Below, in pieces: positions 1 through 64,000 of a stretch of 64,000 nucleotides of DNA; position 1 is the stretch's first letter, and every line of letters begins with the position of its first letter. The notes below the pieces were generated by a model. The model was not told the DNA's origin, made no database searches, and was given only the letters and a program-made list of their open reading frames with translations. The DNA lies in the NCBI RefSeq assembly GCF_947623445.1, contig NC_135245.1:18421501-18485500 (forward strand), read 5' to 3'. The stretch is from Clavelina lepadiformis. Taxonomy: Eukaryota > Chordata > Ascidiacea > Aplousobranchia > Clavelinidae. Position numbers and translations under genes: made by a program.

Positions 1-464
1 GTTGGCAAGTATTTCGCATTTAAAACACATTTGTGATGTTAAGTGTTTACGTGTCTATAGTGTAACATATCAACTTCTACTGTTAGTTGAGCGCCGTTGA
101 ACAAAATTATGTGTTAGGAAGCTTTGTTGGTTAGTTGTAAGTGCCTTTATTTCAACTGTGTCATTTTATTTTTGTAGTATTTAAAATGGCTGTCATTGTA
201 AAAACCTTGCATTCAAATAAAAATACCATCTTGCGAAAACTGACAACATGCATGACCAATTAAGCTACCACAGAAATTAGTTTCTTTGTGCACAATAATG
301 ACCAAAGCTAGCATAATTAAATATGTGATAAAAAAAAAACTTGACCTGATTGAAAAAAACTGATTGCATTTTTGAGTTCAGCGCAAAAAATTGATTCAGA
401 AACAGTTAAAACATCTTTGACCTTTGCGAAATAATTTTCAAACGCAGCACAGTGTTATATATGT
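1..464. other. AT-rich stretch without a recognised gene
   Basis: No open frame longer than a few dozen codons, no tRNA-like fold and no clear repeat border were seen. Its right edge is the first copy of the direct repeat beginning near 465. Confidence 0.5.
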
Positions 465-639
465 AATAAACCCACTCTTGAGATTGCGACATTAAAAATT
501 TACATCGATTCATGCTGTTGATCATCTGCAACTTTTAGCTGAATTGATAAGCATTGATTTGAAAGGCCGACATCGGACATTGTGTTCGACTCTAGCAACA
601 GAACAGCTTTGCATCACTTAATCCAATAAAAGCAAAATC

Positions 640-718
640 TGTTGTGACCTGGATTCGAACCAGGGTTGCCACGGCCACAACGTGGAGTACTAACCACTAT
701 AGACTATACGATCACAGC
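640..718 (-). tRNA. tRNA-His (GTG), enlarged D arm, possibly a pseudogene
   Basis: Read on the minus strand the sequence folds as a tRNA with anticodon GTG and a normal T arm (GGTTCGAATCC). The acceptor stem GCTGTGA pairs with TCACAAC with one mismatch. It is about 79 nt long against the usual 72, because the D arm contains a near-duplication (TATAG TC TATAG TGG) that adds seven bases. The extra bases and the acceptor mismatch make a decayed or tRNA-derived copy as likely as an active gene. Confidence 0.65.
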
Positions 719-726
719 TGTATAAG

Positions 727-798
727 TAGCAGAGGATGGTTTCAATCCATCGACCTGTGTGTTATGGGCCCAGCACGCTTCCGCTGCGCCACTCTGCT
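727..798 (-). tRNA. Initiator tRNA-Met (CAT), degenerate copy
   Basis: 72 nt, perfect seven-pair acceptor stem (AGCAGAG/CTCTGCT), D arm GTGGCGCAGCGG and anticodon loop CCCATAA, all typical of eukaryotic initiator tRNA-Met. The 3' side of the anticodon stem reads CACAC where CCCAG is expected, giving two mismatches, and the T loop has one change from the initiator-specific sequence. It sits just 5' (on the plus strand, downstream) of the tRNA-His copy in the same orientation. It is probably a decaying gene. Confidence 0.7.
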
Positions 799-1037
799 GA
801 ATGAGTGAATATTAGCGTTCTAGTTTATATCAATTTTAGCCTATTTCAAAATTTACCAACTAAGCAACCCAGTTAAAATGATTAAGTTATCAATTATATA
901 TGTAATAAACCCACTATTGAGATTGCGACAATAAAAATTTGCATCGATTCATGCTGTTGATCATCTGTAACTTTTAGCTGAATTGATAAGCATTGATTTG
1001 AAAGGCCGATATCGGACATGGTGTTCGACTCTAGCTA

Positions 1038-1578
1038 GGCTTACCATAATTTTGTGGCTTCAAAACGGGACGCTTTCAAAGAACCTAAACCCCTTAGCTG
1101 TGATTTTTTAACTTGAAATTTTTCGGAATTATTACGTAGGCCTACATTTAAAACCACCCTAGCTGTCTTCATTGACCATATTGCCATCGAAAGTTCAAGT
1201 GTTAGTTCTCTAAATATCGGTTTCAATTCGAAAAATAGGAAGGAATTGACGTTAACGATACAAAGATGTCTGCCTATATTTCACCGGAAAATTACCGTAC
1301 CAATTATCCGCTAACAATGACGTCACAATAACATTTTTATCGAATACAATGAAATAAATAACAAACAAGATCTCGAATTCTTCTTCAAGAAGTACCGATA
1401 CGCTACACAGCAAAAACAATAAGAAGAACATGCTAATGTTCGTGCATGGCTTCTATGCGGTATGCCTATGCTGGCTGACTGAATGCCAAACCGGGACGTT
1501 TGGCCGACCGATCGGGACGCCGGGACAAGACGTTAAAAAGGGGGACTGTCCCGGCTAAAACGGGACGTATGGTAAATC
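1038..1578 (+). mobile_element. TIR element with GGCTTACCATA ends, TA target duplication
   Basis: The left end reads GGCTTACCATAATTTTG and the reverse complement of the right end reads GATTTACCATACG. Both are followed inward by GGGAC/CCCGT-rich stretches, and TA flanks each side (1036-1037, 1579-1580). A longer relative in the opposite orientation lies at 21379-22660, which supports the borders. No transposase is visible, so this is a non-autonomous element, possibly of the Tc1/mariner group given the TA duplication. Confidence 0.65.
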
Positions 1579-1599
1579 TACGTTTAGTCAATTCTTTGG

Positions 1600-2405
1600 T
1601 ATGGACACCGAAGAACGCCGAATGTTTTCTTGTTATCAAGTTTTTGAACGCTGAGTTATATAGATCCTATTTAACATGTCGTTAAAGCTGGATATGCAGT
1701 TCTGATAAGTTATTTTTTTCACAAAAACTTATGTGTAGCATTGGGTATTTGATTATATTATTTTATTCCTTGTAACTCAACCTCGGCAATTCAATCTCGT
1801 TCACAGGTGAAACGTTGACAATAATTATTTCCGTAGGATAAATCAACGCAATAAGTTGAGGTAGCTATAAACATTGTTGAAAAATTTTCACCTCTTGTCA
1901 TAAGTATTGTGTTAGGCATATTTGAAAGTAATGTTTTTCGAGTTGTTTCTGCCCTTGGCACAAGAGAACGACAGGGAGCTGACCGCCATACCTGGTGTAC
2001 CAAGCTAGTAACGGGACTGAGACTTAGCAATGATTTCTCACCATTGCTGCCTTCCCATCTGTGTGTCCCAATGGACAATTTTTCTGAGAATGTTTGTGAA
2101 TCTTTTGGTCTCGTTTAAATTAAGTAATTGTCACTAAAACAACCATAAGTCCACGACTGTTTTGCTTTCATAATATTAAAATTAAAATTGTACAACTGTT
2201 CCACATTGTAGGTTGTAGCTGAAAAAATAAATCGGAGCTCCAAAGATTGATTGTTTCGTTTTCATCTTGATCATTTACGTTTCAACAACTGTTGTCTGCT
2301 CTTACACAATTGCCTAATTTATTAACTTCACAAGTTGGGGTTATGTGGCGATGTTTGGGCTCAAAAATCGTGTTAAATTTAACACGTTACAGCGTTACAC
2401 GTCGC
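1600..2405. other. No recognised gene; two overlapping antisense frames at 1.79-2.12 kb
   Basis: A GC-richer patch around 1930-2080 leaves open frames on both strands (95 codons minus, 69 plus). Neither resembles a family I know, and the patch may be part of a repeat or a non-coding RNA relative. The rest is AT-rich with nothing recognisable. Confidence 0.35.
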
Positions 2406-2724
2406 AGACAGTTATTAGTCTGACCAAGCATAAGCATTACAGCACAAATTCAACAAATACTGGGTTGACCTTAACATTGGCGTGAAACAGGCCACATGTT
2501 ATATACATGCGATTACGAAAACAGCCAGCAAAGAATTTTAAAATAAACATTCGATGGCAATCGTGTGAATTTTACAGTGAAACACTGCTAGCAATAATTT
2601 TACGACAATTATTAATGGAGCGTTGTCACTTACATAAAATTAATTCTTAGAAATTCGGGCAGATACAACTATGCGGTACTTCTAAAGTTACAAAACCAAA
2701 ATTATAAGAAAACATTATAAACGG
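2406..2724 (+). repeat. Dispersed repeat, copy 1 (copy 2 at 8692-9203)
   Basis: Starts AGACAGTTATTAGTCTGACC and runs nearly identically to the copy at 8692 up to about 2695. It then lacks a segment of about 185 bp present in copy 2 before both share ACATTATA(A/G)ACGGTA. Copy 1 runs directly into the CTAACTAG satellite, while copy 2 has a short run of the same 8-mer just before its left end. No coding sequence is seen. Confidence 0.75.
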
Positions 2725-3809
2725 TAACTAACTAGCTAACTAGCTAACTAGCTAACTAGCTAACTAGCTAACTAGCTAACTAGCTAACTAGCTAACTAGC
2801 TAACTAGCTAACTAGCTAACTAGCTAACTAGCTAACTAGCTAACTAGCTAACTAGCTAACTAGCTAACTAGCTAACTAGCTAACTAGCTAACTAGCTAAC
2901 TAGCTAACTAGCTAACTAGCTAACTAGCTAACTAGCTAACTAGCTAACTAGCTAACTAGCTAACTAGCTAACTAGCTAACTAGCTAACTAGCTAACTAGC
3001 TAACTAGCTAACTAGCTAACTAGCTAACTAGCTAACTAGCTAACTAGCTAACTAGCTAACTAGCTAACTAGCTAACTAGCTAACTAGCTAACTAGCTAAC
3101 TAGCTAACTAGCTAACTAGCTAGCTAGCTAGCTAACTAGCTAGCTAACTAGCTAACTAGCTAGTTAGCTAGCTAACTAGCTAACTAGCTAACTAGCTAAC
3201 TAGCTAACTAGCTAACTAGCTAACTAGCTAACTAGCTAACTAGCTAACTAGCTAACTAGCTAACTAGCTAACTAGCTAACTAGCTAACTAGCTAACTAGC
3301 TAACTAGCTAACTAGCTAACTAGCTAACTAGCTAACTAGCTAACTAGCTAACTAGCTAACTAGCTAACTAGCTAACTAGCTAACTAGCTAACTAGCTAAC
3401 TAGCTAACTAGCTAACTAGCTAACTAGCTAACTAGCTAACTAGCTAACTAGCTAACTAGCTAACTAGTTAACTAGCTAACTAGCTAACTAGCTAACTAGC
3501 TAACTAGCTAACTAGCTAACTAGCTAACTAGCTAACTAGCTAACTAGCTAACTAGCTAACTAGCTAACTAGCTAACTAGCTAACTAGCTAACTAGCTAAC
3601 TAGCTAACTAGCTAACTAGCTAACTAGCTAACTAGCTAACTAGCTAACTAGCTAACTAGCTAACTAGCTAACTAGCTAACTAGCTAACTAGCTAACTAGC
3701 TAACTAGCTAACTAGCTAACTAGCTAAGTAGCTAACTAGCTAACTAGCTAACTAGCTAACTAGCTAACTAGCTAACTAGCTAACTAGCTAACTAGCTAAC
3801 TAGCTAACT
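2725..3809. repeat. Satellite array of the 8-mer CTAACTAG
   Basis: About 1,085 bp (around 135 units) of almost perfect CTAACTAG repeats. The uniformity is broken near 3118-3176, where CTAG-only units and a 20-bp palindrome (centre near 3166) mark a switch of repeat polarity, and by single variants near 3469 and 3727. The array ends abruptly inside what used to be a tRNA-Leu gene. Confidence 0.98.
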
Positions 3810-3811
3810 GT

Positions 3812-3862
3812 GCGGCTGTAGGGTGTTCTGGTCTCAAATGGAGGCGTGGATTCAAATCCCAT
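3812..3862 (+). pseudogene. 3' remnant of tRNA-Leu(CAA)
   Basis: Matches the end of the intron, the 3' anticodon stem, variable arm and T arm of the intact tRNA-Leu copies at 5127 and 5790, with several substitutions in the T arm. The 5' half is replaced by the CTAACTAG satellite. Flanking sequence to 3886 also matches the flank of the intact copies, so this is the left, broken end of the tRNA tandem array. Confidence 0.85.
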
Positions 3863-3886
3863 ACTAACTTTGTGTCTTATTGCGTT

Positions 3887-4642
3887 ACTTACACCTACGA
3901 TCTGCCCAGCACCACCTCTAGGAAGTATGCCTATGCAGACGACCTGGCACTCCTGCATTCTGCCGGAGACTGGCCGTCGATGGAGAGCGCGGAGAGAACG
4001 ACGCGCTGCGTATTGTGACTGGTTGCCTGCGTCCCACTCCAACGGACTACCTAGCAATCCTTGCAGGCATCCAACCTGCTGAGCTACAACGCAAAGGAGC
4101 CATGATTTTTCTCGCCCGCCGCGCTTTGGACCCTAAACACCGTCTCCATACCCCACTCCAGCGACCACCACCTGGAAAGCAGCGACTGAAATCAAGACAC
4201 ACCTTTGTGCCGGCCGCACAACAGCTACTCAGTAGCGCAGAAGACCTTGGACTAAGTGCGGCGCACTGGACGAACTACATGTGGAGCACAGAGTGGCAAA
4301 ACAACTCCTTCAGACTCTCTGACTTCATACCTGACGCCGACCCAAACCCACCGGGAATGTCCCTCGCAAGAACTGCTTGGGTCAGGCTCAATCGCTTGCG
4401 CACCGGCGTCGGACGCTTTCGCTCAGACATGCACAAATGGGGACTGGCTCCCTCACCAGGATGCGAGTGGGGTGCCACAGAGCAGACAGCATACCATGTG
4501 ATCAATGCCTGCCCTATCCATCGGCCCCCACATGGTGTGCGTGGTCTGAAAAGACTAGACGAGGATACAATCACATGGCTGATGACCTCATGCCCGGAAA
4601 TCTAGTCTGGAAGGAAGAAACGCTCAAACGAAGAAGAAGAAG
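3887..4642 (+). mobile_element. 5'-truncated LINE fragment (non-LTR retrotransposon), with 8-bp TSD
   Basis: Begins inside the reverse transcriptase domain with the catalytic motif YADD (about 3930-3941). After an internal deletion it continues as the C-terminal part of the pol protein: ALRIVTGCLRPTPT, then a long frame ending at 4602 that contains a CCHC-like motif (C-x-W-G-A-x-E-Q-T-x3-H-V-I-x2-C-P). Proteins of this shape are typical of Jockey/CR1/L2-group LINEs. The 3' end is a short (AAG)n tail. The octamer ATTGCGTT lies on both sides (3879-3886 and 4643-4650) and corresponds to a single copy in the other tRNA units, so this is a target-primed insertion into the array. The fragment cannot move by itself. 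Confidence 0.85.
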
Positions 4643-4784
4643 ATTGCGTTGAAGCGGATAGTAAAATCGAACATTGAGAAACTTATGTCTTTGTTTAAAA
4701 ACGGTTCGATTCATTAATTTTTTCCGACTTTCTACGCTGGATTGTTTTTTAAAGCGTGAAAATATTAAAGGTTGATATGAGTTT

Positions 4785-4858
4785 GTCTCTGTGGCGCAAT
4801 GGATTAGCGCGCTGGACTTCTAATCCAGAGGTTCCGGGTTCGAGTCCCGGCAGGGATG
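4785..4858 (+). tRNA. tRNA-Arg (TCT), copy 1
   Basis: 74 nt, no intron. The acceptor GTCTCTG pairs with CAGGGAT using two G-T wobbles; anticodon stem CTGGA/TCCAG; loop CTTCTAA with anticodon TCT at 34-36; T arm CCGGGTTCGAGTCCCGG. Identical in sequence to the copy at 22159. A 14-bp deletion relative to copy 2 removed the T-run that would end RNA polymerase III transcription close to the gene, so its transcript may run on. Confidence 0.93.
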
Positions 4859-5126
4859 ATTAAAATCTTATCACTTAACTGTAAATAGTTTCATCCTAAA
4901 TTGAGCATACCGTTAACATCATCGTCTACGTCTTCCATAAAGTAAAACTAGAATGAAACAACTTGGCCTGGTTCGTTGTATTTATCCTCGATTAAACATC
5001 GTTGCATGCATCTGTGAATTTTATACAGCCACGAGGAAAAACAACCGTGATATTAGTGCTAAATTAAGCCTTTTCCTGGTTTTGTGGTAAGTATTATAAG
5101 AACGGAGATGCCTCCAAAACATCGAG

Positions 5127-5244
5127 GTCAGGATGGCCGAGTGGTCTAAGGCGCCAGACTCAAGCAGAGGCTTAGTCGCTTTGTACGGCTCTAGGGTGTT
5201 CTGGTCTCCGAATGGAGGCGTGGGTTCGAATCCCACTTCTGATA
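5127..5244 (+). tRNA. tRNA-Leu (CAA) with 34-nt intron, copy 1
   Basis: 118 nt. Anticodon stem CCAGA/TCTGG with anticodon CAA in CTCAAG. The intron (5165-5198) follows the base 3' of the anticodon, the usual place for eukaryotic tRNA introns. The long variable arm and the T arm GTGGGTTCGAATCCCAC are typical of type II tRNA-Leu. A TTTT run begins near 5261. The mature part agrees with metazoan tRNA-Leu(CAA), which normally carries an intron. Confidence 0.93.
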
Positions 5245-5433
5245 GTAGCTTTGGAAAGTTTTACTTCACATATATGCTAACTTTGTGTCGGATTGCATTG
5301 AAGCGGATAGTAAAATCGAACATTGAGAAACTTATGTCTTAGTTCAAAAACGGTTCCATCAAGTAATTGTTTCCGACTTTCTCGGCTGGATCGTCTTTCA
5401 AAACGTGAAAATGCTAAAGGTTATTATGAGTTT

Positions 5434-5507
5434 GTCTCTGTGGCGCAATGGATTAGCGCGCTGGACTTCTAATCTAGAGGTTCCGGGTTCGAGTCCCGGC
5501 AGGGATG
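5434..5507 (+). tRNA. tRNA-Arg (TCT), copy 2
   Basis: Same as copy 1 except for one C-to-T change in the 3' anticodon stem (TCTAG for TCCAG), which leaves a G-T wobble pair. A TTTTT run, the likely polymerase III terminator, starts near 5519. Confidence 0.93.
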
Positions 5508-5789
5508 ATTGGCTTAATATTTTTAAAATCTTATCACTTAACTGTACAAAGTTTCATCCTAAATTGAGCATACCGTTAACATCATCGTCTACGTCTTCCA
5601 TAAAGTAAAACTAAAATGAAACAACTTGGCCTGGTTCGTTGTATTTATCCTCGATTAAACATCGTTGCATGCATCTGTGAATTTTATACAGCCACGAGGA
5701 AAAACAACCGTGATATTAGTGCTAAATTAAGCCTTTTCCTGGTTTTGTGGTAAGTATTATGAGAACGGAGATGCCTACAAAACATCGAG

Positions 5790-5907
5790 GTCAGGATGGC
5801 CGAGTGGTCTAAGGCGCCAGACTCAAGCAGAGGCTTAGTCGCTTTGTACGGCTCTAGGGTGTTCTGGTCTCCGAATGGAGGCGTGGGTTCGAATCCCACT
5901 TCTGATA
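5790..5907 (+). tRNA. tRNA-Leu (CAA) with 34-nt intron, copy 2
   Basis: Identical in structure and sequence to the copy at 5127, including the intron (5828-5861). It lies 663 bp downstream in the second unit of the array. Confidence 0.93.
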
Positions 5908-6095
5908 GTAGCTTTGGAAAGTTTTACCTCACATATATGCTAACTTTGTGTCGGATTGCATTGAAGCGGATAGTAAAATCGAACATTGAGAAACTTATGT
6001 CTTTGTTCAAAAACGGTTCGATCCAGTAATTTTTTCCGACTTTCTAGGCTTGATTGTTTTTTAAAGCGTGAAAATGTTAAAGGGTTTTATGAGTT

Positions 6096-6114
6096 TGTCT
6101 CTGTGGCGCAATGG
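6096..6114 (+). pseudogene. 5' stub of a third tRNA-Arg
   Basis: The first 19 bases of tRNA-Arg(TCT) are present, then the sequence changes to unrelated DNA. This is the right-hand breakpoint of the tandem array. Confidence 0.85.
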
Positions 6115-8691
6115 AGTTACCGGCAATGGCAATTTCTATCATACAACACCGTACAGCTATAAACAAATAACAAATTCAAAGTCCTATTAGGGCATGCTTG
6201 AAGAATAATGCATTTTTTGTATCAGGACGTGGCATTGTTAAACAATGAATTAGCCAATAATTACAATTTCGAGCAAGACGCTGGCACTTACACGTTTTCC
6301 CTTGGAATTCACCTTGGAGCAAGTTTTGTGGGTATCTGAAATCAGCTCTGGAATTTGCGCGCGATTCTCGAACCTTAATTGCCAGTGTTCTGCCTTAATT
6401 CATTCATATGACTTGTGTAGTTAAAGTGGTTGGTTGGTACTTGGTGGTTAAGAGTAAGTGAAGAATAATGTAGGTAACTTACAATCTATAAACCAGGCTT
6501 AAGTTTCGGTTTAGTTTAGTAATGTATTAACCAGGTATATATTTATGCAATGAACTTAAATACGATCGAGTTGAGGTTATGTTGGGAAATACATTAGTTA
6601 ATAAGCGAAAGAATATTAGTGCTTTACGTTGAACTTAATACTCGGATACCCCGCGTATATTTGCAAGCTTCATCAAAATATTTAACGGTGTACTAAAGCA
6701 GCCAAATTAAATAATTAAATTTGTAAATAACGCAATCGTAAATTGCTTGCAGTGTTAAACCGTTCTGGTATCATTCATGTTTGATTAACGTTATGGTTAA
6801 TTTGATGTAATCTTTACAAATATTAGTTAAAACTAGTTACTAATATTATCTTTTTGCTTTCAGATTTCTCTGCGTAGGTGTGGTGATAAATTTGTTGAAT
6901 ATTTTTGCACTGATTGTATGTTTACTGATTTACTGATGATGATTTACTGAAGCCATGTGGCTTAACTATAAGGTAGATAATCGAGTAACACTCGGTTTAA
7001 AAGCTCTCTGCAGAAAACAGAATGATCAGACGTGACTATCTGATTGATGGATGTTCTGTCAGGTATGCGGGTAATGTTTTTTGTTTCGCGATTTGGCTCG
7101 CGAGTCGGTTCTTTGCTCTTTGGAGTTGGGTTTTGTATTAGTTGTAGTATTTGTTGCATAGTCGTTGTTGGTGGCTTTTGTACATTTTCGTGTCTTGAAT
7201 GTTTTGGCTTTCGTGGTTTAAGTTTCGATTTATTGCTGTTGAGCTCTCTGCGCGCGCTTTCGCGTTGATTCTTTGTCGCTGTTGCTTTGCTGCACTTTGG
7301 CGTTTATTGCTTTGTTGGGGTCGGTAAAATATTGGTTTTATTTTGGTGTTTATTATTTTTGTAGTTTGAGTATTGTTCTGGCCATACAGTTAACTTCTTA
7401 ATGGAAATCAGTGATGTTTTGTCTGAATTTTTTACATTCCGTTATCTGGATTCTGGTTGGAGAATTTGCGCACAACAAACCCTGCATCAGACAATCTGTT
7501 TTAAAAGAGATTTTTTCTGTGTAAAGCTGATTCGATATCTGCCAATCTCAAACTTCTCGTACTGTAAACTGATTATTACAAGATCTGCACAGGGCAGCTT
7601 TAACAGGCAGACAATGTGGGAACAGCAACTTGCCTTGATTTTCAGTTAAGCAATATTGGCTAAAATTAAATTTTTAGATTAAATTAAAGTTCCTGATGAG
7701 GAAAATAACGTGATGAAAATGAGGCAGAGTTGAAGTTGCAGGGTTTGTTACGAGATTCAGTCGACAGAGAAAAAATGTTAAGATGTTTATTAAGGTGAAA
7801 CCAGCATGATGTTTTACTGTGTGATGGCAGTAGCGACAAGGTATTTTTAATTACGTTTCTACATTTCGAGGTTTATTTCATCGGGTGACGTCAGTTACGG
7901 TTCCACCTTTCCTTGTCATCTCTCCCATTCAGCTGCTGCTCTCCTGGTAATTTGAAATCTATTTTATTGGCATTCATTTTTCTTAATCTTTTATCATAAT
8001 TTAACTGTTTAAAATAAGAAATTCTTCCGCTTCGTATTCAACAATTTTGGAAATCTATTAATTTCCAAACCTTAAAAGACAACCTGCTTTAAATATTCAG
8101 GACGGCCATGATTGTATTTTGTTTGATGCTGAAACACAGTTTGCGCTTGTTGCTGAGTTTGGTATTTGTTTGACCTTTGTTGTTCACTTCGATATTCTTG
8201 TTGTCAACCTTTGTCCCTGCTTTGTTGCTGCTGCTCTCTGCGCGCGCTTTAGCGCCTTGTTCGTTGTTGCATTTCTACGCTTTGGCGTTTGTACAGTATT
8301 TTGTACAGTATCAGTAGTCTCTGAATTGGTGATTTTTTTTGGATTTTTCTTGTTGGAGTTTATTGATTTATTTTGTTCTGTCTATTCAGTGACCTTCAGT
8401 ATAAATATGTTCAGTTGCTCTGGATTCTGTTCAAAATTTGAGCTCGAGATATCTGGCATCTGGTGTTTCAGGAGAATTTGTTCCCCCAAAGCTTATCTGG
8501 AATCTGCAAATCTGAACATTTCTTGCTGTGAACTGGACATGACAAGATTTGAACCAGAACTATAGCATATGTGAGCAGTGTAGAAGCTTAGAAATCTGCG
8601 TCGGCTTTGTTCAGTTCAGTAAGATTGTGTTGGGTAAGATTCAGTAAGATTAACTAGCTAACTAGCTAGCTATTATTAGTATTAGAGTAGT
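6115..8691. other. Gene-free accessory DNA with a diverged internal duplication
   Basis: No coding sequence is recognised. Stretches around 7190-7600 and 8200-8565 are old direct repeats of each other, sharing the CTCTCTGCGCGCGCTTT motif at 7243 and 8231 and a related tail. That explains the T-rich open frames at 7044-7268 and 8119-8565, which look non-coding. A short run of the CTAACTAG 8-mer occurs near 8651-8671. Confidence 0.5.
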
Positions 8692-9203
8692 AGACAGTTA
8701 TTAGTCTGACCAAGCATAAGCATTACAGCACAAATTCAACAAATACTGGGTTGACCTTAACATTGGCGTGAAACAGGCCACATGTTATATACATGCGATT
8801 ACGAAAACAGCCAGCAAAGAATTTTAAAATAGTAATCGTAATGATGGTAATGACAACGATGGTAATCGTGTGAATTTTACAGTGAAACACTGCTAGCAAT
8901 AATTTTACGACAATTATTAATGGAGCGTTGTCAGTTACATAAAATTAATTCTTAGAAATTCGGGCAGATACAACTATGCGGTACTTCTAAAGTTACAAAA
9001 CCAAAATTCAGTAATTCAACACACAAATGTTAACTGTATCACTAAATGTAACAACATTTTAAAAGCATTATGTTGACCTATAAGTTTGCTTAAAGAAGAT
9101 TTCTTCCAAACACACAGCACTAAAAATCATGTTTTTCAGCCCCATATCACAGTACTGTGGACCAGCTGACAATAAATATATATTGAAAACATTATAGACG
9201 GTA
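8692..9203 (+). repeat. Dispersed repeat, copy 2
   Basis: Near-identical to 2406-2724 over most of its length but with about 185 bp extra near its right end (9008-9190) and a different small insertion near 8830-8865. It is preceded by a short CTAACTAG run. It may be a non-autonomous mobile element, but I found no convincing terminal inverted repeat. Confidence 0.7.
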
Positions 9204-10512
9204 GTATAATGTAATGATTAATTACATAAGAAATAATTTGTGGGAAAACAATAAATTGCATAAAATGCTTGCAAGAATCAGGATGCAGCGACATCATGAC
9301 AAAATAAAAATACACTACACACGTTCATTCAAACTATACATTCAACAACAAATAACTGTGATGCAAAATTTCTGCAATATTCAGCAAACGCTGAAACAAG
9401 TCAAAATGTTTCATTACATCCAAAAGTTTTTCAACGCAGGTAAAACTGAGAAAAAAATTGCTGGATTTTTTTACAAAATATAAGACATTTCTAAGCTTAG
9501 AAAAGATATAACTTCTGAAAGAGGCATGTTAAAGTGTTGGTTACATTAATCAAATGTATTGTACTAAATATAGGGTAAACTTTACAATACCATAGATGTT
9601 ATTAATCTTAACCCAAAATCCATTAACTATTAACAACCAGCATTGCTTCACTTTGTAGAAACATGCAAAGTTACAAGACACATATGGCTATGACTTTCAG
9701 ATCTTAAGCATATAACTTCCAGCTGTTGGCAGATGATGATAAAAATCAAATTTTAATGCATTTGTGTCTTTTTACATTTGCAAGGCAATAGAAACAAACT
9801 TATTGCCTCAAAATTGACCATAAATTTATGAGCGAAACACCATGAAATGCGTTATGCGAGCAATAACTTTATTGGGTTGAAATTAGATTTAGAAATTCTA
9901 GTCTAACGAACAGTTATATAGTTATATAGTTGGCCTTACAGTTATATAGCTTGCCCTAATAAGGCACTGCAGGAAAGAAGAGGTTTAACTAAAAGTGCAA
10001 GTACCCCAACTAAATGAACAAACACGAGACCAGTGAGTGAACATATGGAGATGTTGGCTAAATTACTCCATTAAGCTTATGTTTATGACAGTGTAAAATT
10101 ATTATATGACTCGCTATTGATCAATATTAATACACCTTTGCAGAAATAAAAAGAACCATAATTAAAGCAAACCTAAGTCACAATACTATCACACGATATC
10201 CTTTTTCAAAATGGTTTTAGCATTCTTTTTATTGGGATTGGCTGTGCAATTGTCCAGCATTCAAAACTTGAATGCAACTAAAATATCAGAAAGACTTGTC
10301 ATAACTAGAAGTACACAGCACTTCAGAAAAGTTAATAAGAATTACAATAGTATTTGGCTACAACCAAACAAGGCAGAAACGTATGTTTTCTCTGCAGGTG
10401 CCAAAAATTACTTAAGCCACAGTGATTAGCTTTGATTTCTGCGATTTGTTCAAGTTTACTTAAACATGCAGACGATACCATGGATTCCTATAACAGTTTT
10501 TATCTGTTGTCG
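9204..10512. other. AT-rich region downstream of the WD40 gene
   Basis: Contains AT-rich frames at 9214-9483 and 10211-10429 with no family resemblance. The part next to 10512 probably includes the 3' untranslated region of the minus-strand WD40 gene. Confidence 0.4.
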
Positions 10513-13500
10513 TCACACAGTAGTACCACTTGGTTTAATTTGTTCTTTGAGAGATGACGTTGAAGCCGTCGGACTGTTGACGTTATGTGGCTGAAATAAA
10601 AGTGAATATGTTGTTAATAACCGCCTGAAGATGTGTTATGAGTGACCTACAAGCAGTAAGTGATGAAGAGGAATTGATAAATATTCGAGCAACAACCTGT
10701 TAGAAAGCTTCAAAGAGAAGCATAGATAGTCTGAAATTATTCCATGAATCCCTGGACAGACATTTATATATCACTGGCTTTTAGCAGTGAAAAACCCATG
10801 GTTAAGCAAATAGTATTGAACTAGGAATTTATTAATTAAAAGAGTTAATCACTAATATGAAGTGGCATATATATAAAATCACCATTTCAGGCCTTTTCCA
10901 CAGTTGAATGTAACCGTCTTGGCAAGTTGTGACAACGCAGTCATCTTTGAAGTCGAGGCAAGTCAAACGACCTTGAGAGACCTTCTTACATATAAGCGGC
11001 ACCAGCATCGGTGTGTCATCCAAACATGGGCAAATGTTTGTTCCAAACGTTTTCATAACCTTGAACAAATAAATAGGTTTTGACCTGTAATGTCTGAGCT
11101 ACTCGACTTATTTGTTTGATAAAATGCATAAAAGCGTTTATTAATTCTCAAACAATTGCAGATATGGCAGCTAGAACATATTGGCAGATACGATTTATGT
11201 TCACAAAAAACATTAAAAAATATGGTTATTATAAATGTAATGTGTGCATAAATTGCAGCAATTGTCAAATATACTTAGGTACAGATTATCTTTACACATG
11301 TTTTAAGACCTAAAGGTTGAATCCACGATTATAAAATCGTAAACAGCCACAGGCAAGAAACTGTTACAGAAAGCACACATCACGCTAAGTGTGTGTGGAA
11401 ATACATTCAACACAAGAAGTGCAATAATTCCAAACAGACCATATTGTATTAGCAGTAATCCTAACACTACGCTACCAAAACTTGCTGGGTAGTACATATC
11501 TTAATCATATATATATTATGTATCATGTTCCTTTCAAATGAAAGGTTAGTTGGGAAATTGCACTACAAGAGCATCATATATGGTGACACTTATACAATGC
11601 ATGTGTTGTTGTACATGATAAATAAACGGCTTAAATAAAAACTATTAAATTCAACAAAAACAACCTACTTTCAAAAGTGGACAAACCTTGGGAGGTTGTG
11701 GTTTCCTTAAAAAGCCGATTTTTGAAGTTGTGTTGCTGCTGGTATGGTTTGCAGAACTCTTAAACCCGAAATGAGGAAGGCTTAGGTTACGCTTGTGCTC
11801 TTTAGCTTCCTTCTGGGAACGGTCATGAGTACCTATTGTGGCAAATTTACGAATTGCCGACAAACTATTAGACGAATCTAACTTTGAAGAATGCTTGCGT
11901 TCTTTTTGATTGACAGATGCGTTTATAGAATGGGGCACGCTACTCGACCTTGATGACGGCACTAAAACTGCGGAAGAGTCTAAAGAGGTCCTGTGGTGAT
12001 AATTGTTCACTTGGTTATGATGGCTGGATCCGTCACCGCTATAATCCAGGCCTGACAAACCATTTACATCGACATCTCCAGCTGGAAAATTAAAGTTTGA
12101 TGGGGCTTGTTCTTTGGAAGAATTTTGTTCCTCTTCTTTATCACAATGCTGCGATGTCGGAGCCATCACAGATTTACTCCTCTGTAGGAAGAACAAAGCG
12201 TTTTCATCCAGCTCCCAGAGGCAGAGTTGAGCATCCTGGCCAACGGATCCAAATCGGTAGGAAAGAGAAGGAGCACTCCCCTCCACACCAATGCTTAGCC
12301 TTGATAACTTCGAGACATTGCTGTAAGTCCTAAGACGCCTTATAGCGCTGTTTGCTAGCGAAGTTGGCATGTCTCCGTTTAATTTCAAGTGAATTCCGAC
12401 ATCATTTAAACTATCTGTATGCGATGTTTTAGTGTCGGACTCATACCTATCATCAGCGGCATCAGCGACCTTATCCATGGAGTTACTTTTGTCGCTGTCC
12501 TGTCCAAACTGATGAGGGCTCTGCGCATCTACAATGTCGGACACGCTTGGTATACCGTAATATGCTTTCATATCTGCATCCGACGGGATGGTGCAGCAAT
12601 AAGGGTCAAATGCGACTTCACTGACCCATGACCTGTGGCCACTACCACGAGCAATGACACATTTGTCACAAAATGACCAAACAGTGACCAGGTCATCCTC
12701 GCCTCCGGTTACGACATAACGACCATCAGGGCTCCAACTACACGTCAAAAGTCCGCCAAAATAACTTTTCATGCACCCGTACTCGTCGAACGTTGAATGG
12801 TCAATTATGCGCAAGTATCCACTCTGTGTGCATAACAACACGGCATAAGTGTTAGTTAATTAATTATATCATTATTAACCAGTCATATAATATATACATT
12901 AGTTGCATCATCTGTTACTTCATTATTATTACATAGGTCTATATGGTCAAACAGTGAATATTTCATAATAGTTACACCGGGTGCTTTGAAGTAGTTGTAT
13001 GCCAATGACAATAAGGTTCATTTCTGTGTAAATCAAACAACTGTAACCACTAATTACAGCGTTATTATACCAAAAGTAGGCTTCACTTAACATGTCAAAC
13101 TTTGAACAACCAAATTAAAAATTAACTTGCTAAGTATTGTAAGTGGTTCCTTTCAAACGATCATTAATAAAATTATCGAACATTTACCTGTGTTACTACT
13201 GCTACAAATTTATCACAGGGGGAAAACTCAAAAGCGTTAACTCCAGACCCATCAGTAGACATCACCCACTTGTACACTGGGTTACGTTGAGTGGCGGTAG
13301 ATCCATTGGAATTAGGGGAAGATATTGTTGTGTTCTTTGTCTTCAATGTGTAGATTGAATATCCATTTCCGCTTTTGTATGGCTTAAAACAGAATATAAT
13401 ATAAAACAAAAATAGGATTTACTGTAATCAATGCAAACCTTAACATTGTACCCATCATATATTACAGTGTACATACCTGAGAATGATACTGCGGCATGAA

Positions 13501-16500
13501 GTTAGCACAAGGTTGAGTGATGTCATATGTGTACATAAAGCCGCTGATATGGGCGGCCAATAAAATGTTTTCACTATTTGGGAACCATTTCACACACGTC
13601 ACACGAGACTTTTCTACTGATCTCTGCAAATAACAAAAGTTATACTAGCAAGTTTTATATTCAAACTTTTACTTTATATTACTCGATATTTTATTAGGAA
13701 CTTAAACCAACACTTGATTTATTTCTAAATCCTCGAACAGGTACAGTGTAACACCTTTTATGTAAATCAGTTTGATAAATATATTATTGGCATTTATAGT
13801 TAGCCATGTTGGGAGTAGACCATATGTTATTCACTTGATTTCCTCTGATCGTATCACGAAAATATGTTACAGCATGTTTTAGCAATCAGCACATGTGAAA
13901 TGTATGTATGTTACACAGAGACTCCCTAAATTATGTTTTCATCAAACACACAGTTAACCACACAACATTGACACACTTCAAAAGTTACCTGTTCTACATA
14001 CAGTACATATATTACAAGTGAATGTTACACACTACATAAGGCTGCTTATTTTTGCCTCCTTACAATTCAGTTTGTAATCTTTTGATACCGGTACTTCTTT
14101 TCACATAATAGTTACTTCATGTTAACTGCTAATCTGCTATATATATATATAAGTAATGCATGGTGAAGATGACTATGTACTGTAACATTGGCATCAGCAC
14201 TAATATGCTAGATCTTAGGTTTAAGGTACTGAATTTATAAACCGATGAAAATAAAATTAACTTTAACATGTAAGAAAGTGTCACAATTATGTTTTACCTA
14301 ACTTTTAAGTTTAAGCTTTTAATTTTAACTAACAATCATCAGTCTGATTGTTTAAGTTTACTGCAGTGTCTTTTTGATAAACATGCATGTAGAATTACAG
14401 CACATGAAATGTATATTTAATAAAACTATGTATTGTTAATTTTGATAGTATTACAAGGTAAAAAGAGTCATAAAGTAATATCTTACTCTTAGTAGTATTT
14501 GTATAAATTAAAATATCAAGATTTCCACAGCACAGGTGTATAACTTACATCTTCATTCATGATCTGAAGACTCTCTTTTGTCCTGACATCAATAATTTGA
14601 ACCTGGCCGGCAATGAAGCCAACTGCTACTCGGACACTATCCGCTGATGCAGAAAACTGGTTGATGTCATGACATGTCGGGGCGACACCTTTGTATGTCC
14701 TCTTGTCAAGATATTCCACCGGTTGGGCCTGCATCAGAAAATACTTTGTAATCTACTAATCTAAGGTTTTAAACCAAATTTTTACCGAAAGCAGGAAGTA
14801 ACAAAAAATGTAATCTTGATAAGTGTAACGCTTATTCAAAAAATGTAAAATATACTGCAGCTTGCAAGTATTATCACACTATCTTATCTTCAAATGAAAT
14901 TGCAACAAAGGCCAGTGCAAATCATACCAAGCAAATCAATAGCTCTTGGGTTGACAATCAAGTCAAATAACAACTGCAGAACATACTATTAAGCTATACA
15001 ATATTTATTACAGGCTGTTACAAGCTTACTGTTACAGGCTTACTGTTACAGCTGATATGCAGAAAGAAATTACACAGACATACAACTTATATTTTGAAGG
15101 ATTTTATGATTATTTTTATGCATAGTAACTCGTTGAGTTACTGAGCTAACCTACTGCAACCTTGAAAGTTGCTTATAAAGAATTAGGTTCCGCCGTTTGT
15201 ATCTTAAAACGTTTTGCGGAAGATCGCCTAAATGTGGTAAACTTCAACGGCTTGGTCAGGTGTATGCAGTGGGCTAACACATAATATTTTACTACAAAAT
15301 CAAACCAGTAACTTCATCAATCAATTAACCAATCATTTTATTTTTCATTAAAACCACGGTGGAAACGAAAAAAATCAAGCCAGTTGTAATTAGCATGCGC
15401 TTATGAATAAGAAAAAGTGACTAATCCGAAAAGGCTTCAAACCATATGTAAGGAAGATTGGTATCATACACTATGTTCTCAGACTGAGGGTAGTCTTTGC
15501 ATGACTTTAACTCAGTGATCACTCATCGCTCAAGGTATAACTGTTTTACACGTTCTCAACTTGAAACTGTGTATCAGAACCACTGAAAAGGAGCAAGCGT
15601 TGTTAATGCTTTGCCCAGGGGCATTACTATGGTATGGAGCCACTGAGCATGGAACTCCAAAACACAGCCCGCATTATTGCAAGCTCAGCACTCGGCTACT
15701 GAGACCACAAGTTTTTTCTCTAACAAGTTTTATGCACCTAACAATTGCATATACATACTGTATATTGTATCAAAGGTTTCTTTGGAACCGTACCGTACTT
15801 GTTTGATTGAAATGGTGGAAAGCTTTAGCATGATTGGAAAAAATATTTCAACTTTTATGAAAGTCTAGGAGCCAGCGTAGAACATGCAAAAGATTTGGGA
15901 TAATGAAAATCAAAACATATAATATTTTAAGTCAGACTTGCAACTTCCAAAAACTGGAGCTCCCTCTATCTGTCGTAAAACTACAGGGAACGGATTTCTT
16001 CTCATGTATTTTACTTTTTAAGGTGGAAACACTGTTGCCAGACTCCTACATGGCAATTTAAAAATGGATATGCTAAAATTCACTAATCCAGAATATGTTA
16101 CACACCGAGTCAGCGAGTATATATCATATACATGTATATATTACGTATATACCATACTATGCTCAAGAAATTAACTTGAAACTTATCAAGTCAGCACACA
16201 ACTCTACTTAGCGGCTTTCATATGTGAATCGCTCAACTGCAAGTCAACCACAACAATGAGCCAATTACAAGTTGAACACCAAAAGTATTACATAATTATA
16301 TACATGTAATCTGTGAATTAGTGTTATACCGTATATATATGCTATATGTATTATACAATCTGTAATATACTGTATATGGGTCTACACTCTACAGCACTTT
16401 TCATAACCAACATTGCCACACTTTACATTATTCCAAAGTTGTAATAACCAGCTAAAAACATCACGAATTTATACATATCTTACAACACATCATAAAATAA

Positions 16501-17099
16501 AATGCAACACCCAAAAATCTCGAATAACAAAAAACCTTTTTGATAATAACCCCCATAATAAACCTACGGTATATTAATTTGCAGTAGGTCAGAATTTTGT
16601 AGACTTTTAAGTTGATAGGGCTGATATGTTTGGGATTAAGTAGCAAGGAAAAGCGTTCTATCAGAAAAAAGCGCGGCTTCCCAAAGCAAATATAAATACG
16701 TCTATGACTGAGTTATAAACCAAATTACCTACCGGTTCTTGTTTAAATGACTTGTAAAAAAAGTAAAAAAGTTCTCTGCCAACGGTGAAGCAAATGCAAT
16801 CTTCATCGGTGAGACCGTCACTAACTTTAACAAATGAGGTTTTGACCGGGGTTAAACTTGAAGCAGGAACCTGGGAAAGACAACTTAAGATATTTGCAGA
16901 AACAAATGTCATACAGCATTGATTTCATTGTCACATTTATTTCAAAAGCCAATAGCTTTTGCTGAAGACTTACTTGAGGCGCATAGGGTATTCGTTTAGG
17001 ATAAAAATACTCGGAAACGGGCATTTGTCTGTATGTTCCCTCTCTTGTAGTGAACTGCACTTTTATACTTTCGTCTTTAATTCCACCATCCATTGCCAT
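10513..17099 (-). CDS. WDR20/DMWD-like WD40-repeat protein, eight coding exons
   Basis: Exons in transcription order: 17099-16974, 16870-16733, 14728-14549, 13623-13477, 13382-13188, 12823-11687, 11059-10883, 10590-10513; about 725 codons, every intron phase 0. The protein opens MAMDGGIKDESIKVQFTTRE, close to the WDR20 N-terminus (QFTTREG), and shares YKGVAPTCHD, VGFIAGQVQIID, MKSYFGGLL, GGEDDLVTVWSF, RFGSVGQDAQLCLW and CQDGYIQLW with WDR20/DMWD. The large exon 6 holds the family's acidic and Ser-rich disordered insert (about residues 355-620) between the WD blades. WDR20 is known as a beta-propeller cofactor of the USP12/USP46 deubiquitinases together with WDR48. The last exon is inferred from a TTTATTTCAG acceptor and gives a C-terminus ending SGTTV, like DMWD's; without that splice the frame ends at 10832. 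Whether the gene counts as WDR20 or DMWD is open, since the two are vertebrate paralogues. Confidence 0.93.
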
Positions 17100-20000
17100 G
17101 ATAAACAAGAACACAATGCAATGTTAAAGAACATTACTTGAGCATTTTTGCAATACTCTCAACACTTAAATAGCTATATGCATGTATAAATTCTACATAA
17201 CAGTGAAGGAATTTTACAAATATTTGTTAAGAAACCCTGTTATCTGGTTTAACCAGATAGTAATAAGGGTAAAATATACGCTGATTTACAATGAAGTCTT
17301 TGAAAGTCACCCAAAGTAAATACGGAACATCTGTGAATATGACCGTAAAACCAGCCTTATTTACTGTCTGCATCTGAATAAGTTTTAATCTAGCAAAATT
17401 TGAAAGTTGACATTTGACCTTCATGACAAATTTAATTAAAATACTAAGTCATACACTGACTGTACCAAAGCCCAGTGCCCATCAAAGGTTGAGTTTCTAA
17501 AGTTATCAAGGCATTCTTTAAATCAATACTTTTATTTTATTTTATCATTCTTTAAAATTAATTGATAAATTAATAATTAATTAATTAATACATATATTGT
17601 GTAGAATCATATGGTAAGATAAAGGAAGTTAAAATGGTGCATTCATGCCGCAATAATCCAAACAACAACACCAAAACTTTTTGCCACACCATTATGATGC
17701 TTATATTACAATATATGCAGCACAACAACAACTCTGCTCTATAATATAGGTGCAAAGGCCAATTTTCTGCGTAGGAGAAATCTGGTGCATTAGCGGTATA
17801 ACAACTTCCATAATAGGCCCTATACAAATATAATTGCATTCCTAAAGCAGGCAAAATCCACAGTTAAAAATGTGGCATCTGCACCAATGAGATTTATCAA
17901 CGTGCATAGCATGCCAACCCTTTTTATCTTTCTGCTTTTATGCTAATTCATAACAAATTAACAAAAAAAATTGGCAGGATGCATACCATCATGCATGCCA
18001 AGTCTTGTGTCTTCGCTTACACAATTTTTAGTTGAAAGTTGTCCTATTTTCCAGGCTATGGCCAATTCAATAGCAAAACTTTAGTCTATCGATCTACAGT
18101 GTGGTGCAAACAAGTGTTGACTATACAAGATACATCGGTAATTGACAAAATAGGTTCAGCGTTGCACAGCCGCTAATCCCAATTCCACAACTGCATGCCA
18201 TTTAACATGTAAGTATATATAGCCTGGTAAACCAACCCATGCTGCCGTGCCGTGCACTGTTTGTGTATAAGCTTATCGTGTACTTGCAATGTCAGTTCAA
18301 TACTTCAATGCCAAGCCCGTAATAGCAGACTAGCTTAGCCTATAACCAATAGACTTAGGCCTTGATCTTCACATCTTACAATTTTTCTTTTAAGCCCTTA
18401 AAGCCGTTTTTCGTAAACAAAGTGCACATAGAATAAAAAAGCTTCAGAACCCCAGTTTTGAATTATCGCCGTGTTTTCGTCGTAGAAGCACCAGCATTCA
18501 GCACACTGCGTCAATGTGGCGAGTAGAAGACCTTCCTCACTCTGAGGACAGGAGGAAAATTATTATGAGAAAACAAACAACATTCTTATAACACGTCAAC
18601 GTGAAATACGTCAGTAACGTGATAGATGTGTTTGCAAAATTGTCTTTAGCCTAGCCTATTCAGTGCCTTACCTACGTTTCTCCATAAATCTTGTAAAACT
18701 ATGTCAATAATGACATCATCTCCTAAATCATACAATCCTGTCCTTTCCTTGTTTGCATTTTGACGTTTTAAACAGTCCAAGGTTTGCATCTAACTCAAAA
18801 AGTGCGCTCATTGCAAAAAAAAAACCATTATTTCAACAAAGTTTTTTCTTTCATGCCTTAAATAATTCACATTTTTTTAATATGATATTTAAAAATTTAC
18901 CTTATTTCATCATCTGATTAAATTTTATTACTAAAGTAAATTCTAACTTCATTAAATGAATTGTAAAAATTCTTAATTGAATTTGACATTAACTACTATT
19001 TGACATCTACTATTTTCAAATAAATTTGATCATCATTGCTTTGTGGGTTCTGGTTCACTTCGCCACTCTCTGGCTGCTAGATTCTGACTGGGAGTTTTAA
19101 CATATGCTTGGGCTTGAACCCAACCCACGGATTTTTATGGGTTGGGTCCGATGCCAACAGGGAATTATATGACTGTTAATGTAGATTTTTGCTCCAAATT
19201 TAATGCCTAACATTTAATATCAACAATTAACCATCAAGCTCAAACGACGACGACCGTTGATCGCAGTCTTGTCATCACCTCTTGTACAATTTTTTGACTT
19301 GTATTTTGTTTTCTCTTTTTCCAATGACATTGTGCACATTTTACCGTTTACAGGTTGTAAGCAGTGGTAGGATTCAAATATTTTAACATCCGATTCTCGC
19401 ACTAGCAGTATGCCATATTTGCCAGGAGCCAATATATAGACGTAGACCTATAGACCTACACATACGCTGTGCTAATAGTCATAATTAGCCCATGTTCCTG
19501 CGGAGTTCTTGTGCAGATCTAATGATACTATGATGTTATTAATGTTCTATTTCGTCTGTTTAACAACAAGCGCTGTGCTATATTTTGGTCGTGTTTAGTA
19601 TAGGCCTACACGACCCGGTTTTGATTACTTCCGAATTACGTCATTCGTGCTACAGCGTTTAATGCGTCGGTTCTGGTATTGTCAGTCTAATATGGCAGAC
19701 TGGAATTTACTGTCTATCGAATGTAGCTTTATTCTGTGCTTTGGAAACAGTAACCATTTCGTTGAGAACCAATAATAAATATCATTCAAGATATTGACAG
19801 TTTTTTTGGTTCTAGTACTGTTGTAATGGAAACTGGGTAGGCTAAATGGCACGTGAACTTGAGAGATTGACCCACTTCACTACAATGAGTACTTGTTGAA
19901 ATGTTTATTGTGGGTGATGATATATGAATCTCATGAGGTCGTTGTGTACTTTTTTCACCTACAGATTTAATTGTTCACCTTGACGGCTTATTGTCTGATG

Positions 20001-21378
20001 ACTAGCTTCAATTAACAGTGATCAATATTATAATGATTTGTTTTCCACTGCTATGTTATAGGACCAAACTCCTTGTTACCTTGTGAAGATGACAATAAAG
20101 TTGTCTATCTTAACACTGAACTTATTCAAATAGAATTCAACAATGGTTACATAGGAATGACAACTGTATATACTGATTATATTGAAGTTTCTTTGAACAA
20201 TTACATTTAGACAAAACATTAGCACAGCAACAGCATAAAGACGTCCATGTTATAGGGTTGATCTTAGTGGAAGGAATGCATAGAACAGCTGTGCATAACT
20301 CACGCAAGATAGGCAGGCGCGATATTTATGTCACAACTTGAAACAAAAAACAGAAAGTTATCGGTACGCAATGTTATCTATCATTGACGTCATGTTTCGT
20401 AAAGCAGACGTCTGAAAATAAGAACTCTATATTCTATTTGTTTTTTTATATTATAATATCCTTTTATTATCACACTGTGATGCTTAACTAGACTATCAGG
20501 GGATAATGAATGCGCTGTCAATGGAGTCAGATTAGTGAAAAATCGATCAAGCATTAATTAATGTAATTAAGTAATTACAACTAAAACAACTAGTAAGAAC
20601 AATGTCAGTTGGCACACTTTTTAATTCATTGACAGTAATGGTTACAGCTCAGAGTAGTTCAGATTCTGAAGCAGATGACGAAAACGATGACGACCCCAGA
20701 GTTGTAAATGAATTGACTAATGGATCACTGAAATTTGTTTCTATAAACCGGTTGGAGCAATATTTTGAGCTTACCATAGTTTTACGAACCAACCAGGAGT
20801 TTATAACATGGGAACGTTAAGAAAGGAAGTGTCACATACACTGCAACCGTATCAACCTGATTTCCAACAAGCTATGTACTACTCCTACCAAGATGGATTT
20901 TGCGGAATTCTCGTTGAAACACTCGTTTTCCACAGCATTAAAAACACGGCATTAAAAATTACGAGACTTAAAGGGAAATGTCGAAATGGTGGCGCTTGTC
21001 GCCACACAACAAAGTGTTTTATCCTATTACGCTAAATCAGGTTTGCCAGTGTAAAGAACCAAATTGGCGAAACTCAGCAGAAAATACTTACAGAAAGAAA
21101 TTTTGGTTAAATATGCTACATTAAGTCGTAAAGTGCACGGTACTGCTTGTTACGTGACACAGAATCATTATTTATTGTTATTATGATTTGTTTTCAAGTC
21201 ATCTGCGAAGTGTTTGACGCACAATGAATTCGAGCTTTTGCTGCGAATGACGTAGCAAAATAAACAACTCGCAGGCATAAGGCTTAACTTAAAGAGTCTT
21301 TTAAAAAATGATAACGGTTTGTGGAAAAGATGATGGCTTGAAGTTGAATTAAAGGCATAGCCAATGCCGTTATAGATA
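17100..21378. other. Intergenic region upstream of the WD40 gene
   Basis: No recognised coding exon. The 5' untranslated region and promoter of the minus-strand WD40 gene should lie in its left part, but no TATA box or start site could be fixed. A frame at 20602-20820 (SSSDSEADDE, then RLEQYFE) faintly recalls the acidic C-terminal tail of pogo/Tigger transposases and may be a relic; this is a weak resemblance only. Confidence 0.4.
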
Positions 21379-22660
21379 GGCTTACCATACATCCCGTTTC
21401 AGCCGGGGCAGTCCCGCTTTTTAAGGCTTTGTACCGGCGTCCCGGTGAGTCAACCAAAAGTCCCGCTTTGGCATTTAGTCAGCCAACTTGCTGAAGAGCA
21501 ATGCTCGATGCGTGTTCTTGTGTCGTTGTGTTAAATGTGAAAGTAATTGTTACGTCATTCTAGCTGTTAATTGCTCCAGGACTGAGTTGATTGTTAGCGC
21601 ATGCGGTAGTTAGTATTGACTTTTCCTGCTGTGATTTTTATGAGAAAATAAAGTCGAATAAAGACTTCTTGAAGAAAGTATTGTCTACAGAAAAGTATGA
21701 TTGGGGAATTATGTAAATTTACAAATGCTTAAACATTGTTTTGTTTTCTAGTAAAATGCATTATTTTAGTTTTCCTTGGCGTCTTACTACTTTAGTTGTC
21801 CCTGACAATAGAAATCTTCATCATCTTCCAAAGATTATTTATCATTGGTGAGCATTCTTGCTGTACAAACTCGGGCTAACCAACAACGCCCTTCTTTAGT
21901 GCTATAGCCACCAGAAACCGGGTTCTTGCCCGGGATAGGGTTTCTTTTACGGTGGGTTTCTTCTCACATCCACTGATGTAGTTTACAGCGTTGAGGCAAT
22001 TTTCAATTATCAGCGTAGTTGCTTGTACACACCACCTGCTCCTCTGCTTAATTTTCGCTTTTTCAACTTATGTTTTATGGATTTAACTAAGTATAGGTTG
22101 AAAACTTCGCCTCGAGTGGTTATGAGTAAGGTCCGCATTGCCGATATCAGCGTTCGTCGTCTCTGTGGCGCAATGGATTAGCGCGCTGGACTTCTAATCC
22201 AGAGGTTCCGGGTTCGAGTCCCGGCAGGGATGCTTTATGGAATTTTTGACCCAATCTCATGAGTCCAGCATAAGAAACTGAAGCATTGAAGCAAATTACA
22301 ATAATCAGTTGCTTGAACACACCATCTGCTCATCTGCTTAATTTTTCATCTTTTTAACTTATGTTTTATGGTTTTAACTAAGTGTAGGTTTAGTGGCCGT
22401 GCTAGTTGTTACCAGCAATTATTAACGTTATTTTTCGTTTTAAGCCTTTTCGGTTTTGTCACTTTTTCTTGTTCATTGGCGCGTGTTAGTAACAACTGGC
22501 TTGATTTTTCGTCCCCACCGCACTTTTGACGAAAAAAAAAATGAATGAATGAATGAATCCAAAATAATTTCATATTCCTAGTAAAATATGAACCACATTT
22601 ATCTGATAAGGCTCGTTGTTCTGAAGCGTCCCGGTTTTCAATCACAAAAACATGGTAGGC
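21379..22660 (-). mobile_element. TIR element related to 1038-1578, carrying a tRNA-Arg
   Basis: The left end GGCTTACCATACATCCCG is flanked by TA (21377-21378). The right end, reverse-complemented, reads GCCTACCATGTTTTTGTG followed by a GGGACGCTT block and is also flanked by TA (22661-22662). Both ends match the element at 1038 in opposite orientation, but this copy is 1.28 kb rather than 0.54 kb. The extra DNA includes a tRNA-Arg gene between two direct repeats of about 90 bp (22018-22105 and 22310-22397). No transposase is visible. Confidence 0.6.
22159..22232 (+). tRNA. tRNA-Arg (TCT), solitary copy
   Basis: 74 nt and identical to the tRNA-Arg at 4785, although its flanks are unrelated to the tandem array. 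A TTTTT run follows within about 15 bases (near 22242), suitable for polymerase III termination. It lies inside a TIR element and between two direct repeats. Confidence 0.92.
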
Positions 22661-24213
22661 TATGCCTATTATAGACGGACTTAAATGTACAAAAATCACA
22701 GCAAATTTACCGGGACCAAGATTTTATATGTAAACTAACATTATATACGAAACAGTTGTAGACGAATTTTACTTTACGTTACAAAAAATGACCAATTGAA
22801 GGAAACCTTTCTGTATATCCTTTCCACAAATCACACTTCTGCGTGTTATAGCGACACTTAACGAACAAGGAACCGGTTTGTAGCAGGACGATGGGGTGAA
22901 AGGTCAGGTGCGTCACAATGTCTTCTCTAATCCTGCATCTTGACGAAATATGGGTAGGGCGAAAACTTCTGCCACAATTTTAAACTAACACATACTGAAA
23001 GTTAATAGGCTTAAGTTATCAAAACGATTTTTGTTTGATTAATAAGACATTAACAAAGGTATTTATTTTCGTTAACGAGACTTAATTTGGGTAAAAATGC
23101 AATCAACTTACGCCCACATACAAGCATATGCCTGTATGCTAGGCTACCCAGCTACCGGTATAATCAGAGAAGTCAGGCTGTTTAGTTAAGACCCTAGGCA
23201 AGAACACGAAATGCAAAAGTATAGCAATACATGATTCGAGTACATTGCCCGTCAAACTAACTTTTGTTTGTAAATTGACTTTCACATTTATGTAGTGTGT
23301 CTCCGTTTTTTTTGCAATGTTGTTTTATTTAAAGGAGTTTCAGTGTTTTTGTACCATACCATGTAAAACTGTGTACATTCAGACAATCATTACAACCCAG
23401 ACTGCAGAGTTTGGTATGTAGGCGCACACCATACTAATGATCTATTGATTCGTGCTTCAATGGCGCACTTAACATGTGTTGTTTTGCACTCACTGACTTG
23501 GACAAAACTTCTGTGCATTCAATTTTTAATGATTTAAAGATTGAATGAGTCAAAATGTGTAATAAGGGAGCGCACTTCCATTGCATCTGAGCATTCTAAG
23601 CACCTGTACTTATCATTTTTGGTTGTTGGGCACATGCAAGATTTTGCTGAAAACGGCCATTCTATGCAGTCCGAATTACAACCAAATTCAACATTAAACT
23701 GTGTACATTACTGTGTAATTGTACACCTAAGTGTGCACTTCTTTGCATTCGATTAATTTTGTGCTCTAGCCCTTGTCATTTTTGGTTTTTTGATACATTC
23801 AAGTTCTTACTGAAAATAGTATTTGCTTCCTATTTTCAGTTTAACTGACTTAGACCTACTTAAAGGTCATAATTGAAAGTGCTGCACACGCATGCAAAAA
23901 ACTCATCAACGTGGACGCCTAACTTTTACAAGTTCACATCGATTTGTATTACACACACACACATCATCAAAGTTGGTTGCTTGAACGATAAAATTTATAA
24001 TAACTTAACAAAGAATTAAGACTTTGTTGCATGCCGTCGCACCAAAATTTGTGCTTTTGCACACACAAGTTTTCGTCAAAACTGCTAAAGTTTCCAGTTG
24101 GGTTGAGAGTGAAATATACAGTATATCATTTTCAAAAACGTTTTCTTTGTTTAGCCAACTAGAGTATTTGAGCATATTTTGTCTTATTGTGAAGCAGAGA
24201 TAACTTTTTTCAA
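22661..24213. other. Intergenic region upstream of ACTR2
   Basis: AT-rich and without recognised exons or repeats. The promoter and 5' untranslated region of ACTR2 should lie near the right end; no core promoter motif can be assigned with confidence. Confidence 0.4.
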
Positions 24214-27200
24214 ATGGACAGCAAAGGTCGGCGGGTGGTGGTGTGTGACAATGGTACAGGGGTAAGTTGCAACTGTTTTTGGTTATTGAGATGGTTAATG
24301 TTAACTTTGTTAAACTTTAAGTTCAATGAATGTTTATATCTGCAAATTTCTTACCCTAGAATAATTATTTACAACAAAAAAGTGAATGTTTGCATTCTAT
24401 CATTTGAAAAATCATTTCTTCTCGTTCTCAGAATAGCAGATTTAACATTGTGCATATTTCACTAAGTTAAATGTGCTTCATGATATTTTCAGTTTGTGAA
24501 ATGTGGTTTTGGCGGTTCAAATTTTCCTGCTCACATATTCCCTGCCTTAGTTGGTCGACCAATATTGCGATCCACAACCAAAGTCGGGGATGTTGAAATT
24601 AAGGTAATTGCAAGCTTCACTATGGATTTAGAAATACATATGAGTAGAATAGGCTTACTATTTGAATTACAAGCATATTTAACCTATCTTGAGAAGTAAA
24701 AGCCATTAAAAGCAGTGGATTTGTTTACATGAAACTCAATTGTTGGACAATTTGTAGTTTTTAATGTCACTATTGTGTGAGCTTATAGAACCTGAAACTG
24801 TAAATGGCAAGTATCCCACATTAATAAAGCAATGACATTAAACTGAGAAATTGATGTTTAGGATTTGATGATTGGAGATGATGCCAGTTTATTCAGGTCA
24901 CAACTAGAAGTAAATTACCCTATAGAAAATGGAATTGTTCGAAATTGGGAGGACATGGAGCATTTATGGGACTACACGTTTGGTCCTGAAAAACTTGACA
25001 TAGACCCCAGGTGTTTTTTTGTAATCATTTAATTTGGACCACTTCACCTGTCTTCATTTTTGCAATGACAAGCTCATTTGTTTTTCAGAAATTCCAAAGT
25101 ATTGTTGACAGAACCCCCTATGAACCCAATGAAAAACAGGGAACAGATTATTCAGGTACTTGTGAATTACAGAAATGGGGCCTACAATAAAATCAAACAA
25201 CATTTATATAACTTTTTTAGAACCAGAATGATATATAAGGAGATGATAATATCAGCAATATTTTCTTCTATTACCTTATTAACAGCTTGGCATAGTAGGA
25301 TGTAGACACGTTTTATCGGCTCAGTAGCAGATCAGTTAGAGTGAGTGGCCCACAGAGCCCATGCCCATACACATCATGTTCAGTAACCACCATTGTGATG
25401 TGCTTGGGTAAGGCATTGATGACACTTACTCGTATTCAGTGGCCCTGATCAACAGTTGCAAATATGGGCAAGACTAAATAAACCTAAAAACATCAATATC
25501 AAATGAAAAATACAACGATTTGAAAATGTATGCAGCCAAGCTTGATAACTGGGTTTCAAGTGGTGAAGAATCATTGTCAAGTTTAAGTTGTGCAAAGACT
25601 TATCTGTAGTCCGATGATAAAGATTTATTGTGTATCATACCATAAAAGTTGTTTTCTTTCTTAGGCAGTGTTCCCTTTTGTATATTGAGATTTCTCTTCC
25701 AATTTATTGTTGTGACAGTGTTTTTCCAATTTATGTTTTTCTGTACACTCTGCATATATATAATGAAACTATTTTTCACCTCAAGTATAGAATCCTTTTA
25801 AGCAGTAAACATAAACATCGGGTATCATTAGAAACTTCAACCACATCGGTGCTGGGTTAAAAACTCATACCGGTTGAATTCTAATTTTTTCATAATGTTA
25901 CAAAATTTGTTCAGCTTTTAATATTTATATATATATGACCATGGTATGTTTTTTTTTCAGAGAATGTTTGAAAAGTACCAGTTTGATGGCTGTTACATTG
26001 CAGTGCAGGCAGTTCTTACCCTTTATGCTCAAGGTAGTGTTGGCATACTGTTTGCCATGATGTGACTTACGTAGCATAGGCCGTTGTTAATTTTATATGT
26101 TGATTCCTGTGTTACATATGTCAAGTTTATTTAAACGTTTTACTAATATTAACTTTTAAAATTAAACTTTATCCAAAACCAATTTAACTTGCATATACTA
26201 AGTAGACTTGTATTTTTAATCTTCGTAGGTGATATTCATATATATACAGTGAGACCTCGTTAATCCGGACCACTTCGTTTTGTCAAAAAATGTCGGTTTA
26301 GCGGGGTATCCGGATTATCGGAAAGTAAAAAATCAATCAATCTTGCAAATGCATCACCGTGTTCAAAACGCAGTATGCACCTTACTCCAATTCTAAGTAC
26401 CGAGTTTCTGGCTGGACAGCAACTAAAATAAAATTATACTTTTTGTATGATCCGACCCAGTGTCGAACCCCAGAACCACCGTATTAAAGACGAATGCTCT
26501 AAGCCAGAAGTGACGAACATGCGGCCGCAAATCGGTTTGACAACCGCTCTTGCATGGCGAAGCATTCCGGCGGGACCAGCAGTCTTGAACTTTCTTTGAC
26601 CTGTTTCTAATCTTTGCGCAATGCGATATCAAAAGCTGATCGCACGATTGAGTTGCAGCAGTATGTCTTCAATAGATTGCCGCACTCAACCGATGTACTG
26701 TACGTATTTTTTTGCGACCGCGGAAGCGTTGTTTGATACTGTTGATGAACAATTTATTTTTTCGTTTCTAAAATACTGTACAGTATTTCATAGTATTTCT
26801 TGTACGTTTAGATGGTGGCTCTGATGAAGCATACTGAATAGCACGGCTAAATTTTTTTACAAAGCGCAATGCTGTACAGTACTGTACTTTTGAATCAATA
26901 AAGACCGCAACGTTATTATGCGTAGATAATCGGCTATTGTTTCGTCAACTAACTACATACTGTATTAGGACAATCGTGAATCATTTTCGCATAACTGTTA
27001 ATAATCCGGTTTATCGGATTTTATTGCTATTGATTTAGCACATTTGTTCCAAAACTTTTGTGTCGGAGTCGGACAGCGGGGTTTCCGGATTAAAGGGGTA
27101 AAATGCATGGGAAGAAATCCGTTCCCGGCAGTTTTGTGTCGGATAGCGGGGATTCCGGTTCATCGGGGTCCGGATTAACGAGATCTCACTGTATTGTAAA

Positions 27201-30200
27201 GCTGTCTATAACTACTTAAACTTTTATAGCGTTTGGTTGTGGTATAGTTCAGTAAGATTACGTTTAGGTTTACTGACTGGAATTGTTGTTGATATTGGCG
27301 ATGGTGTTTCGCATATCTGTCCCGTCTATGAGGGTTTCTCATTACCACATTTGACAAGAAGGTTAGATGTGGCCGGGCGGAACATCACACGCTATTTGAT
27401 CAAGGTAGTGTGTTATACTGGATATTATCTAGTGCAGTAGTTCCCAACTTATCTGAACTCCTGATGCACTAATCTACCCAAAAAATCATATGATGCACAG
27501 CATTACAAAACTGTCACAAATCGTTATTTAATGTGATACTTTAGCGTTGATGTGCTTTGGCAAACCGCATTAAATCATGGTGTACTGTTTGAAACGGCAA
27601 CGCGCATTTCTTTGTCGACGTCTGTTTTTGAGCGATACTTAATATATATATTTTGAGCACTTAACAGAACCTAATACTGCTTTCTAAAAAGATTATTTCT
27701 GAAAAACAGCACTTTCAATTAGAAATGGCAACTGCCTAGCTCTAGCTAGTCGAAACTTGTTTAGCTTACACCCAGCAATGGCCAATCTCTTTATTATGTA
27801 CATCGTGGTAGTTATAACATCACATAGACCTAAGTAACACGTAACATTGCCAGTGAACTTCAAGACTGAAGACTGAACTGTGCAGGATACGTAGATCAAC
27901 ATCTAGCATAAAAAATATTTTGTTACAATTTTGATTATCTGTAGTGAATGTAAGTTTGCGGGCCCTTGTAATTTAAAGTCGACGCACCTGTTGGGAACCT
28001 CTGATCTTGTAATATTGGCCACTTTCAAAACTTATTATAACAAACATTATACTATCCTGGCTCATTTGCATAGCATGTAGGCGTAGGTCAAGGCCAAGAT
28101 GTTACTTGGGTTGACTGATTGGGATTTCACTTGTTTTGTTTACAGCTGCTACTTCTGAGAGGATACGTTTTTAACCAGTCAGCCGACTTTGAAACTGTTC
28201 GAATGATGAAAGAAAAACTTTGTTACATTGCGTGAGTTTTGTTGCAAAATAGTATTAGTCAATATATATGATTGGCGAATGGCATAGTACAATCTATTGT
28301 TACAATATTTGATTAATTATGAAGCTATAATATAATACTTGCGTAAAAATATGTAAAAGGAAAATATAAAGTAGCGAAAGTAATAATGTTAAAATATGCA
28401 CATTAGACATTGAACTATGACGAATATATACAATAATACTGTAACACTCAAAGTTAGTAGTAGGAATAATAACAAGGTATTAGATCTTTGAGTATATATG
28501 AGTAACTTCTACAATGCTACTGTGCACATTGCATTCAGTTATGACACAGAACAGGAGCAGAAGCTGTCAACTGAAACAACTTACTTGGTGGAATCTTACA
28601 AGGTATAAGTCTAAACTTGCTTTGTGTTTTAATGGTTATTCTGTGTGCATAATCAGGATTGTATACAATAGCAATGGGTGTTATTACGTTGAACTGTACC
28701 ACTTTAAAAAATTTATGCTGGCACTTTTATAACACCTAGAAGTCTAACACTATTTCGACTGATGCAAAATAGATGCAAGTGCTAAATTAAGTAATAAGTA
28801 GTAAATTGCTAAGGTGTCATGGGGAGATGTCGCAATATAGTGCTGGCATACTCGCCATTGTTTTCAATATATTCAACAATCAAAATACAATCAGAATTTG
28901 TGAAAGCAGTCAACAGTCTATTACACAATTTCTACAGTTATAATACTTCCCAAGGTAGTTTCAGTAGAGCTTAACTGCTGCTTAGACCTCCTGCAAAACT
29001 TACTCCTGATTTGATCCGGAATTAAATTTTTTCCCTGCCGCAGCTTCCAGATGGAAGGCTGGTGAAAGTAGCCGGGGAGAGATTTGAGGCCCCTGAGGCT
29101 CTGTTTCAGCCTCATCTCATTAACGTTGAATCTGTTGGAATTGCAGAAATGCTATTTAACACAATTCAAGCGGCAGATATTGATATTAGGTACGTTGTTT
29201 AGTTCTAATGGTAGATAACTTTTGTTTAGCACAGTTTTGTAAAAAGCTTGGTGATAATGTTTCAAAGTGGTTATTCTATCAAATGTCATCTTTCATATGA
29301 CATGTGATACTTAAATGCAAAACCATGATCATAGTAACTCCTAATAATAATAACGCCAGAACAACCCAAGCATTCTTTTATAATTAAAACTCTGAGAGTG
29401 GTTGTTTTATGCAGCTTCTTGTTAAACTTACAGGAGTGAATTTTATAAGCACATTGTTTTATCTGGTGGAAGTACCATGTTTCCTGGACTGCCATCACGC
29501 ATGGAACGAGAGATAAAGCAGCTTTACTTGCAACATGTGCTGAAAGGAGATCACACCAAATTCTCGGTATGTACAACAGTGTCCATGATCCCAAGTATAA
29601 GCATAGGCCATAGATTGATATAAACCCTTTCTTTGCTTTGGGATAGCTTGTACTATAATGCAAGGTGACTACACGTCATCAGCAGGGAAATTTTCGGAAT
29701 GTGGAAAATAGCCGCGGTGATAATACCTGTCATGCCATAACCTGTGACATCTTAATCTTATATTATAAACGACCGATGCTTACTGTGGCATCACCTAGCA
29801 TTGTCGTATGAACCCTCTCAAAGAAAGGCTCATGTAATTTAATATATTCATGAGACAAATCGACTTGTAAAATCTCAAAACTTCTCTTCAATGCATTTGA
29901 AACACAAAGACAAAAGTTTAACTGGTGAAAAAATATTTGTTTACGTGTTGCAGATTGCAATGATGTATAATTTTTAAAAACAACAACGTGATTAAAATGT
30001 TCTGGCATGTTTATGTAATTTTGGTGCATGTAAAGTTAATTTGTCATTGTGCAAGATCAAAAATAATTAATTAATGATGGCAATAATTCCTCATATTTTA
30101 ACTTGTACATGTGTGGTAAAAATGTGCATGATGGCTCAATATGCAACATCTGTACTTTGGCTAATGTTAAACTGAAAGATCTACTTTTGCATGAAGCTCG

Positions 30201-31644
30201 TCTAACCAATTTTGTTTATTTTCTTTTTCGTTTCTTTTTCGGTCTTCTGGAAATCTTCAGAATATGGTAAGAACTTTTTTTCTATCTTTATGCTTGTTAA
30301 TACAGTGAAAAATGCTTAATGGAGCATCTCGTGAATGGCAAACCCTATTCTAAAAAGCAGTTTATTATAAACGATGAAAGTTGTTTTGATTACGAAAGTA
30401 GCTCTATAAAAGGCAAATCATAAAAGTTTCGAAATCTGGGTGTTTTTGTTTTTAGTTACTGCATTTACTGTGCATTTCGGGCCCCTATTCAAAGTCCAGG
30501 AAAAAGGAATTGGTCAATGTTTTACTGTTTAGCTTTGCTTGATTTGAATTTATAATAGGAAAATCGTTGTTCGTTCCAGATCAGTGAAAACTGCTCCGAT
30601 AAACAGTTTGCTCCATAAACCGATGCTCTATTAATAAGAGTTTACTGTATAGCATGTGTTTGAGATATGTCGCTCAGTCTACAATAAAATATGTAATTAT
30701 AGTTACACCAAACTTTTAATGCCAGTGTCATAGCACAATAAATTATACAAACTAAACAATGGTTCCCAATATAAATTTATCCACTTCAATCAAAATATTT
30801 TCAAAAACAAAGTACCGCATGTGAACATCCCAAAACCAACTACCAGACAATTTATGCCTTTATGTTGTCACAAAACAGTTTACATTTGATGTATCTATTA
30901 CTTCAATTTATTTTTAAGTCATCATGATTTGGAAATTGATATGTTGGTAGCTGAGCGACATATATTACTGCGTATGTTGTAAACATTGCATGGGTATCAT
31001 TACTAACCAGTTGACATTTCATGAATAATCACACCAGACTTTTTTTATTTGTCAATTCTTCAGGAAATGTTTTTCATCAATTTTCCTGCGATGATCCATG
31101 CACTTTAATTCTCTTGCTTAATCATTCTCAATTAAAACTGTTTGAAGTTTTAATTAACTTTTAATATGTTTACATTTTTGAATAGCATTCACATTTAAGT
31201 GTAAAATAATGTAAAGATTCTAGAATTGTTAGCTGTTTAACGCAACATTGATTAAAAGTCATACTTTGTTCCATATAGATAAACTGTAGAGCAGTTTACT
31301 TCAGTCAAATTTCCACCAGTGAATAGCTTAAAACCATTACCAGTCATGCGTTTTGTGAAGTTCATAGAGCTAGGTCTCACCCAGCCAAAGATGATTATGC
31401 TGAGCAATGCCATTCCGATATCGTTGGATCTGTGCAGTTATAACGAAGAAAAATAAAAACGTTTTTTTCCCAGAAATTTAAGATTCGCATCGAGGATCCT
31501 CCAAGGAGGAAGCACATGGTTTTCCTCGGAGGTGCAGTTCTCGCTGACATTATGAAGGATAAAGATAACTTCTGGATGACAAGGCAAGAGTACGAAGAGT
31601 GCGGATTACGTGTTCTTGAGAAATTGGGCGTGAAAGCGACGTAA
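24214..31644 (+). CDS. ACTR2: Actin-related protein 2 (Arp2)
   Basis: Exons: 24214-24261, 24493-24603, 24862-25010, 25089-25155, 25961-26033, 27268-27404, 28146-28231, 28539-28602, 29044-29189, 29434-29566, 31474-31644; 394 codons, the same length as human ARP2. All junctions keep frame. It starts [16 protein letters not shown], as ARP2 does; further family signatures are [18 protein letters not shown], the nucleotide-binding [44 protein letters not shown] and the C-terminal [20 protein letters not shown]. Arp2 is an ATP-binding subunit of the seven-protein Arp2/3 complex; with Arp3 it forms the first two subunits of a branch filament in the cytoplasm. One residue normally Ser is Ile in VDIGDG. 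Introns carry several DNA transposons and a candidate 6-nt microexon. An AATAAA at 31917 could be the polyadenylation signal. Confidence 0.98.
25320..25490 (+). repeat. Possible SINE/LINE-tail fragment in ACTR2 intron 4
   Basis: The stretch containing GTGCTTGGGTAAGGCATTGA and ATTCAGTGGCC resembles the 3' tail motif of L2-like LINEs and the SINEs that share it (CTTGGGCAAGTCACTTAA in vertebrates). No promoter boxes or borders could be defined, so the identity is tentative. Confidence 0.3.
26247..27191. mobile_element. Pogo/Tigger-like TIR element (945 bp) in ACTR2 intron 5
   Basis: Left end CAGTGAGACCTCGTTAATCC; the right end is its near-perfect inverted copy. TA flanks both sides (26245-26246, 27192-27193). 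The CAGT-type ends and TA duplication fit the pogo branch of Tc1/mariner. No transposase frame survives. A tRNA-like stretch (about 26450-26520, minus strand: a TTAGAGCATTCG arm and a GGTTCGAC B-box-like block) lies inside and may be a nested SINE. Confidence 0.85.
27435..28003. mobile_element. hAT-like non-autonomous element in ACTR2 intron 6
   Basis: Left end CAGTAGTTCCCAAC and reverse-complemented right end CAGAGGTTCCCAAC are typical hAT termini. Flanking octamers ATCTAGTG and ATCTTGTA match at six of eight positions, fitting a decayed 8-bp target duplication. No coding capacity. Confidence 0.75.
30261..30266 (+). other. ACTR2: Candidate 6-nt microexon of ACTR2 (AATATG, Asn-Met)
   Basis: Within the last intron the string CTTCAG|AATATG|GTAAGA has a good acceptor and donor six bases apart, preceded by an unusually long pyrimidine tract (about 30216-30250). 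Both neighbouring exons end and start in phase 0, so inclusion would add Asn-Met between FS and KFKIR without changing frame. It may be a chance pair of splice sites. Confidence 0.35.
30303..30647. mobile_element. Small pogo-like TIR element (345 bp) in ACTR2's last intron
   Basis: Left end CAGTGAAAAATGCTTAATGG; reverse-complemented right end CAGTAAACTCTTATTAATAG; the two agree at most positions out to GAGCA. TA flanks both sides (30301-30302, 30648-30649). Non-autonomous. Confidence 0.7.
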
Positions 31645-32758
31645 ATGACCATTTGAATAGAATGCTGCCTTCGTAACCCAGCGCTAGCTGCATTAAATGA
31701 GCGAGCTAATTCTTTGCGTCATATATAGTCACTTAATCCTTGTTACAAATTTTATATTCACGTTCAGTATCCATTGCACTGGAAAGTTACGAAATCATTT
31801 TAGTAATTTTTGTCGCAAGAACACCAGATGCAGTACGAGTACAGCATTGTAACTGTTACTTTAGATTCGTGGAAAGTAATCCTTGGTTTGAATAAGAGGG
31901 CAGCAAAGTTCTGCCAAATAAATCATGATTTTACTGCAAGCGTATACACAGATTTTGCAGTGTTTGTAAATACTTATTATTACATTGCTATTTATAACAA
32001 TGAAAGTGATAATCGGAAATCGTGAATGTTTTTCTTTTGTTGGATTTTAGTTAAACACTGTATACTAAGCAGTTTTCAACGTGCATTGTCATGCGCATAT
32101 CCAGCGTTTTACCGGTTTCTATGGACTTCAGCCTGTGGATGCTATGAAGTACTTTAGAAAAGTGACACGCGCTTTTGTGTGTCTAAAGAGCAAAGCAAAG
32201 TACCCATATATTTTCCTATCACTATAAACTTTATGACGCTCATTATAGTTATAAGCTTACAGTTTTCTGTCTTGTGTAAATATATTGATCGAAACGGCAG
32301 AATGGACATTTTTGGATATGCATCATTTCGACCCCAATCATTTTGAAATGAAGTGGACACTACCTTGGACTTCTGAGTAGCTTTGCCTGTAACATTATTA
32401 TCAGGCTACTTACCAAATTTCTACAACAATCATTGTGGAAAAATCGATTCTTTTTAAGGGTACATAATCCCCATAACTTTATGTCATCACTATGCATGAA
32501 CGCGGCGTCACAATGGCATTGATTTTGTTACAATTGTTTATCATCAATTGTGTCCAGTCGTCGATTTTTGCATTCAACTAATAAACGGACATTCCTTGAT
32601 TTTTTATTTCTATGGATGTTGTTGGACCCACCATCCAACGGATGATAAACCCAAAATATTTAGCCAGCAGATGTCTCTAGTAAGTTGCTTGTGTATAAAC
32701 ATGGCTCGGTTTGACAATGGCAGTCCTACGTCCATCTTACTTTTGTCGATACATCATA
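31645..32758. other. ACTR2 3' flank
   Basis: Holds the probable ACTR2 3' untranslated region (AATAAA at 31917-31922) and otherwise AT-rich DNA without a recognised feature. Confidence 0.45.
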
Positions 32759-32760
32759 TA

Positions 32761-33420
32761 CAGTAGAATTCGCCTATATCGACACCTCAAGGGGATGAAG
32801 AAAAAGTGTCAATATAGACGAATCAATATAAATTGTTCCTAAATTCCGGGTTTAGTTCAATTTAAGGGCCTGGCAAGGGTTAAATGTGTACTCTAATCAG
32901 CACTGACGTTTAATTCTATGTTTTGGCGTACACTACGGCAAAGAACAACACAAAAAAGATCGTGAAAAATAATGGTACTTGCATTTACACGTAATATGCA
33001 CGCAGACGGTACTGATGCGGAGCAATATGACGTTGGTACAGTGCAGTATTTACTTCCTTGCAAAAATATCGCTATTTTTTTCTGTTTTGTTTTTACGACA
33101 GCTTTGTTCAACACATGTTGCTGAATTTTTGTCAGCGTATTGTCTTGGTTGTCGTCACTGCTTCTGAGGTAGCGGTCTAATTTCCTGATTGCGTCCAACA
33201 TGATGATTTGTGGACACTGCTTAAGTCAGAATAAGTCATAGTGACATCATATTTACGTCAAATACGACTAGGCAACCTAAACCGTCATAAAGTCGTAAGT
33301 GGGATGACGTCCCGGAGTGAAAAGAAGAGCTACAATTGTCACAATAAACGAACAAAATGCTCTGGGGGATTAAAAAAGGTGTCGATATATGCGAACTGTC
33401 GATATAGGCGAATTCTACTG
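32761..33420 (-). mobile_element. Tigger-like element (660 bp) with transposase C-terminal relic
   Basis: Ends are CAGTAGAATTCGCCTATATC and its near-perfect inverted copy, with TA duplications at 32759-32760 and 33421-33422. A minus-strand frame at 32893-33201 begins LDAIRKLDRYL and continues with NTLTKIQQHVLNKAVVKTKQ. This recalls the C-terminal tail of pogo/Tigger transposases, where an L-x-K-x2-x-Y-L segment is followed by a basic K-x-K-Q-x2-I-x-x-F stretch. The DDE catalytic core is absent, so it is an internally deleted, non-autonomous copy. Confidence 0.85.
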
Positions 33421-33562
33421 TAATTAAGGCTACTCCATTTCAAATAATCAGACAATCGTTTTTGAAATGTTTTAAGATAATTTGAAAAAGCTATGACTTA
33501 ATTGTGTGGCTTTAATTCTGCTGCTATATTTAGCATACGTTAGAACTGCGCACGTGAAGTCT

Positions 33563-35486
33563 GTTTAGTTTTAATATCAGATTTAAAATTTTGACACTTT
33601 TCTTCGCAAGCATTGACGCGCAACGCCGCATAGCAGATAAACTGACACTTTCCGACGTTTTTTAATTGACCAAATGAAATGATTTGAAACGAATTTACTG
33701 ATAAGGTTGAGCTAATTTCACTGCTGCAAAATCAAACGAGTGTTGCCCAATTCTTTTGTCTTAGCATTGAAACGCTCACGAACCATAACATATAAAGTTA
33801 CCAGCGCACAATAAACGTAGCTACTAAATCTTTGACAATGCTATATGAAATGTAGCAAATTAGAATTTATCTTCCAACTGTGGAAAGTCTTTACACAACA
33901 GAAACTGAAAGAAAAAGCTTCACCGCTCAAGCCCTCATAACCGAACTTATCCGTTTTGTATAATCGACACGTTTTTTGTTTTATAGTTTCCATATGACCT
34001 TGCCCGAATTTAGAACTTTTCTGCAAACTACCACTAAACAGGAGCAAGCTCCGTCACTTCCTAAATGGCATCGTTATAATATTGCTTTGTTCACCAAGAC
34101 AAATTGACAAAATATTATTTTACGACATTACAAAATCAGAAAACGTAAAAACTAGGAATAAGATTTGTAACTTCCATCTTAAAAATTCATAAAACAGGAC
34201 ATGTAATTATATGCCATGTTTATGCTATAAACGCTGTGTTTGTTTTATTTTCCGCTCACAATTACCTACGTTGCTAATATCTAATAACGGGATGGCAATC
34301 ACCGTATATTTGCTCATCGATCATCAAACGAAGTTAATATTTCCGCTGAGGTAACCTCATTATGACGTAGCGGCCTGTAAGAGCGTAAGTAATTAGTTAA
34401 TGAATTGAGATTGCAGACAAATAATTATGAATTGACGAAAATTTCAAACCTTACGAATATTTCAAACTGAGTTATAAGGCGCTATGAGTAAAGCCAATAA
34501 TACTTAATAGATTTTAATCAATTTAAACCACTACAGAGCCCTAATCGTTTTGCTACCATTGCCTGAGTGGGTGGTCAGTAAGTTAGACTGAACAAACAAG
34601 CAGGCGGGCTAATCAAAGTCAGCAGTCAACCGGTGACCATAGCTGACCTCATAGTGGGCTGAGATATATGAATTTGCAACTAGCTAGGCATAAAGTGAAA
34701 CACTCTGGCGATTTTTTTGAAATTATGACATATATTCAACCTGTTGTTCACGGACCAATTGCGATATCTGTTTTTAGTCGATGCAATGCAGTACATTTCA
34801 ATGAGTTAGGAACTGTGAATGTTAACGTATAAAGTGTCCGGCAACTGATGTGCAACGACTTGACTGTATGGTCGCGCTGTTCACTATGAAAATAATTCGC
34901 AAAAGGTTCGGGTTTTTCCACAAAAATTCCAAGATACTTTACATTAAGACGTTAACGACGATCTCTCAAATGAAAAGGAAAACATTTTGTAACACTGTCT
35001 ATTGGCTTGTACAAACATTTAATAAATAGGCGGGACGGATCATTTTCATCAACAGACAAATCCTTGTCAAACAGCAGTTGGGAGGAATTTCCGTGCGTTA
35101 TCCGACGCCCCTTGCATTGTTTCAAACAATCATTTTCTTCCGTATTTCTGTCGAACAACAACCGGGCGAACGCTTGTGTTGTAAGGGACCGCCTTTATAA
35201 TGTTCGCCGCTTTATTGTGCGCTGGTAACTTTATATGTTATGGTTCGTGAGCGTTTCAATGCTAAAACAAAAGAATTAGGCAACATTGGTTTGATTTTGC
35301 AGCAGTGAAATTAGCTCAACCTTATCAGTAAAATCGTTTCAAATCGTTTCATTCGGATTCGGTCAATTAAAAAACGTCGAAAAGTGTCAGTTTATCTGCT
35401 ATGCGGCGTTGCACGTCAATGCTTGCGCTTATAGAGACCAAGCAAAGCGAAAAGTGTCAACTGTTAAAATCTGATATCAAAACCTT
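33563..35486. repeat. Long inverted repeat pair (about 33563-33813 and 35206-35486) with 1.4-kb centre
   Basis: The left arm (landmarks GCAAGCATTGACGCGCAACG, then CAACGCCGCATAGCAG, then GAAACGCTCACGAACCATAA) recurs as its reverse complement in the right arm, with a few substitutions and a roughly 20-bp insertion in the right arm. The arms begin near a shared ATATCAGATTT block. The centre has no recognised protein. The layout is that of a foldback or long-TIR DNA transposon (for example Mutator-like), but no target duplication was found. Confidence 0.75.
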
Positions 35487-38400
35487 GACCATTCATAAGC
35501 AACGAGGCGTGCCTGGTTTTAATTCAAAGGCATTTGTGTAATTTTTTGATATCAAGTGATTACACAAAGCCATATTTACACCCGAATGGATTACATAATC
35601 TTAATGTGATGGATAGCTGTTAAACGGCAGATTCAAACCAAACATGAAACGGCCGCGTTTGAGGCTAGGAACGAAGTTTACCAAAAGCATTGTCCTTCAT
35701 TAAATAGTAAAAGCTACCTCAGAACAGGCTCAGAAATGACCCACGACCTAAAATTGTTTCAAAGGATTTTTTTGAGATTAAAGCGGGTATCGGGGGGCTC
35801 GGAAATTCCGAGGAAATGAAAACGAAACGGGCACTCAAAGACCGAGTGAGACTGGGCACGTTATTTGTAAAAGTATCCAAGATAAAAGTCATCATATAAA
35901 CGCACCAGCACACACCCTTCCAAATAACTAGGTTTTGACATCATCGACTTATTTGGTTCGTGAAAAGGTTCGTGTTTGCTTGCCAAAACGATCTCGTTTT
36001 GCGGTTAGTTATTATGCATGTATTTTCTGTGTTCACGCTCTTGTGCAAATGCTTCCAAACTTAATGCACTCAAAACAATAAACAATTATTGACATAAATC
36101 CCATGAAATGCGAATGTGATTATAGTTACGCAAAATCCAAAGTTACAAGACACGCTTAACAACCGATTTGTATATAAACAATCGACGCTCTTTTTAGAAT
36201 TGTTGCTCCACAAACAAGCGAGAAAAATTATCGTATTTTGGGTGACTGAATACTTTGACACGTAGCCTTGTTTTGGGGCAACAAGTTAAAATGGGATAAT
36301 TTTATTTACTAAGCGGTGTAAAGGGGAATGCGAAAATACACTCACAGTGGGGCGAGTTTAGGTGATCGGCGAAAAAGTGCTGACTTTTAGGCTGAAGTAG
36401 GTGGCATTCCCAGGGTTGGACTAACGACAGCGTTCAGGTCTGAATCACAATAATCTGTAACACGACACCTGTGACTCAGAAAGCTCTACTTAACTCGTTT
36501 AAACAACGGAGGAAGGTCGTCCGATGGCATGCCATGTTAAAATCGAACGACTAATTACGAATCATAAGCAAAATAAACAGAATGTTTTGGTACATGTGTG
36601 ACTAGACAATATACTTTGTGACTAAATTCTTCTTAGCGAGTTCGCCTTTTCACTTTTCAAAACGTTTAAATTTTGTGAATAATCCGAGCTCATTTTAAAC
36701 CTTGTACGCTTTTAACCAGATTCTGGTGACATTTTATGGGTTACTGGCAATGCGACAACGTAATATATTGAGCATTGATACCACTCTGAGGTCAGTGCTA
36801 TTAAGTTACGCAACGATATTCATCAATTCGGGACCGCAAGCCTGGCTGACACTTAAAAATGATTTCTTACCCCGCAAAAGTTTTGTACCCAGAAAGCCGA
36901 AGTGGCAGGCTTACGACTTATGCATTTCCTCTCCAAATGCAGACGTGTAAAAATAACAACGGCGGACCCCAGCAATCCGACGCGTTTCACGTTTTTCTTT
37001 CGAATCGGATTGGGTTTTAATTGGACAGCTATTCGCGAAACTTTATCTGCGTCAAGTAGCTCGGAGATTTAATCCGCCCCCTCGCTCGTAGATTTTACGA
37101 TGACAGGATTTATTCCAAGAATTTCTGTTGATTCAAGAAAACGTCGACGACTGGTGACGATCTGATTGGCTTAAGTGAGACAAATCGTTTGTTCGTTCAC
37201 AGAGGGCATTGTTTGCTGATTAGGCGTCACCAATCTGCAATTGGGGATTGCTTTGCTTATGCAGTCAAAATAGTTTACAGATTCGCTTTCGTCACGATGG
37301 ATAAAGTCGTGCAGGAAATTATGAAATTTATGTTTTTCAGAAAAACATCTTCAAAATATGAAAGGATTTTTCTGATTCCGAGATGCGATAAATTTTTCAT
37401 CATCTTCAAAGCTTCAAGGTCAACGCGGATTTATTTTAAACCTCCCAATAAACGTTCCTATGATGAAACACCGCTTCATATATATTCATGTTAAATATTT
37501 ACTTTAAATTGACATCTAAAGACTTTTCTAATTTCACACAGGTGCCAAGACAGAGTGGTGACGAAAAGCAAGGTTTGGAATTTTGGCAAATGTTACGCGT
37601 GAATCTTTTTGATCCAGTTGACGCTTTCTCACGTTCCTTTTTCGATCTCGTCGATTAATGTGCTCCTATAGTGACGACAGGACTCCTTACGTAATTTGAT
37701 ACTAAGTCATCAAAACGAAATCAAACAAAAATTTCGTCCAGGAAAGAGAGATTTTGCTCTTCCAAATTCTATGATTTTTATCAACCATTAATCAAAGGCC
37801 GTCTAACAAAGCTTTATTTAACCAAGTGGAGGTTATATTTACACTATAGTATTCAATTTTGTATTTTCGTAAAGTCAACGAGCAAAATTTAAATGGTTGC
37901 CTTCAGGTTTGTGTGGTTTTGAAACAAATTCTTTCATGGTGAGTTGATTTATTATATCATGCCAAGTTTAGGTTTGTACAGACGCAGTAAAAATTCCACG
38001 AAATGTGCAAAGAAAATAATCGCAAAATACCTACGTCATTTCGTTAAAACTGCCGTAAATCGTAAACCCTGGTGGCATGTATTAGTTCACATTTAGCAAG
38101 CTGACATTTTATCCACTTGTCCATTTTATCTACTCTTATATTAACACAATGTTCGTCCTGATTCTATTTTGGTATCATATAATTATAATCGGTGGCATAT
38201 CTCGTCTGAGTTTTTCATCTGAAAGCAAGAAGTACGGCATTTGGTTTTAAATCCAGTCTGGTTTGAAGCAAGTTTACATTTTTTTATTTTTATCTTTCAT
38301 ATACGCTTTCTTTCAAAATGGTTTATGTTCCGCCACATTAAACCAAGCGTGGATCTCCGCACAAAAAATAGCTAAAAGTACAAATTCACTTCAAACGCCG

Positions 38401-39776
38401 CTGGCATCGCTTTAAAATGAAGCCTCAACGAAGTTCGGATGAAAACACTATATGCAAAAGTTACCAGCCATGCTTACGTCAACGTTTGACCCCACATTTT
38501 AAAAGGACGTCACTTCTACAACATGAGAAAATTGTTCGAATGATGACTTGTCGAGATTATTTTTCATGCTGACGAAGACGCACCTCGGTTGTATGCAGTG
38601 TTAGAAGCCTAGAAATACGTTTACGTTTGTTTGAAACCTCCAACTGGACAATAGAAATATATTTCACTTGATTAACGTTTATTTCATGTAATTTATTTTT
38701 TAAGTTTGCTTCTTGCGTTAGTGGTTTGATTAAACGCAAATTAAAAGGATAAAAAAACTAAAACGAATAAAATACCAAAGGTTTTTACAAAAATTGTGAC
38801 ATATACAAAATTTGCGTCGTTTAAAAAAAATTATGAAAAGTTACGGAGGCAGTAGGTCTTGTCTCACGCAAACACATTTAACCCAGGCCGTAAAAACAAC
38901 AGGACCGTAGTCACTCTTCGAAAATGACAATACGTGAGGAAGGACAGAAAGGATACGGGAAAAAGGTTCATAACCCCCGTATATACCCAGAGTGGGGCAT
39001 GGGCGCCCTTAAAGACTTCAGTTCGAAGATTAAAACCCACTCATTCACTGAGGGGTTGGCTTAGAGCATTTGGAACAAATAGGAACATTTTCATATATGG
39101 ATAAGTTTAGAAATAAAATGAAGAAGTTTTTTTAATTATTTACGCTTTTACGGGTAGAACGTTTAACCGAGTTCAGTGAAGCTTTGCATTTGTGTATTAT
39201 TATCATAAATATTTATTTTTTAAATTAAGGTTAACAAAAAAAGTATTCGATATAAGAGAAAAACCCATCCGCAATGAATTATTTTTCATGTGTAATCGAA
39301 TTGATAATTTCTGCCTCGATATTTGAAATCATAATATCAAAGTATAAGCAGTAAGATAGACCAAGGCGCTATATTAGTAATTTTTTCAAGCAATTTATAA
39401 AAAGTTAGACCAAGCGCGCAAACCTGAATGGTTTGTGTAATTCTACATGGTTAATCAGCATGTGCTTCGCAGGTGCTTCGTAAACCACGCGCATGGCAAA
39501 TTATGACAAAAAATACAAATCGAACGAAAGTTGTTAGTTTTAGAATAAAAACCCTCAACGAAAAATAACGCACCAGCTTTTAGTTTTGTAATGAAAACAT
39601 AAAAAACTCTTCAGGATAAAATTTTTTGAAAAATATATTTTTATTTCAGCTTTCCGAGTTCTTATTGAATTTCAGTCGTGTGTAAAAGATATTTGATATT
39701 CAAAAGGTATAGATTAGTTTTTCTCTTCTGACCAACAATTGAGTAGAGACCGGTATAAATTGGAAAAAGTCCAGCG
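35487..39776. other. Gene-free region upstream of Pax1/9
   Basis: About 4.3 kb without a recognised exon, tRNA or mobile element; frames at 36702-36950 and 37189-37494 match nothing I know. By position it should include the Pax1/9 promoter and some of its control sequences, but I cannot name specific sites from sequence alone. Confidence 0.45.
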
Positions 39777-42700
39777 ATGATTAACATGCAAGTCCCAACC
39801 CAGACCCAACAGGTGACATTCAGTTCCCCGCTGCAGAATCCTGGAATGGTTTCAATAATGCCAACCTCCGCAGGAAACAACAGTGAGTAGCATCTTAGTC
39901 ATTTTTGCTTTCAAAACTGAAAACTGTTTGTTTGTTTGTTTGTTGGTATGTATGTATGTATGTATGTATGTATGTATTATACTTTAAGTTTAATTTGTAT
40001 CTGAATGTTGGAGTTACCAATGTCATAAATTGGATTAATGAGAGCTTGATGTGAATAGTTATTTAATTAATTAGCTAACTAAACTAAAAAATTTGTATAA
40101 ATCGCGCATCTGCCTTTTCATGAAGAGAGTTTATAAAATTCACTGTATAAATAAAAGTTAAAGCGCGTTTTCGTTTCACCAAAACGACAAATACGGCTTT
40201 GATCATCCCATAAACTATCTTTCGTAGATTGAGACAAGGAAAACAAAGAGCCTTGTGTTGTCATAATGTCTTATTGTCCAAATTTGCTGGAATCACGTCG
40301 TAATTCTAAGCAAAGACTGGATAAATGCGTCCACTGAAACAATTGTTTTTACATCTAATTCTGAAAACAACGCAATACGATACATCATGCGAACTGCTGT
40401 TGGTTTTATAAATATGGATGGTCATTAAGGAATGAGCGTAACTCGCGCTTATCGACCGGAGTAACATTAGAAAACAATTAATCAACACTAAACCCAATAA
40501 TATCTAAAGATGTTATCGGTATATGAACTCTGTTGAACGTCGGCAAACATTACTTATCTCAGCGATTTATTCAGAAGCAGTATATAAGCTACTGCTAAAA
40601 AATAGAAAAGTTTGTGAATAGACAGAGTTGGAGTTGGAACATCAGTGTTTGCTATACCCTGAATTTTGTTTAGTATCAATTGGTTTGTTTTGAAGTGGAT
40701 TAAAGAATATTTAACTTATAAAATCCACTCAAACTCGCTTTTATTATTTTAGCGACCATCGAAATGATTTTGGGCGGCGCGAGTGACTTGTTTTTATTTG
40801 AAAAGCGAAATAGGGGAGGGCGGGCTTTTGTGTGAAACGGTTTTGATCGGTGTCAAATGCGAAAACAAAGCAAGAGTGTCATTGAATAGGACAAAAGCCT
40901 GGTACCTGGCCGCAGATACGTGAAGACGGTTGAGAGAACGAGAGCATTTCTCGCACGGATCGAACAGAAATTAAAAGTTTCGTTTTTTCCGGTAATTAAA
41001 AATAATTTACAAAGAATTTGCGTCAAACACCAGATAAAAGCAAAGGTCATGTGTACTTTGTTCTTGAAGCAAAAGACCTTGGCAATTGACAGCAACAGTC
41101 ACAGAAAAAAGGAAGTTAAAGATGCAAACATGCAAAAACGTATAAAAGACATGCTTTTTGCAAGCTTAGAAATAAAATGAGTCGATGCATTTGTACCGTT
41201 TGTAATGTTCGTCAAAATAATAGGACGATGGAGCTGTGCAGGAAGAGCTGGAAATTTTTAATAAGCACAGAAGAGAATTTTTGTTTGCTATCGTTTGAAT
41301 CACTAAGAGCATTTCATGTAAAATTACAGAAGAAATTTTTTGTAAAGTTGAGCTTTACATTTTGAAATGTTATCCTGCTTACGAACAACCGTGGGATTAG
41401 AAGCAGCCTCCCTCACCTCGGCAGAGCGCCTGTCACTTAGCAGGCTTCACGCCAAGCAAAAAGAAGTTTTAGGTACAACAGCAGTAACACTTAACACCTA
41501 TGAAACGTTAATTGCATGGGACATGACATTTGCTTATTTTTGCTCTTAGATAAGTTTTTTCTTTATCTTGTGTAAAGATTTGATGCTGAAAACGTGGATT
41601 GGAATCTTTGAGTTTTATTTTCGTTTTAATTGCGTCGAAATGTTGCGCCGCTAATTACAGTGAAATCGATTAAGGCGTAACGACTTGTACCAAGCCCTCA
41701 AAAGTGAGGAAGTTTAACTTAAGTGTAGTCAACGGGACGATATAGTTTATTTTGCGGTAAAGCAGTGCTTAATTTGCCGCGTACTTTGTGATTCTTTGTG
41801 AGCTTTCGCCATTTTGAAACAACACTGAAAAATATATTATCCAACCATATTAGAAGAGCTTATTATGTTTTTTAAGCAGTAAGCAAATTTTTAATAGCTA
41901 TACTTTTTTCGCTGTTTTTTGTTTTTGCTCTCTTTTGACCCCTGTAACAACAAATTCTTTTTATTTCTTTTTTATGTTTCCCTTGTGATGTCACAATGAA
42001 CACGTCCAGATCAAACATTTGGAGAAGTGAATCAGCTTGGCGGAGTTTTCGTCAACGGTCGCCCCCTACCAAACGCCATCCGGGTTCGAATTATTGAGTT
42101 AGCCCAACTCGGGATACGACCCTGTGACATCAGTAGACAATTGCGGGTCTCCCACGGCTGTGTGAGCAAGATCCTGGCTCGTTACAACGAGACTGGGTCT
42201 ATTCTACCTGGGGCCATCGGTGGAAGCAAACCGAGGGTGACCACCCCGGGTGTGGTGCAAGCCATAAAAGAATATAAGGTTCGGGATCCGGGAATATTCG
42301 CGTGGGAGATTCGAGATCGGTTGTTGAGCGACTCCATATGTGACAAGTACAATGTGCCGTCCGTGAGCTCGATCAGCCGGATTTTAAGGAACAAAATTGG
42401 CAACGTTTTGCATCCCCACAACCCCCTAAACCCCAACTACGTACCCTCGTCGAATGGACAGAACGAAAACCCAAACACAACCCAAACGAACACGATGCGC
42501 TCAAGCGTCTACAACAGCCCAATCTATAACCCCTACGTGGTCCCACCTGGTACCAAGCCCACTATTCCCAATTGCACGTCCACGCTGCGCAACCCAGCGG
42601 TGGGACATTTCTCCTACTCGCATTCCGTGACAGAAATCCTGGGATTTCCGCGATTTGACCAATCACACATGAGCCAAGGTGAGTAGAAGTTTCTATTAAA

Positions 42701-45700
42701 ATTGGTTTACCATTTGATAGCGCTAATTAATTATTAACTGCTATATCTGGCTGCACATCTTATGGAGCTGCGTATTGTAGATCCTATTATATAGCAATTT
42801 TCTTTGTTTTGGACGGTTGCGGCCACAGTGAAAATGGCTGTACGCTTCCAAGAGATTTCATTCGCAAGCAAAAAAAATATGATGTACGCAGCACATATAA
42901 GAATATAGCAATATACACCATTACGTCACGTACGACACAGGGCGTGAAAAAACCGGTTCAGTGTGACAAGGACGCATTGCTGTAATTATTTTGTCAACTC
43001 ACGTTAAGAAGAAGCAACGAAAGAGACATTCACTGCAAAAGAATGCAACCGCTCGTTGCACTCTCCTCAATTATTACAGAGAGGATTGTCCGCCTAAATT
43101 AGCCTTGAAAAGTGTACATAGTGTTGTCATGCTTAACTGAAACTTGCGCGCACTCCCAAGTAACGGCTTCCTTTGTGCGCAAACCTATAACGAGATTCCA
43201 AGAACCTTGGCTATAATTATTGAAAGGAGTGACATTGAAATAGCCACCTCAAACATATTGTTTTTATCCAAATCTTGAGAATCACAAAGCACTAATTTCG
43301 GCAGCTGCTAAAATAGCGAGTTAAAAGCATAGAATACACTACAACTTGCGATACAAGACAGTAGAAATAAAATTTCATTCAAAACTAAGAACATAGAGTC
43401 ATGGTGACAAGCAGGCTTACATATTTGGGAAATTTCTTTGAATAAACGTTACGGCCTGCACGCATCTGAAGAGCTATCGACATGCTTCCAACGGACTAGT
43501 GCTCGCACTGGGTTATATTTCCACATATGTCATTTGGGCAGTAAATTTAGAAGCTATCTTGAGATATAGCAGTCGTAATAGAAGCTTGCATTCGGACGAC
43601 TCGCACCTGAGTAAGATTCTGTTTCAATGACACTTGGTCGCTGATCACGAAACAAACAGATTTTGCAGCACTTCGATTTTCAATCGCCGTAAAATACATT
43701 CCTATGTAGACTGTCGACGCCTAATGGCTGTCTAAGAAACGATGGTCTTGTTTTGCGATCATGCATGATGTAACGTACGTAAAAGTTTTGTGGATTTGCT
43801 ATAGTGCATCGACAACGAAAACTCCACGATTTGTCGCAGCCGAGTTTGGCAGAATGTCGACAAAGTTAACGCAATATGTTTCTAACCGCCATTTTGTCCG
43901 CTGTTACTTCTCTAATTTAGCCGGTTTACAACGGTACGCAATACTACGTCATGCATGGGAGTGAAACCGCCACGGCTGCTTAGAAACGCGATAAAAGGCG
44001 TAACTTGACATAGCGTGAAATGGCCAGCATAGTAAACAATATGTTTGGAAATACACGCATATACGCACGTGTTGCACATGCATGCAAAGGATGCGAACCA
44101 GACACAACTTAAAACAAATCTCCTGGAACTCGGCGAAATGTAAAAATACATGGGCAGTTGCTAGGGCCGACTAGAAACTAAAAAACTGAATGAAATTGCG
44201 TTGTAAGTTACTTAACCTACTTTTCTTTTCTTCAGCTGGGAGTCACACGAATCCCGTCCCGTTAGACAGCGGAGGCAACTACCACCATCAGTTGGTGCCC
44301 GTGTCCGTGCCGCACATGATCCCTAAAATCGAGGAATGGAACGGAGTGACTGCGTACGGAGTCACGCCACCCAGTCAAGTGACTTCGGTAAACTTATGTG
44401 ATCTGGGCAAAAATTCACCCGACAATCGACCCAACGTGACTAATCTGCAATCAACTGCCAATGAGGTAACGATCGACGACCGTACATCTTTAACGTCTGC
44501 GGTATATACGGTTACGGTTTATGCGGTGTCGGGAAGTACATCAAACAACCGATTAAAAAATCCAAAATTATGTTGCTGTACGGGTTTTCATACATATCAG
44601 TTTTGTTTGTTAAAACGTTATGTGATTTCTATTTATCAGATTAGACCCATTCAGCAGCCCGCTCCTCAGTACGCTACGTCATCAACAAATCAAGCATTTA
44701 TGCCGACGCATGCCCCAGTAATACAACCTTCAACTGCACCATACCCGACTTCAGCCTACATGCCGCCGTACGGTCACCCAAGTGCGTGGCCGCAGCAGCA
44801 TGTCGGTATACCGCATCCAGCAGCTATAAACGGTGTGGAAAACAACGGCATGATGCTTCCAACGCATCATTCGGTAACTCAAAATGGCGGGACATACCTT
44901 TCACCTTATGCCGCAATTAAGCAGTCTGATCCCACTCATGCCGCAAATGGTGAGTAAATGAGTTAAATTAAGCTAAATTGCATCGGTAGTTGTACAAGAG
45001 AAATATTTTAGCACACCTGTTGACCAAAATTCCAATATTGCCATACGAGTCAGTTTACTACTGACGATTCAAGCGTTTTTACTCAAGTAAGCATAAAAAG
45101 TTATACTTAAGCCACTGGTAGGCCTATGAAGGCATGAAACCACCCACAAGTTTATCACGGGCGGGGTAGGCACAGTTATGATTCTTGCATCGTAATACTT
45201 AGGCCTATTACTTACCGTACCGTACTGAATGATAAGAATCCAATTTTAAAGCCGGCTGGGTAACAAAACGCACTTCATATAAATACATGCCTAACCTGCA
45301 ACTTTACTCTTGTTGTCAACAAGTATAACCAATACGATATTCTGTTCCTTAAGCATTTGAATTCTCAACACAACTTCTTATAAACATGCTAGGAACTAGA
45401 ATGTTTTTTCGAAACATAGTGACCATAAATTCCCCTATTTTAAAACTAGTATTACTGCCCATAAAGATGTAACAACTACAATATCTAATCGATATCTATT
45501 TTAATTAAACTTTTTACAACCCTCTAGAGCATACGTGTCAAACTCCCGGCCCGCTTGACAATAAAACTTGGCCCGCAATGCTATTTTATACATTGAGCTA
45601 TTTCCGGCCCTCGAGATCATTGTACAATATAACTTATTTTTTTCAAGCAAGAAACAAGATTATTACAAATCGCACAATACAGCAGCACAACAGTTGCCCC

Positions 45701-46199
45701 ATCATACGATAGAACAAATCGATTTATTCTATCGCTTAATTGTAATCTGGGCTGCTGTTTTATTTATTGTTTGTTAATTCTTTAATGCTTTTGCAAGGAG
45801 ATGAATGAAACATAATGATGTAAGAGAAGAATAATCAAAAATAACCCAGTCAAAAATCGTCAAAAACATCAAAAATTTGTTGTTGTTTCGCTACCTGTTC
45901 CAATTCATGTACTCGTGTCATGAAACGTTCAATCAAGTTTTATCCTTACGGTCCTCGACTTTAAATAAGTTTTGAGTTTTGGCCCCTGGTGCGATTGACT
46001 TTGACACCCCTGCTCTAGAGTCTAGATTTTGGATTTACATTTTTAAATTAATTTTTAAAATTAAATTATTATTATTGGCCAATTTTTTTGCTTAATTTGA
46101 TATTAATATCTCATTTTATTAATAGGGGAAGGAAAAGTAAACGGAAATAAGTCGTCAATAGAACCCAGAAACCAAGCACAAACTGCATCAGCGTCATAA
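39777..46199 (+). CDS. Pax1/9: Pax1/9 paired-domain transcription factor
   Basis: Exons: 39777-39882, 42010-42678, 44236-44465, 44640-44949, 46126-46199; about 462 codons with all frames in register. Exon 1 gives 35 residues (starting MINMQVPTQ, Gln/Pro-rich), preceded by an in-frame stop; its GTGAGT donor and phase 1 fit exon 2. Exon 2 carries the whole paired domain from [18 protein letters not shown] through [18 protein letters not shown] and [14 protein letters not shown] to [13 protein letters not shown], which match the Pax1/9 class. The octapeptide-like HSVTEILGF follows (human PAX9: HSVTDILGI) and there is no homeodomain, as in Pax1 and Pax9. Exon 3 has KIEEWNGV, like the KVEEW of vertebrates; the C-terminus ends QTASAS*. 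Pax1/9 is a DNA-binding regulator of pharyngeal pouch and gill-slit endoderm. The 174-bp gap 44466-44639 is in frame without stops, so intron retention would also give a protein. Confidence 0.96.
39945..39976. repeat. GTAT microsatellite
   Basis: About eight tetramer repeats preceded by a short GTTT run, in the first intron of Pax1/9. Confidence 0.9.
45530..46012. mobile_element. hAT-like non-autonomous element in the last Pax1/9 intron
   Basis: Left end CATACGTGTCAAACTC; reverse-complemented right end CAGGGGTGTCAAAGTC, the classic Charlie-type hAT terminus. A perfect 8-bp target duplication, CTCTAGAG, flanks it (45522-45529, 46013-46020). No transposase. Confidence 0.9.
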
Positions 46200-49066
46200 A
46201 TTTGCTTACGAAGCTCGGCTTCTAAGACAAACTGAAAGACCGGAAAAGAATTTCTGGCATGATTAAAGATGCTGAGTCTAGGTGGTATTCGGATGGACAC
46301 GGTTGATGAGCGCTTTTGCAAGGTCTCAGAAAGCTTTACGGTATGTCTGCTACGAGCTCGACCAGTTGGAGCATAGAGAAAAACATCATAGATATTTTTG
46401 CGGAGGCAAACGTTTTGTTCCATTATTTTGCTTCGAACGCCTTATATGTTGCCAGTTTTTTATTAGCCGCTTTAATTTTTTGGTTTTGCATACTGCCAAC
46501 GCCTTATAAGAGGAGCCATACATTAGCCATGAACAGTAAAACATACATATGCGTTGCCTCCTTTATAGTGCCATTGTTTTTTTAAAAAAACCTGCACATA
46601 ATGGTTTCTTCAAACCGTAGAAAACAAAAAGTTGCCTTGCGTGAATTTTATTTTGTTATGTGTATTCTTTTTTTATGTGCTTTTGTAGTCATGTTGATAA
46701 ATGCCTTAATCGTACAAGACCTTATTAGTTCAAACTAACACCTGTTTTATATTTTCTTTTAACCTCTTACATGTACGAAGTATATAGGATGCATGTACCT
46801 GCTTCGCTGTCTTTCTTTGTTGTAAACCTGATTTTTCCTTCAGTGTGGGTCGGTATTTACTATTAAGTGCAAATATTAAGCCATGTGCCTACTATGTATT
46901 GAATAAAATATCTGATAAATTTGTGTGTCGGTCTCCCGGTTCAGTAGGTTCCTCAATTTTTGGAGGAGATTACGATCCCCGAGATAGCACATTTAATCTC
47001 GGGATAATTCGACAAATCACTCAAGGCGGGAATCCGGCATGATAAAAACAAATAAAGTTCTTGAAAAAAAAAACAACACAACAAACCAAACCATCAGTAG
47101 CAGCGTGCCAGCAGATAGGCTGTTGTTTTAACCAAGAAAAACAGAAAGTGCTCCCCGAACCGACGTTGTCTTAAAGCCGACGTTTTTGGGGAAATCGGCC
47201 TAAAATTCTATTCCGTTTAAAATGGAAAAATCCGTCAAAATAAATTCGCGCGGCAATCAATATATCAGTTGCGCCATTGTCCATGGATGCCGTTAAAAGC
47301 TCGGAGAAGATTGTCTAATCCAAATAAAGTCGGCAAAACACGACATCCACCCGTTTGTTATTTTTCTACGGTGCCGAAAAGAATCGTTTTAAAGCAACCT
47401 TGTTTTTCTAGGCGCGCCTAACGTCATAACGTTTCAGGCCGCCTTCATCTCGCGGCACGAATATTTGTGGATCGGAATTTTGCATATATGACGTAATCAC
47501 GTAAGTAAATTTCCCGGCAAGGCGAACATTCTTCAAAAAAAGGAGAAGCATATCTGTCGAAAACGTGCCTGTGGCCATTCAATCGACATTTTACGCTCAA
47601 GTTCCTCGATAACTTATTTTCCGATTAGCTTTGATAAATTAACTCCAAGCATGCGAGATAAACAGTCAAATAACGTACCACGTGGAAACTTGATTTAATG
47701 CAACGGAATCAATCCTTGTAAGATCAATAACAAGCTTTTATTGATGGATACTTGAAAAATTTTTTTCATGTTTTCCCCATGTGTGCCGGCCATTGCTTAA
47801 AAAATTTAAATTTCAAAACTATCTATCTGTAACAATATTAACAATGCATAGACAACCAAATAATCATATTATAACCACACAACACATAATTGTGACTAAA
47901 AACGTTTTTATTGGATTTCCTACGCATTAAAAAATTGCAAAAGCACTGACTACCACTTTCAAGCGCCCACGGATTTAAAAGAAAAAACAGGTAAAGGATT
48001 AAGGAAATAGAATAATAATAATGAATACCAGAAAAACGCTGAATTAATAGGCAATGCCAGTTAAAAGTGGTTTAAGAAATCAAAACAGCGGCTAACCAAA
48101 CTCTACAAATAGCGCGCATGGAAAGTATTCTATAAATAAAACAATTCACTAAATTGGCACAGACTTCACAAATTAATACCGAACACGCAAATAGTGCAAG
48201 AAAAATATCACGAAAACTTGCCGTTCAATGACTTTACCTTTTGCACGTTCACAAACCGTTTTGAAATCTGTAAGGAACTTCGCCAAAAATTCAACTGCAC
48301 GTAATAGCTGGAAACAAGCGAAAAGACGGATTGCACATAGATACCTTAATTGCGTGAACAAGTCGATAGCTAGGGTGCACAAATCTCTCACTTTCTGGTG
48401 AACTGCTGGGGAAATAGTACACACAGTTGTCAAAAAGAAAGACGTGTATAGGTATAACATAGCGGGTTAAAAACCAATAAAAAAAAACTAAAGGTGTTCA
48501 GCAGTTCAAAATAATGCTATAAATATTTTCTGACAGTAACATGCAACAAATGATTTTCAAAAGTTTTTAAAAATACGCGCGGCAAAAACACGTCTCATGA
48601 TTAAAATTCAAACAACGTAACTAAACACATAACAAACGATTGCAAGTGAAATCTTATTAACTAAAAACTGAAGCTCTTTTCGCAAGAGTCCAATAGGTAC
48701 ATGCGTATAAATTGCTTTTAACTGTGACAACTTGTAAACGACGCCAAAGCACTAAGTGAGCTAGAATGACTTGTGACGCGGGTCACTTCTCTAAGCTAGA
48801 CGACATGCGAGCATAGTACGTTTAGAGGAAGAAGTACCATCGATATTGAAAACGACATAAAAGTGTGAACGTGACGGTATCAGTGAACCTAATGGATTAT
48901 TTCATAACTTGGCATGATTTAGTGTCAAATTTGATAAAAAAAATAAAATAAAATTCTTGTGAATGGGCTTAAGTAGAAGCTTGCAAACACAGATTGTGGA
49001 ATGTAGTGTCATGGAGAAGACTTCTGACAGAAAGTGGTCGTAAGAGCAACCAAGGAGATGTGGAAC
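46200..49066. other. Interval between the convergent Pax1/9 and slc25A21 genes
   Basis: Holds both 3' untranslated regions. An AATAAA near 47050, followed by an A-run, may end the Pax1/9 transcript. No third gene is recognised. Frames on both strands at 46103-46585 and a minus frame at 48173-48460 have no family resemblance. Confidence 0.5.
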
Positions 49067-52000
49067 TTATGGAAATTTCTGGGCCAGATACTGAGACAGA
49101 GTGTCATACACAAACATCATAATTGCTCCACCTGGTGAAAAATTTACATAAAAATCTAGTTAAAGCCACAAAGCTTGCAAAACCAAAACGAAAGTCAAAA
49201 ACTTACTTGGACCCAGTCTTAAGAGTTTCGGAACCAGACCCTTGTACAAAGCGCGAAACCTAACAATAAAAATCGCATGAAAACAATGTGTAAGTGGCAA
49301 GTTGGAAAAGTTTTATAAACAAATTTAACAATAATCCAGCAACACAGGATAGCTGCACCACCAGTGAGAGCTGCAGCGGAATCATACAGTAGTACAATCA
49401 TTATACAGCTATATGCAGTCACTTTACCATTCAGCTTACCCTTCCTCCTTGTATATGATTAGCATGGTATGATGGGCCCCAAAATATTTTGTCTGTCCAG
49501 GAACCGGTTGCGGCCCCTGTATACGACTCTTTGCTACATCGTAGGGAATATTTATGACAGAAGCAATTGATCCCGCTCCAAGACCAATCAGGAGCTTGTA
49601 GGCTGTTGTTTCAATCCAAGACTGGAAATGTATGTGTTGTTAAAGCGCAACACAGGTTATGCTGTGGTTTGTTATGTAGGAAGGCTTATTGAAGTGTCTT
49701 CTAAAGGACAATTTTTGTTTGTTATTCTGGATAAGAATGAACATTGCACAGTCAGGCAAAAAATAATCCAAACAAAAAATAACCATAGAACGTTACAGTT
49801 AGATATCGCAATGAAAGAGAAAATTATGCTTAAAGCACAAAATAGAAACATAAGTTGATATTAGAAAGTTATTTTCCCATTCTTGCCACACCTTTGGGTT
49901 CTTTTATGACTGGAATATTCCCACGATTGTAAGAAGGCCTTTTCAAAAACTATAACGAGCATTATGACAACCATAACAATAACTGAATTTAAAACAAAAC
50001 AGCTCTTTTATGTCCAGAAACTTATCTTATGAAATGTATTAGAAATGGCAATTGGCCGTGAAAGTTTCATTGAACTGCAAAAGCATGACGACCCCAAAGT
50101 ACTTTGTCGCCATCTGATACAATTCTGCTTCGCAATGTTATGACTGAGATCTATGACAAGTTTAAAGATAACCTCACAACACAGGGATTTATTACTTCAA
50201 CTTTTGAAGTGTGTCAATAATGAACAAATTAAACAAAATAATCAATCAAGTGTTAATGCCGACCGAAGAAAGAAAAGCCGTTTTGCAAAATAAAAGAAAA
50301 ATATACATGAGTAATATTTTCAGAATTTGAGAGCATTTCGCCGAGCATATGGGAGAAAGTGCTTAAGGTTAGACCTTGCGTGACAGAAACCGGTTGCCAG
50401 GCAACAAAAATTAAAAACAAAATTAATCCCATCTTACCTCTAACATTTGAAAAGCAACAAACGCATTGAAATTGCTGCACACGAAACCAACATTGGTCTA
50501 GGACCAACGGTGGTCCAACACAAAAGAGAACTTACAAAGTTTAAAAGCTTATTTTAAACCATCATATCGTTGCTCAACAAATCTATTTCATCCGTGACCA
50601 GACAGAACCCACGATAATATGACTAAGATATCAATTTAGCAATGTTAACTAAGTATATTATCGCCATTAAAATTGTTTTGTTGAAAAATCATCCACGTTG
50701 TTATGAATATGAGACATGTGTGCAGGAAGTGAATACTTACCAAGCGTTAATCATCACCGGCACTGAGTCATCCATTTTTCTTTACATTATTTGGCAAACA
50801 ATAATAATAATAATCCTACTAATCGGACATAAAGAAAAATGGCACTAAACTACTAGGATGAATTTATCTAAAAAATACCATCCAAATTTTTACCGTCTAC
50901 AACTTTTTGTATTTCAGTAGAAGATATGTACTTCAGGAACGTTACCTTGGATTCTGGAATATACGGTTTTGCAGAGTGATATATTCCAAAATAGACCATG
51001 TTCCACACACCATGTCTCCCTAACGTCGCTGTCAATCCTCTGTTGATTCCCTTGGTACCAAGACCTTCGGATTGGACGATCTTACGAGCTTTGGCGAAAG
51101 TGGATTCTTGCTACGATAAAGATTAATTTCTCAAGCAAGACACAAAAAATAGTTTTGTAGAATACCGAAAATTTTTTTTATGGAAAATAACCAGGAAACA
51201 AAGTTTTTGTGAAACAACATGTGGACTGTGCATGTCTGGGTCAAGTTTTTAATAAAGCTGTCGACACAAGAAGGCTATCAAATTTCTTTCCACAAAAATT
51301 CTCCTTCCATTTCCGCAGCTGAAAAAGGTGCAACAGAAAAATGACGTTTGTAACCCAACTCCAATCCTCAGTCATTGCCATTTTAGCGTGACCAAATCCT
51401 GCGAGCCCCCGTTGTATTTTAAGGTACTTGTGTCATTAGTACGCCTGCTTTTATTGACTTTCTATGTTACCCCGCTCTTATGAAGAAGCTTTATTCACCT
51501 CACATTGCGTGACAACAAGGCTTTTACCCCATTTATTTTTATTCCCGCCCCCGGGGTGATGTTTGATCAGTCCCAAAGTAAGATTAGTTCCTTTTTTTCG
51601 AATCTTTCATTATTATGTCAAGGTAACAATAGTCAAAAATATGTCTGTTATGCATCTAAAGTTGACGGATTCACAGAAAATATCAAAATGTGCCCACCCA
51701 TGAAACTTTACCCACATAAAGGAGGGATAAAGGAACCAGCTTAATAATTTACAATTTATTTCATTTCCCGCTTTATTTTATTGATTTGTAACTTGTTATT
51801 GCCAACATTGTCACCATAATCTTATTGTGTCCAATACTTTATGCTTACTACAGCCTTCAAGACATACTAATTATGATTAATTTACATCACAGTGTTAATA
51901 ATAACAAATTTGTATATGTATATATATAAATAAAACTCAATGAGAATATACCAGTTTAGGAAAACCAACTCACATCTTTAAGCTTGACATTCTTCTCTGA

Positions 52001-55000
52001 CTGCAGAAGAACTTTGACCCTTTCAAAAGGATTAATGACAACTCCTTCAGTTAAACCACTGCAAAGTCCAGCAAGGGAATACACCTAGCGGCAACAAATA
52101 ATAAATGGATGTAAACACTGAATATCTTCAAGATATTAAATATGTGCAACTGAAAAAAGATTGCATTGTTTCGTAATGCTAACTAATTTCCTAAAGTAAT
52201 CAGACTATATGAGTAATATTGAATTATAACTTACATCATGAACTTTAGCTTAGAGATTGCTAAATTGTAAATTATAGGTAAAAGTTGTATATTGCTATGA
52301 CTTTGTGGTTTGTTGCTTTAACGTTTCTATGTAAAGTATCTACAAAATTCGTATGTATCTAAAAAGAAAACAACTTTGTTGGACATTTGAAAAATTCAGA
52401 TGACAATCCACATAAAAATGTGAATCATGCTAAGTTTCTGTCGGATAAATCAAACATCATCAACTAGTTTCGTCTGCTTAAGTGGAAAAGAGTCAGCAGT
52501 TTATTTAAGAGATTTATCTTGTACGCATTTGTTATGGTTGAGCACAATTCTATGCAATGCCACAAGATATAGAATTGAGTAGCGATGGGGCATGATGGTA
52601 TTTAAGTGACAGTGTGATCAATTACACAGGTTCGTCCATGCCATGAATCATTGAACAAGAGCGCAAAGCTTAATAAATCGCCTAAAAACTTTGCTTCTTT
52701 TCTGAAAGCAGATACAATATTTGTGATGAATAATAATAATAACACAAGACACCCACAAAATCAAACATAGAAATCTATTGTTGTTTTCCAAAGATTTAAC
52801 CGATTTCAAGCAATAGTCAGACATATTTCAGTGACTTTTAAGTGTGAAGTCTGGGCGGTAAATGGGCAAAGGTTTTACGAGTTTGATTGAAAATCTATAC
52901 AAAATGGGTAAAATAACGCCGGTAAAATTGTGCTTGTCATATACATAGATATTTAAAATATAGTGAGTGTGCACTGTGCACCAATAAAATTACTAAACAA
53001 CTAATTTTAAAATATTTGAATCTTTCTTAAGTCAAACAGGAATGGAAAGAAATTTTCGATGCTTAATTGCTCATAGATTTGGGTCTTGAGCAGAAGCCAC
53101 TAAACAAACAATAGGGGAGCTGAAGATTATTTGACTTTGTGACAATGGCACATACACAATGGCATGATTTACTAAGAAAACACACAGAAGTGTTATTTGA
53201 AAAACGTTTTTATAAACTTTTGTCAATCAAATTTGTTTTTCAGCTTTTCCGAGCAAGCGCAGTAAACTAAGATTCTTGGTTGAAACATCTTGGAAAAAGC
53301 ACACGCCACATAGGAGATTTGTGCACAGTTTTCATCAGACAAATAGTTAAATGACCTAGTAAGTAAATACTTATACAAATACGCACGTTTACAAGAAACA
53401 GTCATTGGGTAAAATGACTCACATTAAGATGATATTCAGCCATTTAAGAATAAGACGTATATATCAGTCTTAAAAGTAAATAACAAAATTGAAAAGGTGT
53501 ATTACCACAGGAGTTTTTTCCCCACCCTGGCTAAATAAATGTTGGTATCTTTCAAAGAAGAAAAACTGCAAATACAACATTAATATCAGAGAAATTATAA
53601 AAAATACAACTGAAAGTACAAAGCATATCTTATTAAACATCAGTAAGTATGTCATTTTGTTTGGAAGTTTTTATAAGCAAATGGAAGCTCTATGCCTCCA
53701 TCTTGAGGTTAAATTTTTACCTTTACTGCTCTCTTAGGTGTCTCTGCTAAGATTGGAGGGAAAATTCCCTTGTAAAATGACAAAAACCTAGAAAAGGTGT
53801 GAATATATCATAACTGCTTGTTCATATATTTTCCTCAAATATATTCTGGTACATTTTATTTGCAACATTAATAATTATAGTAAAATAACTACCTAATTAA
53901 AATAATTTATGTAAAGACATAGATACAACCACAAAGCAAAGCAAAGTGGCTAATAACATGTAAATCATAAGCCAGCGGTTCCTAACCGGTGGGATATATT
54001 TAACCTATGCAATCCGTAAACGAAAAAAACGCAAAAAAAGTTTGTTTTGGTACGTTTCAAAAGTGTAGTGGCAAAAGAGTGGCTACAACAGCACCAAATT
54101 ATGATCAAACAAATAGCCTTTTACGGTAGACAGTAGACACTACAGATACATTGTACATGACAAGTATTGCCGTCATACATTACAAGTATTGCACTTTCAG
54201 CCTTGAAGACGTCACAGTTAAAAAAGCTCAGCAATAAATGTTTGATCATAATTTGTTGTAAATTAATTATCAGACAAGCATTTTACTTTTATTGTGTTAT
54301 ATTTGTACCGCGTGTGATTACAACAAGTTCATTAAACTGAAATACTTGGTTGGTTATGTTTAATTATGTATAGAAGTGGGACTACCAACAGCACTAGCTG
54401 GAAACTTTTTAAAACCAAACGAAGGAAATTGGACTTGGTGGTAAGCTTTAATGGGAAATCAGATGAAAAAGATTAAGAATCGCTGGCTTAAAACAAAGAA
54501 AAGAATTTTCAATAAGTATACAGAAGAAAGAGTTTTTCTACAACATTTTTTGGTTAACCATTTGTTGCCGACAATGTAACACAAATTTGGTGCTAGTTTT
54601 CACAGAGGCAGCAATGGCTATGATGCCACTATATGAAATTAACATGTTTAATGACTGGTGTTTGAATGAAGTACGGCAGTAGGTAGTGGTAGATAAGCAC
54701 ACACGTTTTGAATGGAAGACAACTTTGCAGGTAAGCGATTAATTACGAGTGATATTTATTTTTAGCCAAGAAATGCGGCATTTGACATTAAATGTACTAG
54801 TGAAGTAGTCTATTATATTTATTTTAAAAGTAAGTAAGTATTCTAAAATACTATTCGTATTCTTACGGCAATTACTGGTTCCAGGCTAAGCTGGCACTAA
54901 CAGCCAAGGCTAAGCTCAGAGAGCCAAGATTAGCATCTACCTTCCTGAATATAAATACAACAACTGTGCTGTAAGTTAAATTAAGTCAAAATAAAACAAG

Positions 55001-56874
55001 ATATTCCCATCATGCACTGAAATACGTGCAAGATATCGCCACCACGCATGTCATAATGAGCTGCAAATTTGGGTTCATTTTGCGACACATTGCTTAAACA
55101 GTTAATGTTATTAACGAGTTTTGTTTCCAGTATACTTACTGACAAATCCTCTTTGATTTAAAGTCAAATTATCGTAGCACTACCCTCACCCTAAGCAGTT
55201 TACTGTGTGCATTTTACTCTACTTTTAAGTGTAGAGAAAGTATGTTCAACTACAAAGTGTAAAAAATTGGTTTCACTGCCTCGGTCCTATTAAAAATGGC
55301 AGAGGGCCTGTAGTCATCATTAATGAAGAGACGTTTTTAACAACTAATATTCAAGTGTAGTATTTGAAATCTTAAACTTAACGTACCCTTCCGTCCTATA
55401 CATTGTAGTTACGCAATGACCGAGCGATCTATACTGCACTGAGTCCTTTACGCTACCTTGGAGTTGAAACCTACAAAAGTATAAATGAGTTTTGTCACAA
55501 AGTTAAGCAAGAAAAACATGTACTCTACAAATTTTAAAACTCCTAAAATCAAATAGAATTGGACAGGTTTGAACTTTTCAAACAATTACCTGGTTTTCAC
55601 GACATCAAGCGGATGCATTAAACAGATTTCAACTAAACCTGCAAAAAATATAAATACACAAATATTTACCTAACATTGTGGTCAAAATATATGCAGCAAA
55701 GATGAGTTACATTATGGTGTTGGGATATCACATGATACAAATACAAAGTGGATACCTTAACTTCACTTACTTAAAATTTTGAATAACACGAAGTAACTTA
55801 AATGGGCTTGAAAACACACATATTATAAAGCATGCAAAAAGCTTAAACTTACATAACACTCATTAACTCAATCTTTCGGCTACCTCAAAGTATGAGACGT
55901 TACAAATATTTCCCATCATTTTGATGTAATAAACATGATTTGATCAATCCCTGACAGTTCAGTTAGGACATTTTGGATCATAACCGTTGCATAATTATAC
56001 TATGAATTAAGCGTTAGTTAGAATCTCCGCATAATGTTTAGTGCAGTAGTCTAGAAACCACTTAATGACCAACCAGACAACCACTTTTTATGACAATTTT
56101 GTTGTGACCACGAAAGATTCCAGGTGAAAATGAAAATCTCCATTTAAAGTGAATATATTTCGGATAATATAATGTCATTTTCAATCTTTTTATGTTGTGA
56201 AGTGTATAACTTGGCATAAAACATAATGCAAATAATCTGAACATTACTTTTTGGTCATTTTGTGATAAACCAAGTCGACGTAGCTCTGGTTATCATATTT
56301 TGTAAACTGTTAGTATGTATAGTAAATTCGGTAGCATAACCAAACTGGTCCAGGTTCTGGAATAAGGAGAAAAGAATAAGACACAAAAGCCCGACAACTG
56401 ACATTAAAAATGCAAGTTGTAATATAAGACTGTTGCATATTTATATATACATATGTTTGTTTTGTGCTTAACTGGTGTAAAAATGTTAAAACTGATGAGT
56501 TGATTACTGCAATGCATACACGTCTATTAACTTCAAATGCAAAAAACTTTAAATAAGTCTAAGTAGTTCAATGGCCCAACGGGTTCTTCATATTTCAAGT
56601 TTCCACTATGTACACATCATTAACACTATGTGCTAACTGCCAAGTATATATACGCGTATTTTTAATTAGCTGTAAGTGTAATTATATATATATATTATTA
56701 TAACTATTATTCATAAATCACAGATAACATGAATGAGTAAAAAATATTACCTGCACTTCCCCCGGAGACAAGCTGCTGAAACATTCGCTTGTACGACGTT
56801 CCATATTGTTGTGTTTGCACACTCTTTGCAACTTGCTGCGGAGTAGTGGTAAGAAGTGGAGGATCTCCGGCCAT
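49067..56874 (-). CDS. SLC25A21: Mitochondrial 2-oxodicarboxylate carrier (SLC25A21/ODC)
   Basis: Exons in transcription order: 56874-56751, 55638-55590, 55470-55387, 53787-53721, 53565-53506, 52084-51974, 51110-50946, 49621-49440, 49259-49207, 49131-49067; 319 codons with all phases consistent. The three carrier repeats show their signatures: HPLDVVKTR, NPFERVK and IPYDVAKSRIQGPQPVPG. GGSAGLVEICLMHPLDVVKT and GLTATLGRHGV are shared with human SLC25A21, which settles the subfamily. The protein sits in the inner mitochondrial membrane with six helices and exchanges 2-oxoadipate and 2-oxoglutarate in lysine and tryptophan breakdown. It has about 20 more N-terminal residues than human. The human GPGGAVM near the end is GPSGAIM here. 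It lies tail to tail with Pax1/9. Confidence 0.97.
53973..54485. mobile_element. hAT-like non-autonomous element in an slc25A21 intron
   Basis: Left end CAGCGGTTCCTAACC and reverse-complemented right end CAGCGATTCTTAATC are hAT-type termini. No clear 8-bp target duplication remains. It lies between exons 3 and 4 of slc25A21. Confidence 0.65.
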
Positions 56875-59800
56875 TTAAATAAATAAATTATAAATAAATA
56901 ATCTACATAAAAACTAATCTGAAAAAATGTAGTTTTTATTGTATTTTGTTAATAACAACTAACTTGCAAAATGTGAAACAATTCTCAAGTATGACATATT
57001 AAGTCGTAAAATCAGCCACAAACTTCGTCTCAACATTTAGCTAACTCCCACTATGCTCCCTTTTCAAGTAGTTCTGTATCATACGATAACATTATTACAA
57101 GACTTAAATTGCATACACTTTGTATCTTACATGAGCCGGCAAATTCAATGCTTTAGCACACTTTAAGGCTAGGAAGTAAAAAAAGTGTAACTATATCAGC
57201 AATGAAAGAAGGCTTATGCTGAATCAGCACTCCCGAAACCACAGTGCTTGTAAGCCTATATATAAATATTTGCTGACCACACCTCCTGTTAAACAAGCTA
57301 TTTTGTTGCTTAGGTTCCACACTCCATATTTTGATGCACTTCTTAGAAGCAGACCAAAACAAAAACTGTCTTTTTGTCACATTTATACTTTGATCGCTGG
57401 TTAAATAATATAAATTCCTTGCCTTTAAAGTTTAATAACAATGATAGTTTAGCCAATTTTCATAACAAGCATGTCCAAAGCTTGTGGATAAAGCTTTTAA
57501 GGTTAGTCCTTGAGTTTCGTTACGTTTAAATGACATTGAATCCCACGTGCCACATGCATCGACGTTATTAAACCCTGAGGCTATTGTAAGCCATGTTGTT
57601 AGCACAACGTAACAAACTTATAACCCTACACCTGAAAAACTAGTTTGTATCTAATTGTGACAAATGCTATTGTAATCTATGTCAACCAAATACCGATCAA
57701 ACATTCACAAAAATGGAGTTGCAACATCATGACATGTACAACATACACAGTATTATACATTATAAATATAAGTTCATTGATATTCACATCATATTATTAG
57801 AACATAATATATATACTGAGCTTGACATATTTGTAGATGAAATTTACCAAAAAATATCCACAAAAATGAAAACTATTGCTCTAAATATATAGATCAATAC
57901 TTTAATACATTAGATTTGGAACAATTTTAGAGTATAAATTTTATACCATACAATAAGTAACAAAACTGTTATAATATATAGCATAGGCCTACTGTATTTA
58001 GGTTATATTATACATATCTTAATTTTTTCAGTATTTTTGTAAACAGATATTGGTAAAATATTTATAGTTTTGTGAAAAGCTACTCAATTTCATGCATTAC
58101 TGACAACTTGTAAGTCATTATTAACAACAGCAAGACCAAAAAAATATTCTACATGCACTCTCTACTTTCAAATGCACACTGTAACAATCCAGTACCATTT
58201 GGTGCAGGCTTCATCAACTATTTTTGTCCAAACTTGGTTTGAAATAAAGCGCTGTTTTGATCTTGTCACCAAGTAGGGCAGGTGCAGGCACTCAAATTTA
58301 AAAAAGGCATTTCCCAAGCACTTTGCTATCGTTCTGGCCCTCTATTATGATAGTTATTGTTGTACCAGAATATCGAATCTTGCAGGTTTCAAGTTATTGG
58401 GATTTCACTGCTTTTCTAGCCCTTTACTTATGTGTGAGCATGTACTTGTGATATACTGCTACTGGTGTCACAGTTAGCACCCGTTTTTTTCTGCGCACTG
58501 TTAACAAAGTGGCCATTTCACCTAGATCAGGCATGTGCAACCTTTTTCACTGGAGGGCCAAATACAAAATTTTGAATGACAACGCGGGCCACATGATTTT
58601 TCAGAAAAAAACTAGTATCGTAAAACGACTTTTCTATGCAGTTTATGTAGTTAAGAAATAGATTTAATGCAGTCCACGACACACTTGCGCGACAATTTAT
58701 TGACAAATTGTGAATAATTGTCGATGGAAGATGAGAAAACTGAAGAAAATGAAGTTCTAAAATTTTGCTGAGCACCACGCGGGCCGCATGGAACAACCTG
58801 GTGGGCCGCAGTGCGGCCCGCGGGCCACTGGTTGCACATGTCCGACCTAGATGAACAAAAACAGTTTTCTCACTGGACGATTTCTGCCTCAAGGTATAAG
58901 AAGCACACTTCTATATAGAATTCCCAGAGGTTTCTAGCTTCCTGGAAGAATTCTGATACTAGAAGTGCTGTCGACCACTGATGACTCGAAATCCTGTCGA
59001 TTGTAAAACTTTTGATTTTTGCAAAGAACTTCGAATTCACTATGCCTCGATGGCCATAACTTAAAAATTACACGGAAAGCTGCAGGTTAAAAAAATTTCC
59101 AAAAAGTTGCTTAAAACTTCAGTGCATATATATATGGAGTCTCTTATACTTTTGCACTCTGACTTGAAGGTTTAACTGGAAAAGAATTATGAGGCAATAA
59201 AAAAGAAATTATGAAGTGACTAATTCTGTAACTATGGGAATGCAAAAATAAAGAAGACCCTATACTTTTTAGGCTATTTGCAAACCAATTTGAGGTTTAT
59301 TAATCAGGTTGAATCCACGCTTCAGAGGGAGCGTTCAAGTGATACCTGTTGAACCACTCGTACCAAGTGATACCACTTGAACCAGTATTATTTAGCCGTA
59401 TTCACCACACTTACCACTATATGGCTGATATCTCAGGAAAATTTTTCAAATCTGGACTTTTTTCACAGCGTGACTACAAGTAGTACAAAGAACTACACCG
59501 ATCAGTTTGGAGAACACGATGCCCGAAGGGGCATTTCATGTTCCGAGTTACTCTGTTTAAAAAACAGGCGCAAGTGCATGACCAACAGTTAAACGGAGTA
59601 ACTTTGGTTTGACCTCAGTGTGGCATGGAGCACTAGGTTGGAAAGTTAGCTAAGTGCACAGGGATAGAAATTAATTGCGCATATAATGGCTATTGCTTCA
59701 TCTGGTTGTGCGAGGATTTATCACCCAAAAACAGTAAACTTCCCAATCTGGATGAAGCAAAAACGTCTTGGTCCAGCCATACCATAGCTTGCGTACTTAC

Positions 59801-60853
59801 CCACAATGCTGACACGCGAGACTGGGATGTACTGACTACTAAACTATGGCACTATTTGACCAGAAATTATGCAAAGAAAGACCCTAACCGACAACATTTG
59901 GCATGAAGTACAAACTCTTTGCTTATTTATTATAAACTGAAGTTCAAACAACAGTGTCATTTTCTAAATTGTGCGGGCTGATACACAAAGTTTTGGTTTT
60001 AGTTCAAAGCAAAGGTACACACCCACCTGGTGCATTTATTTGAGACCCCTGCTACCCAAATTGGGACCTCAAATGACTGTACACTGCTGCATTAGTCTGT
60101 AAACCTAACCCACATGCACAGTAGCGACTGTAGTTGAAGTGTTGGTATAAGTGTTTCGCCTATTGTATGGCCTATCAAGGTTTCGTGTATAGTTCAACTA
60201 AGACTTCTCTTGTAAAGCTCAAACCAGTAGGCTATACGAGTTGCCGTTTTTTAAAGAAGGTTACTAAGTTCAACTTGACAAAATTAACACAATTCCTATC
60301 ACATGTTTGCCTCGTGCACTTCCTTATTGGCCAAGTGTTTTTAATTTTCCCTTTCACGTTGACATTTCTGTTTTTCAGTCAAGAACCCTTTAAAACCGAA
60401 TACAACCGGCCTAATCATTGTGAGGTTTTAATGCTTATGGTTGTCTCCATTTACAACATGCATGGCTACCTTAGTAAGGCTGCAAATGGAAAGTTTTGCA
60501 GTTGACGTCATCGTAGTAGTTTTGTAGGCTACCCTCCGTTATCTAACGTTACCTCGAACATTATAATCAAAAGGACATGCCCCCTGTCAGTAATTGCCAT
60601 AACCTTAACTTATTCATCTGGGGCGATTATTTGACGTTGTAATCTAAATGTAAATGTAATCAAACACCTGCAGTTGGCCAAATTTATTGAATTAAACAAA
60701 TTGAAAGTCGAAATTTTTGTTAAAATTTGCCGATTCAAATTACTCACACTGACATTTAAGAATTTGAAATTTACGAATTTAACCAGATAGTATTAAAAAC
60801 AACAAGGCAAAGGTCGTCTCAATTCCATGGTCGTTAGTGGGCGCTTTGCCTGT
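56875..60853. other. Intergenic region between slc25A21 and the cysteine-rich gene
   Basis: The right side of slc25A21 should hold its promoter. Apart from one hAT-like element at 58528 nothing is recognised; frames at 59706-59906 and 60134-60505 are not like any family I know. Confidence 0.45.
58528..58844. mobile_element. hAT-like non-autonomous element (317 bp)
   Basis: Left end CAGGCATGTGCAACC; reverse-complemented right end CGGACATGTGCAACC. A perfect 8-bp target duplication ACCTAGAT lies at 58520-58527 and 58845-58852. The inner part has GGGCC/GCGGGCC blocks typical of hAT MITEs. No transposase. Confidence 0.9.
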
Positions 60854-63800
60854 TCAAGCAGAACTACTTTGTTGGGCGCATCCGGATAGACAACGTTGGC
60901 ATCCCATTCCTTGAATTCGCTGTCCTGGAGATAACCTTGGACAGCTTGCACAGGCCAGACGAGCACGGCGGACGCATGTGGCTCGAGCCAATTGACTAGT
61001 TACTGGAACATGACCTGAAGAAAAACCAAAGAATATTTTAAAACTTACGAAAGACAACTACTGTATTAAGAACTTTATCCAAAAAACTCGTATAATCTTG
61101 TACTTAGAAATCTTGAAGAGCAGATACTTACCGCAAGCATTTGCAACACACTGAGCACATTCAACACTTTCAGATGGCATCTGGTTTGTGAAAGCCGAGC
61201 TTCTACAACTGGCAGACGAAAGACATGTCTGCCTACAAATACCATAGTTTCGCCCTTGTGCTCTGTTATTGCCACCGTACCCTCCTGGTCTTCGCTGGTT
61301 GTTTGGTGAATGGCTTAGTCCGGAAGGGTTAAAGCTGTTATCTGGCGTATCGGGCAATTCCACTTTTGGTCCTACACCAGGCGGTTTTTGTCGTCGTGGA
61401 AAAGGATTGAGAGTTTGGGAACTTGGTTCTTCTGTAAAAGAGGAAAACACTTGTAAATGGTCAGATCTTTACTTTCCTAAACATCCTTCAATCATGAAGT
61501 AAATAACTAACCGTCATCGGTGAAACATCCCGAGATGCAAGTCCTGCATTCTCCCATGCGACGTTCCTCCTCATCTCCTGCTGGAGGACACGACGAACAT
61601 TCAGCGCGAGCATCTACCACGCAATCCAAAACCTCACTTCGATTGCTTCTTTCAAACTCACCTGAAGCAAACAAACATCAACTAGTTTTTTGCGCCTCTT
61701 CAAAACAGCTAAATCAACACAGTGCTCAAATTTTGCAAAGAGCGACTCTAAAAGTGTAATAAACCTACCACACTCCTGCATGACGCAACTACGACATTCT
61801 CTTCGCGAACTCATGACGCTGTTTCGAACCTCGTTCCGGCTCGGACACACGTCCGATTGCTCACAAGATTTCATGCAGGAAAATCGTGAAAACATGCGTC
61901 TCGGTAGCTTGGGTCTGTTCATCCCGGAGCATCGTTGCACGCAAGTGATGCATTTCCTCTTTGTATTTTGCTCCTCATCACTCATCGTAGGACACTCGGA
62001 GCATTCCTCACGAGCTTCCTCCAAACATTCCATGAAGTCGTCTCTATCATTCTGGTTGGGAGGACCTGTACGATAAAGCATAACGAAAGTTCATCACGTG
62101 AAACAGAGATTAGGAGAGTTACTCAGAAAATCAAGAAGTAAGTACACAACTCAAAAGTACATTTTTTTATTTTCAATTGTTTTACCGCATCTGCTCATTA
62201 TGCATCGTCGGCACGTTGAGTCAGGTCTTCCAAATCGTTGCATTCCTTCAATCAACGACGGACAAGTGTTGTTGTTAACGCATTTACCGTGACATCTTTT
62301 CCTCATCAGTCCTTGAAAACGTCTTATTGGCTTAAATCCAGGTCCATCTTAAAAATGATTTATATTTGATGAGGAATTTCAAATGGAAGATGTTGTAAAT
62401 TGTCCGACACTTTGTGTAAAACTGTTTTCTAAACTCAACTGAAAGACTCACTGTTATAAGGGGAGCAGTTTCTGACACATTCCTTGCAAGTTCTCATTCG
62501 ATTTTGTTCCTCATCGGAAAAAGTTGGACATTCGTCACAATTACTGCGAGCTTCTTGAATACAATCAGCCACATCGCTTCGATTGTTTCGATTAAATGGA
62601 CCTGACATTGGAAAGAGTTTTTAAGCTAAGCAACAAAGTTTTAGAGCTAAGTCGATTGAATGTTTGTTTCATACCACATTGCTCCATGACGCAACCCTTG
62701 CAGTAGTTGCTCATTCCTTCCATTTTTGTCATCAGCTCATCTCTGGATGGGCAGTCCCCTTCACTCTGGCAGTTTTTCATGCAAGCAAATTTCTGAAACG
62801 GACCACGACCCGGAAGAAACCCTCCGGGACGTAAACCACTTGGTCGTTGATGATTGCCAGTTGAGCCTGTTCGATAGTTTGGTTCCTCTGTAATGCGCGA
62901 AAACCCTCGTAAGTTGTCGAGTTATTACTTTCCTAAATATAAGTCCGCTCATGAAGTGAAGAACTGACCGTCATCGGTGAAACATCCCGAGATGCAAGTC
63001 CTGCATTCTCCCATGCGACGTTCCTCCTCATCTCCTGCTGGAGGACACGACGAACATTCAGCGCGAGCATCTACCAGACAATCCAAAACCTCACTTCGAT
63101 TGCTTCTTTCAAACTCACCTGAAGCAAACAAACATCAACTAGTTTTTTGCGCCTCTTCAAAACAGCTAAAGACAACACAGTGCTCAAATTTTGCAAAGAG
63201 CGACTCTAAAAGTGTAATAAACTTACCACATTCTTGCATGACGCAACCACGACATTCTCTTCGCGAACTCATGACGCTGTTTCGAACCTCGAACCGGCTC
63301 GGACACACGTCCGATTGCTCACAAGATTTCATGCAGGAAAATCGTGAAAACATGCGTCTCGGTAGCTTGGGTCTGTTCATCCCGGAGCATCGTTGCACGC
63401 AAGTGATGCATTTCCTCTTTGTATTTTGCTCCTCATCACTCATCGTAGGACACTCGGAGCATTCCTCACGAGCTTCCTCCAAACATCCCATGAAGGCGTC
63501 TCTATCATCCTGGTTGGGAGGACCTGTACGATAAAGCATATAGAACGCTCATCATGTGAAAGAGAGATTAGTAGAGTTACTCAGAAAGTCACCAAGTAAG
63601 TACACAACTCAAAATATTTTTATTTTCTGAATTTTTTTACCGCATCTGCTCATTATGCATCGTCGGCACGTTGAGTCAAGTCTTCCAAATCGTTGCATTC
63701 CTTCAATCAACGACGGACAAGTGTTGTTGTTAACGCATTTACCGTGACATCTTTTCCTCATCAGTCCTTGAAAACGCCTTATTGGCTTAAATCCAGGTCC

Positions 63801-64000
63801 ATCTTAAAAATGATTTATATTTGATGAGGAATTTCAAATGGAAGATTTTGTAAATTGTCCGACACTTTGTGTAAAACTGTTTTCTAAACTCAACTGAAAG
63901 ACCCACTGTTATAAGGGGAGCAGTTTCTGACACATTCCTTGCAAGTTCTCATTCGATTTTGTTCCTCATCGGACAAAGTTGGACATTCATCGCAATTACT
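60854..64000 (-). CDS. Repetitive cysteine-rich protein of unknown family, 3' part (5' end outside window)
   Basis: Eleven exons are visible in transcription order: 64000-63907 (cut by the window), 63802-63641, 63523-63227, 63118-62969, 62887-62675, 62601-62452, 62347-62186, 62065-61769, 61661-61512, 61431-61132, 61014-60854; about 711 codons to TGA at 60854. All internal introns are phase 1, so exons are interchangeable. Two modules alternate strictly. B is C-x7-C-x2-C-x13-C-x2-C-x3-C (for example ARAECSSCP in exon 61661-61512); seven copies, the first partial. A is C-x3-C-x5-C-x15/16-C-x2-C-x4-C (for example CMKSCEQSDVCPSR); six copies. Linkers are short, some rich in Gly, Pro and Asn. The even cysteine number and exon design suggest an extracellular, disulphide-bonded protein; a signal peptide would lie beyond 64000. 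I do not recognise the family and assign no function. Confidence 0.85.
61511..64000 (-). repeat. Recent tandem duplication inside the cysteine-rich gene (period about 1,455-1,458 bp)
   Basis: 61511-62545 and 62968-64000 agree almost base for base across exons and introns; the second copy runs out of the window. The neighbouring linker exons (61431-61132 and 62887-62675) are homologous but much more diverged, so the unit was probably five exons long with uneven conservation. Confidence 0.93.

Follow-up and report, generated by a model that had tools for sequence, protein, structure and literature searches.

A convergent Pax1/9–Slc25a21 pair inherited by the sea squirt Clavelina lepadiformis and its possible retention by bystander cis-regulatory constraint

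In the window, a 64,000-nucleotide stretch of chromosome 6 of Clavelina lepadiformis, a Pax1/9 gene (plus strand, CDS 39777–46199) and an Slc25a21 gene (minus strand, CDS 49067–56874) are both complete and converge on each other, raising the questions of whether this pair is inherited, whether it represents what is left of a larger pharyngeal gene cluster, and why it has stayed together. The stop-to-stop gap is 2,867 bp (46200–49066). No gene was identified in the gap, whose longest stop-to-stop open reading frames are 112 and 97 aa, and which matches only itself in a genome search and contains no Rfam match. The sequence-only reading, which placed the ends of two complete genes less than 2.9 kb apart with none identified between them and supposed the host to be a tunicate, was right on these points, as it was in naming the genes Pax1/9 and slc25A21 (borne out by the paired-domain and carrier identities below). 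The family GH6 (PF01341), tried as a marker of tunicates, is uninformative, with 0 matches in this genome and likewise in each of 14 controls.

Pax1/9 comprises five exons encoding 462 aa in a single open frame, and all four introns are GT-AG. Exon 1 (39777–39882) begins with the start codon at 39777, encodes a 35-aa N-terminus, and ends at a GT donor in a phase matching exon 2 (42010–42678), which encodes the paired domain (Pfam PAX, E 1.3e-64) and the octapeptide HSVTEILG. Exons 3 (44236–44465) and 4 (44640–44949) are open throughout and bounded by AG and GT sites, while exon 5 (46126–46199) includes the stop codon and encodes the C-terminus QTASAS. The paired domain is 91% identical to that of human PAX9 and 71–73% identical to those of PAX3/5/6, the human sequences being working references rather than deposited entries; together with the Pfam match, this identifies the paired domain as Pax1/9-type. 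Apart from PAX, a Pfam scan of the protein returned two HTH models, which overlap the paired domain, but no paired-class homeodomain, and the presence of an octapeptide with the absence of a homeodomain is as expected of Pax1/9. The genome holds 11 PAX matches, nine in five Pax genes and two weak; judged by eye, with eight of the nine translated, there is a single Pax1/9-type gene. A search of solved structures gave Pax5, Pax8, Prd and Pax6 and thus does not name the ortholog.

Slc25a21 comprises ten exons encoding 319 aa in a single open frame, with GT-AG boundaries at 9/9 introns. In order of transcription on the minus strand, exons 1 (56751–56874, with the start codon at 56874), 3 (55387–55470), 4 (53721–53787), 5 (53506–53565), 6 (51974–52084) and 7 (50946–51110) are defined by the gene model and a genome search; exons 2 (55590–55638), 9 (49207–49259) and 10 (49067–49131, including the stop codon) by the gene model; and exon 8 (49440–49621), which encodes the stretch SRIQGPQPVPG, again by both. 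Three Mito_carr stretches (E 8.7e-65) account for the three carrier repeats. The protein is closest to SLC25A21 among four such human references, with 57% identity over 286 residues, compared with 29% to SLC25A29, 31% to SLC25A1 and 30% to SLC25A20. That the carrier is another SLC25 member is hardly credible: the sole support is the label slc25a29 given to the Ciona carrier in the available text of PMC5882950, and against it stand these identities and the stretches ILAETPKRAVKF and SRIQGPQPVPG, both of which match the human SLC25A21 reference. We thus assign the carrier to the SLC25A21 type, the 2-oxodicarboxylate carrier, which would transport 2-oxoadipate. No second copy was found; of the 22 genome matches, those above 34% identity are the gene's own exons. 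The solved-structure search retrieved only distant carriers (best, an ADP/ATP carrier, E 1e-27), thus leaving the ortholog unnamed.

Under random placement, the probability of one gene end landing convergent within 2,867 bp of the other is ~7e-6, indicating that the pair is inherited rather than a product of chance. We consider the identity of both genes and the inheritance of the ancestral pair nearly certain. The two are direct, convergent neighbours, as in the bilaterian pair, and the vertebrate-like orientation proposed from the sequence agrees with mouse, where Pax9 and Slc25a21 occupy opposite strands with Pax9 on the 3′ side of the carrier gene; there the gap is ~21 kb, compared with 2.9 kb in Clavelina (PMC3958370, in the part available). 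An adjacency created by an assembly join is unlikely in the extreme, since the same two neighbours are described ~3 kb apart on chromosome 11 of Ciona robusta, and as a pair in Botrylloides leachii, in the available text of PMC5882950, and since the source assembly, kaClaLepa1.1, is reported to combine 117-fold HiFi coverage with Hi-C scaffolding and to have a contig N50 of 8.3 Mb. Survival of the pair in tunicates is therefore already published. Clavelina, an aplousobranch, belongs to an order absent from the five species compared in that text, and its carrier is closest to SLC25A21 rather than SLC25A29.

The deuterostome cluster is given as xrn2, nkx2.1, nkx2.2, msx, cnga, pax1/9, slc25a21, mipol1, foxa and egln3 in the portion of PMC11175523 available, which also reports the pair in protostomes and traces its origin to the bilaterian ancestor, earlier than assembly of the full cluster; the corresponding portion of PMC7978419 considers the whole cluster possibly bilaterian. 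On either view, the pair alone does not demonstrate a surviving deuterostome pharyngeal cluster, and the proposal from the sequence that it is the core of one is not established.

What is new here is the chromosome-level placement of FoxA, Xrn2, a Mipol1 candidate, Nkx2.1, a Cnga-type domain and Egln. Chromosome 6 also carries FoxA (three copies, 5.2–12.9 Mb from the pair), Xrn2 and the Mipol1 candidate, all 3.6–12.9 Mb away; the nearest is the Mipol1 candidate, at 3.6 Mb, two pieces of which matched no Pfam family. Nkx2.1 is on chromosome 2, the Cnga-type domain (Cnga-CLZ) on chromosome 1 and Egln on chromosome 7. The 50 of 116 homeodomain matches translated (including 11 of the 12 on chromosome 6) contained no recognizable Nkx2.2 or Msx, in a search that scored 150 of 192 candidates and that a split or divergent copy of either could escape. 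Thus, pax1/9, slc25a21, foxA, xrn2 and the mipol1 candidate share one chromosome but are no longer clustered: Nkx2.1, Nkx2.2, Mipol1 and FoxA are not found close to Pax1/9 and, among the cluster genes placed, adjacency survives only for Pax1/9–Slc25a21. In Ciona, too, the gap is ~3 kb and FoxA is on the chromosome of the pair; relative to the Ciona and Botrylloides report, Clavelina adds Xrn2 and the Mipol1 candidate to the same-chromosome set, Mipol1 being reported missing in B. leachii in the available text of PMC5882950. Chromosome 6 holds three of the six other placed genes, namely FoxA, Xrn2 and the Mipol1 candidate (binomial P = 0.016). This value is suggestive only: the locations were already known when the test was devised, FoxA is counted once, and Nkx2.2 and Msx, being unplaced, are left out. 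Xrn2 lies ~140 kb from one FoxA copy; we considered this as a second relic but do not claim it, because the cluster as reconstructed has the two towards its opposite ends.

The block has not been left untouched. An element in the last Pax1/9 intron (45522–46020) has dispersed genomic copies 88–95% identical and is flanked at both ends by the 8-bp direct repeat CTCTAGAG; its terminal sequence suggests a hAT-like MITE. All 43 matches listed in a repeat search of 46130–57000, in which 39 of 96 candidates were scored, fall in a stretch of Slc25a21 intron 3 (53973–55180). Across 39000–58000 there is one tandem repeat, (GTAT)8 in Pax1/9 intron 1, and no Rfam match at gathering score. The 7.7 kb from 46200 to 53900 matches only its own position in the genome search.

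Why, then, has the pair persisted? The explanation we favour, with modest confidence and by analogy, is that an aplousobranch sea squirt inherited the ancestral bilaterian pair in its old convergent orientation and that bystander cis-regulatory constraint has held it. Slc25a21 would most likely be the bystander; Pax1/9 control elements would probably lie 3′ of Pax1/9, in the intergenic interval and the Slc25a21 introns, so that breaks within the block would be selected against while the remaining pharyngeal cluster came apart. Counted in favour are the intact pair amid dispersal of the other placed cluster genes and the self-only match of 46200–53900.

The vertebrate block likewise consists of convergent neighbours, the carrier gene following on the 3′ side of the Pax gene, and its enhancers have been tested. 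In zebrafish, intron 3 of slc25a21 contains the pax9 enhancer Px7 (sclerotome/myotome), and mapping placed a branchial-arch enhancer in the 15 kb that separates Px7 from the final pax9 exon; conservation of the latter fails even between closely related fishes. The Pax1/9 and Foxa microsyntenic pairs of sea star and sea urchin lie within TADs. In mouse, the construct used to target Slc25a21 included the known Pax9 element CNS+6, and Pax9 was lowered by one of the targeted alleles (PMC3958370, in the part available); since CNS+6 is intact in that allele and three derived alleles (tm1b, tm1c and tm1d) left Pax9 unaffected, the experiment does not demonstrate a working element in Slc25a21. The vertebrate work makes the regulatory block suggested by the sequence-only reading plausible; extending the analogy to Clavelina, we judge it slightly better than an even bet that regulatory elements are the cause of retention.

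Passive retention, in which rearrangement breaks rarely hit a gap as short as 2.9 kb and the pair survived by chance and shared descent with no regulatory constraint, is a serious competitor that we nevertheless hold somewhat improbable. The gap is indeed just 2,867 bp, as it is ~3 kb in C. robusta, and the available text of PMC5882950 does not report the pair together in three of five tunicates (Botryllus schlosseri, Molgula oculata and Oikopleura dioica), some M. oculata scaffolds in that dataset being short; if real, this absence means that any constraint in tunicates is not absolute. Against chance survival, every other placed cluster gene has separated from the pair in the Clavelina lineage, and the pair is retained in the lineages of Lottia, sea urchins, hemichordates and vertebrates, across a 21 kb gap in mouse (PMC11175523, PMC3958370 and PMC7978419, in the parts available). 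A further reading within the regulatory explanation, somewhat less likely than not, is that the ascidian cluster was dismantled within one chromosome, with pax1/9, slc25a21, foxA, mipol1 and xrn2 staying linked, only the pair being held by Pax1/9 pharyngeal enhancers, and the compact, apparently single-copy 46200–53900 being a minimal enhancer-bearing block.

These results add one ascidian order to the record of the bilaterian pair, and the chromosome-level data pull apart two questions commonly treated as one, for the ancient pair is still in place whereas the larger cluster is not. With 2.9 kb between the genes, the block is short enough to make the bystander-enhancer idea easily testable in ascidian embryos. 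On the reading of a cluster dismantled within one chromosome, the 7.7 kb from 46200 to 53900 would be the compact counterpart of a vertebrate regulatory block of far greater extent.

Pax1/9 lies on the plus strand of the window, from its ATG at 39777 to its stop at 46199, and is composed of five exons with GT-AG introns, encoding 462 aa. The protein contains a paired domain (Pfam, E 1.3e-64) and the octapeptide HSVTEILG, and a Pfam scan found no homeodomain in it. Its paired domain is 91% identical to that of human PAX9 and 71–73% identical to those of PAX3, PAX5 and PAX6. Slc25a21 lies on the minus strand, from its ATG at 56874 to the last stop-codon base at 49067, and is composed of 10 exons encoding 319 aa; the last exon in the translated gene model ended at 49068, one base short of the stop end. 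The protein contains three carrier repeats (Pfam). Over 286 residues it shares 57% identity with human SLC25A21, compared with 29–31% for SLC25A29, SLC25A20 and SLC25A1, which bears out the identity first assigned from sequence. In its own genome (209 Mb and 95 contigs as searched), it gave 22 matches, among which only its own exons (8 rows) exceed 34% identity.

The two genes converge tail to tail. The sequence-only reading had placed their ends no more than 2.9 kb apart, and the complete gene models give a stop-to-stop gap of 2,867 bp (46200–49066). The end of one gene, if placed at random, would lie no more than 2,867 bp away and be convergent with a probability of ~7e-6, indicating that the Clavelina pair is inherited, beyond chance. 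A genome search with the 7.7 kb of 46200–53900 (the interval plus Slc25a21 exons 4–10 and introns 4–9), by a method that passes over highly frequent words and simple repeats, returned a single genome-wide candidate, the stretch itself. In the search with 46130–57000, all 43 listed matches (39 of 96 candidates scored) fall in 53973–55180, within Slc25a21 intron 3. In the search with 39700–57000, all 43 listed matches fall inside 45512–46026, and 39 of 485 first-look candidates were scored, so other repeats could hide behind the element in the last Pax1/9 intron. This repeated element (45522–46020) carries 8-bp direct repeats CTCTAGAG at 45522–45529 and 46013–46020. It has imperfect terminal inverted repeats and dispersed genome copies that are 88–95% identical, and its termini suggest that it is hAT-like.

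Three further loci were observed in the window. Actr2 (Arp2) lies upstream of Pax1/9 at 24214–31638 on the plus strand, where tblastn with human ACTR2 gave 10 ordered pieces, with one weak extra match elsewhere on the opposite strand; among solved structures, one of its exons matches Arp2 best. A Wdr20-like gene occupies 11651–17123 on the minus strand, with a 402-aa ORF (11651–12859) best matching WDR20 (E 4e-47); the piece at 16827–17123, for which no Pfam match was found, is presumably part of it, judged by eye. Tandem cysteine-rich ORFs occupy 61058–63548 on the minus strand; two have a near-identical EEAREECSECPTMSDEEQNTKRKCITC stretch in common, and none of the three tested has a Pfam match.

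The published assembly, kaClaLepa1.1, has nine chromosomes, its 102 scaffolds totalling 210.1 Mb, slightly more than the genome searched (PMC10884593). Chromosomes 1 to 9 measure 28.78, 26.53, 25.73, 25.07, 24.62, 20.77, 20.45, 19.51 and 15.73 Mb, and the window spans 18421501–18485500 of chromosome 6. A forkhead search gave 37 genome matches, of which 30 were translated and three are FoxA by sequence, all on chromosome 6: 5574291 (minus), 5580967 (plus) and 13304084 (minus). The HPFSISSLMN stretch is present in the first and third copies and absent from the open frame shown for the second; the third best matches the solved structure of HNF3-beta (FOXA2, E 1e-68). The first two are ~6.4 kb apart and divergent. 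Xrn2 lies on chromosome 6 at 13443178–13451847 (best match exoribonuclease 2 homolog, E 7.5e-25), and Xrn1 was assigned by eye at 992–994 kb of chromosome 9. Xrn2 is ~140 kb from the FoxA copy at 13304084; in the reconstructed ancestral pharyngeal cluster, xrn2 and foxa sit near opposite ends (PMC11175523). A Mipol1 candidate lies on the plus strand of chromosome 6 at 14888804–14889454, as two exon pieces (55% and 41% identical to a human piece) that are in the correct order and are the sole two matches of that search, a partial rather than full gene model.

The remaining placed cluster genes lie on other chromosomes. An NK2-type homeodomain on chromosome 2 (9461489, minus), intron-split near its start, is presumably Nkx2.1, judged by eye. 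A CLZ domain, typical of CNGA, is the sole genome match on chromosome 1 (24704024, E 1.1e-5), in a search where the control Haloferax volcanii also gave a sub-cut-off signal. An Egln gene lies on chromosome 7 (14868390–14869328) and matches HIF prolyl hydroxylase best (E 9e-27).

The sequence-only reading regarded the pair as a surviving core of the pharyngeal cluster and, supposing a tunicate source, suggested a regulatory block; Clavelina is indeed an aplousobranch ascidian. The adjacency of the pair stands, but the search beyond the window for nkx2.1, mipol1, foxA and egln3 found none near it: FoxA, Xrn2 and the Mipol1 candidate are at least 3.6 Mb off, and the Nkx2.1, CLZ and Egln loci are on chromosomes 2, 1 and 7. 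The nearest placed cluster gene, the pair aside, is 3.6 Mb from Pax1/9. Chromosome 6 is nonetheless common to pax1/9, slc25a21, foxA, xrn2 and the mipol1 candidate. Three of the six other placed genes fall on this chromosome, 9.9% of the genome (P = 0.016), which is suggestive of old chromosomal linkage and agrees with Ciona, where FoxA2 and Pax1 share one chromosome.

The Clavelina pair is a true linkage of an already described kind. According to PMC5882950, Pax1/9 of C. robusta lies ~3 kb from a carrier labelled slc25a29 on chromosome 11, which also carries FoxA2 and dhrs7; in B. leachii the Pax1/9-slc25A21 pairing alone is left and mipol1 is missing; clustering is absent in B. schlosseri and M. 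oculata, some M. oculata scaffolds being too short for judgement; and the sole link in O. dioica is Pax1/9-Nkx2.1. Because the Clavelina carrier matches SLC25A21, the Ciona neighbour labelled slc25a29 is probably SLC25A21 as well. For the bilaterian ancestor, PMC11175523 favours pax1/9-slc25a21 and mipol1-foxa as separate pairs, which joined an older xrn2-nkx2-msx-cnga block in the deuterostome stem to give the ten-gene cluster, while keeping an earlier full cluster possible. In Lottia, pax1/9 and slc25A21 are linked, according to PMC7978419, which also considers that the whole cluster may be bilaterian; in Xenoturbella, Foxa, Egln, Mipol1 and Slc25a21 share one region (PMC11521371).

Control DNA 3′ of Pax1/9 would keep the Clavelina pair together, and by analogy with mouse, zebrafish and echinoderm work we consider this the most likely reason for its survival. 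In mouse, the Pax9 element CNS+6 lies inside the Slc25a21 targeting construct; of the targeted alleles, tm1a lowered Pax9 although it leaves CNS+6 intact, while tm1b, tm1c and tm1d had no effect on Pax9 (PMC3958370). In zebrafish, slc25a21 intron 3 holds a pax9 enhancer active in sclerotome/myotome, and the 15 kb from the last pax9 exon to this enhancer harbour a branchial-arch enhancer that lacks conservation even in closely related fishes (PMC3210094). The echinoderm Pax1/9 and Foxa pairs lie inside TADs (PMC13317027). The main rival is that the short gap survived passively, and a point against strict constraint is that three other tunicates are reported to lack the pair (PMC5882950); 3′ control DNA is still the reading we prefer.

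In searches of the open-access literature, we found no account of the pair in Clavelina, and for tunicates only PMC5882950 with both gene names; the Clavelina order falls outside that five-tunicate comparison of 2018. B. leachii is reported there to be without mipol1, whereas Clavelina has a candidate, and on these candidate exons Mipol1 probably persists in tunicates. What is new, besides this probable tunicate Mipol1, is a chromosome-scale view in which the pair is kept and the other placed cluster genes are dispersed, half of them along chromosome 6.
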